Shown one piece after another: positions 1 through 63,511 of a DNA stretch of 63,511 nt. Both the position numbers and the translations under genes were made by a program. The stretch is from NCBI RefSeq assembly GCF_001434665.1, contig NZ_AZDG01000014.1:1-63511 (forward strand), written 5' to 3'. Numbering within the stretch: the first letter of the stretch is position 1; every line of letters begins with the position of its first letter. Below the pieces are notes generated by a model. That model saw nothing but the letters and a program-made list of their open reading frames with translations, searched no databases and was not told where the DNA came from. This DNA comes from Companilactobacillus tucceti DSM 20183. Its GTDB lineage: Bacteria; Bacillota; Bacilli; Lactobacillales; Lactobacillaceae.

Positions 1-109
1 TCTTACGATTTCCACGTTCTGATCTTTTTTCTTAGGACTTTTGTCACAGCCTCTTTATTTAAATCAATTGTTGTTAACTACTAAATTGACTTTATTATCA
101 AACTAATGA
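1..109. other. Window edge, no gene supported
   Basis: I find no coding region with a convincing start here. WxL loci often carry a DUF916/DUF3324 protein gene next to the WxL gene, so one may lie just outside the left edge, but nothing in these bases shows it. Confidence 0.3.
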
Positions 110-946
110 CTAGTTACCTGAACCACCAGTAGCTGCTTTTGTCATAGCTGTTGGTGTTAATGTCCATGTAATAGGTGCCTTATATGATTGTGCTGTTGGT
201 GTTGAACCATTAGCTGCATCTGCTGGAACTGTTAATTGAGCATCTGAGTTAGGTGTACCTGTTTGTGCTGCAAATTGGGCAATGATAGCACCATTATTAT
301 ATGAACCGGCTTTAAGATTCATAACATCGTGATCTGTTTTATCTCCAGCTGTAAGACTTGCCTCAATTGACTTTTGTCCTTGGATAACATCTTTAGAATC
401 TGTTGATGTTGTTAATTGTACTGGTTTCAATGCTAGAAGGAATTTACCAGTTGCTGGATTATCTGCGTCAGTAGTATAGAATGAACCTAATTGAGCAGAA
501 ACTGTAAATCCTGCTGTTGTTTTATCTGAATTTTGACGTGAGTCAGTTACTTGTAAAATACCTGATTGGTTACCATCATCTTCAATAGCTGAACTATTGT
601 TTTGAAGATCAACTGTTGATCCAGCTGCGGCTGTACCAAATCCAAAATCAGGAACCTTATCTAAAGTTAAAATACCACTGATAACTGTAACGTTTGCATC
701 TGATTGTGCAGTTGCTGTTTTAACATTACCTTCACCATCATCATAAGCAATTGCAAGACCTGGATTATCTGGATCATTTAATGAGTTAACGTCTTTATTT
801 GTGTCACCTGTTGGTTTAACTACACCATCTGCACCAACTGTTGCTGATGTTGTAGCAGCTTGTGCTGTTAGTGATGGGGCAAATGCTCCTAATACGATAC
901 CTGCTGTAGCTAATGAGCCTACTAATACGTTTCTTGATAATTTCAT
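110..946 (-). CDS. WxL domain surface protein
   Basis: Secreted protein of 278 residues expected to bind peptidoglycan non-covalently through a C-terminal WxL domain. A signal peptide covers about residues 1-30, with cleavage after AQA. The domain carries the distal motif WTL at 261-263. The proximal motif reads GFTV at 146-149, with Phe where Trp is usual. The rest is rich in Thr, Ser, Asp and Asn, with no Cys, as in typical WxL proteins. GGAGG lies 5-9 bases before the ATG. The gene follows the small wall-anchored gene after 138 bases and has its own promoter-like sequence. Family assignment is firm; the ligand is unknown. Confidence 0.9.
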   Translation of the reverse strand: MKLSRNVLVGSLATAGIVLGAFAPSLTAQAATTSATVGADGVVKPTGDTNKDVNSLNDPDNPGLAIAYDDGEGNVKTATAQSDANVTVISGILTLDKVPDFGFGTAAAGSTVDLQNNSSAIEDDGNQSGILQVTDSRQNSDKTTAGFTVSAQLGSFYTTDADNPATGKFLLALKPVQLTTSTDSKDVIQGQKSIEASLTAGDKTDHDVMNLKAGSYNNGAIIAQFAAQTGTPNSDAQLTVPADAANGSTPTAQSYKAPITWTLTPTAMTKAATGGSGN

Positions 947-985
947 GTTTGTTTCCTCCCTGATATACGAATTACTTTTTGTTTG

Positions 986-1034
986 ATGTAACTTGATTAC
1001 ATATTGATAATACCAATAAAAATGCTTCTGTAAA
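986..1034 (-). promoter_or_regulatory. Promoter and candidate operator of the WxL gene
   Basis: On the minus strand, TTTACA (1034-1029) and TATTAT (1012-1007) are separated by 16 bases. The 17-bp palindrome ATGTAACTTGATTACAT lies at 986-1002, where transcription should start. Its position suggests a repressor site, but the regulator is unknown. Confidence 0.5.
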
Positions 1035-1084
1035 CTTCACCTTTTGTAAATGAAATTTATTAAAAATGGTATTTTTTGTAACCA

Positions 1085-1516
1085 TTAAATCTTTAAAGCT
1101 TTACGAATTCTCTTCATGTAAAAAGCGAATAGACCAACCAACATAGATAAACCGACAATAACCAACCCTGTTTCATCGGCATCCCCTGTTTGTGGATACG
1201 ATGATAGATTATTGATGTTTACTGATGGCACGTTATCTGATGACTGAGTTTTACTTGAATCCCCGTCTGTGTTATCCCCTGTATTATCACTTGTTACTAG
1301 TACGTGGGCGTTTGAAGGTCCTCCGCCATCGTCACTATCTTCAGCGACAACAGGTTGAGCACTATCAACGGAGCTTCCAGTAGAGTTCGCGGAATCGGCG
1401 ATGACTTGATTTACCCCAAAGGCACCAACAACTCCAAAAACAATAACGGCAATCGCAAATAAACCGATCATTCGCTTTTTGACTGTGAGACTTTTACTTG
1501 ATCTTCTTTTTTTCAT
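1085..1516 (-). CDS. Small LPXTG-type cell-wall anchored protein
   Basis: 143-residue exported protein with an N-terminal signal or membrane segment (about 15-40) after a Lys/Arg-rich start. A disordered Ser/Asp/Thr-rich middle follows. The C-terminal sorting signal is YPQTG at 107-111, a hydrophobic stretch at 117-134 and a tail KRIRKALKI. YPQTG differs from canonical LPXTG at the first position, so sortase use is inferred. Small proteins like this often accompany WxL genes in lactobacilli, and this one lies directly upstream of a WxL gene. Function is unknown. Confidence 0.8.
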   Translation of the reverse strand: MKKRRSSKSLTVKKRMIGLFAIAVIVFGVVGAFGVNQVIADSANSTGSSVDSAQPVVAEDSDDGGGPSNAHVLVTSDNTGDNTDGDSSKTQSSDNVPSVNINNLSSYPQTGDADETGLVIVGLSMLVGLFAFYMKRIRKALKI

Positions 1517-1633
1517 ATCAAAAACCTCTCATCAAAAATCAGTCTATTATCTCCTTACCAGAATTAAGTGTAACATGCATGTTATACCTTTAAATTCCGT
1601 TTTACTTAAGAAATCTTTTCCAAAAGTGGGAAA

Positions 1634-2143
1634 CTAGGGTTTCAAAAGATAAAAATCTAAAGGCACTTTATTATCCGTCAGGAGAGAATTCTGATTAACT
1701 TGGTAAATAAATTTGAATTTTAGCTTGTTTAATAGATTTTTTGTGGGTAAATTGTCAGTTTCTACTGCTGCCCACAGTTCAATTAGATCTAATTTCTTAA
1801 ATCCATACTCAATTAGTAAAGAAATTGCCTCACTGCCGATCCCTTTTCTTCGATAATCTCGATCAACAATGAAGCCAATTTCTCTAGTTTTTCTCAAATC
1901 AGCGGTCATTCCACGCTCATTTAATTCAATTATCCCTACCATTGAATTATTTTCCAGCGCAATCGCGTAACTATTTGGTAATTCTTGATACTTTTTAAAA
2001 AGCTCTTTGGCAAGATCTCTATTGAGCACAAACTCTAATCCAGCCTTTTTATGATTGTCCTCATCTTGTACTAATCGATAAAAGCTTTCAAAGTCTTCAT
2101 CGACAAAATCTCGGATGATCACTTTTCTTCCTATTAAATGCAT
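1634..2143 (-). CDS. GNAT family N-acetyltransferase (RimJ/RimL type)
   Basis: 169 residues with the acetyl-CoA fold. The pattern DRDYRRKGIGSEAI around residues 114-127 is the Q/RxxGxG/A acetyl-CoA loop, followed by ALLIEYGF-like helix and a LNKLKFKF-type C-terminus seen in RimJ/RimL proteins. The substrate cannot be told. The ATG lies 2 bases after the stop of the nitroreductase gene, and its ribosome site AAGGA is inside the end of that gene, so the two are translationally coupled. Confidence 0.85.
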   Translation of the reverse strand: MHLIGRKVIIRDFVDEDFESFYRLVQDEDNHKKAGLEFVLNRDLAKELFKKYQELPNSYAIALENNSMVGIIELNERGMTADLRKTREIGFIVDRDYRRKGIGSEAISLLIEYGFKKLDLIELWAAVETDNLPTKNLLNKLKFKFIYQVNQNSLLTDNKVPLDFYLLKP

Positions 2144-2145
2144 TT

Positions 2146-2793
2146 TTATTCCTTCATATGTAAAATTTGCTTAACTGAAGCACGCTTAGTTTGGATATCA
2201 TTTATCTTACTTTCATTAGCATAACCCATTGCAATACCAACAACAATTTCTTGGTCTTGTGGGATAGATAATTCCTTTTTAATAATATCCGGATGGCTTA
2301 CTAATGCATAAGCGGGAATAGTTCCGATACCTTTACTAGCTGCACTTAGCATCAATGTCTGCCCAAATGCACCCATATCATAAATTGTAAATTCACTGGC
2401 TTTTTTGTTAGTCGTTAAATAAATTACATACGGTGCATAGAATAGATTTTCTCTTGCTTCAACAAATTCAGGGTCGGAAGTTCCTTTGTCACCAACTGCA
2501 TCTTCGACTGATTTAGACCATTCTTTGATATTATTCAATGATAATTCAGACCTATTATTACGATGTGGTGTAGACAAGTCAGGATTACCTGGAACATCGG
2601 ATTTCTTAAAAGCCTTTCTGATTCTATTTAAACTATCTCCAGAGGCAATATAAACATCCCAAGGTTGTGAATTTTGCCAAGAAGGTGCACGTTGAGCATC
2701 TTGGATTATTTCTTCTATATTAATAGTAGAAACTTTCTTATTGCTAAACGAACGAATCGACTTTCTTTGATAAATTAAGTTACTATTTTCCAA
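2146..2793 (-). CDS. Nitroreductase family protein
   Basis: 215-residue FMN-dependent NAD(P)H oxidoreductase of the nitroreductase fold. YQRKSIRSFS near the N-terminus is the usual FMN-binding start. APSWQNSQPW around 37-46 is the conserved substrate/FMN loop, and the C-terminal VGIAMGYA is the last FMN segment. The start is TTG, 8 bases after GGAGGT. First gene of a two-gene unit with the GNAT gene. Substrate unknown; these enzymes reduce quinones or nitro compounds. It is divergent to tpx, which fits a redox-stress role. Confidence 0.88.
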   Translation of the reverse strand: MENSNLIYQRKSIRSFSNKKVSTINIEEIIQDAQRAPSWQNSQPWDVYIASGDSLNRIRKAFKKSDVPGNPDLSTPHRNNRSELSLNNIKEWSKSVEDAVGDKGTSDPEFVEARENLFYAPYVIYLTTNKKASEFTIYDMGAFGQTLMLSAASKGIGTIPAYALVSHPDIIKKELSIPQDQEIVVGIAMGYANESKINDIQTKRASVKQILHMKE

Positions 2794-2891
2794 TGGTAAT
2801 TACCTCCCAATAATCTAATTTCTAGGTTTTTACTTTTTTTTAATCTATAATCAAATTATAAACATTTGTAACAGGAAAGGTGTGGACAAGT

Positions 2892-3389
2892 ATGGATTTA
2901 GATTTCAAAGGAGAAACAGTAACAACTTTGGGGCAACCTCCTCTAGTTGGTGAAAACTTCCCAGATTTCAAAGCATTAGATAAAGATGGCAACACAGTAA
3001 AGTTAAGTGATCTTTTAGATAAGCCTCTTTTGATAAGTGTCGTACCTGATATTAATACCCGTGTATGTAGCATTCAAACAAAGCACTTCAATACTGAAGT
3101 TGATGGTCATTCAGAGATTAATTTCATCACTATTTCAACTAACACGATCGAACAACAATCAAATTGGTGTGCAGCTGAAGGCGTTAAAAACATGAAGATG
3201 CTTTCTGATGTCGATCATGATTTTGGTAAAAATAGTAAATTATGGATCGAAGATAAAGATATCCTAGCTCGTTCTGTTTGGGTAGTTGATACAAACAAAC
3301 AAGTTATCTACTCAGAAATTCTCAAAGTACAAACAAATGAACCAGATTACAACAAGGTATTAGATCAAATCGATCAAATGCATGAATAA
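2892..3389 (+). CDS. tpx: Thiol peroxidase Tpx
   Basis: 165-residue atypical 2-Cys peroxiredoxin that reduces hydrogen peroxide and alkyl peroxides with thioredoxin. The peroxidatic Cys is C59 in PDINTRVCSIQT and the resolving Cys is C93 in NWCAAEGV. The conserved GENFPDFKALD opening is present. An upstream GTG at 2880 is in frame but sits on the ribosome site. AGGAAAGG (2873-2880) is placed correctly for the ATG at 2892, so I use that start. Single gene ending in a strong terminator. Confidence 0.93.
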   Translation: MDLDFKGETVTTLGQPPLVGENFPDFKALDKDGNTVKLSDLLDKPLLISVVPDINTRVCSIQTKHFNTEVDGHSEINFITISTNTIEQQSNWCAAEGVKNMKMLSDVDHDFGKNSKLWIEDKDILARSVWVVDTNKQVIYSEILKVQTNEPDYNKVLDQIDQMHE

Positions 3390-3393
3390 AAAT

Positions 3394-3431
3394 AAGGGAC
3401 AAGATCACATAAAAGTGAACTTGTTCCTTTT
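3394..3431. terminator. Terminator after tpx, likely bidirectional
   Basis: Stem AAGGGACAAGATCAC pairs with GTGAACTTGTTCCTT around a 6-base loop, followed by a T run. It lies between two convergent genes and can serve both. Confidence 0.85.
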
Positions 3432-3437
3432 TTATAT

Positions 3438-4202
3438 CTAACGTCTTCGATGCTTTACAAAAGTAACAAAATGCAAAATGCATGCTAAAAGTACAAAGAA
3501 AATAACTGTGAAACTTATATAATTGATCCAAAAGTTATCAATCGGCATTATATTTTGCAAAGGAACTTGAATACCCATTGTAATTAAAGCCATAATAGCA
3601 ATCATGAAAAATAGCTGAATATATCTTTTCAAAGTTGAGTCATCCTTTCTCTTCTTATGAGATATCTTGTGTCCATATTTAACTGCCAAACGTTTTTTCG
3701 CTTCAGGAATTTCTTTCATACCAAAAGTGCCAGGTAATACTATCTCACCTGTTTTAATAACTCCTGCAGCGCTCATTACTCGATCGATTGTCTTAAAACT
3801 TTCATCAGTAACTCCGGTTACAAAGTTTTCTAGTGGACTGACATAACAAGATGTAATACTCAAATAATGTTTATCTTTAAACTTGCCCGGAATTGTGTCA
3901 CCATTTTCTTTAAAATAAACAAACTTAGGACGCATACAATCAAAGAAATTCTTCAAAACACCGGATAATTCACGCCAATATGTCGGTGCAGCAAAAACCC
4001 AAACATCACTAGACATTAGTTTTTCAGACAATTCGTCCAATACAGGATTCTTCTCATGGTATTTATGAGGTGTAATCTGATAATTCTCTAAATAAATGGT
4101 TTCAGTTTCAACGCCCTCATCCACATTCTTTAAGACTTCATCAAGCATTTGTGCATTCAATCCATGCTCTTGATGAGAAGCCAAAATGCCAAGAACTTTC
4201 AT
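3438..4202 (-). CDS. NAD(P)H-dependent FMN reductase-like protein with C-terminal membrane segments
   Basis: 254 residues. Residues 1 to about 180 form a flavodoxin-like NAD(P)H:FMN oxidoreductase domain. It starts with KVLGILASHQ, the phosphate-binding strand and loop, and has AAPTYWRELSGVLKNFFD around 75-92, the usual flavin-edge motif. After a Lys-rich linker come two hydrophobic helices (about 195-215 and 225-248) and a basic tail. Soluble members end before this point, so the membrane hairpin is an added module that would hold the flavin domain at the inner membrane face. GGGAGG precedes the ATG. Electron acceptor unknown. Confidence 0.82.
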   Translation of the reverse strand: MKVLGILASHQEHGLNAQMLDEVLKNVDEGVETETIYLENYQITPHKYHEKNPVLDELSEKLMSSDVWVFAAPTYWRELSGVLKNFFDCMRPKFVYFKENGDTIPGKFKDKHYLSITSCYVSPLENFVTGVTDESFKTIDRVMSAAGVIKTGEIVLPGTFGMKEIPEAKKRLAVKYGHKISHKKRKDDSTLKRYIQLFFMIAIMALITMGIQVPLQNIMPIDNFWINYISFTVIFFVLLACILHFVTFVKHRRR

Positions 4203-4297
4203 CTAATCCCTCCCTTTCACCCTATTATAATGAAATTCATATCATTGGTAAAAAGAATCTTTTGCTGATATGGTAGTTATAATAAGGAGGGTCTCAA

Positions 4298-4939
4298 ATG
4301 AAAGTATTAATAATTGGAGCTCATGGTAAAGTTGGGCATTTATTGATTGGTGAATTACAGTCTAAAAATATCGACTTTGTAGCAGGACTAAGAAGTGAGG
4401 AACAAATAAAAGCCTACAAAGCTAACAATATACCTACACAATTCTTAGACTTAACTTCTTCTTTAGATGATATTACTAAATCTATCAAAGAATCAGGAGC
4501 CGATGTTTTACTATTCTCTGCTGGCGCTGGTGGTGCCGGTTCTGATTTAACCTTACAAATTGATCTGGATGGTGCCATTAAGACAATGATGGTTGCAGAA
4601 GCACTAGGTATCAAACGTTATATCATGGTCAGTTCAATCTTCAGTGACAATCGTGATAAATGGGATGCCTCAGGCATCAAGCCTTACATGATTGCTAAAC
4701 ACTACGCCGACGTTCATTTAAGAGGAACTGACCTTGATTACACAATTATTCACCCAGGCGTTCTTACTAATGATGAATCAATTGGAAAAATAAAATCCTT
4801 GGGCGAAAATGAATCCGGAAGTATACCAAGAATTGACGTTGCTAAATCATTAGTTGAAATATTGCAAAATCCTTCTACTATAAAGAAAGAATATAGCATT
4901 GCTAGTGGTGATGAACCTATTTCTGATGTTATAAAGTAA
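4298..4939 (+). CDS. NAD(P)-binding SDR/NmrA-like protein
   Basis: 213-residue Rossmann-fold protein of the atypical short-chain dehydrogenase type. LIIGAHGKVGHLL at 4-16 is the GxxGxxG dinucleotide loop, and later KRYIMVSS and DYTIIHPGVLT match the NAD(P)H-binding/NmrA family. There is no full catalytic YxxxK pair with certainty, although PYMIAKHYAD resembles it. GGAGG lies before the ATG. Monocistronic; possibly a stress-linked quinone or flavin reductase, but the substrate is not visible. Confidence 0.85.
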   Translation: MKVLIIGAHGKVGHLLIGELQSKNIDFVAGLRSEEQIKAYKANNIPTQFLDLTSSLDDITKSIKESGADVLLFSAGAGGAGSDLTLQIDLDGAIKTMMVAEALGIKRYIMVSSIFSDNRDKWDASGIKPYMIAKHYADVHLRGTDLDYTIIHPGVLTNDESIGKIKSLGENESGSIPRIDVAKSLVEILQNPSTIKKEYSIASGDEPISDVIK

Positions 4940-4990
4940 GTAGTTCAAAAATTTAAAATAATCACAACTTCTATATTTTTTTAACCTTCG

Positions 4991-5110
4991 GTTAAACGCG
5001 TGAAATATCGCAACTTCCTCCGTTTAACTTCAAAAAGCCTCCGTATTTACTGTGTAAATACAGAGGCTTTTAGTAGTTATACTCAGAAGCTGAGCGCGAT
5101 ATTTCACGCT
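4991..5110 (-). repeat. Family A intergenic palindromic repeat (copy A0, divergent)
   Basis: Read on the minus strand it starts right after the yitT stop. Outer arms GCGTGAAATATCGC and GCGATATTTCACGC pair. Inside are CTCAGCTTCTGAG and TTAAACGGAGGAAG, matching the conserved family A boxes, then a strong inner hairpin AAAAGCCTC...GAGGCTTTT. It is the most divergent copy but keeps the architecture. It may act as a terminator for yitT. Confidence 0.7.
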
Positions 5111-5959
5111 CTAATTATCAAAAAAGTTACCCATAATTGACATTGTTGGTTGAATATTTATAAAGGCTTCAGGATCAATTCTAGAAACTGCATCTCTAAC
5201 GAAGAATAATTGATATCTTGTTAGAACCATTGTTGCTGAACCGATTGGTTCTCCTGAATATCCACCTTGTAGGTGATGATCAAGTGTGACTCCGCGATGA
5301 ACTGTTTTCAATAGTTCTTGAGAGACGTCGTCAATATGGTGTGAATAAACGGTTACGGTAATCTTTTGTTGTTGAATATACATCTTATCCACCAACAGAT
5401 ACGTAACGTAAATAGACACTATACTGTATAAAGCTAGCTCCCAGCCGAAAACAACTCCGGCAATCGAAAGAATAACGGCATTAACATAAAAACCTATTTC
5501 ACCGACACTTTTTCCAGTACTCTTCTGGACTAATAGTGCGATAATATCCGTTCCACCGGTTGAAAAACCACAGCGGAAACAATACCCCGTACCAACACCA
5601 ACCATGACCCCACCGAATACGGAAGCTAGCATTGGATCGCTTGTAATTGGATTTAACGGAATAAATTTAATAAAAAGTGTTGACGAGGCAACGGCGATTA
5701 ACGATAAAACCGTAAACCTCCTACCTAATTTGAACCAAGCAATTAAAATAATTGGCACGTTAATAATAAAATACCATAAATAAACTGGGCTATTAATTTT
5801 GGCAAATTCAGCGAACAAGTTTGATATCAACTGACCTGCACCCATAACCCCAGCAGTATAAATTTTTGCTGGTTGTAAAAGCAATTGAATTCCTATAGCG
5901 GAAGTTATTCCAAAGAATATTGCTGCAAAGATGTCTCTTGGATAATTATTGAATTTCAT
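5111..5959 (-). CDS. YitT family membrane protein (DUF2179)
   Basis: 282-residue membrane protein. Five hydrophobic helices occupy roughly residues 10-185, including the conserved CGFSTGGTDIIALLV. A cytoplasmic DUF2179 domain follows (about 200-282) with VTVYSHH and GEPIGSATMVLTR. GGAGGTGA precedes the ATG at 5959. A longer frame to 5998 exists but would include the ribosome site, so it is rejected. The family role is poorly known. The gene ends directly at a family A repeat. Confidence 0.88.
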   Translation of the reverse strand: MKFNNYPRDIFAAIFFGITSAIGIQLLLQPAKIYTAGVMGAGQLISNLFAEFAKINSPVYLWYFIINVPIILIAWFKLGRRFTVLSLIAVASSTLFIKFIPLNPITSDPMLASVFGGVMVGVGTGYCFRCGFSTGGTDIIALLVQKSTGKSVGEIGFYVNAVILSIAGVVFGWELALYSIVSIYVTYLLVDKMYIQQQKITVTVYSHHIDDVSQELLKTVHRGVTLDHHLQGGYSGEPIGSATMVLTRYQLFFVRDAVSRIDPEAFINIQPTMSIMGNFFDN

Positions 5960-6113
5960 GTTGAAATCACCTCCTATTTTTTTGCTAGCCTCACACACTA
6001 TAGCTTAGGAATTTCCAAAAAACAATATACTTTTGGATTCTCACTAAATATTTTAATTTTTGAATCAAATAGATTATATTTTATATATAATCGAGTTATC
6101 AGGAGGTAGAAAA

Positions 6114-6980
6114 ATGCAAAAAATCGGATTTATTGGAACCGGTGTCATGGGCAGTGGAATAATAAATAACCTGTTGAAAGCAAACTATCAGGTATCTATC
6201 TACACAAGAACAGAATCTAAGGCTGAACCTTTAATAAAAAAAGGTGCCAAATGGTACAATTCACCAAAAGAAGTCGTTGAAAATGCCGACATCATTTTCT
6301 CAATGGTAGGCTTTCCAAAAGACGTTGAAGATGTCTACTTTAATTCAGAAAAAGGTATCTTTAAAGATCTAAAATCTAATCAAACAATTGTTGATATGAC
6401 AACAAGTACACCAACATTAGCTAAGAAAATCGGCGAAAAAGCTGAAGAAATTGGAGCTTTGGCATTAGATGCCCCTGTTTCCGGTGGAGATGTCGGTGCA
6501 CGTGATGGAAAACTAACCATTATGGTCGGCGGATCTAAAAAAGCTTTCGATGAATTACAACCAATTTTTGAAATAATTGGCAAATCCAATCATTACTTTG
6601 GAACCTATGGAGCTGGTCAACATGCCAAGATGGCCAATCAAATCATGATTGCTGGAACAATGACCGGAATGACAGAAATGCTGGTCTACGCCAAAGCCGC
6701 AAACTTAGATCTTCCTTCTATTATAAAGACAGTTAGTGGTGGTTCTGGTGATAATTGGAGTCTAGAAAACTATGCACCTAGAATTTTAGATAGTGATTTT
6801 AAACCAGGATTCTTTTCAAAACATTTCTTGAAAGACTTAAGAATTGCGATAGATGAAAGTGAAAAGATGAAACTAAATTTACCTGCTACTCAAAAAGCAA
6901 AAGAACTATACGAAAAGTTAGTTGACGAAAAAGATTTAGGCAATGATGGTACACAAGCACTGGTTAAGTTGTGGTGGTAA
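6114..6980 (+). CDS. NAD(P)-dependent oxidoreductase, 3-hydroxyisobutyrate dehydrogenase family
   Basis: 288-residue beta-hydroxyacid dehydrogenase. GFIGTGVMGSGI at the N-terminus is the GxGxxG dinucleotide site. DAPVSGGDVGA is the substrate-binding signature and GAGQHAKMANQI holds the catalytic Lys. The true substrate may be 3-hydroxyisobutyrate, tartronate semialdehyde or another acid and cannot be decided. AGGAGG lies correctly for the ATG at 6114, so a longer frame from 6060 is dropped. A family D repeat follows about 12 bases after the stop. Confidence 0.88.
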   Translation: MQKIGFIGTGVMGSGIINNLLKANYQVSIYTRTESKAEPLIKKGAKWYNSPKEVVENADIIFSMVGFPKDVEDVYFNSEKGIFKDLKSNQTIVDMTTSTPTLAKKIGEKAEEIGALALDAPVSGGDVGARDGKLTIMVGGSKKAFDELQPIFEIIGKSNHYFGTYGAGQHAKMANQIMIAGTMTGMTEMLVYAKAANLDLPSIIKTVSGGSGDNWSLENYAPRILDSDFKPGFFSKHFLKDLRIAIDESEKMKLNLPATQKAKELYEKLVDEKDLGNDGTQALVKLWW

Positions 6981-6992
6981 CTTTCCACTTCC

Positions 6993-7146
6993 GGTATTGA
7001 GTAATTCCACCTGTTGTGCGACCGACTTCAGCCAAGGTCTGAAGTCTCAATTTGAAGCTTTGCTTACGCAAATCTTCAAATCGTCGGTGGAGTAAGAACG
7101 CACGCGTTCAACTCCACTTTCACAACTGGTTACATTACTCAATACC
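6993..7146 (-). repeat. Family D four-way-junction element (copy D1)
   Basis: Outer stem GGTATTGAGTAA / TTACTCAATACC. On the minus strand three inner hairpins follow: GTGGAGT/ACTCCAC, ATTTGAAG/CTTCAAAT and GACTTCAG/CTGAAGTC. Junction boxes GTGA, GACGA and CGGTC and the capping loop ACCTTGG match the other copies, while the paired bases differ in a compensatory way. I do not recognise the family. Confidence 0.75.
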
Positions 7147-7175
7147 TCCAGTTAAATATAATTTCTACATAAATA

Positions 7176-7227
7176 AATCCCCCTTTATATACAGACTATT
7201 AATAGTAACTGTATATAAAGGGGGATT
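7176..7227. repeat. Perfect 19-bp inverted repeat with palindromic loop
   Basis: Arms AATCCCCCTTTATATACAG and its exact complement enclose a 14-base loop that contains ACTATTAATAGT, itself a palindrome. It lies between two family D copies. There is no long T run on either side, so it could be a weak terminator or a protein-binding site. Confidence 0.6.
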
Positions 7228-7239
7228 AACTGTTTATTA

Positions 7240-7409
7240 GCCGGAGAGTGAGAAAATTCAGTCAGCCATGAATGTGGTGTTGGCCGCTTGTGGCCTTACA
7301 CCACGGACGTATTTTGAGATTTGCGTTAGCAAAGCTCAAAATCGAGGTTCAAGACCTCGGCTTGAACCGGTCCTATGGCAGACTGATATTTTCTCACTCG
7401 GAGGCGGGC
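7240..7409 (+). repeat. Family D four-way-junction element (copy D2)
   Basis: Outer arms CCGGAGAGTGAGAAAA and TTTTCTCACTCGGAGG close the element. Inner stems are GTGGTGT/ACACCAC with an extension GGCC/GGCC, ATTTTGAG/CTCAAAAT and GGTTCAAG/CTTGAACC, the last capped by ACCTCGG. It abuts the stop codon of the convergent ABC ATPase gene. Short reading frames in it are by-products of the structure. Confidence 0.78.
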
Positions 7410-8177
7410 TTAATTATCAAACATCCCTACAAGTTCTTCGGAATCCAAATTTTGTTTGTCTTTGCCACTGACATCTAAAGTGATTTGACCATCTTGGACC
7501 ATGATCAAACGATTACCGTACTTCAATGCATCAGACATCTTATGAGTAATCATCATAGTCGTCAGTTTTTCACGATTAACGATCTCATCAGTCAAATTCA
7601 TAACATCCCGGCTAGTTTTGGGGTCAAGAGCGGCGGTATGTTCATCGAGCAATAGCAATTTAGGCTTACTTAAAGTTGCCATCAATAATGACAAAGCTTG
7701 TCTTTGACCACCAGAAAGGTACTTAACTTGAGTCTTCAATCTATCTTCAAGTCCCATATCAAGAGGCTTCAACAACTCTTGAAACTTTTCCCATTGTCCT
7801 TTTTTGTTATACCATTTTAAACTAGTCGTATTAACGTGGCTTTGTGCTAAAACTAAGTTTTCAGCAACACTGAGTTCACCAGCAGTTCCCATTTTAGGAT
7901 CCTGGAAAACTCGAGACATCCAACGTGATCTATATGAAACAGATTTTTTGATAACATTCTTGTTCTCTAAATTAATTGAGCCTGCATCTGCTGACAAAGT
8001 GCCAGCAATCGTATTTAGTAAAGTGGATTTACCAGCACCATTGTTACCGATAACTGAAATAAAATCGCCATCATACACTTTTAAACTAACGTTCTTTAAA
8101 ATGTGACGCTCATTCTCTGTCCCCGGAAAGAACACCTTTTGTAAATTTTGTATGTTTAATACTTCCGTCTTGCTCAT
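7410..8177 (-). CDS. ABC transporter ATP-binding protein (TrpXYZ-type importer)
   Basis: 255-residue ATPase that powers the neighbouring permease. Walker A GNNGAGKST is at about 41-49, the signature is LSGGQRQALS and Walker B is LLLLDEHTAALD. The start is the ATG at 8177, six bases after AAGGTG; a GTG at 8186 is too close to that site. Its 5' end overlaps the permease gene by 68 bases, so the two are tightly coupled. Amino-acid (tryptophan or tyrosine) import is inferred from the family of the binding protein. Confidence 0.88.
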   Translation of the reverse strand: MSKTEVLNIQNLQKVFFPGTENERHILKNVSLKVYDGDFISVIGNNGAGKSTLLNTIAGTLSADAGSINLENKNVIKKSVSYRSRWMSRVFQDPKMGTAGELSVAENLVLAQSHVNTTSLKWYNKKGQWEKFQELLKPLDMGLEDRLKTQVKYLSGGQRQALSLLMATLSKPKLLLLDEHTAALDPKTSRDVMNLTDEIVNREKLTTMMITHKMSDALKYGNRLIMVQDGQITLDVSGKDKQNLDSEELVGMFDN

Positions 8178-9075
8178 CTTGTTCACCTTCCGCTAACTGA
8201 GATAAATACAATTTTAATTGTTTACGAGTTTTAAGTTTATTTCTAACAATTGGTACACATATAACGATAACTAGGATGATTGCTGATAAAATCTTTAGGT
8301 CATCTGGAGGGAATCCTAATCCCATCGCTACTGTTAGTAAGAATCTGTATAATACAGCACCAACTACCATAGCTGATAACCTAACTAAAATATTTCTACC
8401 GCGAAGGAAAATTTCACCAACTAAAACTGATGCTAAACCAATAACGATAGTTCCAATTCCCATTCCAATATCAGCATAGCCATTACTTTGAGCTATTAAT
8501 GATCCTGATAAAGCAATCAAACCATTAGAAATGGTATATCCGAAAATAATCATTTTGTCAGTGTTAATTCCATTGGCAGCACTCATATCTTTATTATTAC
8601 CAGTTGCCATTAAAGATAATCCCAAATGTGTCTTGAATAATAAGTAGAGTAATCCTATAACGATCACCACAATGACTGCACCCAATATAATAGTCTGGAT
8701 CTCTGTTGCCCAGTCTGGTAAATAGTCAGTCAAAACTTTTTGAGTTAATAGAGGTACATTGGATTTTCCCATAATGTGCATATTAACTGAATAAAGACCT
8801 GTCATTGTCAAAATACCGGCTAACAATGATGGAATATGTAACTTGGTATCAAGCACACCTGTTACAAATCCGCCTAAGCATCCCGCTACAAATCCCATTA
8901 AAGTCGCTATGAAAGCTGATTGTCCATTTAACATCAAACTAATTGTCATTGCTGCACCGAAAGGAAAACTTCCTTCAGTCGTTAAATCGGGAATATCTAA
9001 AATTCTAAAAGTAATAAACACACCAATCACTAATGGTGCCCATAATAATCCTTGTCCTAAGCTGGATATTAGCAT
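8110..9075 (-). CDS. ABC transporter permease (TrpXYZ-type importer)
   Basis: 321-residue inner-membrane protein with about eight to nine hydrophobic helices, of the branched-chain/BMP permease fold (BPD_transp_2). The start LGQGLLWAPLVIGVFITFRIL and the motif DLTTEGSFPFGAA are typical of permeases paired with ABC_sub_bind proteins. The last 40 residues are charged, cytoplasmic and encoded in the overlap with the ATPase gene. It lies between the ATPase and the lipoprotein gene on one transcript. Substrate inferred only. Confidence 0.87.
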   Translation of the reverse strand: MLISSLGQGLLWAPLVIGVFITFRILDIPDLTTEGSFPFGAAMTISLMLNGQSAFIATLMGFVAGCLGGFVTGVLDTKLHIPSLLAGILTMTGLYSVNMHIMGKSNVPLLTQKVLTDYLPDWATEIQTIILGAVIVVIVIGLLYLLFKTHLGLSLMATGNNKDMSAANGINTDKMIIFGYTISNGLIALSGSLIAQSNGYADIGMGIGTIVIGLASVLVGEIFLRGRNILVRLSAMVVGAVLYRFLLTVAMGLGFPPDDLKILSAIILVIVICVPIVRNKLKTRKQLKLYLSQLAEGEQDEQDGSIKHTKFTKGVLSGDRE

Positions 9076-9093
9076 ATTGTTTAGTGCTCCTTT

Positions 9094-10062
9094 TTAAGGT
9101 TTCTGAATCTTTGCTGGATCTAAACCAATTTTTTTGGCATTAGCTTTGTTTATGTATAAATGCAATGTCTTAGACTTTTCAACTGGCATATCTTCAACTT
9201 TTTTGTTTTCAACTAAAACTTTATAAGCCATCTTACCTGTTTGCTTACCAAGATCACGGTAGTTCAGACCATAAGTTGCGGTTCCACCATCTTGTGCCAT
9301 TTCAATCGAACCAGTAACTACTGGCAATTTAGCTTCTTTAGCCTTTTTACCAATTGTCTTCATTGAACTTGCCATCAAGTTGTCTGTTGGAAGATAAATC
9401 CCTGCGACTTTACCTTTCATTCCATCAACGGCACTGGCAACGTCATTTGTACTTGTTACACTAACTACGTTCAATTTAATATTGTTTTTCTTAGCATATT
9501 TTTTAGCCATTTTTACTTGTAAAACAGAATTTTCTTCAGATGAGTTATATAAAATTCCAAGTGGTTTATTTGATTGGACTAAAGTCTTTAATAATTTAAC
9601 TTGCTTTGTAACTGGTCCAAGGTCTCTTGTTCCAGAAACGTTTGTTTTAGGTTTGTCATTTGATTTAACTAAACCTGCTGCTTTTGGATCTGTTACGGCT
9701 GTAACTAAAATTGGTGTATCTTTTGTTTTCTTGCTTAAGGCTTGTGCTGCTGGTGTAGCAATTCCCAGCAATAAGTCGTTTTTCTTTTGAGTTAATTGTT
9801 GGCTCATTGAGTTCAAATTAGATTGATCTCCTTGAGCGTTCATGTAATTGTATTTTACTTTGATATCTTTATTGTGAGATTTAATTTCTTGATTCAATCC
9901 TGACTTGAATCCATCCCTTGCAGCATCTAGTGATCCGTGCTGAACTATTTGTAAAATTCCTACGTTCAAAGTTTTCTTATCAGAACTAGCATTTGACGAA
10001 CATCCCGCCAAAACTAATACTGCCATCATCATTGTTATTAATCCCATTAAATATTTTTTCAT
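9094..10062 (-). CDS. ABC transporter substrate-binding lipoprotein (TrpX-like)
   Basis: 322-residue extracytoplasmic binding protein of the ABC_sub_bind family (PF04392), linked in streptococci to tryptophan uptake. The signal peptide ends in lipobox LAGC with the lipidated Cys at about position 21. NVGILQIVQHGSLDAARDGF and LLLGIATPAAQAL are family signatures. It is the first gene of the importer operon, with AGGGA before the ATG, and is preceded by a long structured leader. Tryptophan or tyrosine as ligand is an inference from family. Confidence 0.87.
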   Translation of the reverse strand: MKKYLMGLITMMMAVLVLAGCSSNASSDKKTLNVGILQIVQHGSLDAARDGFKSGLNQEIKSHNKDIKVKYNYMNAQGDQSNLNSMSQQLTQKKNDLLLGIATPAAQALSKKTKDTPILVTAVTDPKAAGLVKSNDKPKTNVSGTRDLGPVTKQVKLLKTLVQSNKPLGILYNSSEENSVLQVKMAKKYAKKNNIKLNVVSVTSTNDVASAVDGMKGKVAGIYLPTDNLMASSMKTIGKKAKEAKLPVVTGSIEMAQDGGTATYGLNYRDLGKQTGKMAYKVLVENKKVEDMPVEKSKTLHLYINKANAKKIGLDPAKIQKP

Positions 10063-10087
10063 ATTCTTATCCCTCCAGAGAAAATAA

Positions 10088-10238
10088 AAAACCAGATGGA
10101 TTACGAGAATCCATCTGGTTTAATATCGGGCCCGAATATTATTTCCAGATAGATTCAACTCGCATCTATCTGGCTTAGCGACATGCTTAATAACTTTATC
10201 CAATCAATAGATACGAACGCTGCGTGTGCGTTCGTATC
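10088..10238 (-). promoter_or_regulatory. Candidate attenuator leader of the ABC importer operon
   Basis: In order on the minus-strand transcript: a strong hairpin GATACGAACGC/GCGTTCGTATC (10238-10210); a hairpin CCAGATAGAT/ATCTATCTGG (10173-10145); the palindrome AATATTCGGGCCCGATATT (10140-10122); then a terminator AACCAGATGGAT/ATCCATCTGGTT followed by TTTTTATTTT (10121-10080). The second hairpin and the terminator share almost the same arms, so either arm of one can pair with the other. This is the layout of a transcription switch. No T-box GGTGG core, SAM or purine riboswitch core is seen. Confidence 0.6.
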
Positions 10239-10367
10239 CAAGAGATTGAATACAAACGCTATCTAAAGAAAAAGCTAAAGGCAAATTGACTATTTAAATG
10301 TTTCAGTTGAGTTTTTATCATAGCTAATTACCTTTCCCTTCATGTCTGTTTTTTATTATGTTTCCTA

Positions 10368-10395
10368 GTAAAACATTATCAGATTAACCTGTCAA
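10368..10395 (-). promoter_or_regulatory. Promoter of the ABC importer operon
   Basis: A consensus TTGACA (10395-10390), 16 bases, then TTTACT (10373-10368). This gives a leader of about 300 bases before the lipoprotein gene, long enough to hold the structures at 10088-10238. Confidence 0.5.
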
Positions 10396-10509
10396 CAAAT
10401 AATCTAATAATACGACAAGTTTATGAGTAATTTTCTAATGTTGAAAGTGCCTTCATTCCCTTATAGATAGGGATTTATAATAATTTTAAAAAAATTTCAA
10501 AAATAATAG

Positions 10510-10542
10510 GCACTTTTTAGTACCTATTGCACTTTAAAGTAC
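10510..10542 (+). promoter_or_regulatory. Two candidate HxlR-type operator repeats
   Basis: GCACTTTTTAGTAC (10510-10523) and GCACTTTAAAGTAC (10529-10542) are near-palindromic direct repeats, 19 bases start to start. They lie just before the -35 of the MFS gene. HxlR/YodB proteins bind TACT-n-AGTA type sites, and an HxlR gene is in this operon. Function is inferred. Confidence 0.5.
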
Positions 10543-10546
10543 GTAA

Positions 10547-10574
10547 TTGTTTATTTATCCTAACTCCATATAAT
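10547..10574 (+). promoter_or_regulatory. Promoter of the MFS-hxlR unit
   Basis: TTGTTT (10547-10552), 16 bases, then a consensus TATAAT (10569-10574), about 40 bases before the ATG. Confidence 0.55.
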
Positions 10575-10615
10575 GTAACTCATGCTTATATTTCAACACA
10601 AAGGAGTTATCACAT

Positions 10616-11839
10616 ATGAATAACAAAGTATCATCAAACTGGATCCTAATGTCACTTGCTATCAGTGCCTTTGCCATTGGATCAACTGAATTTATCAGTG
10701 TTGGTATTATGCCTCTTTTGACTAATACCTTTAATGTTTCACTTGCAACAGGTGGATTGACTGTCTCAATCTACGCTACCGGAATCATGTTCGGTGCACC
10801 AATTTTAACTTTACTAACTAATAGATGGAACAGAAAAAAACTATTAGTCGGTATTATGATAAGTTTTGTAGTTGGTAATTTAATCGCCACACTTGCACCA
10901 ACCTTTGGAATTCTTTTAGCGGGACGTGTAATTACAGCCTTATCCCACGGAATTTTTATGGCTATTGCTTCATTGATCGCAGCTGACGTAGTTGCACCTA
11001 ATAAACGTGCATCTGCAATCGCCATTATGTTTACTGGCCTAACAGTAGCAACCGTTACAGGGGTTCCTCTAGGAACATTTATCGGTCAAATTCTAGGCTG
11101 GAAAGCATCATTTTTATTCTTAGTAATTCTCGGCTTAGTAGGATTAATAACTAATTTCATCCTTGTACCAAATGACTTGCCATTACCAAGACCAACAAGT
11201 GTCAAAGGTATTTGGAAAATATTAAAGCAACCTCAATTACTATTGATTTTGATTATTACTGCTTTAGGTTATGGAGCAACCTTCCCAGTTTACACTTACC
11301 TAACAACGATTTTGAATAAACAAATGCAATGGTCACAAGCAGCTATTGTTGTAATTCTAGTATTTTATGGTTTAGCCGTTGCTGTCGGTAATACACTTGG
11401 TGGAAGATTTGCTAATACAAATCCATTAAGTGCACTCTTGAAAATGTTCATCGGTTTAGGAGTTGCTCTTCTATTGATGGAATTCACTATGAATATGCAC
11501 TACCTTGGATTATTAGCTGTATTAGTTATGGGATTATTCGCCTTTATGAATGTCCCTGGATTACAACTTTATATTGTCCAACTAGCTGAGAAATTTACCC
11601 CAAATGAAATTTCTTTAGCCTCAGCTTTAAATATTTCTGCTTTTAATGTCGGAATTACTTTTGGATCATCACTTGGTGGTCAAGCTGTTAGTGCCGGCCA
11701 ATTAGTTAACACACCTTGGATCGGAATAGGTATGATTTTAGCTAGTGTTATTTTGACAGCTGTTTTAATGAAACTCGGAAACAAAAATATTGTTTCTAGT
11801 GATGACCTAAAATTGCAATCAGATTGCCAAACAAAATAA
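10616..11839 (+). CDS. MFS transporter, drug or sugar efflux type (AraJ/DHA1-like)
   Basis: 407-residue major facilitator with 12 predicted membrane helices. It begins SLAISAFAIGSTEFISVGIMP, a typical AraJ/YdhP-like helix 1. LTNRWNRKKLLVG is the conserved loop between helices 2 and 3, and GLTVATVTGVPLGTFIG is the motif C-like antiporter segment. These exporters move drugs, arabinose or nucleosides; the substrate is not visible here. AAGGAG precedes the ATG. Followed after 44 bases by the HxlR gene, which probably regulates it. Confidence 0.88.
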   Translation: MNNKVSSNWILMSLAISAFAIGSTEFISVGIMPLLTNTFNVSLATGGLTVSIYATGIMFGAPILTLLTNRWNRKKLLVGIMISFVVGNLIATLAPTFGILLAGRVITALSHGIFMAIASLIAADVVAPNKRASAIAIMFTGLTVATVTGVPLGTFIGQILGWKASFLFLVILGLVGLITNFILVPNDLPLPRPTSVKGIWKILKQPQLLLILIITALGYGATFPVYTYLTTILNKQMQWSQAAIVVILVFYGLAVAVGNTLGGRFANTNPLSALLKMFIGLGVALLLMEFTMNMHYLGLLAVLVMGLFAFMNVPGLQLYIVQLAEKFTPNEISLASALNISAFNVGITFGSSLGGQAVSAGQLVNTPWIGIGMILASVILTAVLMKLGNKNIVSSDDLKLQSDCQTK

Positions 11840-11883
11840 TAATGGTAAGATATCATTACTGAAATAAAGGACTGGTGAATTAG

Positions 11884-12273
11884 ATGAAACAAGCAGTTTA
11901 TAATATTGGCGTTGAAGCTACTATGAATATTATTGGCGGAAAGTGGAAACCTATTATTCTCTGCCATCTTAAACATCAAACAATGAGAACTGGTCAATTA
12001 AGACGGGCCATTCCAAATATTACGCAAAAAATGCTGACACAACAATTACGTGAATTAGAAGATGATGGTATTGTCAGTCGTAAAGTATACAGCCAAGTTC
12101 CACCTAAGGTTGAATATTCACTAACAGATTACGGTGAAAGCTTGAATCGTATTCTTGAAGCACTTTGCCTTTGGGGAGAACACGATATTGAACTTAGAAA
12201 GCAACGTGGTGAAAACATAATTTTATTAAATAGCGAAAATGTTGAGCCTGATGAAATACCTTATGTAGACTAA
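11884..12273 (+). CDS. HxlR family winged-helix transcriptional regulator
   Basis: 129 residues, all in one HxlR DNA-binding domain. GGKWKPIILCHL is the family hallmark. MRTGQLRRAIPNITQKMLTQQLRELEDDGIV is the recognition helix region, and VEYSLTDYGESL is the wing. One Cys lies in the hallmark helix (ILCHL); Cys-based sensing of quinones or aldehydes is known in some relatives, but whether this one senses anything is not shown. Co-transcribed with the MFS exporter and ends in a strong terminator, so it is probably an autoregulated repressor. Confidence 0.9.
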   Translation: MKQAVYNIGVEATMNIIGGKWKPIILCHLKHQTMRTGQLRRAIPNITQKMLTQQLRELEDDGIVSRKVYSQVPPKVEYSLTDYGESLNRILEALCLWGEHDIELRKQRGENIILLNSENVEPDEIPYVD

Positions 12274-12317
12274 AAAATCCTTGGATTTGCTTTATTGCAA
12301 ACTCAAGGATTTTTTTA
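12273..12317 (+). terminator. Terminator after hxlR
   Basis: Stem AAATCCTTG/CAAGGATTT extended by TTGC/GCAA, followed by a run of seven T. It overlaps the end of the hxlR stop region and also faces the convergent WxL gene. Confidence 0.88.
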
Positions 12318-12327
12318 ATACAATTTT

Positions 12328-14715
12328 TTAAATACTATCAGAAATATTCCAAGTTATTTTACCGCTATAACCACCTGGATTAGTAGTTGGGCTAAGTTTC
12401 AATTGCCAATCACCAACACCGATGTAGTTAGTTAGATCTTGATTGCCAGTAAAGGAATCACTTCTGATTTTGGTTCCCGTTGCATCAACAGATTGCCAAG
12501 TTCCTGAATCAGTCGCTGAACTCTTTCTTTGCTTTAAGAATAGCAATCCTGTATCTGCTGAAGGATTTAAAACAGTTCCTGTAACAGGATCTTTTAGTTG
12601 TGTACTTGCATCATTATTATCATAACTAACAGTTACATCATAAGGATTTCCACTAGAATTATTAACAGCTAGTTGTCCCTCTGTACTTATATTAGATAAT
12701 GTCTTCTCTGTACCAGCCATATGTACTGTCCCAAAATCAATTTTAGTTGGAATAGAAGTAAATCCTACTAAATTTTCGATGTTAACTTCTGTTTGATTAG
12801 TCGTTAAAGTACCTAGACTTGTTCCAGAGCTAGTTTGACCACCTGATAATGTTGCATCGTTATATGACGTTGAGCCAGCATTTCCAGTTATTGTGGCAGA
12901 ATAAGTAACCGTCACAGAACTTCCTGGTTTAAGATCATATAGTATGATCGTTCCTCCATTTACAGAAGAAGTATAGGATGCACTGCCATCACTAAATGTA
13001 AATGTGGCATCCCCCTTGGCGGTTAAACCATCAGGTAGTTCAGTCCTAAATGAAGCTTTTCTGCCTAAAAATGAATCGCTACTATTCGGCAAAACAGTAT
13101 AAGTATTCTTAAAATCTACCGTATCGCCATTAGCACCTTTAGCGGTCGTACCCCAATCGGAGTCTTTTGAATTCTTTATTTCTTGAGTAAATGAATCCTT
13201 GTAGGGATTACCCTCTACAGGTATATCTACAGAAGCGGAATAAGTCTTTATAACACCTCCGTCTGTATTTGGATCTGTACCAATAAAGTCACCTGTATTA
13301 GTTATCTTCGAACCATCGGCGTTAGAATTTATCGTTGCTTCAAACGTTATATCAGCTGATTGACCATCACTTAACACTAAATTAATCGGAGCATTCAAAG
13401 TCCTAGTTGAAGCATCGTATGCTGAAGAGTCAATACTAGTAGTTGTACCATTCTGATCAATTTTCTTAATTGAATTAGGATCAATTTGTAATCCATCCGG
13501 GATTTTATCTTTTACACTAGAAAAATTCCATTTACTACTATATCCATAATTACCTAATTTGAGATCAAATTTTAACTTATCGCCAACACGATTTTTACCA
13601 TCATTGCTGGTCTCGTTGGTATAACTCTTTCTAGGTGTGGGTACTGAATATGGTGATTCCGTAACTCCCATGCCTGAACCAAAGTGCGCTGTGTCACCAA
13701 CTTTTAAGTCTGTAACATAAGGCCATACTAGAGTATAAGCACTATCCTTTCCGCTAGATAGACTAGTTCCGTAACTATTAGATTTGACTTCATCACCTGT
13801 TCCTTCAATAGTTTTATCACTAAATTTACCTAACCAGTTCATGTACCCATTGGTATAATCTTGCCCAGTATACTTGCTAAATCCATCTGGAACATTGTTA
13901 CTTACCATTAACTTATATGCCCCATCTTCAATGTATATACCATGTTTATTACCTAAATCTTTTACACGAACAGTATCAAATTTTCCTAATTTTGTATCCT
14001 CACCAAAGAACACTCCAAAAGACTGTGGAGATGTACTTACATTTTTTACAAATAATTCTCTTTGTACAAAAGCCGTATTACCGGGTGATACTCTAAGAAG
14101 TAGTTCCACTATAAATTTATGAGTACCATAACTATCTGTCTTACTATAGTTACCCATTATTTTAGAGACCTGATTATCATTGGCGTCAGTACCTGTGTAA
14201 TATTCCTTGTTAGTCAAATTCATTAAAATAGAATAGTCTTCGGCATTGATCCCATTAGATCCTTTATCTGTCTTAGAGAAAACTATTCCAAAATCTGCTG
14301 AAGATAACGATACCTTACTTGGATCAGTATTATTAGTTGTACCTGATTGGAAAACTGAACCAATATAGGTGCCATTATTATTCAAAAATATATTCATTTT
14401 TGAGTAACTAACATTATTAGCACTAGAATCAAATATCTTACTTTGGGTAGTGACGGTATTGTCATCACCCTTAGTTACATTACCATTGCTATCGTTGGCC
14501 AATCCAAAAGTATATCCTAAGGACAATCCATTACCAATCTTCTTTTGTCCTACAGTTGATCTACTAGTATTAGCACTCCAATCTGTAATACCATCATCAA
14601 TTTGTCCATTCAAAGCCGCTTTAACATCTTGACTCATTCCAGAAATCCCAAAAATAATAAACAATGCAAAGAAGAATGATAAGATGAAGGACTTCAGATA
14701 TCCGTTTCTTCTCAT
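12328..14715 (-). CDS. Large WxL domain surface adhesin-like protein
   Basis: 795 residues. An N-terminal hydrophobic signal is at about 10-33. A beta-rich body follows. From about 360 to 640 it holds two or three domains resembling DUF11/conserved-repeat modules, with ending phrases such as DGQSADITFEATI and GSSVTVTYSATI. The C-terminal WxL domain (about 655-795) has WQL at 770-772 and WNI at 789-791. It should be secreted and bound to peptidoglycan. No sortase signal. Single gene. Ligand unknown; adhesion is a guess from domain type. Confidence 0.83.
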   Translation of the reverse strand: MRRNGYLKSFILSFFFALFIIFGISGMSQDVKAALNGQIDDGITDWSANTSRSTVGQKKIGNGLSLGYTFGLANDSNGNVTKGDDNTVTTQSKIFDSSANNVSYSKMNIFLNNNGTYIGSVFQSGTTNNTDPSKVSLSSADFGIVFSKTDKGSNGINAEDYSILMNLTNKEYYTGTDANDNQVSKIMGNYSKTDSYGTHKFIVELLLRVSPGNTAFVQRELFVKNVSTSPQSFGVFFGEDTKLGKFDTVRVKDLGNKHGIYIEDGAYKLMVSNNVPDGFSKYTGQDYTNGYMNWLGKFSDKTIEGTGDEVKSNSYGTSLSSGKDSAYTLVWPYVTDLKVGDTAHFGSGMGVTESPYSVPTPRKSYTNETSNDGKNRVGDKLKFDLKLGNYGYSSKWNFSSVKDKIPDGLQIDPNSIKKIDQNGTTTSIDSSAYDASTRTLNAPINLVLSDGQSADITFEATINSNADGSKITNTGDFIGTDPNTDGGVIKTYSASVDIPVEGNPYKDSFTQEIKNSKDSDWGTTAKGANGDTVDFKNTYTVLPNSSDSFLGRKASFRTELPDGLTAKGDATFTFSDGSASYTSSVNGGTIILYDLKPGSSVTVTYSATITGNAGSTSYNDATLSGGQTSSGTSLGTLTTNQTEVNIENLVGFTSIPTKIDFGTVHMAGTEKTLSNISTEGQLAVNNSSGNPYDVTVSYDNNDASTQLKDPVTGTVLNPSADTGLLFLKQRKSSATDSGTWQSVDATGTKIRSDSFTGNQDLTNYIGVGDWQLKLSPTTNPGGYSGKITWNISDSI

Positions 14716-14878
14716 AAAGATTCTCTCCTCAACAATTACTAAAATATCTTATATTTTTTATATTAATTCTATTTGAAAACGTTTCTATTTCTATTATATA
14801 AAGATATTTATCTATCATGACATCATTTATTGTAAATTATTCTTTCAAAATGAGTTTCACTTATTATTTGACAAAACA

Positions 14879-14935
14879 AAAAGCGCTTTACTTCACATAT
14901 GTTGGACCAACAATGTTGAAGTAAAGCACTTTTTA
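14879..14935 (-). terminator. Long terminator hairpin after the DUF805 gene
   Basis: Arms AAAAAGCGCTTTACTTCA and TGAAGTAAAGCACTTTTT form a long stem with a second stem ATGTTGG/CCAACAAT near the top. It ends the crcB-DUF805 unit 13 bases after its last stop. Confidence 0.85.
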
Positions 14936-14947
14936 ACTTGTTTAAAC

Positions 14948-15361
14948 TTAAATAGTTCGAGGCCATTTTGAAACGTCTTTTTGTGGCAAAACCATCAATA
15001 TAATCAAAGCTAGTGAATCCATAAATGGTATAACAAATAATAAAACCCACCAGGCCGACATATTTAGATCATGTAATCGTCTAATTGTAGCTGTAAAAAT
15101 TGCTATTAAATAATAGCCAAATGTCATGGCAAATGCTACTCCCATAACAGCACTCCAATAAAAACTTCTCAATGACAAAAAATTCATCAAAGCCGCAAAA
15201 ATAACCATTAAAACAACTGTTAAAATCGTCATTCCCAGCATACCCCACCAAAAATCAGCACGACTAATTCGTTTTGCACCAATAAACATATCTTGAAAAT
15301 ACAATTTAGTTGAATTTAAAATTCCTGGCTTAGTACTTTCATTCCAAACTGAATCATTCAT
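14948..15361 (-). CDS. DUF805 family membrane protein
   Basis: 137 residues with three to four hydrophobic helices. The family hallmark RRLHDLNMSAWW lies at about 97-108, and RISRADFWW at about 31-39 is the usual entry to helix 1. Function unknown for the family. It begins 12 bases after the second fluoride-channel gene with AGGAAGT before the ATG, so it is probably co-transcribed with the crcB pair, but there is no evidence for a fluoride role. Confidence 0.88.
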   Translation of the reverse strand: MNDSVWNESTKPGILNSTKLYFQDMFIGAKRISRADFWWGMLGMTILTVVLMVIFAALMNFLSLRSFYWSAVMGVAFAMTFGYYLIAIFTATIRRLHDLNMSAWWVLLFVIPFMDSLALIILMVLPQKDVSKWPRTI

Positions 15362-15373
15362 TTTAATTACTTC

Positions 15374-15718
15374 CTATATGTAAATTCCTATAATAAAACC
15401 TAATATACCAAAAATGTAGGTCAAACTAAAATATAACAAACAACTAACATAACGTTTTTGAAACCACAGCTGACTTAGTTCCATGTTAAATGTACCAAAA
15501 GTAGTAAATCCCCCACATATTCCGGTACCTAAAAATAATAACATTCTTTTATTGGTAACAGTTGATGTTAGATAGCCTAATACAAAAGATCCTAAAATAT
15601 TGATGATCAAAGTCATAAATGGGAAGTCTATTTTAATTTTTCGAGAACTCTGTGTTAAAAAGTTCCGAATATAAGCGCCAAATGCGGCACCGATTCCGAC
15701 TAATAAGGAATTTATCAT
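15374..15718 (-). CDS. crcB: Fluoride efflux channel CrcB/FluC, second subunit
   Basis: 114-residue four-helix Fluc subunit that exports fluoride as a dual-topology dimer. It carries GIGAAFGAYIRN (G-x-x-x-R entry), TLIINILGSFVLG with the pore Asn, and GICGGFTTFGTF with the Phe box. Its ATG overlaps the stop of the preceding crcB by four bases. Two unequal adjacent copies are the usual Firmicutes arrangement, where the channel is a heterodimer. Confidence 0.9.
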   Translation of the reverse strand: MINSLLVGIGAAFGAYIRNFLTQSSRKIKIDFPFMTLIINILGSFVLGYLTSTVTNKRMLLFLGTGICGGFTTFGTFNMELSQLWFQKRYVSCLLYFSLTYIFGILGFIIGIYI

Positions 15719-16122
15719 AGCTTCCTCCTTGCTAAATCACGAAAGGCCTGTGATGCAGCCCAGTAATTTCCAAGGATTGCTAATAAAAATCCGCCAACGA
15801 TCGTTAGTAATAAATATAATGTTAAATATCCCCAACTATTACTTTGAAAGAGTCGATATGTATCAGCCGTGAATGTTGAAAAGGTTGTATAAGACCCAAG
15901 TAAGCCTGTACTAAGAGATAGAATCGTTTGCGCTGATAAGTTATAACGGTCCTGCAAATAATGTATTAAAAACGGCAGTAATAGCGCTCCAGAGAGATTA
16001 GCCACGATTGTGCCCAAAGGAAAGTTCCCACCAGTACTAAAAATCAATCCCTCAACATATCGCAGATTACTACCTATAAAAGCTCCAACGAAAATAATTA
16101 AAAAGGTTTTTACTTCTTTGAT
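15715..16122 (-). CDS. crcB: Fluoride efflux channel CrcB/FluC, first subunit, apparent ATC start
   Basis: 135 residues if read from an ATC codon at 16122-16120. The frame holds the full first helix: KEVKTFLIIFVGAF then IGSNLRY with the conserved Arg. Then follow TIVANLSGALLLP with the pore Asn and GLLGSYTTFSTF. The first standard start in frame is a TTG at 16047, which would remove helix 1 and the Arg. A strong site GAGGTGGAG lies 7 bases before the ATC, and an in-frame TAG sits two codons upstream. So either a rare ATC start is used or the start codon has mutated. Confidence 0.8.
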   Translation of the reverse strand: MKEVKTFLIIFVGAFIGSNLRYVEGLIFSTGGNFPLGTIVANLSGALLLPFLIHYLQDRYNLSAQTILSLSTGLLGSYTTFSTFTADTYRLFQSNSWGYLTLYLLLTIVGGFLLAILGNYWAASQAFRDLARRKL

Positions 16123-16154
16123 GAGCTATCTCCACCTCTCAAAATTCTAAAAAT

Positions 16155-16278
16155 AAAGAGTGGGACAAAACATGTTCAACTTTCAAGTATTAAGGCAAAT
16201 GGCACCAGAAATCCGATTTTGGATTGCCGGTGCCATTTGTTTTAAGCGGAAAAAGTTGTATTTTGTTCCAAACTCTTT
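16155..16278 (+). repeat. Family A palindromic repeat (copy A1)
   Basis: Outer arms AAAGAGTGGGACAAAA and TTTTGTTCCAAACTCTTT. Inner boxes CAACTTTCAAGTATTAA and TTTTAAGCGGAAAAAG flank a variable stem GCAAATGGCACC/GGTGCCATTTG with apex ATCCGATTTTGGAT. It lies head to tail with copy B1. Confidence 0.8.
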
Positions 16279-16296
16279 TTGTATTTCCTAACTTTT

Positions 16297-16423
16297 ATAG
16301 ACTAAATGCGTAACAAAAGGCTGCAACCTGCACATAGCTACGAACCACAAATGATTAATGGTGCCAATCATTCGTGATTCTAGGCTATGTTCCGGTGGCA
16401 AAACACCTTTTGTCACACTCTTT
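16297..16423 (-). repeat. Family B palindromic repeat (copy B1)
   Basis: On the minus strand it starts immediately after the gnd stop with AGAGTGTGACAAAAGG and ends GTTACGCATTTAGTCTATA. The core has TTGCCACCGGAACATAGCC and GGTTCGTAGCTATG. The outer arms pair. Confidence 0.8.
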
Positions 16424-17323
16424 TTATTTCTTATCTACGTCATGTCCGCCAAATTCATTACGTAAAGCGGCAACAACTTTTCCTGTAACTGTATCATTTT
16501 CAAGAGAACGATAGCGCATCATCAATGAAGCGGCGATTACTGGTGTTGGAACTTGTAATTTAAGTGCCTCTTCTAAAGTCCACTTACCTTCACCTGATGA
16601 GTGCATAACGCCACGAATTTCATTTAATTTAGGATCCTTTGAAAAGGCTGATTCAGCTAATTCCATCAACCATCCACGGATAACTGAACCATTTGACCAT
16701 ACTTTGGCAACTGCTTCGTTATCGTAGTCGAATTTACTATGTTCCAAGACATCAAAACCTTCAGCGATAGATTGCATCATACCGTATTCAATACCGTTAT
16801 GAACCATCTTTAGATAATGACCACTACCAGCTTTACCTGTGTATAAATAACCATCCTTTTGAGCAATTCCTTCAAAAATAGGTTCAATAATCTTAAAGGC
16901 TTCTTTGTTGTCACCACCGATCATGAAGTTTCCATCATGATTAGCACCTGACATACCGCCAGAAGTTCCTGCATCAAAGAAAATAATACCTTTTCCTTTT
17001 AGAATATCGTTATGTTTTAGTGAGTCTTCATAAAATGAATTACCACCATCAATAACAATATCGTCTTTTGACAAAATGTTACTTAATGTATCGATAGTTG
17101 CATTAGTTGGCTTGCCAGCTGGCAACATAACCCAAACGATTTTTTGCTTTGGTAACTTATCTATAACACCTTGTAAATCGTCAGCTACTTCAGCACCCAA
17201 TTTTTGTGCATCCTTTTTGGCATCCTCGTTTAAATCAAATGCTACTACTTCGTTATTATTTCTGATTAAATTTTCGGTCAAGTTGATCCCCATCTTGCCG
17301 AGTCCGATCATTGCTAGTTTCAA
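16424..17323 (-). CDS. gnd: 6-phosphogluconate dehydrogenase, decarboxylating (GntZ/YqeC type)
   Basis: 299-residue short-form enzyme converting 6-phosphogluconate to ribulose-5-phosphate and CO2 with NAD(P)+. MIGLGKMGINL is the dinucleotide loop. DGGNSFYEDS and GTSGGMSGA are substrate motifs, and GSGHYLKMVHNGIEYGMMQ carries the catalytic Lys. The start is TTG at 17323, seven bases after GGAGG; a longer frame to 17356 would run over this site. Key enzyme of the oxidative pentose-phosphate or gluconate route. Ends directly at repeat B1. Confidence 0.9.
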   Translation of the reverse strand: MKLAMIGLGKMGINLTENLIRNNNEVVAFDLNEDAKKDAQKLGAEVADDLQGVIDKLPKQKIVWVMLPAGKPTNATIDTLSNILSKDDIVIDGGNSFYEDSLKHNDILKGKGIIFFDAGTSGGMSGANHDGNFMIGGDNKEAFKIIEPIFEGIAQKDGYLYTGKAGSGHYLKMVHNGIEYGMMQSIAEGFDVLEHSKFDYDNEAVAKVWSNGSVIRGWLMELAESAFSKDPKLNEIRGVMHSSGEGKWTLEEALKLQVPTPVIAASLMMRYRSLENDTVTGKVVAALRNEFGGHDVDKK

Positions 17324-17364
17324 AGTGAATCCTCCTAAGTTTTTACCAATCAACAATTATACGC

Positions 17365-17402
17365 AAAAAAAGCAGGCATGACAATTTGCCTAACCTACTT
17401 AT
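17365..17402 (-). terminator. Terminator after the MerR/coiled-coil gene
   Basis: On the minus strand AGTAGGTTAGGCA pairs with TGCCTGCT and is followed by seven T. It overlaps the last bases of the gene and separates it from gnd. Confidence 0.75.
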
Positions 17403-17926
17403 TTGACGAATCTATTCCACCAATGACCCTTTTTGTCATCTTTAACTTGTTCATTAACACGTTCTTTTAGTTCAGTAGTTTTTTCTTCAGACTTTTCATT
17501 TTTAGTCTTAAGTGTTGCATTTTTTGATTCCAATTCTTTATTAGCTGACTTTAAATCGGCAACTTCATTTTTTAGTTGTTCAATAGTTGCTAATTGTTTC
17601 TTATTTTCAGCCTTTAGATCAGCAATATCTTGTGCCAAATGATTGTCATCAGCTGCTTCAGTTTTTTCTTTACTTGGATAAACTTTTTGTGCTGCTAGAT
17701 CCAAAGTCATTTTTGGTTCATGACCTAAATCTACCATTTTCTTAAAGTCACCCAAATTTTCAGAAGTATACAAGCGATTATTCTGACTATTGCGTTCAAA
17801 ATAATTGGCGTTACCAGTTGTATGTTCAACGATCAATGAATATTTTCGTAGCGTTGCAACACTGATCCCCAATTCTTTTGCAGCTTGTGCAGGCGTTAAA
17901 AAGTTTTCATTCTTTACATTACTCAA
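17399..17926 (-). CDS. MerR-like helix-turn-helix protein with coiled coil
   Basis: 175 residues. The N-terminal 75 residues form a MerR-type winged helix: FLTPAQAAKELGISVATLRKY. Residues about 95-160 form a long coiled coil rich in Lys, Glu, Leu and Asn, and the protein ends with the aromatic tail GHWWNRFVK. This layout is seen in chromosome- or plasmid-organising proteins of lactobacilli and in the RacA/DUF536 type, so DNA binding with self-assembly is likely. The start is TTG after GGGGGA. Target unknown. Confidence 0.75.
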   Translation of the reverse strand: MSNVKNENFLTPAQAAKELGISVATLRKYSLIVEHTTGNANYFERNSQNNRLYTSENLGDFKKMVDLGHEPKMTLDLAAQKVYPSKEKTEAADDNHLAQDIADLKAENKKQLATIEQLKNEVADLKSANKELESKNATLKTKNEKSEEKTTELKERVNEQVKDDKKGHWWNRFVK

Positions 17927-18102
17927 AAGTATTTCCCCCAGATCAATTCATTCTTTCATTATAAAAATAATCATTTAGGAGTTCAACCACAAATATTGCA
18001 TTAAAACAACTAATTGACTAGTTCGTTTTCTTCAAACTACATTTTATTATTAGAATTGGGTATACTATAGATAGTAAATACATTGCAAATGAGGTTATGA
18101 AA

Positions 18103-19197
18103 ATGAAGAGGTCACGGTTACTTATTAGTTGCGCGTCCTTACTGTTACTCTTTTCCGTTGCAGCTCCTACAACGGTACAAGCAACCAGTAATGTAACGAC
18201 TAATATTTCTGATTTGTATAGAACTTATTACAGTCCAAGTGAAATCACTAGAATTAAGCAGCTTCAACAGACATATCAAAACCTTGATAATGATCTTTAC
18301 AATAAGAGCAATTTATTTACGACGGCTCCAAATTTGACCACTGATGGAAGCTTTTATCCAGGAACTCTTAGTGGTAATGCAATTAATGGTACCGTTAGTT
18401 GGATAAATTATTATCGTGAATTATCAGGATTAAGTCCGATCACTTCTAAAGAAGATTCTAACTATACTTCACAAATCGCTTCTTCAGTAATGGCTGTTTC
18501 TAATTCCAATCCATATATTAGCCAACATTTCTTAGCTAATACAGCTAGACCTGATAATATCAAAGATATTTATTGGCATCAGGCCGTTTATGGAACTGGA
18601 TACGGTAATTTATACTTTGGATATCCAAAAACCATCGGTGATCCTGTTCGTGAATTGATTTTTGATGACACTGATATTGAAGGTGCTAATACAGGTCACC
18701 GTGCTTGGTTGTTGTCACCTAGACTTTCATCAGTTGGAGTCGGTATTGCCATTGGTAACTACGGACGACAATATGAAACGATTTTTGTTAACAACCCAAC
18801 CGATATTTACAATCAGGCTGAAAAGTCAGTCGTAACTTATCCATATAATCTTTTCCCTGTTGAGGAATTGACTAATAAGTATGGAGCTTTGATCCCCTGG
18901 TCCATTACTTTCGCTGATCAAAATAAAAATATTATCACCGACCAAACGACAATTACAGTTGAAAACTTAACTGATGGATCATCTGGTATAACAACTCCGT
19001 TATCTGATAGATCATATGCATACTTGAGTGACGTTATCGCCTATATGCCACCAAAGAATATTGCCATAAATGATCATTCAACTTATCGTGTTACAATTAA
19101 CAACTTAAATTCTGAAAGCGTTCCTAGTTATAGTTATACTTTCAAAACCTTTTCAGAAACAGCTAACGGATTAGGATATGGTTACGCTAATCAATAA
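18103..19197 (+). CDS. Secreted CAP/SCP domain protein
   Basis: 364-residue exported protein. A signal peptide ends near VQATS (about residue 28). A CAP domain lies about 90-225: INYYRELSGLSPI, then GHRAWLLSPRLSSVGVGIA, which is the CAP signature with its conserved His. The C-terminal 130 residues form a beta-rich extension. CAP proteins in lactobacilli are extracellular and of uncertain function. The ATG at 18103 is preferred over 18097 because GAGG is 8 bases away from it. Ends in a clear terminator. Confidence 0.82.
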   Translation: MKRSRLLISCASLLLLFSVAAPTTVQATSNVTTNISDLYRTYYSPSEITRIKQLQQTYQNLDNDLYNKSNLFTTAPNLTTDGSFYPGTLSGNAINGTVSWINYYRELSGLSPITSKEDSNYTSQIASSVMAVSNSNPYISQHFLANTARPDNIKDIYWHQAVYGTGYGNLYFGYPKTIGDPVRELIFDDTDIEGANTGHRAWLLSPRLSSVGVGIAIGNYGRQYETIFVNNPTDIYNQAEKSVVTYPYNLFPVEELTNKYGALIPWSITFADQNKNIITDQTTITVENLTDGSSGITTPLSDRSYAYLSDVIAYMPPKNIAINDHSTYRVTINNLNSESVPSYSYTFKTFSETANGLGYGYANQ

Positions 19198-19219
19198 AAG
19201 CCGACAATGTCGGCTTTTA
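19195..19219 (+). terminator. Terminator after the CAP gene
   Basis: AAAAGCCGACA/TGTCGGCTTTT with a very short loop, followed by ATT. Confidence 0.85.
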
Positions 19220-19274
19220 TTGATGTTATAGTGTTATAATCCAACTTACATAGAAAAAAAGGGGAAATTAAATA

Positions 19275-20663
19275 TTGTCAAGTTCTGCAATTACAGCTAA
19301 CTTAATTATTATTCTAATAACATTTATCTTCGCTTTCTTCTTTGTTGCTGCTGAGTTTGCTTTAGTACAAACACGACCCAGTCAACTAGAAGATGCAATT
19401 TCAAAAGGCGAAGGTAATCAAAAGAAATTAAAACGTGCTTTAATGATGGTCAATAACCTAAACGAATATCTATCAACAACACAAGTTGGTACAAGTATCG
19501 CTGGTATTATTCTAGGTTGGATCGGTGAAAGTACTATAGAGTATTTATTAATAGATTTATTCGGTTTGATCCATCTATCAAGCGGTGGCGGTTTACATAT
19601 CGTTGGTTCTGTTGTTGGTGTTTTGTTACTAACATACTTAGAAGTTGTTCTAACAGAAATCGTACCTAAAAACGTCTCTATTGATATGCCAATGCGCATG
19701 TTAATGATCGTCGTTACACCAATGAGAGTATTCCATCTAGCAGTTTACCCATTTGTCTGGTTACTAAACGTTTCTGCTACAGGTATTATCAAGTTAATGG
19801 GATTAAAGCCTGCGGATTCTGAAAATGAGATATTCTCACAATCAGAAATTCTCAGATTATCCAAATCATCAGTTCATGGTGGTGATATGGATCAAAACGA
19901 TGTTGTCTTCATGCAAAGAGCCTTTGAATTAAATGACAAGGTTGCTAAAGACATCATGGTGGATAGAACTAGTCTTTATGTCGTAGACATTACTGATAAA
20001 GTCAAAGATGTCTTAAAAGACTACTTACAACAAGGATTCTCAAGATTTCCAGTTGTCGCTGATAACGATAAAGATAAAGTTCTAGGTTATGTTTATGCTT
20101 ACGACATTGTCCGCCAAAATCAAGTTGATGGTGATATTGGAATCAGCCGTGTTTTAAGATCAGTTAATACTGTTCCCGAAACTATGCCTATTCAAGATAT
20201 TTTGTCGAAGATGATCAAAAAACAAACACCTATCGTCGTAGTTGTCGATGAGTATGGTGGTACTAGTGGTATCGTTACTGATAAAGATATCTATGAAGAA
20301 TTATTTGGTACCGTTAAAGATGAAATCGATGATGTTTCTGATGAATACATCGTTAAAAATGAAGATGGCAGCTATAATGTATCAGGTAAGACAACACTAT
20401 ATGATTTTGAAAGATACTTCAAAACCGATATTCCTGAGTTTCAAGAGTCAGATATTATTACCGTCGGTGGGTTCATGATCGAACAATATCCTAATATTGA
20501 CCAAGATTTTGAATTCAACATGTTAAACTTCCACTTCAAAGTAGCTGAGTTTGATCACGGTTTTGTTAACTGGTTCAAAGTTACAGTTGATAAAAAAGCA
20601 GTAACTAAACAAGATAACTTAGCTTCATTAACTGATGTAGATGACTTAAAAGAAGAGCAATAA
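19275..20663 (+). CDS. CNNM/CorC family membrane protein (DUF21-CBS-CorC_HlyC)
   Basis: 462 residues. A DUF21 membrane domain with three to four helices covers about 1-195. Two CBS domains follow (about 215-335), with MVDRTSLYVVD and IVVVVDEYGGTSGIVTDKD. A CorC_HlyC domain closes (about 350-435). Members export or gate divalent cations such as Mg2+; the old name is hemolysin-like. The start is TTG, preceded by GGGGAA. Single gene with its own terminator. Confidence 0.9.
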   Translation: MSSSAITANLIIILITFIFAFFFVAAEFALVQTRPSQLEDAISKGEGNQKKLKRALMMVNNLNEYLSTTQVGTSIAGIILGWIGESTIEYLLIDLFGLIHLSSGGGLHIVGSVVGVLLLTYLEVVLTEIVPKNVSIDMPMRMLMIVVTPMRVFHLAVYPFVWLLNVSATGIIKLMGLKPADSENEIFSQSEILRLSKSSVHGGDMDQNDVVFMQRAFELNDKVAKDIMVDRTSLYVVDITDKVKDVLKDYLQQGFSRFPVVADNDKDKVLGYVYAYDIVRQNQVDGDIGISRVLRSVNTVPETMPIQDILSKMIKKQTPIVVVVDEYGGTSGIVTDKDIYEELFGTVKDEIDDVSDEYIVKNEDGSYNVSGKTTLYDFERYFKTDIPEFQESDIITVGGFMIEQYPNIDQDFEFNMLNFHFKVAEFDHGFVNWFKVTVDKKAVTKQDNLASLTDVDDLKEEQ

Positions 20664-20693
20664 AAAAAGCAATCTAATGATTGCTTTTTTTAT
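20662..20693 (+). terminator. Terminator after the CNNM gene
   Basis: AAAAAAAGCAATC/GATTGCTTTTTTT with a short loop. Confidence 0.87.
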
Positions 20694-20765
20694 TGTCTTT
20701 TTTTGGTTCTTTATCAATTTTAGTTACTTTTTAATGAGGTAGTAAAAAAATCAAAGAATAAACTA

Positions 20766-20945
20766 GCCGGAAGGAGCAAGAAAATTGGGCCGCTGTGAAG
20801 GTGGTGTTAGGTCGGTGGTTTTCCGGCCTTACAGCACAGGATGACTTTTGAAATTCGCGTACTTTGCGAAGTTCAAAATCAAGTTCGTAGACCTTGGCTA
20901 CGAACGGTCCCATAGCAGCCTAATTTTCTTGCTCCTGAAGGCGGC
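20766..20945 (+). repeat. Family D four-way-junction element (copy D3)
   Basis: Outer arms GGAGCAAGAAAATT and AATTTTCTTGCTCC. Inner stems: GGTGTT...GGTCGG/CCGGCC, TTTTGAA/TTCAAAA and GTTCGTAG/CTACGAAC capped by ACCTTGG. Junction boxes TGAAG, GGATGA and CGGTCC match the other copies. It lies between a terminator and repeat A2, in a region without genes. Confidence 0.78.
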
Positions 20946-21007
20946 ATATTACTACTTCCAAAGTATAGAGCAGTTATAACGTAACTACTCTTCAAATCAA
21001 ATATGCA

Positions 21008-21071
21008 GCATAAACATGTGCCAACACATAGCTTTTTCCGTTTAAAGCTGACCATGTGTTGGCACACTCTC
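21008..21071 (-). repeat. Family A repeat lacking its central stem (copy A2)
   Basis: On the minus strand it starts right after the membrane-protein stop: GAGTGTGCCAACACATGG, then CAGCTTTAAACGGAAAAAGC, then CTATGTGTTGGCACATG. The central variable hairpin of the full family is absent, leaving only the outer stem. This shows the element is modular. Confidence 0.75.
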
Positions 21072-22754
21072 TTAATTTTTTCTCTTAAATTTAAATCCAA
21101 ATTTATCAGCAACAAACCAAACCACCATTACAACTAAACTTAATAGAGAAATGATTTTACTGTATTTTTGAATACTTGTTTGAGTATATTCAACGGTTAA
21201 TTTACCACTACCATTCAACTCAACTTGAGCTAAGTTATTATTGCTCTTATCCATTGTTACAGCACTTGTATTACCCTTAGTAGTTGCCTGATAACCATAA
21301 TATCCAATAATAGGTAGATCAACTTTAGCCTTTTTAGCATTCTTATAATCAAGCGTTAAAGTAGACCAATCTTGTTTGAAATTACTCAATTTAGCTTTAC
21401 CAGCTTTTACTTGAGGTTTGTGCCCCATTTTCTTTAGTTCCAATGGACTAGTGCCTACAGGTAAATATTCTTGTCCTGCTCCAATACTGTATGTTTCTAA
21501 TTTGTTATATTGAGAATACGTGTTTATAGCATCTGCCGTATGACCAAGTCTGCTGCTGGCAGAAACAGTCAATAGCATTACTACTAATATCATCCCCATC
21601 TTGCCTAATCTTCCCTTAAGGATATGAAGTGGATCATAGGCAATAAATATCGCTAACATGATGGAAATAACAATATCTAAACGCCAAGGATATTGAAGAA
21701 CTTTCAATGGAGTTTTATCAAGAATACCCCATGGAAAAATTCTAGTACTCATAACTAGTAATCCAGCACCTAGTAATGAAAAGTTCTTAACAGCTGGATT
21801 ATCTATCTTTTTGTAACTTGCAAATACAATAACAGCCAAGGTCATCATCAATAAACCAATAACTGGTTGAGTAACAACGTTATTCAAACTAGCATCTATT
21901 AAATCCTGTAATTCTAATGCACCAGCAGAAAGGCTGATTGCTGAGTGAGATAAAACAAAATCAGTATGTTTCATTTGTTCCATCATTGGTAAGAAATATG
22001 CTAATGAAAGTAATAGTGATGTACCTGCCGCATATAATAACGACAAAATACGCTTAGGATGAATTCTTAATTCCTTATATTGACATAAGGCAACTAAGAC
22101 GATCACGATAGCTACCAAAACTGGTGACAAAGCATGTGAATAAATAATTGCCGTCATCCCAATTGTTAAATACCACCAATTTTGACGCTTGCCATAAAAC
22201 ACTTCATAAATTCCTAAGAATGCAATTGGCAAGAAAACAAATACGATCAATTCACCGACATCATGACGATACAATAAATCATGAAGACGATATGTTGATA
22301 ATGTATAAACAAAACTGAATACTAAACTATTCCAATATTTTTTGCTTACTTTTAAGAAACTTAAAAATGATGTCGAAAATGTCAAAACATTTAATAAGAA
22401 ATAAAAGGCTATAAAAGTTTTAGCCATTGAAAATCCCATTAATCTAAAAATAGCAGCTGGGTAAATCATCAAATCTGAATAAAAAGTATTTACTATATAT
22501 CCAAATCCATCCATAAACGACATATTTATCCAAGGAAAATACTGATTGTGCTTAATGGATTCAGCTAATCCCTCAATTCTCATCGCATGAAAACGATTGT
22601 CACTAGAACCTAGATATGACCAAAATTGGCCATGATAAATTTCAGTAAAATAAACTGTTGCAATACTAGCTATCGCGAAAACAATCAAAGTTGCGATAGT
22701 CATTAAAGTATATTTCAAATATTTATTTTGCTTATCCTTTGAACTATTCTGCAT
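21072..22754 (-). CDS. YfhO-like polytopic membrane protein (PTPS-related domain)
   Basis: 560 residues with about eleven hydrophobic helices in the first 400. A 120-residue non-membrane beta-rich region with a terminal helix follows. SSDNRFHAMRIEGLAESI and FPWINMSFMDGFGYIVN near the N-terminus match the GT-C-like family called 6-pyruvoyl-tetrahydropterin synthase-related membrane protein (PF10131). Such proteins probably act in wall-glycan or lipid-linked sugar transfer. GGGGAG precedes the ATG at 22754. No linked glycan genes here; substrate unknown. Confidence 0.75.
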   Translation of the reverse strand: MQNSSKDKQNKYLKYTLMTIATLIVFAIASIATVYFTEIYHGQFWSYLGSSDNRFHAMRIEGLAESIKHNQYFPWINMSFMDGFGYIVNTFYSDLMIYPAAIFRLMGFSMAKTFIAFYFLLNVLTFSTSFLSFLKVSKKYWNSLVFSFVYTLSTYRLHDLLYRHDVGELIVFVFLPIAFLGIYEVFYGKRQNWWYLTIGMTAIIYSHALSPVLVAIVIVLVALCQYKELRIHPKRILSLLYAAGTSLLLSLAYFLPMMEQMKHTDFVLSHSAISLSAGALELQDLIDASLNNVVTQPVIGLLMMTLAVIVFASYKKIDNPAVKNFSLLGAGLLVMSTRIFPWGILDKTPLKVLQYPWRLDIVISIMLAIFIAYDPLHILKGRLGKMGMILVVMLLTVSASSRLGHTADAINTYSQYNKLETYSIGAGQEYLPVGTSPLELKKMGHKPQVKAGKAKLSNFKQDWSTLTLDYKNAKKAKVDLPIIGYYGYQATTKGNTSAVTMDKSNNNLAQVELNGSGKLTVEYTQTSIQKYSKIISLLSLVVMVVWFVADKFGFKFKRKN

Positions 22755-22810
22755 TGTATAAACTCCCCTAAATTTAGACGCTATCACATATTATACAAGA
22801 CTAACGCAAT

Positions 22811-22842
22811 AAAAAAAGAGTACCGGAATAATTCCAGTACTC
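22811..22842 (-). terminator. Terminator after the HesB-like gene
   Basis: On the minus strand GAGTACTGGAAT/ATTCCGGTACTC is followed by TTTTTTTATT. It ends the three-gene unit 24712-22856. Confidence 0.88.
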
Positions 22843-22855
22843 AAAAATTTAAGTC

Positions 22856-23218
22856 TTATTTAGATTTTACTGAATCAAAATCAATAATATTAACACTATT
22901 ATCAATAGTTTCGTGGTTATTTTTCAGAACAAGCAATTGTGTTTTAGGATTGACCTTTAATTGCAAACCGGCTTCCAAGAAGTCAGTTGCACTTTCTTTA
23001 TAGTAAATATCTCCTAATACACTTTTCAAATGAATCGAATAATCTGAAACGTCCTCATCATTATCTACAACAATTACGCGGAATTTAGTGATCAAAGCAC
23101 AATCCCCTTCTCCTGAAAAACGTCCCAAGCCGTCATCAAGATCTAGGACCAACTTTTTTCCTTTTTCTGTATAGGCCTTGAGTTTATTCATGGCCTCAGT
23201 TGTTAACTTGATTTCCAT
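22856..23218 (-). CDS. HesB/IscA-like iron-sulfur biosynthesis family protein
   Basis: 120 residues resembling the Firmicutes HesB-like (YneR) group, with LVLDLDDGLGRFSGEGDCALITKFRV in the middle. The paired C-terminal cysteines that hold Fe-S clusters in true IscA are missing and only one Cys is present, so a scaffold role is doubtful. GAGGTG lies 6 bases before the ATG at 23218; a GTG at 23227 is inside that site. Third gene of a unit with the HAD phosphatase and a membrane protein. Confidence 0.72.
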   Translation of the reverse strand: MEIKLTTEAMNKLKAYTEKGKKLVLDLDDGLGRFSGEGDCALITKFRVIVVDNDEDVSDYSIHLKSVLGDIYYKESATDFLEAGLQLKVNPKTQLLVLKNNHETIDNSVNIIDFDSVKSK

Positions 23219-23234
23219 GACCAACACCTCGCTA

Positions 23235-24047
23235 TCAGTACTTATATTTCATGGTACTTCCCCAGTCGATCAAACTTAGGATAAACACCATAAAAACTAT
23301 TGATATGTAGCTGAGGAATATACCATTGAGGACATTATAAAGTACATCATGTAAATTGTACTCAATATTGCTCGATATAAGGTCTTGTATAGGAAAATAA
23401 ATAAATGCCAATAAAATTGCTAATAATATCGAGGTACATATGCCTACCGTACCTAAATGGTGGAAAAATAACATACTAGATCCAACCTTGGCCCGCAAGC
23501 GAATAGCCAATAATACAAAAATAATTGCTAAAGTCAAAACAATCATTTTAACTATCCCACGAACTCTTTTAATACCGATCGATAAATTATTTATCGGTCC
23601 CAGATCATCATCGATCATCTGATTCATTAAGTCTTTATTAACGCTAATTGTTTGATTTATTTCTGCATCAATATTTAAACCTTGTTTTTTTGAAGCTCGT
23701 TTTAAATTACCGCCAATGGTATCTAAAATACTGCTACCAACGGTAAGTTTGGAGTCATCATCATAAACTTCATCCACAGAAGTTCCGATTATTTTTTTTA
23801 CATCTCTTCTACTTAGATTAGTCGAAACGCTGGAAACTGATGAATAGCTGTTCACTAACCTATTAATTTTTTGATTAGAGTAACTACGTATTAAAGAGAC
23901 ATTCTCATCGCTGGAAATCACTTTTTTAACATAGTCCCCATTCAAAATTGTGGTCAGAGTTATCCCTAAAAACACTATCAACATGAGACATATTGATAAT
24001 AAGAATAAGGTAAAACCATGCCTATTATATGATAATGACTTGCTCAT
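23235..24047 (-). CDS. Four-helix membrane protein of unknown function
   Basis: 270 residues. One membrane helix near 12-35 is followed by a long extracytoplasmic Ser/Asp/Asn-rich region (about 40-165). Three further helices lie at about 167-187, 197-220 and 240-262, with a short basic end. No Cys in the outer region and no catalytic motif that I recognise. The ATG follows GGAGAAG and starts 2 bases after the HAD gene, so the genes are coupled. I cannot assign a family. Confidence 0.7.
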   Translation of the reverse strand: MSKSLSYNRHGFTLFLLSICLMLIVFLGITLTTILNGDYVKKVISSDENVSLIRSYSNQKINRLVNSYSSVSSVSTNLSRRDVKKIIGTSVDEVYDDDSKLTVGSSILDTIGGNLKRASKKQGLNIDAEINQTISVNKDLMNQMIDDDLGPINNLSIGIKRVRGIVKMIVLTLAIIFVLLAIRLRAKVGSSMLFFHHLGTVGICTSILLAILLAFIYFPIQDLISSNIEYNLHDVLYNVLNGIFLSYISIVFMVFILSLIDWGSTMKYKY

Positions 24048-24049
24048 AA

Positions 24050-24712
24050 TTACTTCTCCATAGCTATTTTAGTGATGTCAGATGGTTTGTTTACAATCCA
24101 CTCTGATTTGGCGTCAGCTAATTCTTGACGTTTACCAAAACCATAAGTAACACCGATTGCTTTCAAATTATTCTTATGTGCCCCCACAATATCACTACTT
24201 CTATCCCCTACCATGACTAGATTATCAGGATCTAGTTTCACGGAAGTTTTAGCTATACCATATGAAATTACATCTTCTTTTAGAGAACGAGTCTTTTCAT
24301 CATCAGTAGCTCCAAATACATGTCTAATATATGGTTTCATTTCCAATTGGTCAACTATCTTCTTAGCAATACTTTCCGGTTTAGAAGTTGCAATAAAAAC
24401 TTCTTTTCCAGAGTTATTTAAATCCTTGAGCATATCATAAACCCCATCATAAACGCTCAATTCTTTCCAACCTTTAGTCATATAATAATCATGGAAAATT
24501 GATACTCGACGTTGTGCTTCGGGATCATTTCCATCTAAGTTATCATACTTTTTAAAAGAATAACTAATAGTTGGTCCAATGTATGTTCTCAAAATATCAT
24601 CATTATGAGGAACATAACCAAGGACTTCATTGTACATGTACTTGAGTCCGTTTACGATCCCCTTTTCTGAGTCAATAATTGTCCCATCCAAGTCAAAAAA
24701 TAAGTTATTCAA
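24050..24712 (-). CDS. HAD family hydrolase, phosphoglycolate phosphatase-like
   Basis: 220-residue phosphatase. Motif I FFDLDGTIIDSE is at 5-16, with nucleophile Asp and acid Asp. Motif II ATSKPE is at about 109-114. The motif III Lys lies before motif IV VMVGDRSSDIVGA at about 171-183. The helical cap between motifs I and II is of the Gph/PpaX type. Substrate not fixed by sequence. The start is TTG after AAAGGATG. First gene of a three-gene unit, divergent to the P-type ATPase. Confidence 0.87.
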   Translation of the reverse strand: MNNLFFDLDGTIIDSEKGIVNGLKYMYNEVLGYVPHNDDILRTYIGPTISYSFKKYDNLDGNDPEAQRRVSIFHDYYMTKGWKELSVYDGVYDMLKDLNNSGKEVFIATSKPESIAKKIVDQLEMKPYIRHVFGATDDEKTRSLKEDVISYGIAKTSVKLDPDNLVMVGDRSSDIVGAHKNNLKAIGVTYGFGKRQELADAKSEWIVNKPSDITKIAMEK

Positions 24713-24801
24713 AATATATTCATCCTTTTGTGTTAAATTTTAAGTAGTAAAGCAAATTATATAGCATTGGCTATAAAATAACTAATAGTCGTAGGTAATC
24801 T

Positions 24802-27129
24802 ATGGTAAAAATTAAGAAACCTGCTTCATATACTGACATAGATTCTGGTCTTTCAAGTGAAGCTATACAATCTAAAATAAATCAAGGACTTACAAATGTC
24901 CAAATAAAAAAATTATCCCGATCGATTCCCCAAATCATCGGTAGTAATCTATTTACCCTATTCAATCTTTTAAACTTGGTCATCGCCATTCTCATCTTTT
25001 GGACTGGTTCATATCGAAATCTATTTTTCTTAGGACCTGTAATTGCCAATATAATTATTGGAAGTTTCCAAGAGATACGCTCTAAACTGACCATTGATAA
25101 AATCAGTCTTGTAAATGTTCAGGATTTTCCTACTATTAGGAATGGCGTTAAAATTGACGTTAAAATTGAGGACCTAGTAGAAGACGATATCATTGTATTA
25201 AAACGTGGAGATACGATTCCAGCTGATGGTATCGTGCGTTCTACAAATGGCCTACAAACTAACGAATCAAGTATTACTGGTGAATCCGATACTATAACTA
25301 AAGAAGTCGGTGAACCGGTTTACTCAGGGAGCTTCGTAGTTGCTGGACAAGCTAAAATGCAACTGACTCAAGTTGGATTGAATAGTTTTGTTTCCCAATT
25401 ATCTTCTGCTGTCAGTAAAGATAAACGCTCAGTAAGTGTCTTAATGAAGATTATCAACAACATCATTAAAATTCTAACATACACCATCATCCCTATTGGG
25501 CTTCTTTTATTTTTCCGTTCGTATCTTCAAAACAACAATATTTCAACTTCGATCCTTGGGACCTCTGCATCTGTTATCGGAATGATACCAGAAGGTTTAG
25601 TTTTACTAACATCAGTTGCCTTAGCCACTGGTGCTTACAACTTATCTAAAAAAAATATTTTAGTACGATCACTAAGTGCAATTGAAACCCTTGCTAGAGT
25701 CGACACTCTTTGCCTGGACAAAACGGGAACTATTACTACTGGTAATTTGAACGTTAAAAAAATAATAGCCTTCAATGACTTTTCAGAAGAAATGATTAAA
25801 AAAACGGCTACCAAAATTGTCGATGCTACCCAAGAAACCAACGCGACTGCACTAGCAATAAAAAAATTGAATAGTGATTCGCTAAATGTAGAAATAAAGA
25901 AAGTAATTCCATTTTCATCAGAAACTAAATACTCTGGCTTTATAGACATCAACAATACTAAGTACATCATGGGAGCTCCAGAGTTTATCATAAAAAATCC
26001 TTCAGATGATCTAAAAAATACTATTCAAACCGCTGCTCAACAGGGCTTTAGAATTATTGCTGTTTTGAAACAAGATACTTTAGTTGGCTTAATAAAAATT
26101 GCCGATGAAGTAAGAAAACAAGCTCCAGCCACATTCAAATACTTAACAAATCAAGGAATCGATTTGAAAATCATTTCAGGTGACAATCCTGTTACTGTGG
26201 CAAATGTTGCTAAACAAGCTGGGATAGATTCCGGTGAGAATTACGTAGATATGAGCGAGATCGATGAAAATTGTGACTATCATAAATTAGTTAATGACTA
26301 CAAAATTTTTGGTCGCGTTCGTCCAAGTCAAAAATCAGATTTAATAAAAGCTATGCAAGATAACGGATTAACCGTTGGTATGACCGGTGACGGTGTCAAT
26401 GATGTTTTGGCAATGCGTCAATCAGATTGTAGTGTAGCTATTGCTGGTGAAAGTGATGCCGCTGAAGCAAGTGCCGATTTCGTATTATTAAATAGGAACT
26501 TTGATTCAATGATTTTCATGCTTAACGAAGGCCGCAGAGTTATCAACAACGTTGAACGAGTTGCTTCTTTATACTTGATAAAAACAATCTATTCAGTAGT
26601 TTTGGCGGTCATCTTTATTATTCTTGGAACCGGATATCCATTCCAGCCTTCACAACTAACGCCAATTAATGCTTTAACCGTGGGTATTCCAACGTTCATC
26701 TTAGCTTTAGAGCCAAATTACACTCCTCCAGCTGGAAGATTTATGAGAAATGTCATGGAGATAGCCTTACCCGCCGCAATATGTAATATCTTATTAATTT
26801 GTGGAATTGCTTTCTTTGGTGGAAAAATGAACATTCCATTTAATATAACCTCGACCCAATCTGTGTTTGTGATCGGTTTGATTGGATATTGTGCTTTATT
26901 GTCAATTAGTAAGCCGCTTATAAATCGTAAGAAAGTAATGATCGGCGTGTCCTTTGCCATTTTTGCAATACTATTTATTTTCGGAGCATCATTATTTGGC
27001 ATTCAAAGTATTATGGATTGGCGCTACATTTTCATTTACTTAACTATCTTTATCATAATCTGGCCCCTATTCATATTTATGCGTGAAGTACTGGGACGTC
27101 GAGTATTTTCTAGAATAAATTGGAAGTAG
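24802..27129 (+). CDS. Cation-transporting P-type ATPase (P2-like, CtpE type)
   Basis: 775 residues. The actuator motif TGES is at 159-162. The ion-binding helix carries IPEGLVLLTS at 262-271. The phosphorylation loop CLDKTGTIT has D306, and the hinge is GMTGDGVNDVLAM. Ten predicted helices, with no N-terminal metal-binding CxxC, so it is not a copper or zinc pump. PEGL rather than PEGLP and the short N-terminus resemble CtpE-like calcium exporters. The ion is inferred. The last codon runs straight into half repeat A3. Confidence 0.87.
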   Translation: MVKIKKPASYTDIDSGLSSEAIQSKINQGLTNVQIKKLSRSIPQIIGSNLFTLFNLLNLVIAILIFWTGSYRNLFFLGPVIANIIIGSFQEIRSKLTIDKISLVNVQDFPTIRNGVKIDVKIEDLVEDDIIVLKRGDTIPADGIVRSTNGLQTNESSITGESDTITKEVGEPVYSGSFVVAGQAKMQLTQVGLNSFVSQLSSAVSKDKRSVSVLMKIINNIIKILTYTIIPIGLLLFFRSYLQNNNISTSILGTSASVIGMIPEGLVLLTSVALATGAYNLSKKNILVRSLSAIETLARVDTLCLDKTGTITTGNLNVKKIIAFNDFSEEMIKKTATKIVDATQETNATALAIKKLNSDSLNVEIKKVIPFSSETKYSGFIDINNTKYIMGAPEFIIKNPSDDLKNTIQTAAQQGFRIIAVLKQDTLVGLIKIADEVRKQAPATFKYLTNQGIDLKIISGDNPVTVANVAKQAGIDSGENYVDMSEIDENCDYHKLVNDYKIFGRVRPSQKSDLIKAMQDNGLTVGMTGDGVNDVLAMRQSDCSVAIAGESDAAEASADFVLLNRNFDSMIFMLNEGRRVINNVERVASLYLIKTIYSVVLAVIFIILGTGYPFQPSQLTPINALTVGIPTFILALEPNYTPPAGRFMRNVMEIALPAAICNILLICGIAFFGGKMNIPFNITSTQSVFVIGLIGYCALLSISKPLINRKKVMIGVSFAIFAILFIFGASLFGIQSIMDWRYIFIYLTIFIIIWPLFIFMREVLGRRVFSRINWK

Positions 27130-27168
27130 AGCGCAACCCAACACGCTCAGCTTTCGAGCATTAAAGTA
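27130..27168 (+). repeat. Family A half repeat (copy A3)
   Basis: Only the 5' half is present: GAGCGCAACCCAACAC, then CTCAGCTTTCGAGCATTAAA. It begins at the stop codon of the P-type ATPase and breaks off before the central stem, where a C hairpin and a B element follow. Confidence 0.75.
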
Positions 27169-27177
27169 AAACACAAA

Positions 27178-27211
27178 TAAGGGGCTGTGACATATGTCAT
27201 AGCCCCTTTTT
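27178..27211. terminator. Family C hairpin (copy C1), terminator-like
   Basis: AAGGGGCTGTGACATATG pairs with CATAGCCCCTT through the GTGAC-TATG-TCA apex and ends in TTTTT. The same hairpin with changed stem bases recurs next to other family B copies. Confidence 0.75.
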
Positions 27212-27230
27212 ACATTTCCGAAATTTTTAT

Positions 27231-27355
27231 ATAGCCTAAACGTGTAACAAAAGGCTGCAACCTCCACATAGTCTAGAACCACAAATGATTGAAAGTCCCA
27301 ATCATTCGTGATTCTAGACTACGTTCCGGTGGCAGACCGCCTTTTGTCACACCCT
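27231..27355 (-). repeat. Family B repeat (copy B2)
   Basis: On the minus strand it starts at the stop of the lectin-WxL gene with AGAGGGTGTGACAAAAGGC. It carries TTGCCACCGGAACGTAG and CTATGTGGAGGTTGCAGCC and ends GTTACACGTTTAGG. With A3 and C1 it forms a mosaic that fills the whole convergent gap. Confidence 0.8.
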
Positions 27356-29572
27356 CTAGTTAAGACTATCAACCAAAGTCCAATCAATCTGACCAACATA
27401 ATTTCCACTTGTTACATCAGTTGTCGATTGTAATAACACTCCAGAATCACTTGTCCAATCATACTTATCCGGAATTGAAGTAGTACCTGTTTCAGCGTCT
27501 TTTGACTCACCGATTTTAATCAAGTTATCCTGCATATCTCGAGTAGAATCAGCATCTTTATAAATAATATAACCGGCAAACTCTTTATCACCATCCATTA
27601 ATGGGCTTGCCTGTGCATCTAATTCCCAAGATGAGTTCTTAGACGTTACGCTTAACGGCCAATCACCTTGACGCTTTATTATTCTAGCACTAGCACCATT
27701 AAGAGTTCTAAAACTGTACGCGTCTGAAGCATTTATCTTGGAATATTTATCATCAACGATGACCGTAAAAGTCATACTATTCGATTTTATATAGTACGAA
27801 TCAGAAGCAAAAATCGTTATTTTATGTGTACCTGCTTTCAAATCAGTACCAGATAAAATTTGACTAAAGCTAAGACTTGTATCTGACCCTGATGAACCAA
27901 CATTAATTAAATCCTGATCTTCTCCATCAACATTCACATGAATATCAGCACCTTGAGTATCAAACTTAGCACCATCAGAATACTTTAAATTACCATCAAT
28001 TGTTGCGTCTTGATCTTGTTGAATTTCTTGTGATGATTGCGTAGTTGAAGTTAGTGATAACGTGTGTTTTGGTACAGAAGGTCTAATAATAAATCCTGGT
28101 GCATAAGTATCTCCGATATATGTATTACCCTTAAATGAAGCATAGCTCTTAGGTACCGTTGTTCCTAACATTGAGTATGCTGTTCCAACATGTATTTCAA
28201 TTGTTGCCGTTTTATTATTTTCATTTAACGCATTAGTTGTTGGAGACGTACTAATGGTATGTGTTATCAAATTTTTGGAGTATTCACTTGAAGTTATTGT
28301 TTCAGTATTACCATTAGCAAACGTCACAGTTCCACTTTTGAACGTAGTCATATTAGGAAGATTAATATTAGCTAAAATATCTTTCAAATCCACAGTTCCA
28401 CTATTATATTTAACTTGATACTTATAGGTTAAATTATCACCCGAATTAATATAATTGTTACCCTCTGGATCATCCAAAACACGACCATCTTGACTATCAT
28501 CAATCAATTGTGAAGTTATTGAACCATCAACAATAGTTGGTATGGATTCAAGAACTAATAATAAACCGCCTCCAAGTGAACTGGCAGAACCTGTAAATCC
28601 CCAGTATAGTTTTTTACTCCCGTTAAGATGAAATTGACTCAAATCGACCGTCTCTGTTTTTGATTCTTTAATTGGATTAGTTTGAGTTTCAGTACCTGTA
28701 GAAGAATTTTCGGTACCATCTGGATTTTTATCATTGATCGTATACGTTACATCAGCGGTTTTCCCATCACTATTGGGACTATATTTAACTGATAAATGGT
28801 GCCAATAGTGTCCAGATGTATTACTACCTAAGTAATGGTACATAACGCCTTGATGAATAAGCTGATAGGTGTTAGTTCCAACATTAACATAAGAACTTGA
28901 TTTACCTGGATAATTACTTGCAATATGCGGTTTTGCCGTTTGTAATCCTACATCAAAAGCATTATTAGTTATATTACTATTATTTGAATTTGTATCGAGT
29001 TCTATTGCCCAACTATTTTGAATAGCACCTGCTGGATTCGAAGTATCTGGAGCCCAAACACCTAGTCCTTCAGGAGGGGTCATAATCGGTTTACCTGATG
29101 CTTCATTACCTAAAGTAGCTCTAGCATTTTCTCCTTTAGGATCATTTTGCAAGACAAAGGCTAAGCTGGCATCCATCTTGCCACTACTTCCTGGTCCTGC
29201 TGCGACCCAAAAACCAAATGTTTGTGACTTAGTAATATCTAACATGTTATTGCTTTTACTCCACATATAACCTGTAGTATCTGAAGAATCCCCTGCTTGA
29301 TTAATTCCACCAATTGCTGAATAAGGATCCACATTACTAAATCCATTATTCGCCATCACAAATGCATTACGATATCTATTATCATCACCGGATGTTCCCC
29401 AAATTGGATTTGGGTCATTAAATAAATTTTGAATAGAATTATAATTCAATCCCTTAGGCGCCTGCACACGTACGTCATCGGCAGAAACTTTAATACTCAA
29501 ACTAAAAAAGACAAGCAAAAATAAGCAGGCTTGCAAACTAATCATCAATATTTTCTTTGCTTTCCCTGACAT
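27356..29572 (-). CDS. L-type lectin-like WxL surface protein
   Basis: 738 residues. A signal peptide ends near SADDV (about residue 31). Residues about 35-320 resemble a legume-type lectin: SQTFGFWVAAGPG, NSWAIELDTNSNNS, and HHLSVKY followed by a Thr/Asp-rich strand. Middle beta domains follow (about 330-625). The C-terminal WxL domain has WPL near 645 and WTL at 731-733. So it is probably a secreted wall-bound protein that recognises a glycan. AGAGGAGAA precedes the ATG. Single gene; ligand unknown. Confidence 0.83.
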   Translation of the reverse strand: MSGKAKKILMISLQACLFLLVFFSLSIKVSADDVRVQAPKGLNYNSIQNLFNDPNPIWGTSGDDNRYRNAFVMANNGFSNVDPYSAIGGINQAGDSSDTTGYMWSKSNNMLDITKSQTFGFWVAAGPGSSGKMDASLAFVLQNDPKGENARATLGNEASGKPIMTPPEGLGVWAPDTSNPAGAIQNSWAIELDTNSNNSNITNNAFDVGLQTAKPHIASNYPGKSSSYVNVGTNTYQLIHQGVMYHYLGSNTSGHYWHHLSVKYSPNSDGKTADVTYTINDKNPDGTENSSTGTETQTNPIKESKTETVDLSQFHLNGSKKLYWGFTGSASSLGGGLLLVLESIPTIVDGSITSQLIDDSQDGRVLDDPEGNNYINSGDNLTYKYQVKYNSGTVDLKDILANINLPNMTTFKSGTVTFANGNTETITSSEYSKNLITHTISTSPTTNALNENNKTATIEIHVGTAYSMLGTTVPKSYASFKGNTYIGDTYAPGFIIRPSVPKHTLSLTSTTQSSQEIQQDQDATIDGNLKYSDGAKFDTQGADIHVNVDGEDQDLINVGSSGSDTSLSFSQILSGTDLKAGTHKITIFASDSYYIKSNSMTFTVIVDDKYSKINASDAYSFRTLNGASARIIKRQGDWPLSVTSKNSSWELDAQASPLMDGDKEFAGYIIYKDADSTRDMQDNLIKIGESKDAETGTTSIPDKYDWTSDSGVLLQSTTDVTSGNYVGQIDWTLVDSLN

Positions 29573-29944
29573 TTCTCCTCTTCCTTTCGTGCTTTTTACC
29601 CCGATAAAAATATGTATATATCATTACCTATATAATAATACCTTTGGATAATTTATTCATTGGTTCGGAAGAATTTCATTTAAAAAAATAAAATTGTAAC
29701 AAAATATATTTTTTTCTTCTTAAAATAAACGGTTCTAAGTAATCCCTACAGGTCTATATGAAAAGGCTTTCGTAAAAATAAAGGAAGAGATATAATATTC
29801 TTAGGATTTAAATGGATCTCAAATTATTCCTAGACTTCTTTCTACCAGAGATAGACACACGGTTTCTAAGATCTTATGGAATCCACTTTTCCCATCCACA
29901 ATAAATCTAGGTTGATATTATTCTAATGAAAGAAGTGACATCTG
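29573..29944. other. Gene-free AT-rich stretch
   Basis: 372 bases between divergent genes. I see no repeat family member. A weak rightward promoter, TTCGTA (29769-29774), 16 bases, TATAAT (29791-29796), may serve the small membrane protein at 29945 through a leader of about 145 bases. Promoter-like AT tracts for the lectin-WxL gene lie near 29610-29640 but are not distinct. Confidence 0.4.
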
Positions 29945-30145
29945 ATGATGATGTATCCATATATTAAATTAGGCCCTAGAGATGGAGTTTTGTTAATTTC
30001 AGTTCTTATTATGTTAGTCTTAACCTTAGTTTTTAAATGGTCAGTATGGGAATTTTTGCTTTCCGTTATTGCAGTAATAATTTCGTTTTTAGCAGGAAGC
30101 ATGAAACCAAATAAGAAAAAAGTACTTGCTTTCATGAAAAAATAG
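29945..30145 (+). CDS. Small two-helix membrane protein, unknown
   Basis: 66 residues with two hydrophobic helices (about 13-32 and 33-51) and a Lys-rich end NKKKVLAFMKK. Three consecutive ATG codons open the frame, and GAAAGAAG upstream is a poor ribosome site, so the exact start is unsure. Base composition and the positive-inside tail favour a real protein over the minus-strand frame in the same place. Family not recognised. Confidence 0.5.
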   Translation: MMMYPYIKLGPRDGVLLISVLIMLVLTLVFKWSVWEFLLSVIAVIISFLAGSMKPNKKKVLAFMKK

Positions 30146-30289
30146 TTAAAATTGGGACAGAACACAAAGAGGCTAGATATTTTTTCTTGGTATAAATCCA
30201 GAAAAAGTATCTAACCTTTTTACTTATATTCAATTTCAAATAATATAGTATGTTTATTAAATTAGTTATTCACATAGTGTTACATATTA

Positions 30290-30459
30290 GTCTCTGGGTA
30301 CAAGAAATATTGGTAGCGGTGAAGGTTGTGTTAGGGCTTTAGCCCTTACACAACGGGACGAGTTTTGAAATTTGCGCCTTTTGCGAAGTTCAAAATTGAG
30401 CTTGAAGACCTCGGCTCCAAGCGGTCCCCACAGCGCCAATATTTCTTGTACCCAGAGAC
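30290..30459 (+). repeat. Family D four-way-junction element (copy D4)
   Basis: A perfect outer stem of 24 bp runs from GTCTCTGGGTACAAG through ATATTGG to its complement at 30436-30459. Inner stems: GTTGTGT/ACACAAC with GGGC/GCCC, TTTTGAA/TTCAAAA and GCTTGAAG/CTCCAAGC capped by ACCTCGG. Junction boxes GTGAAG, GGGACGA, TTGAG and CGGTCC are conserved. It is the best paired copy. Confidence 0.82.
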
Positions 30460-30491
30460 GGCAATTAACAAACTAACTCATCTACTTTTCC

Positions 30492-30544
30492 TAAGTATGC
30501 AGTATAAACGCGCAACCCAACACAACTTTTTCCGCTTAAAACAA
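30492..30544 (-). repeat. Family A half repeat, tandem duplicate (copy A4)
   Basis: 53 bases nearly identical to 30589-30641, from TATGCAGT-TAAACGCG to CCGCTTAAA-CAA. Only this half of family A is present. It is followed by a different hairpin-like stretch (30545-30580) before the complete copy A5, which suggests a local tandem duplication with replacement. Confidence 0.7.
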
Positions 30545-30588
30545 GGAGTCCCAGCACTCCAAAATCGGATTTCTCCTTTTATTTTTCT

Positions 30589-30724
30589 TAAATATGCAGT
30601 CTAAACGCGCAACCCAACACAACTTTTTCCGCTTAAAGCAAAAGATCCCATCAATCCAAAAACGGATTGATGAGATCTTTTGCCTTAATGCTCGAAAGCT
30701 GACCGTGTTGGGTTGCGCTCTCGT
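30589..30724 (-). repeat. Family A repeat (copy A5)
   Basis: On the minus strand: GAGCGCAACCCAACACGG, CAGCTTTCGAGCATTAAGG, central stem CAAAAGATCTCATCAATCC with its partner, then TTTAAGCGGAAAAAG and TTGTGTTGGGTTGCGC. The outer arms pair perfectly. It begins within a few bases of the stop of the small gene at 30727. Confidence 0.82.
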
Positions 30725-30726
30725 AC

Positions 30727-30927
30727 TTAAGGTTTAACGGTCTTGCGTTTCTTACCGTGTCCCTTGTGATTTCTTTCCATGCCCATTAGATAGACAGCTG
30801 AAATCACAATGACTTCCATTAGGGTTAAAATTGCCCTTTGCTGGTCAGCAATGTAAAGAATTACGCTGACAACCAATAAAGTTATAATTAAAATCGTTAA
30901 GGAAAATATGGGACCTTTCTTTTTCAT
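30727..30927 (-). CDS. Small two-helix membrane protein, unknown
   Basis: 66 residues: a basic start MKKKGPIF, two hydrophobic helices (about 7-26 and 30-48), then a basic tail rich in Lys, Arg and His (GMERNHKGHGKKRKTVKP). The ATG at 30927 has AGGTGG five bases ahead. A GTG three codons upstream lies inside that site and is rejected. Family not recognised. It is preceded by the prs terminator, so it has its own transcript or read-through. Confidence 0.6.
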   Translation of the reverse strand: MKKKGPIFSLTILIITLLVVSVILYIADQQRAILTLMEVIVISAVYLMGMERNHKGHGKKRKTVKP

Positions 30928-30960
30928 ATATACCACCTTTTATATTTTTTGATTAGTTAT

Positions 30961-31000
30961 AAAAAAGGATTCTTCTGGGACACCCCCAGATGAGTCCTTA
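30961..31000 (-). terminator. Terminator after prs
   Basis: On the minus strand AAGGACTCATCTGGG pairs with CCCAGAAGAATCCTT around GGTGT and is followed by TTTTTATA. Confidence 0.88.
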
Positions 31001-31975
31001 TTTTATTTCTCGATAGTTATCACGAACAGTAAACAATGGCGCTGTTGAATCATCTGATTCAATAATGCGAATAGCATCTCCAACTAATCCAGTAACTGAT
31101 AATACCTTTAGTTTATCAAAACAGCATTCATCAGGGATAGTAATTGAATCTGTAACAACAATTTGTTTCAAATCAGAATCTTGCAATCTTTGAGCTGCAT
31201 TCTTTGAAAAGATTGGATGTGTCGCTGCGGCAGAAACACCAGTGGCACCAGCATTCATTAATGACTTAGCACTATTGATCATTCTAGTACCTGTATCGAT
31301 CAAGTCATCTACAATAACACATTCTTTTCCTTCAACGTCACCAATAACGTCAGAAACAATATCATCATCTTCAGTAGATCTTTGGTCAACGATAGCAATT
31401 TGTGATCCAAATACTTCTGCTAAAGCACGCGCACGTTTTGTTGAATTATGATCAGGAGCAACGAAAACAACATCTTCTTTATTATCCATTGTATCCATAA
31501 AGTAACGAGCAAAGATAGGCATTGCACGTAGATGATCCACTGGAATATCGAAGAATCCTTGAATTTGATCAGCATGCATATCAAGTGCAATCACACGATC
31601 AACTTTTCCCATTTCAAGCATGTTAGCAAAAAGCTTAGCAGAAATAGGTTCTCTGGAACGTGATTTTCTATCTGAACGCGTATATGCAAAGTATGGTAAA
31701 ACACATGTAATTCTATGTGTACTTGCACGTCTTAACGCATCAACCGCAATCATCAATTCCATAAAGTTATCGTTAACGGGATCAGATACAGAGTGGATGA
31801 TATAAACATCCTTACCACGAATACTCTCGTTGATCTGAATGTTGATTTCCCCGTCACTAAAATGAGAAACAGAAGCATCCAACAATGGAATTCCCATATA
31901 TTCAGAAATTCTCTTTGCTAAAGGTTTATTTCCATTTAAAGAAAGTAAAGCAAGTTTATCTAATGACTGAGACAT
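30998..31975 (-). CDS. prs: Ribose-phosphate pyrophosphokinase
   Basis: 325-residue class I PRPP synthetase: ribose-5-phosphate + ATP gives PRPP + AMP, for nucleotide, His and Trp synthesis. It has DMHADQIQGFF at about 134-144 (the metal and ATP site), the flexible catalytic loop region with VVFVAPDHNSTKRARALAE, and the PRPP-binding loop CVIVDDLIDTGTRM at about 221-234. Length is typical. GGAGG precedes the ATG. It follows yueI after 15 bases, probably in one unit. A second prs copy elsewhere is common in lactobacilli and cannot be judged. Confidence 0.92.
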   Translation of the reverse strand: MSQSLDKLALLSLNGNKPLAKRISEYMGIPLLDASVSHFSDGEINIQINESIRGKDVYIIHSVSDPVNDNFMELMIAVDALRRASTHRITCVLPYFAYTRSDRKSRSREPISAKLFANMLEMGKVDRVIALDMHADQIQGFFDIPVDHLRAMPIFARYFMDTMDNKEDVVFVAPDHNSTKRARALAEVFGSQIAIVDQRSTEDDDIVSDVIGDVEGKECVIVDDLIDTGTRMINSAKSLMNAGATGVSAAATHPIFSKNAAQRLQDSDLKQIVVTDSITIPDECCFDKLKVLSVTGLVGDAIRIIESDDSTAPLFTVRDNYREIK

Positions 31976-31990
31976 TTTTGTCCTCCAAAA

Positions 31991-32371
31991 TTATAAAAGT
32001 ACTGGTCGTCCAATGGGTTTATTCTCGTCAGCAATCACCAAGGCCATATCAGAATCGGTTAATTCTCGACTACCTTTTCTCACGGGTGATTGCGTAACAA
32101 TGGTAAACTTATACCCTAATTTTACACTTAATTGAATATAATTATCCAGTATGTATGGATCTATTTTTCCATTTAAATAAAGATGATAATGAGGATACTT
32201 TTTCATAATGTCCTCTACCAGCTTGATATTACTAGAGTTCTTTAATTGTGCAACCGTTAACGCGATCGCAACTCTTTCAGCAAAATTACCTAAAAATTTA
32301 TTTTTTTCATCAGGCTTTAATTGTGGCTTGCCAAAAATATTTTTCTTAATATAATCTTCAACATTAGTCAT
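31991..32371 (-). CDS. YueI family protein (DUF1694)
   Basis: 126-residue soluble protein matching the Firmicutes YueI family: VEDYIKKNIFGKPQLKPDEKN at the start, ERVAIALTV in the middle, and a final segment FTIVTQSPVRKGSRELTDSD. The function is not known. GAGGGATG lies before the ATG. It is upstream of prs on the same strand and 64 bases from a divergent small gene. Confidence 0.88.
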   Translation of the reverse strand: MTNVEDYIKKNIFGKPQLKPDEKNKFLGNFAERVAIALTVAQLKNSSNIKLVEDIMKKYPHYHLYLNGKIDPYILDNYIQLSVKLGYKFTIVTQSPVRKGSRELTDSDMALVIADENKPIGRPVLL

Positions 32372-32443
32372 AGCATCCCTCTTTCTCTTCGCTTAATTAA
32401 TATCATAATTGTATAATAGAAGCAATGAAAGGATGTGTTGGTT

Positions 32444-32680
32444 ATGGACGAAATGGTATTTTTTAACCCGGGCGATGCAATTGCTAATTCAAGGGATTTT
32501 GGCGAAGCTGTTCGAGGAGCACAAATATATAAAGCTAAAGATCCTTATGAATCATCCTTGGTAGTAGCAGAGGACGTAGCTGATAATAAGAAGTTCTACG
32601 TTTATTTTGCTAAGGACGCTAAACCAAACGACAAAGAAGATACAGGTGTCGTGCAATATAATGTTAAGAAAAGAATTTAA
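32444..32680 (+). CDS. Small soluble protein of unknown function
   Basis: 78 residues, acidic and hydrophilic, with DPYESSLVVAEDVADNKKFYVYFAKDAKPN in the middle, a pattern of beta strands. AAAGGA lies 10 bases before the ATG at 32444; a GTG at 32435 is too near it. A family A repeat begins 6 bases after the stop. No family recognised. Confidence 0.62.
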   Translation: MDEMVFFNPGDAIANSRDFGEAVRGAQIYKAKDPYESSLVVAEDVADNKKFYVYFAKDAKPNDKEDTGVVQYNVKKRI

Positions 32681-32685
32681 TTTAC

Positions 32686-32802
32686 AGAGTGCGACAAAGC
32701 ATGGTCAGCTTTCGAGCATTAAGGCAGACAAGGTCAGTAATCCGACGGATTGCTGACCTTGTCTGTTTTAAGCGGAAAAAGCTATGCTTTGTCGCACGTT
32801 TA
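32686..32802 (+). repeat. Family A repeat (copy A6)
   Basis: Outer arms GTGCGACAAAGCATGG and CTATGCTTTGTCGCAC. Boxes TCAGCTTTCGAGCATTAAGG and TTTTAAGCGGAAAAAGC. Central stem CAGACAAGGTCAG/CTGACCTTGTCTG with apex AATCCGACGGATT. Ends CACGTTTA. A typical full copy. Confidence 0.85.
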
Positions 32803-32853
32803 TGTTACAAATTTAAAGATAAAAATAAAGAACCGAATTCAGAAAAATGTATT

Positions 32854-33714
32854 TTAACCCATAAACCTAGAAACAGCCCCATATATCTGTGCCTTATCCG
32901 TCAATCGGGCAATGCGTAATTCCGTTTTAAACAATCCATCAGGGATCTTGCTGTCCATATGACGATGCAACAAATCTAATAAATACTGCCCTTGTTTTGA
33001 TACAGCGCCACCAATAACTAATATTTCTGGATCATACAATAAAACTACCTCAGCTAATCCTTTTGCCACCTCATCTGCCCAATCTTCGATTATTTGTAAG
33101 AATGGCTCCTCTTTTTTCTTAGCAAATTCAAAAGCATCTATAACACTAGTATGATATTTTTCTAAATTATGTTCTAAGGTCAAAGTTGAAGCGCGCTGTT
33201 CATAGTTTGTTTTGGTTTTTTCATCATATAATATATAGCCAATTGAATTTGCATAAGCATGCGTACCACTTAGTAATTGGTTATCTTTGAGATATGCTCC
33301 ACCAATTCCTGTACCTAAAGCCACGCAATAAGTTGTATCACTGTTTTGGGCTACACCGGCTAATTGTTCTCCTAACAAGGCAGCGTCAACATCATTAACA
33401 ACAAAAACTGCTAATCCTGTTTGTTTTTCCAAAGTCTCTTGGATTTTTGTGCCTTGATAGCCTGGAATAGTTGGTCCAGCAAATAAAATGCTACCATCTT
33501 TAACTATCCCTGCAGTACTGACTCCAATTCCACTTAATTTATACTTTTTTTGAAAGTCAGCAGTAACTTCTTGTAATGCCGTCAAAATATATCCATCTTT
33601 ATTATGCTTAGTATCAACTTTACCAAAATCACTGACATTTAGTTCTTTATCTACGATTCCATACTTAATGGTAGTTCCACCTATATCAAAAGCAAGAAAT
33701 AATTTATCATCCAT
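32854..33714 (-). CDS. nanK: ROK family kinase, probable N-acetylmannosamine kinase
   Basis: 286 residues. LAFDIGGTTIKYGIVD at 7-22 is the ATP phosphate-1 loop. The ROK core follows, with NDVDAALLGEQ and the catalytic Asp, then GTGIGGAYL. The zinc-binding CxCGxxGCxE motif of classical ROK sugar kinases is missing, as in a subgroup with NYEQRAS in that place. Placed with nanE, nanA and an RpiR regulator it should phosphorylate ManNAc to ManNAc-6-phosphate; glucokinase activity is the alternative. AGGGAGAG before the ATG. Divergent to the regulator gene. Confidence 0.8.
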   Translation of the reverse strand: MDDKLFLAFDIGGTTIKYGIVDKELNVSDFGKVDTKHNKDGYILTALQEVTADFQKKYKLSGIGVSTAGIVKDGSILFAGPTIPGYQGTKIQETLEKQTGLAVFVVNDVDAALLGEQLAGVAQNSDTTYCVALGTGIGGAYLKDNQLLSGTHAYANSIGYILYDEKTKTNYEQRASTLTLEHNLEKYHTSVIDAFEFAKKKEEPFLQIIEDWADEVAKGLAEVVLLYDPEILVIGGAVSKQGQYLLDLLHRHMDSKIPDGLFKTELRIARLTDKAQIYGAVSRFMG

Positions 33715-33799
33715 AATTCTCTCTCCCTATTTGTTAACAATTATTGATTTTTATTAATTTGGTATTTATTATTGTGTTATAGTCCACGGAGGAACTTTT

Positions 33800-34621
33800 A
33801 TGAATATTCTAAAACTAGTTGAAGAACAGTTACCAATGCTTTCTAGACAAGAACGAAAAGTCGCCATTCAAGTTATTCAAAATCCTAGTGATGTTCAAAA
33901 AATGAGCATTACTACTTTAGCAAAAAAGGTTGGTGTTAGTAACGCCACCATCACCCGCTTTGTTAAAAAAATGAATTGTCATGATTTCTATGATTTTAAA
34001 TTACAATTAGCTAGCGAACGACAAGCAGCGCCAAAACCATCAGCCAAAAATTCTATTGCTGACGAAGTTTACAGCTTTTATAGAAACGTACTAAGCGATA
34101 CTTGGGAACGTTTAGACACTGATCAATTAAAAAAAGTAGTTAATCTAATATCCAATTGTCATCGTATTTATATTTTCGGTATCGGTAGTTCTGGATATAC
34201 TGCTCAAGAAATGACACAAAGACTCATTAGAATGGGTATCGCCGCTTTTTCCATGACTGAAAGTCATATAATGTACATCACATCAGGTATCATCGGAAAA
34301 GATGACGTCGTTTTAGCACTTTCATCTTCTGGTAGCACAACTGACTTGAATAAAGCTGCCGAAATTGCTCAAAAAAACGGAGCAAAAGTAGTCGGCATCA
34401 CTGGTTTTGAAAAAAGTAAACTATATGAGCTAAGTGATTATCCTATTTTAGTTAAAAACAGTAATTTTGTTGATAACACTCGTTTTATCAATTCACAATT
34501 TGCCATTACATATGCGTTAGATATCATTACGACTATGCTTCTGGAAAATGAAACATTCAGTAAGCGTCTTAGTCATACAGTTGAATTAGTTATGGAAAAT
34601 AAATTTCATAGTAATAATTAA
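33800..34621 (+). CDS. MurR/RpiR family transcriptional regulator of the nan cluster
   Basis: 273 residues. The N-terminal HTH_6 domain has LAKKVGVSNATITRFVKKM at about 42-60. The C-terminal SIS sugar-phosphate-binding domain (about 105-245) has FGIGSSGYTAQEM and LALSSSGSTTDL. Such proteins sense a phosphosugar, here probably ManNAc-6-P or GlcNAc-6-P. GGAGG precedes the ATG. It lies between nanK and nanE-nanA. It may bind the CGATAAT repeats near 36.6-36.8 kb, an inference. A family B repeat starts at the stop codon. Confidence 0.86.
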   Translation: MNILKLVEEQLPMLSRQERKVAIQVIQNPSDVQKMSITTLAKKVGVSNATITRFVKKMNCHDFYDFKLQLASERQAAPKPSAKNSIADEVYSFYRNVLSDTWERLDTDQLKKVVNLISNCHRIYIFGIGSSGYTAQEMTQRLIRMGIAAFSMTESHIMYITSGIIGKDDVVLALSSSGSTTDLNKAAEIAQKNGAKVVGITGFEKSKLYELSDYPILVKNSNFVDNTRFINSQFAITYALDIITTMLLENETFSKRLSHTVELVMENKFHSNN

Positions 34622-34742
34622 AGAGTGTAACAAAAAGCGGTTTGCCACCGGAGCATAGCCTAGAGACACAGATGATTGGCACCATCAATCATTTGTGGTT
34701 CGTAGCTTAGAGGTTGCAGCTTTTTGTTGCACGTTTAGTCTA
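34622..34742 (+). repeat. Family B repeat (copy B3)
   Basis: Starts at the regulator stop: AGAGTGTAACAAAAAGC, core TTGCCACCGGAGCATAGCC, ATGATTGGCACCATCAATCAT, GTTCGTAGC, and the closing arm GCTTTTTGTTGCACGTTTAG. The outer arms pair. Confidence 0.82.
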
Positions 34743-34762
34743 TAGAAATCCAAAAACGAAGA

Positions 34763-34797
34763 AAAGGATTGTGACCTATGTCATGATCCTCTTTTTG
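34763..34797 (+). terminator. Family C hairpin (copy C2)
   Basis: AGGATTGTGACCTATG and TCATGATCCT with a TTTTT tail. Same apex as C1 but with a changed stem (AGGAT/ATCCT), a compensatory change. Confidence 0.72.
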
Positions 34798-34847
34798 TAC
34801 ACTGAGGATAAAGTCGTGACATATCCTTTTTTCTTTAATATGCAGCA

Positions 34848-34964
34848 TAAACGTGCTACAAAGCATAGCTTTTTCCGCTTAAAACAGACAAGGTCAGCAA
34901 TCCGTTGGATTACTGACCTTGTCTGCCTTAATGCTCGAAAGCTGACCATGCTTTGTAACACTCT
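34848..34964 (-). repeat. Family A repeat (copy A7)
   Basis: On the minus strand it starts at the nanE stop: AGAGTGTTACAAAGCATGG, CAGCTTTCGAGCATTAAGG, central stem CAGACAAGGTCAG with partner, TTTTAAGCGGAAAAAGC, CTATGCTTTGTAGCAC. With B3 and C2 it fills the convergent gap. Confidence 0.84.
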
Positions 34965-34965
34965 T

Positions 34966-35658
34966 TTATGCATTCACAGCATCTATAAATTTCGTAGCTA
35001 TTTCCAAAGGACGAGTGATTGCTCCACCAACTACTACAGCGTGACAGCCAAGGTCGATACAATAACGAGCTTTTTCTGGTGTATCAACTTTACCTTCAGC
35101 TATTACTGGACGATCGGCAACCTTAAGAACTTCTTTTAAATAACTAAAATCGTTGTCGGCAATATTCATTCCTTCTGTATCAGGAGTATATCCATGCATT
35201 GTCGTTCCGATAATATCAAAACCTAGATCCATGGCCTCATGTACATTTTCAATTGTTGCTGTATCAGCCATCAACAATGTATCAGGGAATTCCTTACGCA
35301 TTTGAGCAACGATATCTGCCAATTTTTCTCCATGTGGTCTAACTTGTCCTGTTACATCACAGGCAACAACTTCTGCACCAGTGCTTGCAACAGCACGCAT
35401 TTCTTTCATTGTTGGAGTTATATAGACTGGTGAGTCATCATAATCCACTTTGTTAAGACCAATAATTGGTAAATGCGTTTCATCTTGAATCGCTTGAATA
35501 TCAACTACAGAATTACATCTGATAGCTACCGAACCAGCTTGCTTTGCAGCACGAGCCATTCTAGACATGATAAATGAGCTGTGCAAAGGTTCATTAGATA
35601 GTGCTTGGCATGAAACGACTAACTTTCCTTTAACTATTTTTAAAAATTTATTTTTCAT
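34966..35658 (-). CDS. nanE: N-acetylmannosamine-6-phosphate 2-epimerase
   Basis: 230-residue TIM-barrel enzyme converting ManNAc-6-P to GlcNAc-6-P. KGKLVVSCQALSNEPLH at the start, LPIIGLNKVDY with the catalytic Lys at about 81, then DIIGTTMHGYTPDT and VIAEGKVDTPEKA with the catalytic Glu and phosphate-binding loop. The C-terminal HAVVVGGAITRP is typical. Starts 14 bases after the nanA stop, so nanA-nanE is one transcript. Ends at repeat A7. Confidence 0.92.
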   Translation of the reverse strand: MKNKFLKIVKGKLVVSCQALSNEPLHSSFIMSRMARAAKQAGSVAIRCNSVVDIQAIQDETHLPIIGLNKVDYDDSPVYITPTMKEMRAVASTGAEVVACDVTGQVRPHGEKLADIVAQMRKEFPDTLLMADTATIENVHEAMDLGFDIIGTTMHGYTPDTEGMNIADNDFSYLKEVLKVADRPVIAEGKVDTPEKARYCIDLGCHAVVVGGAITRPLEIATKFIDAVNA

Positions 35659-35672
35659 AAAAGTATCACTTC

Positions 35673-36548
35673 TTAATCTTCTTTTAGGTAGTCATTGTAA
35701 ATTTTCTTTGCTCCAGCAATCATTTCAGAAGTTGGTTGTGCCATAGGTTTCTTTGTAACACCAGCATTAACACCGAGTTCTTTGAAGACAAGTTTCAATG
35801 ATGGATAAATATCATTAGCAATTAATGCTGAGATCAAGTCATTACTATCTTTTTGTAATTGACGAGCTTTGTCGATATCTCCAGCGTCAAAAGCATTCAT
35901 TTCTGCTTTAGCACGTTTTGCATTCAAGTTATATGTAGAACCAATAGCACCATCAACCCCAAGTGCAAGTGCTGGAAGTAGCATTTCATCAAACCCTGAA
36001 AGGATCAATTTATCAGGGAATCTGTTACGAACTCTCTCTAATAAGAAGAAGTCAGCATTTGTATACTTGATACCAATGATCTTTGGATTTTCAAATAATT
36101 CTGCGAATTGATCAAGTGATAGTGAAACACCTGTTAGAACTGGAATTGAATAAATAATAAGTTCATTATCAACGTCTTTAACGATTTCATTATAGTAATC
36201 TTTGATTTGTTCAAATGTGTAGTTGTAATAAAAAGGTGTAACGGCTGAAATATGTGGGTAGCCAAGATCTGTAACAAATTTAGCTAAATATTTTGATTCA
36301 TTTAAATCTAGTGAACCAACTTGTGCAATAAGATCAACATCATTTTTTGCTTCATCAATTGCAATCTTGAAAACTTGTTCCTTTTGTTCATGACTCATGT
36401 TGAAGTTCTCACCTGTACTACCACCGACATATAAACCGTCAACTTTGTTTACGTCAATGTTGTAACGAATCATTTCTCTTGTGCCGGCTTCATTAATTGA
36501 ACCGTCATCATTAAAAGCTGTCATTAATGCTGAATATAATTTTTTCAT
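35673..36548 (-). CDS. nanA: N-acetylneuraminate lyase
   Basis: 291-residue class I aldolase that splits N-acetylneuraminate into N-acetylmannosamine and pyruvate. GGSTGENF at 42-49 binds the carboxylate. Tyr133 (in IIYSIP) and the Schiff-base Lys161 (in IGIKYTNAD) are in place. SGFDEMLLPALALGVDGAIGST gives the later substrate loop. Length is typical. GAGGG precedes the ATG. First gene of the leftward nanA-nanE unit. Confidence 0.94.
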   Translation of the reverse strand: MKKLYSALMTAFNDDGSINEAGTREMIRYNIDVNKVDGLYVGGSTGENFNMSHEQKEQVFKIAIDEAKNDVDLIAQVGSLDLNESKYLAKFVTDLGYPHISAVTPFYYNYTFEQIKDYYNEIVKDVDNELIIYSIPVLTGVSLSLDQFAELFENPKIIGIKYTNADFFLLERVRNRFPDKLILSGFDEMLLPALALGVDGAIGSTYNLNAKRAKAEMNAFDAGDIDKARQLQKDSNDLISALIANDIYPSLKLVFKELGVNAGVTKKPMAQPTSEMIAGAKKIYNDYLKED

Positions 36549-36613
36549 AATTGCCCTCGATTAAATTTAGATTTTATTTGTAATAGTTTTTCCAATCGTT
36601 AACCGCTGACATA

Positions 36614-36661
36614 AATGTACAATACGATAATTAATATTTCAATGGTGTATTTCGATAATTA
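36614..36661 (-). promoter_or_regulatory. nanA promoter with CGATAATTA repeats
   Basis: Leftward promoter TTGAAA (36642-36637), 17 bases, TACATT (36619-36614). The direct repeat CGATAATTA occurs at 36625-36633 inside the spacer and again at 36653-36661. A further CGATAAT in inverted sense lies at 36814-36820. These are good candidates for the RpiR-type regulator site. Confidence 0.5.
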
Positions 36662-36773
36662 TTTTCGTTTAATTGTTCTGTTAGTGCTAAATAGGCTTTC
36701 TTGATTATTAAAATTTTTTTGCCATTTTATATAATCATTTTGTCCAAATGTTTATTTCTAAAATCAAAGAAAA

Positions 36774-36804
36774 TAAAAAAGTTCTCTATAAAGTAGTAGA
36801 GAAT
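36774..36804 (-). terminator. Leftward terminator inside the nan divergent region
   Basis: On the minus strand TTCTCTA/TAGAGAA with a CTACTTTA-type loop, followed by CTTTTTTATTTT. No annotated gene lies upstream to be terminated, so it points to a short leftward transcript or to an attenuated second nanA promoter. Confidence 0.55.
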
Positions 36805-36848
36805 CCGTTAATGATTATCGTTTTATACTTATTCGATATCCATTTTTA

Positions 36849-36863
36849 AAAAAGCGTTTACAT
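36849..36863 (-). promoter_or_regulatory. cre-like CcpA site overlapping the nan transport promoter
   Basis: The minus strand reads ATGTAAACGCTTTTT, matching the cre pattern WTGNAANCGNWNNCW with one mismatch. It overlaps the -35 of the rightward promoter, the classic place for CcpA repression. Confidence 0.6.
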
Positions 36864-36885
36864 TGCTGTCAGACCATGTTATATT
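36857..36885 (+). promoter_or_regulatory. Promoter of the nan transport operon
   Basis: TTTACA (36857-36862), exactly 17 bases, TATATT (36880-36885). Transcription should start near 36892 and pass through the leader hairpin at 36914. Confidence 0.65.
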
Positions 36886-36913
36886 TTTCACGTAATAGTT
36901 ATCCAATTCTTAT

Positions 36914-36965
36914 AACCGCTACTAATAACGCCCTGTTTGGGTGGATATTAGTGACGGTTTTTTTA
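36914..36965 (+). terminator. Leader terminator before the nan transport genes
   Basis: AACCG/CGGTT, then ACTAATA/TATTAGT and ACGCCC/GGGTGG build a strong hairpin followed by TTTTTTTATTT. It lies between the promoter and the first gene's ribosome site. A preceding AGTTAT-ATAAC hairpin (36897-36916) shares bases with its base. The unit is therefore probably attenuated. Confidence 0.65.
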
Positions 36966-36984
36966 TTTGAGAGGTGGAAAAATA

Positions 36985-37728
36985 ATGCAAGCGTCTATTA
37001 ATACAGCTGTATTCGCAAATGAAATCCAAGCTGGCAACTCACAACTTTCCTATTTGGAAAAATTATCTGACTACCCTATTGATAATATCGAAGTCCGTGG
37101 GGAACTCTTCAGTAAAGATACAAAAGATGAAGAGTTAAAAGACATTTATTCCTTATGTAAAAAGCAAAATTGGGGCTTCTTTTATTCAGTTCCTGAACAA
37201 TTATTCAAGACCAATGAAGTTAATCCAAATATAGAAAATCATCTGAAGATGGCTCAAAAATATCATATTGAAAATCTAAAAATAAGTCTTGGCGATTTAA
37301 GCGAAGTTTCAGCTGAACAGCTAAATAGTTTAAAAAACTTACTTAACCAATATGACATTAAAGTAACGATTGAAAATGAACCAAACGACAACGGAATTTT
37401 AAAAAATATTGTCCAACAGATCATAAAATTACGAGAATTAGATATTCCTTTAGGATACACATTTGATTCAGGTAATTGGTATTGGATAGAAGAAGACCCA
37501 ATCGATGCTTTCAAAAATGTATCTGACGCAATTACTGTCTTTCATTTAAAAGATATAAAAGATAAAGAAACAGTTATGTTAAATGAAGGAGCTACTGATT
37601 GGAAGTCATTGATCAATAACTTGTCAAAGAACATCCCTGTATTCATTGAATATGAAACATCTGAACAAGACTTACCTGGACAAATCAAGCTAGTTAATGA
37701 TGTTTTACAAAAACGAGATAGTAACTAA
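36985..37728 (+). CDS. TIM-barrel protein, sugar phosphate isomerase/epimerase family
   Basis: 247 residues of the AP endonuclease 2-like barrel (PF01261). Metal ligands expected for the family are visible: the Glu in TIENEPND (about 134), the Asp and following His-like site in YTFDSGNWYW, the His in VFHLKDI, and the Glu in FIEYETSE. Substrate unknown; its place at the head of a sialic acid transport operon suggests an isomerase acting on sialic acid or a relative. AGGTGG precedes the ATG at 36985; the longer frame from 36967 runs over that site. Overlaps the next gene by one base. Confidence 0.78.
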   Translation: MQASINTAVFANEIQAGNSQLSYLEKLSDYPIDNIEVRGELFSKDTKDEELKDIYSLCKKQNWGFFYSVPEQLFKTNEVNPNIENHLKMAQKYHIENLKISLGDLSEVSAEQLNSLKNLLNQYDIKVTIENEPNDNGILKNIVQQIIKLRELDIPLGYTFDSGNWYWIEEDPIDAFKNVSDAITVFHLKDIKDKETVMLNEGATDWKSLINNLSKNIPVFIEYETSEQDLPGQIKLVNDVLQKRDSN

Positions 37729-38921
37729 TGAGTATTCTTCTTCAATTAGTAATTATTTTAATCTTAACTAAATTGGGAGCACATCTTTCCAGCGTATTGA
37801 ACTTTCCAAGTGTTATTGGGGAACTTCTAGTTGGTGTCATTGCTGGTCCCGCTGTTTTAAACATTTTGAACGGTACTACTTTTGTTCAATATTTTTCTGA
37901 AATTGGTGTCATCGTTCTAATGTTTATTGCCGGACTTGAGGGTGATCTTTCTTTACTAATCAAGTATTGGAAACCCGCTATGACCGTAGCAACTTTGGGT
38001 GTTGTTTTTCCAACAATAAGTGCCGCTTTATTATGTGCTCTTGTATTCAATTTTCCATGGACGACCTCAATATTTATAGGCTTAGTACTTAGTGCTACTT
38101 CAGTCAGTATTTCAGTACAAGTACTAAAGGAAATGGGACGGATGAATACACGAGAAGGGGCAATCATCCTAGGAGCAGCAGTTGCTGATGACATTATGTG
38201 CGTCATCTTATTAGGACTTTGCGTAGCATTCTTTGGTTCTTCTGGAAGTAGTGAACAACCTGTTTGGTTAATGATCAGTACTAAATTGTTATTCTTCGTC
38301 ATCATGCTAGTTCTAGGTAAATGGTTTGTCCCTAAATTCATGTCCTTCTTCAGTAAATTAAATACTAGTGAAAATGAAGCTACCGGTGCCGTCATTTTAT
38401 GCTTTGGCTTTGCAGCAATTGCAGTTGCTCTTGGTATGAGTGATGTTTTAGGTGCCTATTTTGCCGGTATCGCTTTATCAGAAACAAAGTTTAAAGAATC
38501 TTTAGCTCTAAAAATAGAACCAATTGGATATGCCATTTTTATCCCCGTATTCTTCGTAAGCATTGGCTTAAATATCAGCTTCAAAGGATTACAAAATGAC
38601 ATTATCTTCATTGTTTCATTAATTATTATCGCTATTATCGGAAAACAAGTCGGTGGTGCTCTTGGAGCAAAAGTATTCCACTTATCCTGGAATGAATCAA
38701 ACATCGTTGGTGCTGGGATGGTATCACGTGGAGAAATGGCATTAGTCGTTGCCAATGTTGCACTTGGAGCAAAGTTGATCGATCAAAATCATTACACAGC
38801 CATGATCGTGGTAACGGTAGTTACTACAATTATTGCACCACTGATTCTCAAATTATTTATTCAAAGAGCTAAAAAAGAAAACGAAATTGTATCAAATAAT
38901 ATAAATGAGGTGAAAATATGA
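37728..38921 (+). CDS. Cation:proton antiporter, CPA2 (NapA/KefB-like)
   Basis: 397-residue membrane protein with 12-13 helices. The opening LGAHLSSVLNFPSVIGELLVGVIAGP is typical of CPA2. The ion-binding region GAAVADDIMCVILLG carries the paired Asp-Asp of electrogenic Na+/H+ antiporters such as NapA. There is no C-terminal TrkA domain. It overlaps its neighbours by 1 and 4 bases (TAATG and ATGA), so it is made together with the symporter. Na+ export is inferred. Confidence 0.86.
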   Translation: MSILLQLVIILILTKLGAHLSSVLNFPSVIGELLVGVIAGPAVLNILNGTTFVQYFSEIGVIVLMFIAGLEGDLSLLIKYWKPAMTVATLGVVFPTISAALLCALVFNFPWTTSIFIGLVLSATSVSISVQVLKEMGRMNTREGAIILGAAVADDIMCVILLGLCVAFFGSSGSSEQPVWLMISTKLLFFVIMLVLGKWFVPKFMSFFSKLNTSENEATGAVILCFGFAAIAVALGMSDVLGAYFAGIALSETKFKESLALKIEPIGYAIFIPVFFVSIGLNISFKGLQNDIIFIVSLIIIAIIGKQVGGALGAKVFHLSWNESNIVGAGMVSRGEMALVVANVALGAKLIDQNHYTAMIVVTVVTTIIAPLILKLFIQRAKKENEIVSNNINEVKI

Positions 38922-40423
38922 CAAAGGCCGGTTTTGGTACCTTAAACTGGATCGTTTTAGTTATTTACTTACTTGCTATGCTTGGTGTTGGTGCTTATTT
39001 TACAAAGAAAGCTAGTAAAAATTCAGATGCATTCTTTACTGCTGAAGGTAAGATCCCTGCATGGGCAGCTGGATTTAGTATTTATGCAACTACATTAAGT
39101 GCTATTACTTTTATGTCAACTCCTGAACAATCATTTTTGAATGACTGGGGTTACGCCGTGGGTAATTTATCCATCTTGATTCTTATTCCTATTTTGATTA
39201 AATATTACGTTCCATTCTTTAGAAAATTACACGTTACTACAGCTTATGAATATCTTGAAGAACGTTTTAGTCCCATTATGAGAGCCATCAGTAGTGCCCT
39301 TTTCATGCTCTATCATATTGGACGTGTCGCTATCGTTATTTATTTGCCAATTATTGCTATTACTTCCGTTTCAAACATCAATCCTATCTTAATTGCCGTC
39401 TTCGTTGGTGGATTATGTATTATCTATACTTTCCTAGGTGGTATTGAAGGTGTTATCTGGAGTGATGTTATCCAAGGTTTCCTTCTACTTGGTGGCGCTT
39501 TGTTAGTTTGTATTCTAGGTATCGTTTATGTTGAAGGTGGTTTTGGTACTGTTATAAACGATGTATCTGTACACCAAAAATTCTTCTCTGGTGCTGATTG
39601 GAATGTTGGAGATCTATCCAAATTTATTCCTTTGATCCTTGCAGGACAAATCTTTAACAGTTTATATCAATACACAGGTAGTCAAGACGTTGTTCAACGT
39701 TACCAAACAACTGGATCAGTTGAAGAAACTAACAAATCTCTTTGGACTAACGGTATTCTTGCTTTGATCACTATTCCATTATTCTTTGGAATGGGAACAA
39801 TTCTTTTCAGTTTTTACCGTCATACAGGTTCTCTACCAAAGGGATTCAATACTAGTGCTATTGTTCCTTACTTTGTTATCACACAAATGCCTGCCGGAGT
39901 TGCGGGATTAGTTATTGCAGGTATCTTTGCTGCTGCTCAATCAACAATTGCTTCAAGTTTAAATGCTATATCTTCTTGTGCTGTAACTGACTTTAAACAA
40001 AGATTCTTCGGTGATAAACTTAAAAATATGAGTGACGTAACTCTCGCTCGTATTATTATCATTATTGCTGGATTGTTAGGTCTAAGTGTTGCTATTTATC
40101 TACTATTAGGTAACGCATCTGAAACATGGAATCTATTCCTAACTGTAACTGGTATCTTTGGTGTTCCTATTGCTGGTGTCTTTGCCGCTGGTATTTTTAC
40201 AAAACGTGCAAATTCCGCCGGTGTACTACTAGGACTTATTGCCAGTGTTGCTCTATCATTCTATGCACAATCACTTAACATCTCATCACTATTAGTTGCT
40301 TGTGTTGCCTTTATTTCATCATTTGTTCTTGGTTATGTTTTCAGCTTGCTCATTCCAAAATCAAACAAAGATGTTACTGGTTTAACAGTTGGTACTATCA
40401 ATCAACAATATGTTAAAAAATAA
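38918..40423 (+). CDS. Sodium:solute symporter (SSS), probable sialic acid transporter
   Basis: 501 residues with 13 predicted helices of the LeuT fold. It has the SSS marks ATTLSAITFMSTPEQSF in helix 1-2, AYEYLEERFSP, and GIFAAAQSTIASSLNAISS, the helix that holds the second sodium site Ser/Thr residues. Bacterial SiaT/NanT transporters of this family import N-acetylneuraminate with Na+. The cluster context makes that the best call. Coupled to the antiporter gene by a 4-base overlap. Other sugars remain possible. Confidence 0.86.
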   Translation: MTKAGFGTLNWIVLVIYLLAMLGVGAYFTKKASKNSDAFFTAEGKIPAWAAGFSIYATTLSAITFMSTPEQSFLNDWGYAVGNLSILILIPILIKYYVPFFRKLHVTTAYEYLEERFSPIMRAISSALFMLYHIGRVAIVIYLPIIAITSVSNINPILIAVFVGGLCIIYTFLGGIEGVIWSDVIQGFLLLGGALLVCILGIVYVEGGFGTVINDVSVHQKFFSGADWNVGDLSKFIPLILAGQIFNSLYQYTGSQDVVQRYQTTGSVEETNKSLWTNGILALITIPLFFGMGTILFSFYRHTGSLPKGFNTSAIVPYFVITQMPAGVAGLVIAGIFAAAQSTIASSLNAISSCAVTDFKQRFFGDKLKNMSDVTLARIIIIIAGLLGLSVAIYLLLGNASETWNLFLTVTGIFGVPIAGVFAAGIFTKRANSAGVLLGLIASVALSFYAQSLNISSLLVACVAFISSFVLGYVFSLLIPKSNKDVTGLTVGTINQQYVKK

Positions 40424-40448
40424 TTTTAAATAAAGGAAGTCAATACTG

Positions 40449-41423
40449 TTGCAAGATACAATGTCATTGGAAGATATGAAAACTTATCGCGGAAGACAAG
40501 AAGTCCCAAAAGATTTCGATTCATTTTGGGATAAACAAATCAAAAATTTAAATTCCTCACCAGAATATAAATTAACTCATCAAGATTTTAATCTCCCAAA
40601 TGTCGATTGTTACGAGCTTAGATTTAAAGGCACAAATGATTCGACTATTTATGCAAAATGTATTTTCCCCAAAAATAAAGAGAAGTGTCCTGTAGTATTC
40701 ACATTTCATGGTTACATGGCACAATCACTAGATTGGTCAGTACTACTACAATATCCAGCTGCGGGTCTTGGAGTTGTAATGATGGATGTCCGTGGTCAAG
40801 CAGGCCAATCACAAGACAATACAAGATTTCGCGGTAATACTATAAAGGGTCAAATCATTCGTGGTGCTATCGATGGTCCTGACCACTTATTCTTTAAGGA
40901 CGTCTATTTAGATGTCTATCAAATAGTTGAAATAATCTCAAAGCAATCTTTTGTAGATGAAAGTAAACTCTATAGTTACGGAGCTTCACAAGGCGGTGCG
41001 TTGTCACTTGTCGCCGCCGCTTTGAACAAAAAAATCACTTTAACAGTTGCGATATATCCATTCTTATCCGACTTTAAACGTATCCTTGAATTGGGAGATC
41101 AAAATGAACCTTATGACGAATTATTTAGATATTTTAAGTTCTCAGATCCTTTCCACACAACTGAAGAACAAATTCTAAATACTTTATCTTATATCGACAT
41201 CAAGAATATGGCTCATAGAATCCAAAACCCTGTAAAACTCATAACTGGACTAGAAGACAATATCTGCTTCCCTTCGACTCAATTTGCCATGTTCAACCGG
41301 CTAACTTGTGATAAAGAAATGTTCACCCTTCCCGATTACGGTCACGAGGAAATGAATGTCCATGTTAACGATAAAGTCATGAATTGGTTGTCAGGTTCTA
41401 AGATCAAAATTCAAACCCAATAA
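40449..41423 (+). CDS. Acetyl xylan esterase/cephalosporin deacetylase family esterase
   Basis: 324-residue alpha/beta hydrolase of the AXE1 family (PF05448). DVRGQAGQSQDNT then RGN is the family signature. The nucleophile Ser is in YGASQGGAL (about 181), the Asp in TGLEDNICFP and the His in PDYGHEEMN. In the nan operon it may remove O-acetyl groups from sialic acids, an inference. The start is TTG at 40449, nine bases after AGGAAG; an ATG four codons on is the alternative. Last gene of the operon, directly followed by a family A repeat. Confidence 0.87.
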   Translation: MQDTMSLEDMKTYRGRQEVPKDFDSFWDKQIKNLNSSPEYKLTHQDFNLPNVDCYELRFKGTNDSTIYAKCIFPKNKEKCPVVFTFHGYMAQSLDWSVLLQYPAAGLGVVMMDVRGQAGQSQDNTRFRGNTIKGQIIRGAIDGPDHLFFKDVYLDVYQIVEIISKQSFVDESKLYSYGASQGGALSLVAAALNKKITLTVAIYPFLSDFKRILELGDQNEPYDELFRYFKFSDPFHTTEEQILNTLSYIDIKNMAHRIQNPVKLITGLEDNICFPSTQFAMFNRLTCDKEMFTLPDYGHEEMNVHVNDKVMNWLSGSKIKIQTQ

Positions 41424-41541
41424 GAAAGTGCAAAGAAACATGGTCAGCTTTCGAGCATTAAGACAGACAAGGTCAGTAATCCAACGGATTGCTGACCTTG
41501 TCTGTTTTAAGCGGAAAAAGCTATGTTTCTTTGCACGTTTA
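41424..41541 (+). repeat. Family A repeat (copy A8)
   Basis: Starts at the esterase stop. Outer arms GTGCAAAGAAACATGG and CTATGTTTCTTTGCAC differ from A6 but still pair. Boxes TCAGCTTTCGAGCATTAAG and TTTTAAGCGGAAAAAGC, and the same central stem as A6 and A7. Confidence 0.85.
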
Positions 41542-41638
41542 AGCTGCATATCTAGAAAAACACATTCTAATCATTTAATTTGTACGAACCCCATAGATAA
41601 TTTAATCTATAAATATAGTCAAAATAGGAGGGATTATT

Positions 41639-42079
41639 ATGGCTAAAAAATTATACAAAGCTACGATCAACCCGGTTGAAGGAATCAAGGTCAACAGTAA
41701 CGTTAGAGATTTTGATTTTATCTTAGATGAACCAATCAAATCTGGTGGAACAAATGAGGGTATGAATCCTGTTGAAGCTCTATTATCAGCACTTGGAGCC
41801 TGTGAAACTATGGTTGCCAAGTCCTTTGCTAAATCACAAGGAATAATACTAAGAAATATCAAAGTAGAAGTTGAAGGTGTTTTTGATCCAGATGGTTACT
41901 TAGGTAAAAATCCCGATGCTAAAGTAGGATTTTCTAAGTTAACCTCTACTTTTTATGTTGATGCCGATAATACCGAGGAAGAAGTAAAAAAATACATTGA
42001 ATTTGTAACTAAGCATTGTCCAGTACATGATACAATTGCAAATCCTCCAGAATTTGAGGATAAAGTTTCAACTTACTAG
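41639..42079 (+). CDS. OsmC family protein
   Basis: 146-residue OsmC-like protein. The first redox Cys is in LLSALGACETMVAKSFA (about 60) and the second in VTKHCPVHDTI (about 123), the pair that reduces organic hydroperoxides in OsmC/Ohr. DEPIKSGGTNEGMNPVE is the family N-terminal signature. GGAGGGATTATT precedes the ATG. Single gene, followed by family B. Confidence 0.9.
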   Translation: MAKKLYKATINPVEGIKVNSNVRDFDFILDEPIKSGGTNEGMNPVEALLSALGACETMVAKSFAKSQGIILRNIKVEVEGVFDPDGYLGKNPDAKVGFSKLTSTFYVDADNTEEEVKKYIEFVTKHCPVHDTIANPPEFEDKVSTY

Positions 42080-42200
42080 AGAGTGTGAAAAAAGGCGGTT
42101 TGCCACCGGAGCATAGCCTAGGGCCGCGAATGATTGGCACCATCAATCATTCGTGGTTCGTAGCTATGTGTAGGTTGCAGCCTTTTATCGCACGTTTAGT
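42080..42200 (+). repeat. Family B repeat (copy B4)
   Basis: Begins at the osmC stop: GAGAGTGTGAAAAAAGGC, TTGCCACCGGAGCATAGCC, ATGATTGGCACCATCAATCAT, GTTCGTAGCTATG, GGTTGCAGCC, then TTTTATCGCACGTTTAGT. Confidence 0.82.
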
Positions 42201-42221
42201 CTATAAAGTTCGGAAACTAAA

Positions 42222-42251
42222 AGAGGGAGTGACTCACGTCACATCCCTTTG
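42222..42251 (+). terminator. Family C hairpin (copy C3)
   Basis: GAGGGAGTGACTCACGTCACATCCCTTT: stem GGGA/TCCC and GTGAC/GTCAC. It follows B4 at the usual distance. Confidence 0.65.
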
Positions 42252-42254
42252 TTT

Positions 42255-42292
42255 GGTTTAAGCGGAAAAAGCTATGTGTTGGCACACGTTTA
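42255..42292 (+). repeat. Family A half repeat (copy A9)
   Basis: Only the 3' half: GTTTAAGCGGAAAAAGC, CTATGTGTTGGCACACGTTTA. It completes a B-C-A mosaic between osmC and the XrtG operon. Confidence 0.7.
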
Positions 42293-42320
42293 CGCTACAC
42301 GTTTAAAGACAATAATATTT

Positions 42321-43928
42321 TTAACTGTTTCTAGCTAATTTATCAGCCTTTTCAGCCTCATCCACTTTAACTTCATACCAACCGAGTAACCGTTTGATAT
42401 TAGAAAGTGCTTGTTCAGATGAAAGTATACTTAGCAACAAAATGCAAGGGAGATACTGTATCAAATAACGGCTACGTCCACCTTCAAATAGTAATAAAAA
42501 CATGAATCCGCCGACCAATGATAATTTCAATATTCGAACAAAGTCATTTCTTTGACCAAAACCTAATGCAATCGTTACTAACAAGACTATCCACCATAAT
42601 TGGGCCGTAAATCTAAAATCTGCGATATTTCTACCATATAGATATATAAAGTTCTTTAATTTATTAGTAATACCTTTATCACTCGGCTTTTGATTCTCTA
42701 GGAAAAAGTGGCCTTCTTTTAGCCAGCCAAAAGTTCCATCAGCTGTATTGTTTCGTTGTTTCAGAATCAGAAATTTAAAATAACCCCAAGGGCCAAGTTG
42801 TTTAAGCCTCTTTTTAAGCATATTAACGGAGTATTCAGATTTCTGCTTCTCAGTCGGTATAAAAGTCATTGCCACGGCCTGATGCCAGTCATATCCACCT
42901 TGTCCGTATACTCCCATAGCCATAAAATGAATAGCTGGAATAGAACGAGACTTATCAATTTCGATATATGTTTGATTTTGTATTTTATCATTGGCAACTT
43001 TATAAGTAGCGCCACCGCTGACTCCAATTAGTAATAGTGCTGAAAAAATCAATACTACACCTTGCATCGTAAAGTGCTTTTTCTTGATCAACCAATTCAA
43101 TAAGCCAATAATTACAATTGCAACTACGGGAATAATAGCAGATGGCTTTACAAAATATACTAAAACAGCACTAAATCCAAATACTAATCCCGCTAAAACA
43201 AAGGACAACTGCTCCATTGGCGTCTTCATTTTTGCGGTTTTATGCATTACAAAATAACAAAATAAATACAGCGAAACTAGTGGAAGTGACCAAGCGTCTG
43301 TATAAGGCATGATAATCGTTGGAAAAACCATCAACCAAGCACAATGCATATAGATGGCTGTCCCTAATAGTTTCTTTCTAATGAGCCAAATACTCAATAA
43401 ATTAAGTGCCGCCGATACATCAACAGTAACTAACGTCACATAATCAAAAAATAACCAAGATGTTTGACCACTTAAAGTAACCAACCAATGCATGAACAAC
43501 ATTATCGGCAAGTTATTTTGGTTAAGACTAAAATAACTAGTTACATCAACCTCTTGAGCATGTTTAACACTTGTAGCTGCATGTAACAACATCCCCGAAT
43601 CAAATCCACTCGTTGGATGACAAAATGTAACAAAAAATATTTGACCAAGAACTACTAAAAATAAAATAAAACTACTAGTCCTTATCTGATGAGTTATAAA
43701 AACATTGTAAAACCAAGCTCTTATACTTGGATACGCGTAAATCATAACGCATATTGCCACAATAAAAATAATAAGTCCGGTCGTTAACATAGTTGTACTA
43801 GTCCCAAACGTATCATTGTCACCAAGAATGATATTTACTGAGGTTAACGCAAAAAAGAGAGTCAGAAAAAATAAGACTCTCCAAAATATATTGATCACTG
43901 AATTACTAAAATTATAAAGTCTACGCAT
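42321..43928 (-). CDS. XrtG-associated polytopic glycosyltransferase (GT-C like, TIGR03766 type)
   Basis: 535-residue membrane protein with about 12 helices. FVTFCHPTSGFDSGMLLHAA near 97-116, in the first large outer loop after helix 3, carries the acidic residue expected for GT-C enzymes using lipid-linked sugars. The C-terminal GGRSRYLIQYLPCILLL matches the dolichol-phosphate-mannose mannosyltransferase-like group found with XrtG. Last gene of the operon; its start overlaps the PTPS gene by eight bases. Sugar and acceptor unknown. Confidence 0.82.
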   Translation of the reverse strand: MRRLYNFSNSVINIFWRVLFFLTLFFALTSVNIILGDNDTFGTSTTMLTTGLIIFIVAICVMIYAYPSIRAWFYNVFITHQIRTSSFILFLVVLGQIFFVTFCHPTSGFDSGMLLHAATSVKHAQEVDVTSYFSLNQNNLPIMLFMHWLVTLSGQTSWLFFDYVTLVTVDVSAALNLLSIWLIRKKLLGTAIYMHCAWLMVFPTIIMPYTDAWSLPLVSLYLFCYFVMHKTAKMKTPMEQLSFVLAGLVFGFSAVLVYFVKPSAIIPVVAIVIIGLLNWLIKKKHFTMQGVVLIFSALLLIGVSGGATYKVANDKIQNQTYIEIDKSRSIPAIHFMAMGVYGQGGYDWHQAVAMTFIPTEKQKSEYSVNMLKKRLKQLGPWGYFKFLILKQRNNTADGTFGWLKEGHFFLENQKPSDKGITNKLKNFIYLYGRNIADFRFTAQLWWIVLLVTIALGFGQRNDFVRILKLSLVGGFMFLLLFEGGRSRYLIQYLPCILLLSILSSEQALSNIKRLLGWYEVKVDEAEKADKLARNS

Positions 43929-44361
43929 CTGGTTTTTCCTGTTGTTTTTGTTCAGATTTAGTTTCTGCTTCTACCTCTGCCTCAGTTGGCAAAGTTCTTT
44001 CCGTAATATCTATACAATATGCACGTGTAGGAGAATCACTGACTTCGATTCTCATCAACATAGCGCCATTTGCACGCAATATTGCATCGATTTCATTAAA
44101 GAGATATTCCGTTACATTTTCAACTGTTGGATTAACAACTTTGAATTCAGGCAAATCATTTAAGAATTTACCAGACAAAGCATCAATGGCTCGATGCAAT
44201 GATTTTTCGATATCAAAGAAAGAAACCATTCCTTCAAATACATGCAATTCGCAAGTTATTTCCCAAGTATGGTTATGTTTCTTACCAGTACCTGACTTCC
44301 AACGCACCGCATGACTGGCATTAACATACGATTTAATTTTATATGATCGTTGTTTTACCAT
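43921..44361 (-). CDS. 6-carboxytetrahydropterin synthase-like (PTPS) protein of the XrtG cluster
   Basis: 146 residues with the tunnelling-fold PTPS/QueD core: zinc His17 (NASHAVRW) and His29-x-His31 (KKHNHTWEI), the later NPTVENVTEYLF, and a final Glu-containing segment. The catalytic Cys that lies four residues before the H-x-H in QueD is a Thr (T25), so usual pterin chemistry is doubtful. The last 25 residues are a Glu/Gln/Lys-rich tail. It matches the PTPS relative known beside XrtG (TIGR03112). GGGAG precedes the ATG, 3 bases after the glycosyltransferase gene. Confidence 0.84.
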   Translation of the reverse strand: MVKQRSYKIKSYVNASHAVRWKSGTGKKHNHTWEITCELHVFEGMVSFFDIEKSLHRAIDALSGKFLNDLPEFKVVNPTVENVTEYLFNEIDAILRANGAMLMRIEVSDSPTRAYCIDITERTLPTEAEVEAETKSEQKQQEKPDA

Positions 44362-44364
44362 GAA

Positions 44365-45720
44365 TTATTCTCCCTTTCTATCCTTTTTTCGCTGCTCTCT
44401 TATTGTCTGAATGTCATCTTTAACAACATTTTTCAATTGACTCATTTCAGTATTAATACCACGCATACCCCAAGAAGCTTTGGTAGTCATAGCATTAATA
44501 ATTCCTATCAAACGAATCCATGAACAAATAAATACATAAATCGGCAAAGTTAAAGTTACCCACCAAAGACGCACATAATAATGTTGTTCTTTAGGGTACT
44601 TTCGTAAAAGGATACTTACACTAATATAATTGACGACTGCCACAAAAACATATAGCGAATAGATCAGCAAATAAGACAATAAAAGTATCCATGCTGAAAA
44701 TCCAAATGCTATCAATACAAAACTGGCAAAAGTCCAAATCATTCTTGGAAAACTGAAGGTATGATCGATCATCATTCTTCTTACCAAGAAATTATTAAAG
44801 AATCTCTTCAAACCGGCTGACTGTGACATATAGTTGTGGGTGACTTCTAATTCACCACGTTGCCATCTTTGCCGTTGCGTATACAACTCCTTAAAACCAG
44901 AAATAGGTTCAACATAAAAAATTGCATCCGCACAAATAACAACTTTTTTACCTAATCGAGTTCTTATCTGGAAAGTCATATCGGTATCTTCACCGACTGT
45001 ATCAATATCATACAAAAATGTTTCCATTAAAACTTCTCGTCTGAACGCCGAAAAAGCAACCGACATAGTAAATAATTGATCACGAGAAGACTCGATCGTC
45101 CTCCCTGACATAAAGGCTTGGGCATATTCATAGTATTCATTCTTAGCTAAAATACGATGCCAAAATCCCTTTACATTTTGAACCATTTCTTCTTTAGGTA
45201 AAATTGCTCCAGTCATTGCAGCAATACTAAAATCATTTTCAAATCTTAAAACCATATTTTCTACAGCATGAGGTTCAAGTAGACCATCACTATCAATATT
45301 AATAACGTAAGTCCCAATACTCTCATAAATAGCCGTATTCAAGGCCTTAGCTTTACCATTGTCAGTATTTACATAACGTAATATCAACTCAGGAAAGGTA
45401 TTTTGAGCTTTAGCATAGGCACCAAAACTATCATCTGTGCTTTGATTGTTAGCCAAGACAATTTGCATAGCATCTTTTGGATAAGTTTGATTATTTATAG
45501 AACGAATACAGTCAAATAAGGTATCTTCAGAATTATATACTGGAACAATAATGGATACATATGGCCATTTTCCAGGTGGTGTTAACTTCTTTTCATGCAT
45601 GTGCATATGCATCAACTTGATCGTTGAAATAATTGCAGGAATTATCTCAACAACAATGGGAATAAGAGCCCATGTGATCCAAAAACCCATTCTGGTAAGT
45701 GCTAAATTAATCCAGTACAT
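44365..45720 (-). CDS. XrtG-associated family 2 glycosyltransferase (TIGR03111 type)
   Basis: 451 residues. One membrane helix at about 12-36 is followed by a cytoplasmic GT-A domain: VSIIVPVYNSEDTLFDCI, the metal-binding NIDSDG at about 144-149, GEDTDMTFQIR as the catalytic acid region, and QRQRWQRGE, the Q-x-x-R-W motif of processive glycosyltransferases. Then come three to four helices (about 315-410). The ATG shares a base with the xrtG stop (TAATG). This resembles hyaluronan or cellulose synthase-type enzymes, so a polymer is possible. Product unknown. Confidence 0.88.
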   Translation of the reverse strand: MYWINLALTRMGFWITWALIPIVVEIIPAIISTIKLMHMHMHEKKLTPPGKWPYVSIIVPVYNSEDTLFDCIRSINNQTYPKDAMQIVLANNQSTDDSFGAYAKAQNTFPELILRYVNTDNGKAKALNTAIYESIGTYVINIDSDGLLEPHAVENMVLRFENDFSIAAMTGAILPKEEMVQNVKGFWHRILAKNEYYEYAQAFMSGRTIESSRDQLFTMSVAFSAFRREVLMETFLYDIDTVGEDTDMTFQIRTRLGKKVVICADAIFYVEPISGFKELYTQRQRWQRGELEVTHNYMSQSAGLKRFFNNFLVRRMMIDHTFSFPRMIWTFASFVLIAFGFSAWILLLSYLLIYSLYVFVAVVNYISVSILLRKYPKEQHYYVRLWWVTLTLPIYVFICSWIRLIGIINAMTTKASWGMRGINTEMSQLKNVVKDDIQTIREQRKKDRKGE

Positions 45721-46319
45721 TACTTCTTTTTACCCCTCCAATCTATAAACTGTCGATAAATTCCACGTGCTAATTGAGAGTACGTGAAAACGTTATAATA
45801 CAATGCAATGACTAATACGTAGAACACTAGTCGTCCGATAACTGAATGGGCCAAGAAAAATGACTGTCCACCCATAAAATGAACGATTGCAATAACTAAT
45901 ATCAATCTCAAAACATTGATCATATATATATATACTAATCCAAAAATAGCATAGAACACTTTTTCTTTACGTTCATACATTGGAAAGAAAACGACCAATG
46001 AGACGAACGCACACGTTTCAATAATTCCTGAACATTCATAATCTATCGACATAATTACTGGATTATGACCGTTAGTTATATACACTAGACCTGTTTTTAA
46101 CATAACCGTTGTCCAGCCAGTAATTTTATTAAATATGTCTACACCATGAATAACTGCATGTGTAAAAAACCAGACCCAATATGGTCGGCTTATTGCCATT
46201 AAAATAAAGAAAAGTCCAGCACTACCAACAATAAAGAAGAAAGCAGATAACTGGGCTCGCTTTAGTACTGACAACATGTACAACCACACTACAATTCCTA
46301 GCAGGATGTATACGTTCAT
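45720..46319 (-). CDS. xrtG: Exosortase family protein XrtG
   Basis: 199-residue membrane protein with six to seven helices. The exosortase/archaeosortase catalytic triad is visible: Cys96 in SIDYECSGII, Arg138 in INVLRLILVIAI, and His158 in LAHSVIGRLVFY. It should cut the C-terminal sorting signal of the protein encoded just upstream (46356-47540) and attach it to an unknown acceptor. Second gene of a five-gene operon with two glycosyltransferases and a PTPS-like protein. The system is known from computational work; I know of no experimental proof of its reaction. Confidence 0.92.
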   Translation of the reverse strand: MNVYILLGIVVWLYMLSVLKRAQLSAFFFIVGSAGLFFILMAISRPYWVWFFTHAVIHGVDIFNKITGWTTVMLKTGLVYITNGHNPVIMSIDYECSGIIETCAFVSLVVFFPMYERKEKVFYAIFGLVYIYMINVLRLILVIAIVHFMGGQSFFLAHSVIGRLVFYVLVIALYYNVFTYSQLARGIYRQFIDWRGKKK

Positions 46320-46355
46320 TTAACATCAGTCCTATTATTTAATTTATCTAACAAA

Positions 46356-47540
46356 CTATTTACCAGAGATACGTGATTCTTTACGCTTCAAGTATCCAGC
46401 TTTCTTTAGTTTGACATAACCGAATCCAGCAATTAAAACTCCTACTCCAGAAATCAAAAGTGGACCAGTTGAACCACCAGAAGTTGTAACACTTTTGGCA
46501 CCGATACTAGGATTATCGATAGTAACAGTTTGCCCGATCATTGTTGAGACATCTAACTTGCTGACATCTATTCTAAATTCGCCGACATTATTATCACCAT
46601 TATTTGTAACATAACCGTTTCCGACTACCCCGTAGGATTTATCTCCATGATAATCTCCGGCTTGTAGATCAACTGCCTTAGTTTGTCCTTTATCTAGACT
46701 GCTTGGCATATTTTTTGAAAATACGGAGAACTTTTTATCACCAAAAGTAAGGTTGTATTCACCTTCACCTGGCACCATACCATATTTCATTTTTACATAG
46801 AAATAAACATAATGACCATCACTGACTAGGGCAATATATCCACCGTAGCCTTCTGTTAATTGGATATTTTTCCAATCTTCATATTTACCATCAATAACAA
46901 TATTTAAATTATCATTTGTATTATTAGCATTAGCGTCAGTAGGTGTGTCACCTTTTTCGCTTTTATCTGCTTTACCGGTCACAGTACCAACAGCATCTTT
47001 TCCACCCACTGAAGCGATGGTTGTAGTAGCAGCATCGTTACCAATGTTAGAGTTTGTCATTGAGATTTCTTTACCAACATCAGAATCTGGTAAATTGAAT
47101 TTACTCAAATCTATTCTAAATTCACCAACATCATGTCCATCTTCTTTAGAAACATATCCGGTACCGACTGTACCATACTGTGTTCCGTCGTAGTCGGATC
47201 CACCAGTGATACTGATTTGTTTTGGTTCATCACTACTTGTATCAGGGAACCAGGCATGATACTTTTTACCATCAATATTGAAAATGTAATCTCCATGACC
47301 AGGAACAGCAGCATATTTCATCTTAACGTAAACATCGATATATTGACCGTCACTTACCATCGATGTGTAACCGTTATAACCCTCAACTAATTTAGCATCT
47401 TTCCAATCCGAAAATTGACCGTCAATTGTAACTGAACTAGCGTCAGACGCAGCATTTGCAACTGAAGGTGTGAAAAACGCACTGGTTCCAGCAAATCCTA
47501 AAAGAATTGCACCGAGTACTATCATTTTACGTAATTTCAT
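46356..47540 (-). CDS. Firmicu-CTERM sorting domain protein, XrtG substrate
   Basis: 394 residues. The signal peptide ends at SVANA (about 30). Two tandem homologous beta domains lie at about 36-180 and 213-352. Each opens with IDG-x-x-x-DW (VTIDGQFSDW; IVIDGKYEDW), continues SDG-x-Y and YVKMKY, and ends VGEFRID(L/V)SK, similar to CBM9/DOMON-like sugar-binding folds. A Thr/Asn/Asp-rich linker (181-212) separates them. The C-terminus is a Firmicu-CTERM signal: GGSTGP, one helix at 360-377, then a basic tail KLKKAGYLKRKESR. AAAGGAGGGGG precedes the ATG. First gene of the xrtG operon, 36 bases before xrtG. Confidence 0.88.
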   Translation of the reverse strand: MKLRKMIVLGAILLGFAGTSAFFTPSVANAASDASSVTIDGQFSDWKDAKLVEGYNGYTSMVSDGQYIDVYVKMKYAAVPGHGDYIFNIDGKKYHAWFPDTSSDEPKQISITGGSDYDGTQYGTVGTGYVSKEDGHDVGEFRIDLSKFNLPDSDVGKEISMTNSNIGNDAATTTIASVGGKDAVGTVTGKADKSEKGDTPTDANANNTNDNLNIVIDGKYEDWKNIQLTEGYGGYIALVSDGHYVYFYVKMKYGMVPGEGEYNLTFGDKKFSVFSKNMPSSLDKGQTKAVDLQAGDYHGDKSYGVVGNGYVTNNGDNNVGEFRIDVSKLDVSTMIGQTVTIDNPSIGAKSVTTSGGSTGPLLISGVGVLIAGFGYVKLKKAGYLKRKESRISGK

Positions 47541-47883
47541 AACGATAGATTCCCCCTCCTTTAAAATAGAGATTCCTCAATCACCATTTTCTAAAGTTTA
47601 TTACAAAAATATTTATACTTAATTATATTTTAACTCAATTTATAGCCGTTATAAAGATTCTTAGTTTTAGATATATAAAAAAGTTATCCGATCAATTATT
47701 TGTATTCATTCGTTAATATAACTAAAACAATTTATAATATAGACACCTTACTTTAGCTAGTTGTCATGATATAGTCAATAGCTATTGAAAAGTTTATTTA
47801 AACAAAGTTCTAGTACGCAAAAAAGGCAATTTATTATCGTCCTAATTAGAACGACGATAAATTGCCCTCGAAAAAAAATATTC
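47541..47883. other. Upstream region of the XrtG operon
   Basis: 343 AT-rich bases. A leftward promoter is likely at TTGAGT (47638-47633) with TAAATA (47615-47610, 17-base spacer). The terminator of the preceding glycosyltransferase is at 47819-47868. No repeat family member or clear operator is seen. Confidence 0.4.
47819..47868 (-). terminator. Terminator after the family 2 glycosyltransferase
   Basis: On the minus strand GGGCAATTTATCGTCGT pairs with ACGATAATAAATTGCC, followed by TTTTTTG. It isolates the XrtG operon from the gene at 47884. Confidence 0.87.
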
Positions 47884-48636
47884 TTATTGCATCTCTTCAC
47901 GATCATTGAATCCATGAATGGTTCTGTAAACTCGTAAGTTTGCTAACCCTACATCACGGACATTTTCAATCGTCACTTTACGACTAGCACTATCTTTCCT
48001 ATTAACGTAATGGTACAGAGGTAAATTATCTAAGTAGAATTTGTGTGCAAGAGTTGCATACTCCACATTAAAAACTTCATCTTCCATCAAATCTAAGTCA
48101 GTTTGAAAGCTAAGATTATTTTCTTTAATAATGGAAGTTTTATAAGCCTTATTCCAAGTATATCCCATGACTGTTCCATTGATTTTAATAATCTGTTTAA
48201 TAGCTTCATCGCGATCAACAAAACCATTTTGACGATCAAGTTTTTTATTTTTTAATTTTCCATTCTCATTAAAGAAGCCGCAAGTAGCGAGATCAATATC
48301 ATACTTATTAAAAAGACCAAGAAAAAAGTCAACGTAATCTGGCTCAATGTAGTCATCTCCGTCAACAAAAGTAACTAAATCAGTATCAACTGCTTGTAGT
48401 CCGGAATTTCTAGCTGCCGAAACCCCAGCATTTTGAGCATGATAAATAACTTTGATCCAGTCATATTTTTCTTCATATTTTTTGATAATATCCAATGTAT
48501 TATCGGTAGAACAATCATCAACAATTATCAATTTGAAATTTTTATTAGTTTGTTCAATGATTGAGTCGATTGTTTTTGAAATATAGTCAGCAACGTTATA
48601 CGCTGATACAATAATTGAAAGTTTATTTTCTGCCAT
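47884..48636 (-). CDS. Family 2 glycosyltransferase
   Basis: 250-residue soluble GT-A transferase. LSIIVSAYNVADYISKTIDSI at the start, VDDCSTDNT as the nucleotide-sugar site, and FVDGDDYIEPDY with the metal-binding D-x-D at about 91-96. It ends with DNLPLYHYVNRKDSAS, the usual tail of EpsJ/WaaE-like proteins. It has no membrane helix. AAGGTG lies before the ATG at 48636. It precedes the XrtG operon on the same strand but is cut off by a terminator, so a shared role is not certain. Confidence 0.87.
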   Translation of the reverse strand: MAENKLSIIVSAYNVADYISKTIDSIIEQTNKNFKLIIVDDCSTDNTLDIIKKYEEKYDWIKVIYHAQNAGVSAARNSGLQAVDTDLVTFVDGDDYIEPDYVDFFLGLFNKYDIDLATCGFFNENGKLKNKKLDRQNGFVDRDEAIKQIIKINGTVMGYTWNKAYKTSIIKENNLSFQTDLDLMEDEVFNVEYATLAHKFYLDNLPLYHYVNRKDSASRKVTIENVRDVGLANLRVYRTIHGFNDREEMQ

Positions 48637-48709
48637 TAATAAAATCACCTTAATAGCATTTTACTTCTAAAGACCTAATAGACGCAACGAATTATCAGGG
48701 AGGAAAATT

Positions 48710-49459
48710 ATGAAACGCATTTTAAATCTCGAAGGTGCCATAAACTTACGTGAACTGGGGGGTTATAAAACCGCCAGTGGCCAACAAATTAAATATAATA
48801 AACTCCTTCGTTCAGGAGATATAAGTAACTTAACGCCCGAAGCTTTAAATTACCTTAAAAAATATGGATTGAAGTATGTAGTAGATTTTCGATCAGAACG
48901 TGAACAAAATGCTTGGGCTGATCAAGATACTAATTTTTATAAGATTTATTCAGATCCAGTTTACCCTCTCAAGGGAAACGGTGAAAAATTAATGAATGCC
49001 TTTGGAAGACAAGAATCATACTTAGGAATGATTTATCAATCTGTATTATTGGATAAATATGGACAAAGGGCCTATAAATTATTCTTTGATTTATTACTAG
49101 AAAATGACCAACCAAATGAATCACTACTATTTCACTGCGCCGCTGGAAAAGATCGTACTGGAATGGGTGCCATTTTAGTTCTAAAGGCCTTAGGAGTTGA
49201 CGATGCGACAATTACCAAGGATTATCTTTTAACCAATCTCATGTACGCTGATACAGCTACGATTGCACGGACATTGAATGATGAAAAAGGTAACGAAGAT
49301 ATTAATAAAATGAATATGACTAAGGCCGATTTATCCAGTATAACTTCTGTATTCTCTGCAATTGAACATTATTATGGTAGTTTTGAGGATTATCTAGACT
49401 CTGCACTTGGAATAAATTCGAAAAAACTTAAAAAATTAAAAAAAATTTACTTAGAGTAG
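48710..49459 (+). CDS. Tyrosine/dual-specificity protein phosphatase
   Basis: 249 residues of the Y_phosphatase3 family (PF13350). It opens with LEGAINLRELGGYKTASG and LLRSGDISNLTPE, then YVVDFRSERE. The catalytic P-loop is FHCAAGKDRTGMGA, with the nucleophile Cys at about 143 and Arg at about 149. Related proteins dephosphorylate Tyr and phosphoinositides. GGGAGG before the ATG. It may form a unit with the ABC gene 53 bases downstream. Confidence 0.88.
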   Translation: MKRILNLEGAINLRELGGYKTASGQQIKYNKLLRSGDISNLTPEALNYLKKYGLKYVVDFRSEREQNAWADQDTNFYKIYSDPVYPLKGNGEKLMNAFGRQESYLGMIYQSVLLDKYGQRAYKLFFDLLLENDQPNESLLFHCAAGKDRTGMGAILVLKALGVDDATITKDYLLTNLMYADTATIARTLNDEKGNEDINKMNMTKADLSSITSVFSAIEHYYGSFEDYLDSALGINSKKLKKLKKIYLE

Positions 49460-49512
49460 GATAACCTTTATAATCAATTTACAAAATAAATAGTTATGAA
49501 ATGAGGTAGCCA

Positions 49513-51459
49513 ATGAGCTTACTAGAATTAAAAGACGTAAAAAAGTCTTTTATGCTGGGAAAAAAGAAGTTCCCTGTCCTTAAAGGAATAAACTTAGAAC
49601 TTAATCGAGGAGAATTCGTCTCGATTTTAGGGGAATCCGGTGGTGGTAAAACTACCTTACTAAATACTATCGGTGGACTAGATTCTCAATTTGAAGGAGA
49701 TATTCTTGTAGACGGAAAATCCCTCAAAAAAGGATCTGACAAAGCACTGGACAATTATCGAAGTCATACTGTCGGTTTTGTCTTTCAAAGTTTTCACTTA
49801 ATTAGTCACTTAACTATTTTAGAAAATGTTTTGGTTCCTTTAGAAATGTCCTCACTAAGTAAATCAGAACGTGTAGAACGTGCTAAAGACCTTCTAAAAA
49901 AAGTCGGTTTGGAAGAACACGTTACTAAACATACCAATCAATTATCAGGTGGACAAAAGCAACGTGTTGCTATTGCGCGTGCTTTGGCAAATGATCCTGA
50001 AATAATCATTGCCGATGAACCTACTGGAGCTCTTGATTCTCAAAACACAGAAGAAGTTCTAAAAATTCTTGATGACATCGCTAAAGAAGGCAAACTAGTT
50101 ATTGCTGTTACCCACTCACAAACAGTAGCCGATTACGGAACTAGAATCGTCCACTTAGCTGATGGTGTTATTGATTCTGACAAAACTATTCGCGACAGTT
50201 ACAAAATTGAAGAAAATATCAATAGTAATAAAAAAATTACTCATCTAAGTTTCATGGATACTTTCAGATTGGCTTGGGAACATATGCTCTACACTAAAGG
50301 AAGAAATATTTTGATCATCCTTGGTGCTGCGATCGGTATTTTCTCAGTTATCTTAATGTTAGGTCTTGGTTCTGGTGTAACTGGCTATATCAATGGAGAA
50401 ATGACTAAGCAGATCAATCCCAATGCTATCCAAGTAACTAAGAACTTGCCTCAAAATGGAGCTAATTCCGATACAGATTCTATCAATATCACTAAATCCG
50501 ATATGAAGAATTTTAAAGATATCGATAATGTCCAAAAAGTTGAAAAAGCTTATTTCTTACAATCACCAAAATTAAATTACAATAAGAAAAATACTTCAAT
50601 ACCATATTTCCAAACTTGGAATAACACTGAAAAGACTGGTGATATAACTAAGGGATCTAAACCTTCAAACGGTGAGATCATCTTACTTAAATCAGATGCC
50701 CAAAAATTGGACAAAAAGCATTATAAGAACCTAGTCGGTAAAACCGTAAAAATATACATCTCTACATTAGATGACGATAAAAAGCCTACTCAAGTAGCAA
50801 TTGATCTAAAAGTATCAGGTATTATCAAATCCGGATCTTCCGCTATTACTTATGACACTTTGAAATCTGCTGCTAAAAAATCTAATGTTACTATTAAACC
50901 AAACTTTGCTACCTTAACTGTTAACGAAACAAAGAACGTTAAACCTGTTCAAGATAAAATAAAATCTTACCAGATGACAGTTAAGAATAAGAAACAAAAT
51001 AAATACATGATCACAGGTGTTGGTGCCATCATTGACCAACTTAATACTTATCTAAATCTAGCCTTTTACGTTCTAGCAGGTGTAGCTGGTATTTCATTGA
51101 TTGTTTCAGCCATCATGATCATTGTTGTTCTATATATCAGTGTTTCTGAACGTACTCAAGAAATTGGTATTCTTCGCGCCATCGGTGCTAGAAAGAAAGA
51201 TATTAGAAATATGTTCGTTTCTGAATCATTCTTAATTGGTTTAGTTTCTGGTGTCTTTGCGGTATTGATTGCTTATGGTGTTCAACTGCTGATAAATAAT
51301 GCCACCCAGAGCGCATTTAAAGCAACGATAGTCTCCATATCACCAGGAAATGCTATCTTTGGTATTGTTATTAGTATTATCATTAGTTTACTAGCCGCAC
51401 TAGCTCCTGCAAGACGTGCTGCTAAACTTGATCCTCGTGATTCACTAACAGATGAATAA
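49513..51459 (+). CDS. MacB-like ABC transporter, ATPase fused to FtsX permease
   Basis: 648 residues. The ATPase domain covers 1 to about 230: Walker A GESGGGKT at 40-47, signature [15 protein letters not shown], Walker [14 protein letters not shown]. The FtsX/MacB part follows: one helix at about 265-290, an extracytoplasmic domain of about 220 residues, then three helices from about 510 to 630 with [19 protein letters not shown], the conserved coupling loop. Export of peptides, or sensing of antimicrobial peptides, is known in relatives. No two-component genes nearby. GAGG precedes the ATG. Confidence 0.9.
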
Positions 51460-51469
51460 TTAATTCGTT

Positions 51470-51503
51470 AGGGGCCGTGATATAAGTCACAGCTCCTTTT
51501 TTT
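51470..51503 (+). terminator. Family C hairpin (copy C4) after the ABC gene
   Basis: AGGGGCCGTGATATAAGTCACAGCTCCTTTTTTT, drawn as stem AGGGGC-GTGA / TCAC-GCTCCT and seven T. It follows the ABC stop by 10 bases and forms a unit with B5. Confidence 0.75.
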
Positions 51504-51512
51504 CAAAATTTT

Positions 51513-51636
51513 TATAGACTAAACGTGCGAGAAAAGGCTGCAACCTCCACATAGCCACGAGCCACAAATAATTGATAATACCAATCATTCATGTCTCTAG
51601 GCTATACGGTGGCAAACCACCTTTTCTCGCACTCTA
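51513..51636 (-). repeat. Family B repeat (copy B5)
   Basis: On the minus strand: AGAGTGCGAGAAAAGG, TTTGCCACCGTATAGCC (shortened by a few bases), then GTGGCTATGTGGAGGTTGCAG and CCTTTTCTCGCACGTTTAG. The outer arms pair exactly. Unlike most copies it does not start at a minus-strand stop codon. Confidence 0.8.
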
Positions 51637-51772
51637 TTTTTTTGTATAATTAAGTTTCAACAAAATCATTAATCAACAATTATGATGTTTTTGTGAACTT
51701 TACATAAGACATCTTTATGAACGTCCGTTTGTTTTGTATACTTATCTTTGTCAAAGTAATGGAGGAATAAAT

Positions 51773-53071
51773 ATGTTTTGTCCTAATTGTGGCCACAAGG
51801 TTGACCCTTCACAAAAATTTTGTGACAACTGTGGTGCTGCTTTAAAGAAAAAAAACACTGATGCTGATCTTAATACTGATGAACTTCATCAAGCTGAAGA
51901 TGACGATACCATTCGTTCACTTTCAGAGATTGAGGCCGAATTAAAAGCAACTGAAAATAAACCTGAGCCAAAAGTTCAACAAGCTCCCGCTCAACAAAAG
52001 GAATATAGTCATAAAGAGCCAGCAAAACCTGTTCATAATAGTGAACCGGAACATTATGATCCGGTTAAAACTTATGAGCGTACAAAATCTAGTCCTGAAG
52101 ATGCACTAGATGATAGAACTATGGCATACAATAAAAACGATTTTAGACAGGCTGCAAAAGTTTATCACGATCCATATACAAATAAACCTTATAAACCTTC
52201 AGAAGATCCGTTTAAGCCAACTAAGAGCAAACTTAAGAAACAACAAAAATTAAAGCAAAAAGAACAGGCAGAAAAACAAAGCGATGGTCTATTCTCAAAT
52301 ATGCTTAGTTTTGCCCGTAACAATAGTTACTTAAGTATCTTTGCGGTTATTATCACTGCAATTCTACTGGTTTTCAAACGAAATTATGGATGGATCGCCT
52401 TAGCAGTATTTATTCTGCTTTGGTTCTTAATGTCACAAATTAAGCATGGCAAAGAAGTTGGTTTAAATCAGAAGTTCTCACATTCAAATGAAAAAGACGA
52501 TGATTCAAATGAGAACTATACTTCAAATAGTTATGATCAACCAAGAGAATATCAACGTCCAAGTCACCAAAAACAACCAACACACAAAAAGGAACATAAG
52601 ATAAGAGATGCTAGTCGTGGTAAAAACTCTCGACAGATCCTAATTATTATTTCCTCAGTTATAGGCTTTATTTCGTCTGTTGGTGGGCCATTTATAAATG
52701 GAACTTCACTATCAAGTACAATTGCTTCTGCTGCTAATTACACGGCAAATCTTGGTGCGCAAACTGTCTTGATTATGAATATTTCTTCTGCAATTCGCTT
52801 GATCTGTTTCATTTCACCAGTAATAACTTTAATTGCTGCATGTTTTAGATCACATGGTAGTATCAGAATAGTTAGAATTTTTACATTTTTACCAACAATA
52901 ATTTATGTATTGGTATATGCTATTTTCTCATCCGGCGTAGTAAATTCTGCTGCTATTACTGGTCAAACTGTTGTTGGTGGAACGGTATTCGGATACAGTT
53001 TCTATGTTCTTCTAATAACTTCAGTGATATCACTAATTTTGGCCTATACTTTAAGACCAATCCAAAGATAA
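51773..53071 (+). CDS. Zinc-ribbon membrane protein
   Basis: 432 residues. The zinc ribbon CPNCGHKVDPSQKFCDNCG opens the protein. A long disordered, charged region follows (about 25-175). Two membrane helices lie near 180-225, then a second charged Ser/His/Gln-rich linker (about 230-290) and four helices at about 292-430. The ribbon and linkers are probably cytoplasmic. Function unknown; similar proteins in lactobacilli are unassigned. GGAGG precedes the ATG at 51773; a longer frame from 51734 includes the promoter-like region. Confidence 0.8.
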   Translation: MFCPNCGHKVDPSQKFCDNCGAALKKKNTDADLNTDELHQAEDDDTIRSLSEIEAELKATENKPEPKVQQAPAQQKEYSHKEPAKPVHNSEPEHYDPVKTYERTKSSPEDALDDRTMAYNKNDFRQAAKVYHDPYTNKPYKPSEDPFKPTKSKLKKQQKLKQKEQAEKQSDGLFSNMLSFARNNSYLSIFAVIITAILLVFKRNYGWIALAVFILLWFLMSQIKHGKEVGLNQKFSHSNEKDDDSNENYTSNSYDQPREYQRPSHQKQPTHKKEHKIRDASRGKNSRQILIIISSVIGFISSVGGPFINGTSLSSTIASAANYTANLGAQTVLIMNISSAIRLICFISPVITLIAACFRSHGSIRIVRIFTFLPTIIYVLVYAIFSSGVVNSAAITGQTVVGGTVFGYSFYVLLITSVISLILAYTLRPIQR

Positions 53072-53101
53072 AAAAAACGACTTTTTCGAGTCGTTTTTTT
53101 T
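53070..53101 (+). terminator. Terminator after the zinc-ribbon gene
   Basis: AAAAAAACGAC/GTCGTTTTTTT with a TTTTTCGA loop. Confidence 0.88.
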
Positions 53102-53127
53102 GTATATTCGACAAAATAAGCTATAAT
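53100..53127 (+). promoter_or_regulatory. Promoter for the candidate small RNA
   Basis: TTGTAT (53100-53105), 16 bases, TATAAT (53122-53127). No coding start follows for over 300 bases. Confidence 0.45.
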
Positions 53128-53133
53128 TCAAGG

Positions 53134-53312
53134 TAAGAAAATCAAATATGTTTAAACATATTTGATTTTCGACAACCTCATTGCTTTACTAGACCTAAAG
53201 AATGAGGACGTAGCTACCAAAACCTCAACAGTTTAAAAGAAACTGCAGTTGCGGCAGTTACCTAGCTTCATGAATGGGATAGAATAAGGGGCCTAGCCCC
53301 TTATTTTTAAAT
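53134..53312 (+). ncRNA. Candidate structured small RNA, about 178 nt
   Basis: Bounded by a consensus -10 and a strong terminator, with no reading frame of note. In order: a perfect 34-bp palindrome of GAAAATCAAATATGTTT (53137-53170); stem CCTCATT/AATGAGG (53175-53208); stem AACTGC/GCAGTT (53240-53258); terminator AATAAGGGGC-CTA-GCCCCTTATT with TTTTT (53284-53310). I tested it by eye against tmRNA, SRP RNA, RNase P and 6S and see none of their hallmarks. Whether it is made is not known. Confidence 0.45.
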
Positions 53313-53451
53313 CAATATACGGGGATGAAAAGTCGATACTAGAGATTAAATATTTTACTCGGCTTAGTCAGTTTCATGTGCTGACTCGACCATTTGAATA
53401 AACCCTCCTGATACATTACAACTACTAATACGTTTCCCAATAGGTGATCAT

Positions 53452-53553
53452 ATGCAACGAATAATATTAGGTTCAATGTTAATTCTATTAACCATTGGCC
53501 TTACCTCCCTGGGAATTATATACACCAAATTTAAAATAAGAAATGCTTCCTAA
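53452..53553 (+). CDS. 33-residue single-helix membrane peptide, unknown
   Basis: Short frame with ATG preceded by AGGTGAT. The peptide begins MQRIILGSMLILLTIG, with a hydrophobic helix at about 4-23, and ends with a basic segment KFKIRNAS. Followed directly by a terminator, which supports a real gene. It resembles small regulatory or toxin-like membrane peptides only in general form. No family recognised. Confidence 0.45.
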   Translation: MQRIILGSMLILLTIGLTSLGIIYTKFKIRNAS

Positions 53554-53588
53554 AAAAGGCTCTTGAGATAACTCTCAGGAGTCTTTTC
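53554..53588. terminator. Terminator between the small peptide and the esterase gene
   Basis: AAAGGCTCTTGAG and CTCAGGAGTCTTTT pair with a short loop. It can end both convergent genes. Confidence 0.78.
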
Positions 53589-53590
53589 GT

Positions 53591-54478
53591 TTACTTCATA
53601 TATTTTATAAACCAATTTACAACTTGTTGAATAACTTCATCTTGATGCCATTCGATAGTACCGTGACCAGCATTTCTAATCATAACTAACTCAGTATCAA
53701 CATTTTCATCTTTTAAAGCTTCGTACATTTTTTTACTTTGAGATGGTGATACTAACGTATCTTGATCTCCTGCCATCAACAACATTGGCGGTAAATTTTT
53801 CCTAACATAGTACATTGGACTAGCTATTTTAGCATTTTGAATATTTTTTTGAATAGACAAGAACGGATGCACACTGATATTAAGTCCATTCAGCAAGACA
53901 GCTTCTGGAGATGCTGGTGATTTGTGACTATTCTTAATATTTTCACTAAAGTCCGATCCAACAGTCAACAAGTCACTCAATCCATATAGCGAAACAACTG
54001 TTTTTACTGCCTCGGAAATTCCTAGATTATCACCCTTACTAAATTCTTTAGAATCAGCAACTGCAACCATCTGAGCTAAATATCCGCCAGCTGAATCTCC
54101 TAAAACTCCAATCCTATCAGGATCGATATTAAATTCCTCACTATGTACTCTTAAATATCTTAATGCGGCTTTACCATCGATCACTAAATCAGGAAAGACA
54201 CTAGGAATAACTCTGTATTGTGCACTAGCAACCACAAATCCAGCACGAGCTAATGCGTATCGAAAATCTATAAACTTATGATAATCAGATTTAGTAAAAC
54301 CACCACCAGGAAAATAGAGTATAGCTGGATGTGGCTTACTATTTCTTGGAACTAGTAAACTCATTTTCAATTCATTTATAACGTGTGAATCGTTTGTGTT
54401 GCCAAAGTTTTGTTCATAAACAACATCACGAAATTCATCTATTATTTCTTGATTAACAGATACTTCGATACTTTTCAT
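53591..54478 (-). CDS. Alpha/beta hydrolase, hormone-sensitive lipase-like esterase
   Basis: 295 residues. The oxyanion motif appears as YFPGGGFTKSDYH (HGGG variant with Pro). The nucleophile Ser is in VLGDSAGGYLAQM (about 150), the acid in MAGDQDTLVSP and the His in NAGHGTIEWHQ. The family hydrolyses short acyl esters. It begins 8 bases after the glycerophosphodiesterase stop and is probably co-transcribed with it. No signal peptide, so cytoplasmic. Confidence 0.87.
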   Translation of the reverse strand: MKSIEVSVNQEIIDEFRDVVYEQNFGNTNDSHVINELKMSLLVPRNSKPHPAILYFPGGGFTKSDYHKFIDFRYALARAGFVVASAQYRVIPSVFPDLVIDGKAALRYLRVHSEEFNIDPDRIGVLGDSAGGYLAQMVAVADSKEFSKGDNLGISEAVKTVVSLYGLSDLLTVGSDFSENIKNSHKSPASPEAVLLNGLNISVHPFLSIQKNIQNAKIASPMYYVRKNLPPMLLMAGDQDTLVSPSQSKKMYEALKDENVDTELVMIRNAGHGTIEWHQDEVIQQVVNWFIKYMK

Positions 54479-54486
54479 TCTATCGC

Positions 54487-55233
54487 CTAGCTTTCAATTA
54501 AAAAATTCATTCTATCAGCAATATTAGTAAAAATCCCATCGACTCCATATGAGAACAATTCTCGAGCCCGGCTAATACTGTCAACTGTCCAAACATTTAT
54601 CTGATAACCATAATCTTGCATCTTTTTTATTTTTTCTTTAGTTAGACCATTTGAATCAGGATGAATGATTTTAGCATGACAGGCTTGCATAGTTAAATTC
54701 CAATCTTCCTTTAAACCTACTTCATCAAACAAAACAGCGTATTTCAAATCAGGTTTTAACTTATACATTTTTTCTAACATGATCGGATTAAAACTAGAAA
54801 TAATCAAATCAACATTATCATCCAAACGATCCAATGCTTCAGCAAATTGTTTAACTAGACTATCAGCTAAATAGTTAGCGTCATCCCCAACGACACCTTT
54901 TAGCTCGATATTAGCGTTTAACTTATGAATATTTAAAAAGTCGATCAATTGACCTAAAGTGGGTATCTTTTCACCACGATACTTTTCAGCAAACCAATAA
55001 CCTGCGTCCGCATTTTTAACATCACTACTATCTAAAGTTTCAATCGACCCTGTGCGATTAGTAGTTCTATTCAATTTATCATCATGAATAATAAAGACTT
55101 GTTCATCTTTAGTTATACTCAAATCTGTTTCAAGCCAATCGATTCCATAATTTATCACTTCATTGAATGAAGCCATAGTATTTTCAGGCGCTAACGTCGG
55201 AATCCCTCTATGAGCAAATATTTTTTTAGTCAT
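54487..55233 (-). CDS. Glycerophosphodiester phosphodiesterase
   Basis: 248-residue soluble enzyme splitting glycerophosphodiesters to glycerol-3-phosphate and an alcohol. FAHRGIPTLAPENTMASF holds the catalytic His and the PENT motif. LETDLSITKDEQVFIIHDDKLNRTT holds the metal Glu-x-Asp and second His. INVWTVDSISRARELFSYGVDGIFTN ends the barrel. No signal peptide. GGAGG precedes the ATG at 55233; the longer frame to 55254 includes it. Confidence 0.9.
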   Translation of the reverse strand: MTKKIFAHRGIPTLAPENTMASFNEVINYGIDWLETDLSITKDEQVFIIHDDKLNRTTNRTGSIETLDSSDVKNADAGYWFAEKYRGEKIPTLGQLIDFLNIHKLNANIELKGVVGDDANYLADSLVKQFAEALDRLDDNVDLIISSFNPIMLEKMYKLKPDLKYAVLFDEVGLKEDWNLTMQACHAKIIHPDSNGLTKEKIKKMQDYGYQINVWTVDSISRARELFSYGVDGIFTNIADRMNFLIES

Positions 55234-55281
55234 AATAATCCTCCATGATGTCATTATAGGCTAATTTCAATAAAATAAAAT

Positions 55282-55325
55282 ATCCCTTAGAAACACAAAT
55301 CAAAAGATTCGTGCTCCTAAAGGAC
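55282..55325 (-). terminator. Terminator after nagA
   Basis: On the minus strand TCCTTTAGGAGCACGAATC pairs with GATTTGTGTTTCTAAGGGA around TTTT, followed by TATTTTATTTTA. Confidence 0.8.
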
Positions 55326-55349
55326 AATGTATTTATTATCTGATTTTAA

Positions 55350-56507
55350 TTAAGCCTTGTATCTTGATTCACCATCTAAGTATGTTTCTGACAAGCTCAT
55401 GTCATCATCCAAAATAATGAAATCAGCATCATGTCCTGGTGTGATAGAACCACACTTGTCAGCAATCTTAGAACTCTTAGCAGGTACGTAACTACCCATT
55501 GTTACAGCTTCTTCTTCTGTAGCGATGTTCCAATCAACAACATTCTTGATAGCATCTTTAAGAAGTAAAATACTTCCAGCTAAGTTATGAGGTTCTTCTT
55601 GCAATCTTACTTGTCCATCAGCAACAGTAACAGGTAATTCACCCAATACATATTCGCCATCTGGCATTAATCCAGCACTCATACAGTCAGTGATAAGTGC
55701 AATATGTTCTGGAGTCTTTTTGTCGATAAGGATTCTTGCAGCATATGGTTGAACATGATGTCCGTCACAGATAAGTTCGTCATCAACAAAGTTCATTGAC
55801 ATAGCAGCTCCGACCATACCTGGTTGGCGATGGTTCAAACCACTCATACCATTGTATGCATGTGTAAATCCTGAAGCACCGGCTTCAACACAAGCCTTAG
55901 CTTGTTCAAATGTGGCTGATGAATGACCTAGTGTAACAGCAACATCATCTGATGCAACAGCACTAGTGAATTCAACAGAACCTTTTCTTTCTGGAGCAAT
56001 TGAGATCTTCTTGATCATACCCTGAGCAGCTTCTTGCCATTCTTCAAACTCTTTAACATCAGGATCTCTGAAATACTTAGGATTTTGAGCACCCTTATGT
56101 TCTTCTGTATAGAAAGGTCCTTCAAAATGGATACCGCGTACTTTAGCACCAGTAGCTTTTTGATAGTTTTCACCGATCATACGGCAAGTTTCCATTAATT
56201 GTTCATGAGAAGCTGTCAAAGTTGTTGGCAACCATGATGTAACACCAGCCTTCAATAGGCCTTCTGACATTTCATTGATTTTTGTCCAATCATTGTCCAT
56301 AACATCATTTCCAACAAGTCCATGAATATGTGTATCAACAAGTCCTGGGGCAACCATTTTATCAGAATAGTCGACGATCTTACCTTCTGGCTTATTGTCC
56401 TCTGTGTAGAAAGCACCGAATTTACCGTCATCAGTAATTTCTAAGTAGCCACCATTTTCAGTCGTGTTCTTCAAAAAGAATTTTTTAGCATGAATGTAAT
56501 ATGTCAT
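55350..56507 (-). CDS. nagA: N-acetylglucosamine-6-phosphate deacetylase
   Basis: 385-residue amidohydrolase converting GlcNAc-6-P to GlcN-6-P and acetate. VDTHIHGLVGNDVMD has the first metal His pair, IHFEGPF the metal Glu at about 124, VTLGHSSATFEQA and FTHAYNGMSGL the two further His, and LITDCMSAG the catalytic Asp. GHDADFIILDDD closes. It completes the route from NanE but lies 20 kb from the nan cluster. GGAGGAG precedes the ATG. Single gene. Confidence 0.93.
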   Translation of the reverse strand: MTYYIHAKKFFLKNTTENGGYLEITDDGKFGAFYTEDNKPEGKIVDYSDKMVAPGLVDTHIHGLVGNDVMDNDWTKINEMSEGLLKAGVTSWLPTTLTASHEQLMETCRMIGENYQKATGAKVRGIHFEGPFYTEEHKGAQNPKYFRDPDVKEFEEWQEAAQGMIKKISIAPERKGSVEFTSAVASDDVAVTLGHSSATFEQAKACVEAGASGFTHAYNGMSGLNHRQPGMVGAAMSMNFVDDELICDGHHVQPYAARILIDKKTPEHIALITDCMSAGLMPDGEYVLGELPVTVADGQVRLQEEPHNLAGSILLLKDAIKNVVDWNIATEEEAVTMGSYVPAKSSKIADKCGSITPGHDADFIILDDDMSLSETYLDGESRYKA

Positions 56508-56633
56508 TATTCAGTCTCCTCCAAGTTATAAATTCATTATAACAATCATTAATGGTCTATACCAGATTGATTTAAGAATTTTTTCGTGCAATTTCATTTT
56601 CACGCTATCTAATAGATATGTAAATCTAAAAAA

Positions 56634-56668
56634 ATAAAAAAACATATCGATTTTTCATTCGATATGCT
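56634..56668 (-). terminator. Terminator after ddl
   Basis: On the minus strand GCATATCGA/TCGATATG with an ATGAAAAA loop, followed by TTTTTTTATTTTTTT. Confidence 0.87.
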
Positions 56669-56677
56669 TCTCCATAA

Positions 56678-57730
56678 TTACTTAGCTTCTTCATATAATC
56701 TGATTTTGCTCTTAATAATTCTCTCACAAAGATCTGGATATGAAATACCAACAGCTTCTGCTTCTCTTGGCATCAATGAACGTGGCGTCATACCTGGCAA
56801 TGTGTTTGCTTCCATTACGTATAATTCACTGTCACGTAATAAGAAGTCAACACGACCATAGTTACTCATAGCTAAAGCATCAAATGTTTCTTTAGTCATT
56901 TCTTGCATACGCTTATGAGTTTCGTCATCCAATTCTGGAGGTGTAATAAAGTGAGTTACACTGTTGTCTTGGAATTTGTGATCAAAGTCATACCAACCTG
57001 TATCAACAGTGATCTCAACAGCAGGTAAAACTAAACCATCAACGATGGCAACTGAGAATTCTCTACCTTTGATATATTCTTCGATCAATACTTCAGTATC
57101 AAATTGCAAAGCGTCTTCGATAGAAGAACCTAATTCAGATGCATCTCTAACGATATGTGTACCAACACTAGAACCACCATTTGAAGGTTTAACTACCATT
57201 GGGAAACCAAATGGAATATCTTCTTCTTTGATATCAGGTGTCTTAGTTGTTGTGTAGTCAGCTGTTTGAATATGCTTTTGAACAAATACTTCTTTAGAGA
57301 ACTTCTTATCCATAGCAATACCTGAAGCTAAACTGCCACTTCCTGTATAACGAATGTCAAAGACATCAAACATTGCTTGCATCTTACCATTTTCGCCATC
57401 TTCACCGTGAAGTCCCATGTAGACAATATCGGCATGTTGACAAATTTTTAAAACATTTTTACCAAGCAATCCCTTAGTTCCGTCGGTACGCAATGCTTCG
57501 ATTTTTTCGTTTGTTAAAACTTCATCATCAATAATCATTTTTGATTCGTCTTCTGGTTCAGTAATGAATAGATCGTCGATCTTATCTTCATCAACATCTT
57601 CACCTAAAAATGAATCAACATAAGCTACCTTATAGCCTTTACTTCTTAATGCGTTTGTAATTTTAGCACCTGATGAAAGAGAAACGTTTCTCTCGGTACT
57701 TTTACCACCTGAAAGGACAACAATTTTCAT
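56678..57730 (-). CDS. ddl: D-alanine--D-alanine/D-lactate ligase, Phe-type
   Basis: 350-residue ATP-grasp ligase for peptidoglycan precursors. VVLSGGKSTERNVSLSSG is the first signature, with the Glu of the triad. GLHGEDGENGKMQAMF, VVKPSNGGSSVG (P-loop) and YVMEANTLPGMTPRS complete the family set. In the omega loop the sequence reads WYDFDHKF with Phe253 where E. coli DdlB has Tyr216. Phe at this place is known to shift activity to D-Ala-D-Lac, so intrinsic glycopeptide resistance is expected. AATAGGTG lies before the ATG. Confidence 0.93.
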   Translation of the reverse strand: MKIVVLSGGKSTERNVSLSSGAKITNALRSKGYKVAYVDSFLGEDVDEDKIDDLFITEPEDESKMIIDDEVLTNEKIEALRTDGTKGLLGKNVLKICQHADIVYMGLHGEDGENGKMQAMFDVFDIRYTGSGSLASGIAMDKKFSKEVFVQKHIQTADYTTTKTPDIKEEDIPFGFPMVVKPSNGGSSVGTHIVRDASELGSSIEDALQFDTEVLIEEYIKGREFSVAIVDGLVLPAVEITVDTGWYDFDHKFQDNSVTHFITPPELDDETHKRMQEMTKETFDALAMSNYGRVDFLLRDSELYVMEANTLPGMTPRSLMPREAEAVGISYPDLCERIIKSKIRLYEEAK

Positions 57731-57910
57731 TGTTCGTTCACCTATTCTTTCTTTATTTTAAAAATTATTTAAGCGATTTCCTAGAACCTATAGAATACCA
57801 CAAAACGGATTTAGTGACTATTTTGAAACTCATCAAGTTTAAAAATTATCGCTAAGTTCTCGAATTTTTCACATATTTTTGGTTTAATGTGGAGTAAGGA
57901 GGATTTAGCC

Positions 57911-58855
57911 TTGAAAAAGTTAAATATTGTTTTACTTAGTTTAGTATCTTTAATCACACTAGGAATCTTTAGTTCCCAAAGTGTAAAAGCTGATAGTTTA
58001 GACGATCAACCTGTTATGACTTTAGGAACGTCGCTGACTGACAGCCAAAAGCAAGGTACAATAGATGCTTTGTCTTCTCAAATCAACAACAGTAATTATA
58101 AGACTATTACCGTCAATGGTGACACTTTAGTTAAATATTTAAATCCCAGCGGTAGTTCTTTTACAAGTAACTCTGGTGTTTGGTCATCTGCTTTGATCGA
58201 AAAAACTTCATCAGGTTCAGGTATCAATGTAAAAATCGTCAACTATAATGGCAGTAATAATATAACTACCATCACAGCTGACCAATATAGAAATGCTGCA
58301 ATCACTGCTGGTATAAGTGATGCTAATATTTATGTCACTTCTGCTACCAAGATTGACGGATCTGGTGCCTTAGCCGGTATCTATGCTGCATACTCAAATT
58401 CAGGTGACACCTTAAACCAAAGCCAAGTCAATGCAGCTCAAAACGAAATGGGTGTTTTAAGTAACATCACTGATGCTAACAAAGGTACTGATGGATATAC
58501 CGATAAACAATTAAATAATGCTGTTGCTGGTATGAAATCTGATATTGCCCAAAAGGATACAAATATTACTGTTAACCAAATCACTACGATTGTTAATAAC
58601 AACCTTGAAAAAAACGATTTACAAAATATAATTACCGATAATCAAAAACAAAAGATCATCAACTTGATGGTTGAAATTAGAGATTCCGGTGCATTGAAAA
58701 ATTCAAACTTCAAAGATCAAGCAAGTAAATTAAGTAGTGATATTACAAGTAAAGCTAAAAATATATTCAATAATCTAAACACTCAAGAAAATCGTAATTT
58801 CCTACAAAAGATTTGGGACGGAATCGTTTCATTCTTCCAGGGATTATTTAATTAA
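57911..58855 (+). CDS. DUF1002 family secreted protein
   Basis: 314 residues. The signal peptide ends at SVKA (about 26). A DUF1002 (YpuA) domain begins MTLGTSLTDSQKQGTIDAL and continues NGDTLVKYLNPSG, EKTSSGSGINVKI and NIYVTSATKIDGSGALAGIYAAY. The C-terminus is helical and ends WDGIVSFFQGLFN, amphipathic. Function unknown; extracellular. The start is TTG at 57911, eight bases after AAGGAGG; an ATG at 57887 would put that site inside the gene. Directly followed by repeat A10. Confidence 0.87.
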   Translation: MKKLNIVLLSLVSLITLGIFSSQSVKADSLDDQPVMTLGTSLTDSQKQGTIDALSSQINNSNYKTITVNGDTLVKYLNPSGSSFTSNSGVWSSALIEKTSSGSGINVKIVNYNGSNNITTITADQYRNAAITAGISDANIYVTSATKIDGSGALAGIYAAYSNSGDTLNQSQVNAAQNEMGVLSNITDANKGTDGYTDKQLNNAVAGMKSDIAQKDTNITVNQITTIVNNNLEKNDLQNIITDNQKQKIINLMVEIRDSGALKNSNFKDQASKLSSDITSKAKNIFNNLNTQENRNFLQKIWDGIVSFFQGLFN

Positions 58856-58974
58856 AGAGTGCGATGAAACACGTTCAGCTTTCGAGCATTAAGACAAAGG
58901 ACCCTATCAATCCGATTTTGGATTGATAGGGTCCTTTGCTTTAAGCGGAAAAAGTTGTGTGTCATTGCACGTTT
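58856..58974 (+). repeat. Family A repeat (copy A10)
   Basis: Starts at the stop: AGAGTGCGATGAAACACG, TCAGCTTTCGAGCATTAAG, central stem CAAAGGACCCTATCAATCC with its partner, TTTAAGCGGAAAAAG, TTGTGTGTCATTGCACGTTTA. The central stem differs from A6-A8 but pairs fully. Confidence 0.84.
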
Positions 58975-59008
58975 ATGTCGCAGTTTCCTATCCTCATTCT
59001 TTTAAATA

Positions 59009-59683
59009 TCACATATTATCCATAGTTTGATTTAACAAGGAATCAACACGATTATTACCAACATTATTAGCGTGACCTTTAGTCCATTCAAAAGTTTTAT
59101 CAGATATAGTTGGCAAAAGTTTGTCTAATTCACGCCACAATTCCACATTGATTGGTGCTGATCCATCAGCCTTTTTAAATCCCCTTTTTTTCCAACCATT
59201 GAGCCATCCCTTATTGATGGCATTCAAAACATATTGTGAGTCCAAAACAAAAATAATCTTACGATTATTCAAAGATAATGCATTTAATCGTTTAATACTT
59301 TCAATTAACGCCATTATCTCCATTCTGTTATTTGTGGCACCTAATTCACCATCAGTTCCCTCATATGTTTCGCCATCAACACTTATATGATATGCCCAAG
59401 CAGCTTTATCATCATTTCTGACATGACCACCTTTAACATTACCATGATTTCTAGAACCACCATCGGTATATACAACTACTTCAAAATCTTCTATATTAAC
59501 GTTTTTTTTAGGTGACTTAGCTTTATAGGAATCATGTCCCTTCATAAAAGCCTCAGCCTCTTCTTTTGTTGTAAAGCTTTTATATCTGGCACCAGTAAAT
59601 CCGTCGACTTGAGCCTTACATTCAGCCCATGTACGATATATTCCAGTCTTCTTACCATGTCTTACTGCATAATATTTTTGCAC
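59009..59683 (-). CDS. rnhA: Ribonuclease HI with N-terminal hybrid-binding domain
   Basis: 224 residues. The N-terminal caulimovirus viroplasmin/RNase H hybrid-binding domain KYYAVRHGKKTGIYRTW is at 3-50. The RNase H domain (about 68-220) has active-site Asp in VVYTDGGSRNH, Glu in NNRMEIMAL, Asp in FVLDSQYVLNAI and a final Asp in NNRVDSLLN, which together bind two Mg2+ and cut RNA in RNA-DNA hybrids. The start is GTG after GAGGAAA. Single gene. Confidence 0.92.
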   Translation of the reverse strand: MQKYYAVRHGKKTGIYRTWAECKAQVDGFTGARYKSFTTKEEAEAFMKGHDSYKAKSPKKNVNIEDFEVVVYTDGGSRNHGNVKGGHVRNDDKAAWAYHISVDGETYEGTDGELGATNNRMEIMALIESIKRLNALSLNNRKIIFVLDSQYVLNAINKGWLNGWKKRGFKKADGSAPINVELWRELDKLLPTISDKTFEWTKGHANNVGNNRVDSLLNQTMDNM

Positions 59684-59752
59684 GTATCTTTCCTCATTTA
59701 GTTAATATTTATTCTGATTCATTATATAATATTAGATTGTTGGGGTGAACAT

Positions 59753-60502
59753 ATGGAAAATAAGCAATGGCCGGTTTTTTATATTCACGGTTTTCGCGGT
59801 GGGGATTTTACAACGGAAAAAATGATCCATTCCGCATTAAAATTCAATAATAAAAAAAATAGCGAGTATTTAAAAGCTACTATTAATTGGCGTGGAAAAA
59901 TCACTTACGAAGGTACATGGACAAATGATCTTCATCCAATCATACAAGTAGTTTTTCAAAATAAATGGGTCGGCAGCAATCAAATTTCTTATTGGCTGTC
60001 GAAACTGTTATTTGACTTGCGAACCAAACATAATTTTGAAACATATGACGCCGTGGGCCATTCGTTAGGTGCCGTTGCTTTAGTTTTAGTTAACCTAAAA
60101 GAAAAATTGCATCCATATATCCCCAAACTCAAAAAACTAGTTCTAATCGCCGGTCCTTTCAATGGCATTATCGGTTTAGGTGATCTTCCAAATGTTAACC
60201 GTATAAAAGCCGATGGAAGACCAGCTTTCATGAGTCCTACCTACTTTAGAATTTTTATGGGTCGTAACAGTATATCTAAAGATTTAAAAGTATTAAATAT
60301 TTATGGAAATGTTGATGATTTCTCTAACACTGATAAATATATTTCGGTTACTTCCGTAAAATCTATCGAATATATTTTAAAGCCTCGTATCAAGCAATAT
60401 ATCGACTATCCAGTAAATGGCTCTAATGCGGAACACTCGTTATTGCATGATGATTCTGGTATTCTAAAAATGGTTAATGGATTCATATATACTAAATTGT
60501 AG
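59753..60502 (+). CDS. DUF915 family alpha/beta hydrolase
   Basis: 249 residues. FYIHGFRGGDFTTEKM is the oxyanion start, AVGHSLGAVAL at about 101-111 has the nucleophile Ser, and NAEHSLLHDD near the end has the His. No signal peptide, although many DUF915 members are exported. Substrate unknown. GGGGTGAA precedes the ATG. Followed after 17 bases by a GNAT-like gene, so likely one transcript through to the zinc peptidase. Confidence 0.85.
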   Translation: MENKQWPVFYIHGFRGGDFTTEKMIHSALKFNNKKNSEYLKATINWRGKITYEGTWTNDLHPIIQVVFQNKWVGSNQISYWLSKLLFDLRTKHNFETYDAVGHSLGAVALVLVNLKEKLHPYIPKLKKLVLIAGPFNGIIGLGDLPNVNRIKADGRPAFMSPTYFRIFMGRNSISKDLKVLNIYGNVDDFSNTDKYISVTSVKSIEYILKPRIKQYIDYPVNGSNAEHSLLHDDSGILKMVNGFIYTKL

Positions 60503-60519
60503 AAGAAAGCGTCACTATT

Positions 60520-60960
60520 TTGATAAAACTGAAATCATATCGACCATTTATTACTAAAAATTTTATTTGGGAGTTTCCAACTCATTTTAAATTAAAAGAA
60601 GTCAGTGAATTTATTGATGAGGATATTCCTAGAACAACTGAATACATCAGTAATGCGGCTAAAGAAATAATGCATAATAAAAGTGTGATTTGGCTGTTAA
60701 AAAATAAAGAAAATAATAAAATCGTTGCTCTAATAAGTTTTACTTCAGTAAATTTCATTAAGAAATCAGCTAAATTACAAATGATCTTAGGCGATTTAAC
60801 AAGCACCGAAAAAAAGGAAATTGCTGATCGTTTATTTATTTTTGTAGATGAACAATTAGAGTTAAATACTATTCATTTTGATCGACTTGACGAAACTATT
60901 CTCAAAAAGTTCACATTAAATGAGTATAATATGAATAAACAGGAATTAAAGAGGAGCTAA
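60520..60960 (+). CDS. Putative GNAT-like acetyltransferase
   Basis: 146 residues with a TTG start and a weak ribosome site. LKNKENNKIVALISFTSVN and AKLQMILGDLTSTEKKEIADRLFIFVDEQ resemble the central strands and helix of a RimJ/RimL-type fold, but the acetyl-CoA loop is not clear. It could be a degenerate or structural relative. It starts 17 bases after the hydrolase and ends 7 bases before the zinc peptidase. Confidence 0.55.
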   Translation: MIKLKSYRPFITKNFIWEFPTHFKLKEVSEFIDEDIPRTTEYISNAAKEIMHNKSVIWLLKNKENNKIVALISFTSVNFIKKSAKLQMILGDLTSTEKKEIADRLFIFVDEQLELNTIHFDRLDETILKKFTLNEYNMNKQELKRS

Positions 60961-60967
60961 TTAAAAC

Positions 60968-61669
60968 ATGATTGGATATGGATACGGATTATTTGATCCT
61001 ACCTTTATTCTTATTATCATTGGTCTAGTAATCAGCTTGTGGGCATCTTGGTATGTTAAGCATAACTTTAATAAATACAACCAATACCCTAGTCAACGTG
61101 GTGTAACCGCCAAAGAAGCTGCTAGATTCATTTTGGATAAAGCAGGGCTAAGCAATATTCAAATTAAACAAATTCAGGGAGATTTAACGGATAACTATAA
61201 TCCTGGTGACAAGACACTAAACTTATCAGAATCAACTTACGATTCAACATCAGTTGCAGCAATCGGCGTTGCAGCGCACGAGTGTGGACATGCCATCCAA
61301 GATCAAAAAAACTACGTACCAATGCGTGTACGTTCGGCCATCGTTCCAGCGGTAAATCTTGGCTCAAACGCATCCTTCCCTATTATCATTTTAGGTATGG
61401 TACTTGGTATGAATCATTTTCTTATCACAATTGGTATTTGGTTGTTTGCATTAGTTGTTTTATTTCAAGTGGTAACTTTACCAGTTGAATTTAACGCTTC
61501 AAGACGAGCAGTTAATATCTTAGATTCCGGTGATCTATTGACCAGTGAAGAGGTTCCAATGGTCAAACAAGTATTATTTGCGGCCGCTTTAACATATGTT
61601 GCTGCTGCAATTTCAACCGCATTACAATTATTAAGATTAATTCTTATTTTTGGAAACAATCGTGAATAA
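60968..61669 (+). CDS. YugP-like membrane zinc metallopeptidase (PF04298)
   Basis: 233 residues. One N-terminal helix (about 10-28) is followed by a protease domain with GVAAHECGHAIQD at about 97-109, which carries the HExxH-like zinc site (HECGH) of this family. Three more helices (about 128-175 and 200-230) flank LPVEFNASRRAVNIL, which supplies the third ligand Glu. Target unknown. GAGGAG precedes the ATG. Last gene of a likely three-gene unit, with its own terminator. Confidence 0.88.
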   Translation: MIGYGYGLFDPTFILIIIGLVISLWASWYVKHNFNKYNQYPSQRGVTAKEAARFILDKAGLSNIQIKQIQGDLTDNYNPGDKTLNLSESTYDSTSVAAIGVAAHECGHAIQDQKNYVPMRVRSAIVPAVNLGSNASFPIIILGMVLGMNHFLITIGIWLFALVVLFQVVTLPVEFNASRRAVNILDSGDLLTSEEVPMVKQVLFAAALTYVAAAISTALQLLRLILIFGNNRE

Positions 61670-61670
61670 T

Positions 61671-61707
61671 AAAAATCGATCTGATATCAGTCAGGTCGAT
61701 TTTTTTG
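61671..61707 (+). terminator. Terminator after the zinc peptidase
   Basis: AAAAATCGATCTGA/TCAGGTCGATTTTTTT with loop TATCAG. Confidence 0.88.
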
Positions 61708-61804
61708 TTCACTCATTATTTCTTTTATAAACTATCTCTCAAAGTTAGATTTTCATCATAATTTGAAGTAAACTTTTTACTATGATTATGGAGGGGATTA
61801 AATA

Positions 61805-63298
61805 ATGATTGATGTATGGATTATTTGGCTAATATTACTTATCTTATTGCTAAATACTATTTCTGCACTTATCACAGTTTTTCATAGACCCAGAAATATC
61901 GTTACCACTTGGGCATGGATACTAGTTTTGACTTTATTGCCAATAATAGGATTCTTGATCTACGCCTTTTTTGGACGTGGAATTGCTCAAGAAAAAATCT
62001 TCAGTATCAGTAATCAAAAGCACGTTGGACTAGATCAATTGAAATTAATGGAACTAACTGAACGCAAAAGACAGCTAGCCATTAAAAACCAATCATCCAG
62101 CGCCATTACAAATAGATACGACCAAACAAGATATGCTGAACATATCATAAAATTTTTTAACGAAACAGAAGAAACTCCTTTAACACGTCATAATAATGTT
62201 GAATTAGTTTTCGATGGTAAAGAAAAGTTCGAAAAAATGTTTGAAGATATTAAAAATGCCAAAGAAACTATTCATGTTGAATATTATGCTTTCATCAAAA
62301 GTGATATTGGAGAAAAATTCCTTAAACTTTTAACCCAAAAAGCTAAAGAAGGACTTGAAGTTAGACTACTTTACGATCCATGGGGATCAAATGGGACTCG
62401 TAAAAGATGGTTTAGAGAATTTCAAGAAGCTGGCGGAGAGGTACTGCAATTTATTACTTCTAAAAACGTTATCGCTAAAACTCGTTTAAATTACCATTTG
62501 CACAGAAAAATCGTTGTAATTGATGGCTGTATTGGTTGGACTGGTGGTTTTAATGTCGGTGATCAATACGTCAACGTCACTGAAAAATTCGGTTATTGGC
62601 GCGATACTCACGTTCGTATCAAAGGTGTTGCCAGCTTATTGCTACAAGAACGTTTTTTCCAAGATTGGAATGCATCTATCGAAAGAAGTGAAGAAGCACT
62701 TGCTTTCTCTGAAAAGTATTTTCCATCCAATAGATTCGATAACAACGATAATATTCCGATTCAAATCGTCACTGACGGACCCGATAGTCGTTCTGAAATA
62801 TTAAAAGACGGTTTTATTGACATGATCATCAGTGCTAAAAAAAGTGTCTGGATTCAATCTCCTTATCTTGTTCCTGATGATCCAATGTTTACAGCATTGA
62901 CCATTGCCGCAAGATCAGGAGTTGACGTTAGAATAATGATTCCTTGCATGCCTGATCATCCCTTCATTTATCGTGCTACACAATATTATGCTAACTTATT
63001 GACTAGCTACGGAATTAAAATTTATAGCTATCAAAAAGGGTTCATGCACGCTAAAACTAGTGTTTTTGATGAAAAAATTTGTTCTGTTGGATCAATGAAT
63101 CAAGATTTCAGAAGCTATTCTTTGAATTTTGAAGCTAACGCTTTTATCTATGATTCAAAAATATCTCATAAAGTAGCTCGAGAATTCGAAAAGGATATGA
63201 AAGATAGCCTTTTGATAACTCCTGAAGTAATCAAAAGCCAAGGTAAATGGTTGCACTTTAAACAACGATTTTCCAGATTATTGTCACCTATTCTTTAG
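61805..63298 (+). CDS. cls: Cardiolipin synthase
   Basis: 497 residues. Two N-terminal helices (about 3-25 and 35-56) are followed by two phospholipase D domains. The first H-x-K motif is HLHRKIVVIDG at about 230-240, and the second is FMHAKTSVFDE at about 414-424, each with its following Gly-Gly or Gly-Ser-x-Asn box (GWTGGFNVGDQY; VGSMNQDFRS). It joins two phosphatidylglycerols into cardiolipin and glycerol at the membrane. GGAGGGG precedes the ATG. Family B repeat begins at its stop. Confidence 0.93.
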   Translation: MIDVWIIWLILLILLLNTISALITVFHRPRNIVTTWAWILVLTLLPIIGFLIYAFFGRGIAQEKIFSISNQKHVGLDQLKLMELTERKRQLAIKNQSSSAITNRYDQTRYAEHIIKFFNETEETPLTRHNNVELVFDGKEKFEKMFEDIKNAKETIHVEYYAFIKSDIGEKFLKLLTQKAKEGLEVRLLYDPWGSNGTRKRWFREFQEAGGEVLQFITSKNVIAKTRLNYHLHRKIVVIDGCIGWTGGFNVGDQYVNVTEKFGYWRDTHVRIKGVASLLLQERFFQDWNASIERSEEALAFSEKYFPSNRFDNNDNIPIQIVTDGPDSRSEILKDGFIDMIISAKKSVWIQSPYLVPDDPMFTALTIAARSGVDVRIMIPCMPDHPFIYRATQYYANLLTSYGIKIYSYQKGFMHAKTSVFDEKICSVGSMNQDFRSYSLNFEANAFIYDSKISHKVAREFEKDMKDSLLITPEVIKSQGKWLHFKQRFSRLLSPIL

Positions 63299-63422
63299 AG
63301 TGTGAGAGTGTGACAAAAGACGCTCTGCCACCGGAACATAACCTAGAGCCACGAATGATTGGTACTATCAATCATTTGTGGTTCGTAGCTATGTGGAGGT
63401 TGCAGTCTTTTGTCACACGTTT
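63299..63422 (+). repeat. Family B repeat (copy B6)
   Basis: Starts at the cls stop with AGAGTGTGAGAGTGTGAC, where the first six bases are duplicated. Then CTGCCACCGGAACATAACC, ATGATTGGTACTATCAATCAT, GTTCGTAGCTATGTGG, and the closing arm GTCTTTTGTCACACGTTTA. The following stretch to the window end resembles a decayed C hairpin region and holds no gene. Confidence 0.8.
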
Positions 63423-63511
63423 AATTTATAAAAATTTGAAACCGAAAAAAGGAGGGTACTGAGTATATAATTTGATACAGATAAATAAGAGCACTTCTGG
63501 GAAAATAATTC

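Follow-up and report, generated by a model that had tools for sequence, protein, structure and literature searches.

An exosortase G operon in Companilactobacillus tucceti and a clostridial clade with the substrate domain fused to a cysteine-less XrtG

The window, a 63,511-nucleotide stretch of Companilactobacillus tucceti DSM 20183 DNA, contains all the genes of a previously catalogued lactobacillus set, by which one surface protein is predicted to be trimmed and a sugar chain built beside the trimmed protein. Comparing its exosortase, XrtG, with relatives, we found a clostridial clade (Syntrophomonas and kin) in which XrtG and the only substrate domain form one fused protein, the C-terminal helix of the substrate is gone, and the catalytic cysteine is replaced in all 10 fused genes, by asparagine in nine and by serine in one. 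None of the literature we found establishes what bacterial exosortases use as acceptor or make as product, and the range of possible products is narrowed by a lineage that has joined its sole substrate to the enzyme and lost the catalytic residue. From sequence, we put at about even the chance that the operon is a one-enzyme, one-substrate surface-processing unit whose trimmed substrate would be kept at the membrane beside the glycan machinery.

The operon and its distribution

A sequence-only reading of this DNA had described five same-direction genes with overlaps or short gaps, and the ORF coordinates agree: all five ORFs, spanning 42321-47540, lie on the minus strand with the same ends, and are spaced, in transcription order, by a 36-nt gap, a 1-nt overlap, a 3-nt gap and an 8-nt overlap. 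Each exceeds the curated NCBIfam cut-off of the family named for it, so the HMM check that had been proposed bore out the identity assigned to every gene; the same reading would have been abandoned had 45720-46319 matched no exosortase model, and that ORF matches TIGR03110 (Table 1). A promoter scan was uninformative, as it found 21 promoters against 29.9 expected in shuffled sequence.

Table 1. Features of the operon; coordinates are positions in the window.
Feature	Coordinates	Strand	Evidence
Firmicu-CTERM substrate, 394 aa	46356..47540	-	TIGR04145 232.9 bits, cut-off 50
Substrate signal peptide, residues 1-30, ANA|AS	47451..47540	-	By eye from translation; hydrophobic segment 6-24
Substrate domain, first copy	47004..47432	-	TIGR04145 E 1.8e-23
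Substrate domain, second copy, with sorting motif	46398..46901	-	TIGR04145 E 3.4e-47
GGSTGP motif, residues 355-360	46461..46478	-	Conservation among 31 substrates
XrtG exosortase, 199 aa	45720..46319	-	TIGR03110 254.1 bits, cut-off 102.75
Codon, catalytic Cys96 of XrtG	46032..46034	-	XrtG alignments
Codon, Arg138 of XrtG	45906..45908	-	Invariant in 23 rows
Codon, His158 of XrtG	45846..45848	-	Invariant in 23 rows
Processive-type GT2 glycosyltransferase, 451 aa	44365..45720	-	TIGR03111 676.9 bits, cut-off 363.95
PTPS-fold protein, 146 aa	43921..44361	-	TIGR03112 124.7 bits, cut-off 69.35
XrtG-associated membrane transferase, 535 aa	42321..43928	-	TIGR03766 713.9 bits, cut-off 500

The accessible part of PMC12854382 annotates a substrate, exosortase G and two XrtG-associated glycosyltransferases in Lactiplantibacillus plantarum (LP_RS09090-LP_RS09075) and reports their expression; the operon studied here is therefore a further member of a known system. 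It shares these components and differs in coming from another genus of the same family and, relative to the four genes named there, in adding a PTPS-like gene between the two glycosyltransferases.

We then counted the XrtG, substrate, GT2 and TIGR03766 families across 301 genomes of the host's bacterial family. XrtG occurs in 58, of which 57 have the GT2, 57 a substrate above cut-off and 53 the TIGR03766 protein; all four families, each above its cut-off, are found together in 51 of the 301. For each of the other three, co-occurrence with XrtG gave a hypergeometric p < 1e-48, a value that overstates the case because the genomes are related, and the association is not a matter of chance. The only XrtG genome without an above-cut-off substrate (G104) has a divergent one close to XrtG. 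A weak TIGR03110 match in another genome (G408, 23.6 bits) was left out of all counts. At the level of loci, every one of the 83 XrtG ORFs compared either has a substrate domain upstream or carries one as a fusion, and the distance from the end of the domain to the XrtG start is no more than 400 nt in 66 of the 73 separate ORFs. The family scores, co-occurrence and locus pairing together support the earlier proposal that enzyme, substrate and glycosyltransferases make up one functional unit.

Enzyme, substrate and glycosyltransferases

XrtG carries the Cys96, Arg138 and His158 that had been claimed for it, each aligned with relatives; in a 23-row alignment Arg138 and His158 occur in every row and Cys96 in 21. 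The two exceptions to Cys96 became the main lead of the analysis. XrtG also matches the superfamily model TIGR04178 (62.1 bits, cut-off 23) and, weakly, Pfam Exosortase_EpsH (20.1 bits, gathering threshold 25.7). A sequence search of the PDB returned no relatives of XrtG. N-terminal extensions of two Chloroflexota XrtG genes (L147, L148) were considered as fusions and set aside, as they look like out-of-frame upstream DNA.

These matches place XrtG among better-known systems. It shares the TIGR04178 superfamily with archaeosortase A/PGF-CTERM of Haloferax volcanii, but its operon supplies a single substrate along with dedicated glycosyltransferases, and none of the five operon genes exceeds the cut-off of any lipid-synthesis family in NCBIfam or Pfam. 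The EpsH/PEP-CTERM exosortase of Gram-negative bacteria resembles it in its exopolysaccharide-type gene association and in the weak Exosortase_EpsH match, whereas PEP-CTERM genomes can hold many substrates against one here; the accessible part of PMC1569441 gives 65 for Verrucomicrobium spinosum, along with one genome that has a single substrate. The tripartite C-terminal signal is shared with sortase A/LPXTG systems, as is a T-G pair within GGSTGP, but the enzyme here matches exosortase/archaeosortase families and, in the NCBIfam and Pfam searches, no sortase family.

The substrate consists of a signal peptide, two tandem beta-rich domains, the GGSTGP motif, a hydrophobic helix and a basic tail. 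Its C-terminus had been read as GG-TG, helix and basic tail, and the translation contains all three, with the hydrophobic segment at residues 358-376 and the basic tail following. Among 31 aligned substrates, G355 and S357 are invariant and G356, T358, G359 and P360 nearly so, and, judged from this conservation, the GGSTGP region is likely the cleavage region. The predicted model (mean pLDDT 74.7) has two beta-rich regions; a structure search with the substrate domain gave no match that explains it, and a PDB sequence search with the substrate gave weak unrelated matches only. The host genome encodes one substrate, and a search with the C-terminal tail recovered only the operon gene. The GGSTGP-coding pattern occurs once elsewhere in that genome, in a protein we rejected as an XrtG substrate as it ends in an LPXTG-like signal.

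The GT2 translation carries QRQRW. Of the 104 GT2 ORFs in the loci, 84 score at least 250 bits, and the motif Q[RQ]xRW is present in 81 of these. Against the PgaC/IcaA poly-GlcNAc synthase model TIGR03937 the operon GT2 scores 115.9 bits, far below the cut-off of 422.3 and hence outside that family; its PDB sequence matches are GT2 enzymes. In QueD/PTPS enzymes, the HxH zinc motif is preceded at a short distance by a catalytic cysteine. Among 63 of the 68 PTPS-fold domains (five were too short), every one has HxH and an upstream histidine, so the zinc histidines are kept, and none has a cysteine within the eight residues before HxH; the protein of this operon lacks it too. The operon protein scores 31.1 bits against QueD (cut-off 89.25), outside that enzyme family, and has weak PTPS/QueD matches in the PDB.

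The TIGR03766 protein has about nine hydrophobic segments, matches no Pfam family and finds only weak unrelated sequences in the PDB. A profile comparison with PF10131, a family that the accessible part of PMC7801869 lists in the GT-C clan, gave E 0.054, and the reversed control gave 0.044. The label "GT-C type" previously given to this protein was thus not confirmed, there being no Pfam match and no link to PF10131 beyond the reversed control.

Fused XrtG in a clostridial clade

The 83 XrtG ORFs used for cysteine statistics comprise the 10 fused and 73 separate genes. Cysteine is kept in 72 of the separate ORFs; the exception (L216) comes from a frame-broken gene and is a fragment that lacks the motif. 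A separate scan was not used for these statistics because its active-site pattern admits only Cys or Asn and it kept just the best 80 of 111 relatives. Apart from the cysteine, the fused enzymes retain the arginine (10/10) and the H-x(3)-GR motif (all nine that reach that stretch), and the histidine and an E-x-S-G stretch are conserved too. No copy of the substrate domain other than the fused one was found in the nine fused genomes, one of which (G718) has two fused copies, and PTPS/PF10131 and GT2 neighbors are present wherever the contig reaches. The fused genes group as a single clade (support 99/95), so we count fusion and cysteine loss as one event.

Profiles of the lactobacillar and clostridial substrates match each other at E 3.1e-10, and those of the clostridial and fused substrates at E 9.7e-58, with reversed controls no better than 0.03; the direct lactobacillar-fused match is weaker (E 4.3e-5, 69% probability). 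By these profile comparisons, the clostridial partner of XrtG is the same domain as the lactobacillar substrate. Since the only substrate domain sits covalently within a Cys-less XrtG, its release by the cysteine of the fused enzyme is not needed there. None of the literature we found describes such a fusion.

A proposed membrane-retention mechanism and its alternatives

In the mechanism we propose, the substrate would be exported and held in the membrane by its C-terminal helix and basic tail. Cys96, aided by Arg138 and His158, would then attack it at the GGSTGP region; the helix would be lost on cleavage, and the enzyme would hand the new C-terminus on to a membrane-held acceptor, either a lipid or a lipid-linked glycan made by the GT2, PTPS-like and TIGR03766 proteins. 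The two-domain substrate would finally act on the outer face of the membrane beside the glycan machinery. The gene families, active-site residues, one-to-one pairing, co-occurrence and fusions behind this scheme are read directly from the sequences compared here. Thioester chemistry and a lipid-type acceptor we infer by analogy with archaeosortase A, for which the accessible part of PMC7157517 presents lipid anchoring through the active-site cysteine, a model its authors call speculative.

Membrane retention, rather than release, as the useful end state is what we infer from the fused clade: the Cys-less relatives hint at a system meant to keep the substrate at the membrane and not to ship it out. 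That exosortase products stay membrane-anchored is a general suggestion already in print (PMC11980579, in the part accessible). The functional unit of the earlier reading stands, and the fused Cys-less clade speaks partly against a "sort and ship" reading. Counting against membrane retention, this clade belongs to the clostridia and is distant from the lactobacillar host of the operon. The fused XrtG may also have acquired a different function, in which case the state it ends in would not have to equal that of the Cys enzyme.

We advance a more specific version tentatively, and think it somewhat more apt to be wrong than right. Here, firmicute XrtG would be an assembly factor for a membrane glycan complex, joining one beta-domain subunit to a membrane-held acceptor, and not a general sorter. 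The fusion in Syntrophomonas and Peptococcaceae would have replaced this enzymatic joining and made the cysteine unnecessary; hence the Cys enzymes too would yield a membrane-tethered subunit as their functional product.

Classical sorting, in which XrtG would cut the substrate and free it from the membrane by joining it to an exported polysaccharide or to the cell wall, is nearest to the picture in the earlier reading. A GT2 with Q[RQ]xRW adjoins XrtG and accompanies it in 57 of 58 genomes, PEP-CTERM exosortases set a precedent beside exopolysaccharide genes (PMC1569441, accessible part), and the L. plantarum operon is expressed together with cell-wall genes, according to the accessible part of PMC12854382. 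We nonetheless find it doubtful, as the sole domain copy of the fused clade cannot be freed by the cysteine of its own enzyme, and yet the GT2 and PTPS/PF10131 genes persist. In the literature found, mostly non-subscription, there was no biochemistry for XrtG/Firmicu-CTERM, PMC12854382 reporting gene expression in its accessible part; within those limits, the earlier statement that acceptor, cleavage site and glycan had not been shown holds.

The single origin of the fusion and the change from cysteine to asparagine in nine genes and serine in one could also mean that the fused protein has turned into a pseudoenzyme that now serves as a scaffold and is uninformative about the product of Cys-bearing XrtG. 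Conservation of Arg, His, E-x-S-G and H-x(3)-GR in the fused rows, and of the neighboring system genes, speaks against this, and we judge it unlikely. It is very improbable that XrtG serves mainly in glycan assembly or export, with the Firmicu-CTERM protein merely a guide that it holds: its tight linkage to GT2 and the covalent fusion in one clade would fit, but in separate substrates the motif, helix and basic tail remain strongly conserved, as one would expect if the substrate is processed.

Four further loci encode the substrate at the end of a PF10131 protein. We dropped these as proof of permanent tethering: in all four, the substrate part follows a signal-peptide-like segment that has an apparent cleavage site, so the fusion may separate after synthesis and proves little. 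Three of them (L046, L052, L053) are PTPS-PF10131-substrate fusions, and the fourth (L054) is without the PTPS part.

The window operon and its substrate

The sequence-only reading had placed five genes in one operon, and all five ORFs were confirmed on the minus strand. Each scored over the curated cut-off of its NCBI-curated family model: TIGR04145 (the Firmicu-CTERM substrate), TIGR03110 (XrtG), TIGR03111 (the family 2 glycosyltransferase, GT2), TIGR03112 (the PTPS-like protein) and TIGR03766 (the XrtG-associated membrane transferase), respectively. Alignment likewise placed Cys96, Arg138 and His158 of XrtG at the positions claimed for them. The intergenic distances, from ORF coordinates, are 36, -1, 3 and -8 nt. 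The genome (2.17 Mb, 51 contigs) contains a single substrate gene, and the nearest relative of its XrtG in our tree is that of a same-genus genome, G003. An XrtG system has been described in Lactiplantibacillus plantarum, in an extract of PMC12854382, and a proteome table from Levilactobacillus brevis, in an extract of PMC8951740, contains a single exosortase-G-associated GT2. The window operon is one more member of this described system, and ordinary in itself.

We compared 60 Lactobacillaceae loci, from all 58 genomes of that family with XrtG (two of them contribute a second locus). The comparison also took in 22 loci of 21 clostridial genomes, which are the matches from a phylum sample and from the order of genome G315, with G408 left out. 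These 82 loci give 83 rows, as locus L216 is counted twice. In all 83, the substrate domain lies upstream of the XrtG gene or within it. For separate XrtG ORFs, the substrate ends no more than 400 nt away in 66 of 73; among the seven exceptions, a TIGR03766-type gene intervenes in three (L056, L061, L122), and the others have a longer gap (L057), an overlong XrtG start (L077) or broken genes (L215, L216). The exact window order, substrate-XrtG-GT2-PTPS-TIGR03766, recurs in 26 of 61 family rows; in the remainder a gene is missing, duplicated or relocated, and contig ends cut some.

Three same-genus genomes (G229, G128, G175) carry an extra or orphan substrate gene at a conserved second site, with its GGSTGP tail intact, a TIGR03766-type gene 4-5 kb away and no XrtG within the surrounding stretch. 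One of them, G229, has no XrtG match anywhere in its genome.

An additional small GT2 gene lies upstream of the window operon. Its best NCBIfam matches, PRK10073 and TuaG, are both below cut-off, and it has no hydrophobic segment. A similar-sized GT2 ORF is also found upstream in Companilactobacillus loci L157, L163 and L169.

Features of the window and of compared loci
Locus	Positions	Strand	Feature
Window	42321-47540	minus	XrtG operon
Window	47884-48648	minus	additional small GT2 gene
L217 (G229)	5503-6144		second-site Firmicu-CTERM gene
L218 (G128)	11193-11834		second-site Firmicu-CTERM gene
L219 (G175)	4232-4873		second-site Firmicu-CTERM gene
L133 (Desulforamulus putei)	1692-8867		fused substrate-XrtG gene, interrupted in its 5' part by phage-like segment (by eye)
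L145 (Thermincola)	8515-9963		XrtG and GT2 in a single 482-aa ORF
L128 (Syntrophomonas wolfei subsp. methylbutyratica)	4502-8004		PTPS-PF10131 gene as two ORFs

A fused XrtG clade without the catalytic cysteine

Ten clostridial genes, distributed over nine genomes, are fusions with the substrate domain ahead of XrtG in a single ORF of ~400 aa; one of them (L086) is cut by the end of its contig. The fused genes lack the substrate's own C-terminal helix, and a GDIQW-PFP stretch (SDNQW-PFP in L086) leads into the first XrtG helix. The catalytic Cys is replaced by Asn in nine of the ten and by Ser in one (G743); Arg is retained in all ten, and the His stretch in all nine that reach that far. Among separate XrtG ORFs, Cys is present in 72 of 73, the remaining one being a fragment without the motif. 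Asn is also present in two more named fused cases, one from Peptococcaceae bacterium BRH_c4b and the other a broken Desulforamulus putei copy. A genome search found no separate copy of the substrate domain in the nine fused genomes. Of the 18 clostridial genomes searched, 16 have the domain exactly once. The other two each gave two matches: G718 has two fused loci, and in G739 the second match is partial.

The 12 fused rows form one clade in the XrtG tree (support 99/95), and the tree requires one change for fusion and one for Cys. The perfect association of fusion with Cys loss thus represents one evolutionary event. The nearest group is a Cys-bearing, unfused set from genome family f23, a pairing with support of only 81/68. 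Genomes of no fewer than three families (f23, f68, f76) have retained the fused form. Two fused proteins scored against NCBIfam reached 103.1 and 125.3 bits; both pass the XrtG cut-off of 102.75, so the model cannot separate them from Cys enzymes. Queries of open-licence literature, worded without the term "fusion", did not find this clade, which makes the question of the XrtG product testable.

Profile comparisons matched the clostridial separate substrates to the fused ones (E 9.7e-58) and to the C-terminus of fusions with PF10131, a family discussed below (E 7.1e-37). Lactobacillar substrates matched the clostridial (E 3.1e-10, 96.8%) and fused forms (E 4.3e-5, 69%), and the PF10131 fusions over 26 columns only; reversed controls gave E 0.03 or worse. 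NCBIfam named neither of two clostridial separate substrates scanned. The predicted model of the window substrate carries one longer helix at either end along with two beta-rich regions, and PDB searches found no diagnostic relative.

The phage-like segment in L133 has tail-like ORFs, with a reverse-transcriptase-like ORF adjoining (by eye). In L145 both the XrtG and GT2 parts appear shortened, so the ORF may have arisen by deletion and need not be a functional fusion.

Partner proteins and the fate of the substrate

In 14 of the 22 clostridial rows, a gene near XrtG joins a PTPS domain to PF10131; one other row has the two as separate genes, and the rest have only one or neither in the stretch examined. 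The GT-C clan includes PF10131, according to an extract of PMC7801869. Profile comparison found no link between TIGR03766 and PF10131, leaving the "GT-C" label of the window gene unproven. The PTPS domains were long enough for a residue check in 63 of 68 cases, and HxH with the upstream His is retained in all 63. None of the 63 has a Cys shortly before HxH, where we take the pterin-synthase Cys to lie, and pterin-synthase chemistry is therefore unlikely on these residues. Four loci encode a PF10131 protein that ends in the substrate, C-terminal tail included, but a signal-peptide-like segment precedes the substrate part. The PTPS-PF10131 gene that is split in L128 is a single ORF in its relative L127.

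A model of archaeosortase A, self-described as speculative, has an active-site cysteine thioester resolved by an aminolipid (extract of PMC7157517). By analogy, XrtG would form a thioester on its own active-site cysteine. The fused clade adds that a substrate domain held permanently at the membrane does not conflict with retention of the other system components. Membrane anchoring of exosortase products has already been suggested in general (extract of PMC11980579), so this part of our reading is not new. We give roughly even chances to the full mechanism, with the substrate retained at the membrane; its release to the wall or to a polysaccharide seems to us about half as likely.

Distribution of the system

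TIGR03110 is present in 58 of 301 Lactobacillaceae genomes; TIGR03111, TIGR04145 and TIGR03766 exceed their cut-offs in 57, 58 and 56, and accompany XrtG in 57, 57 and 53, respectively. All four occur together in 51. The XrtG genome without an over-cut-off TIGR04145, G104, has a divergent substrate near its XrtG, with a TIGR03766-type gene in between. XrtG matches occur in 13 of 398 genomes of the phylum sample (counting G000), 9 over cut-off, and in 14 of the 63 genomes from G315's order, 13 over cut-off.

XrtG relatives are not confined to Firmicutes, since some named loci come from Chloroflexota, Tepidiforma among them. The protein tested from Tepidiforma (L147) scored 79.9 bits, under the XrtG cut-off. 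Five Chloroflexota loci (Tepidiforma, Dehalococcoidia; L140, L147, L148, L149, L158) have Cys-bearing XrtG-like genes with a GT2 downstream, and in all of these except L148 ORFs upstream of the XrtG-like gene terminate in a helix-and-basic-tail segment.
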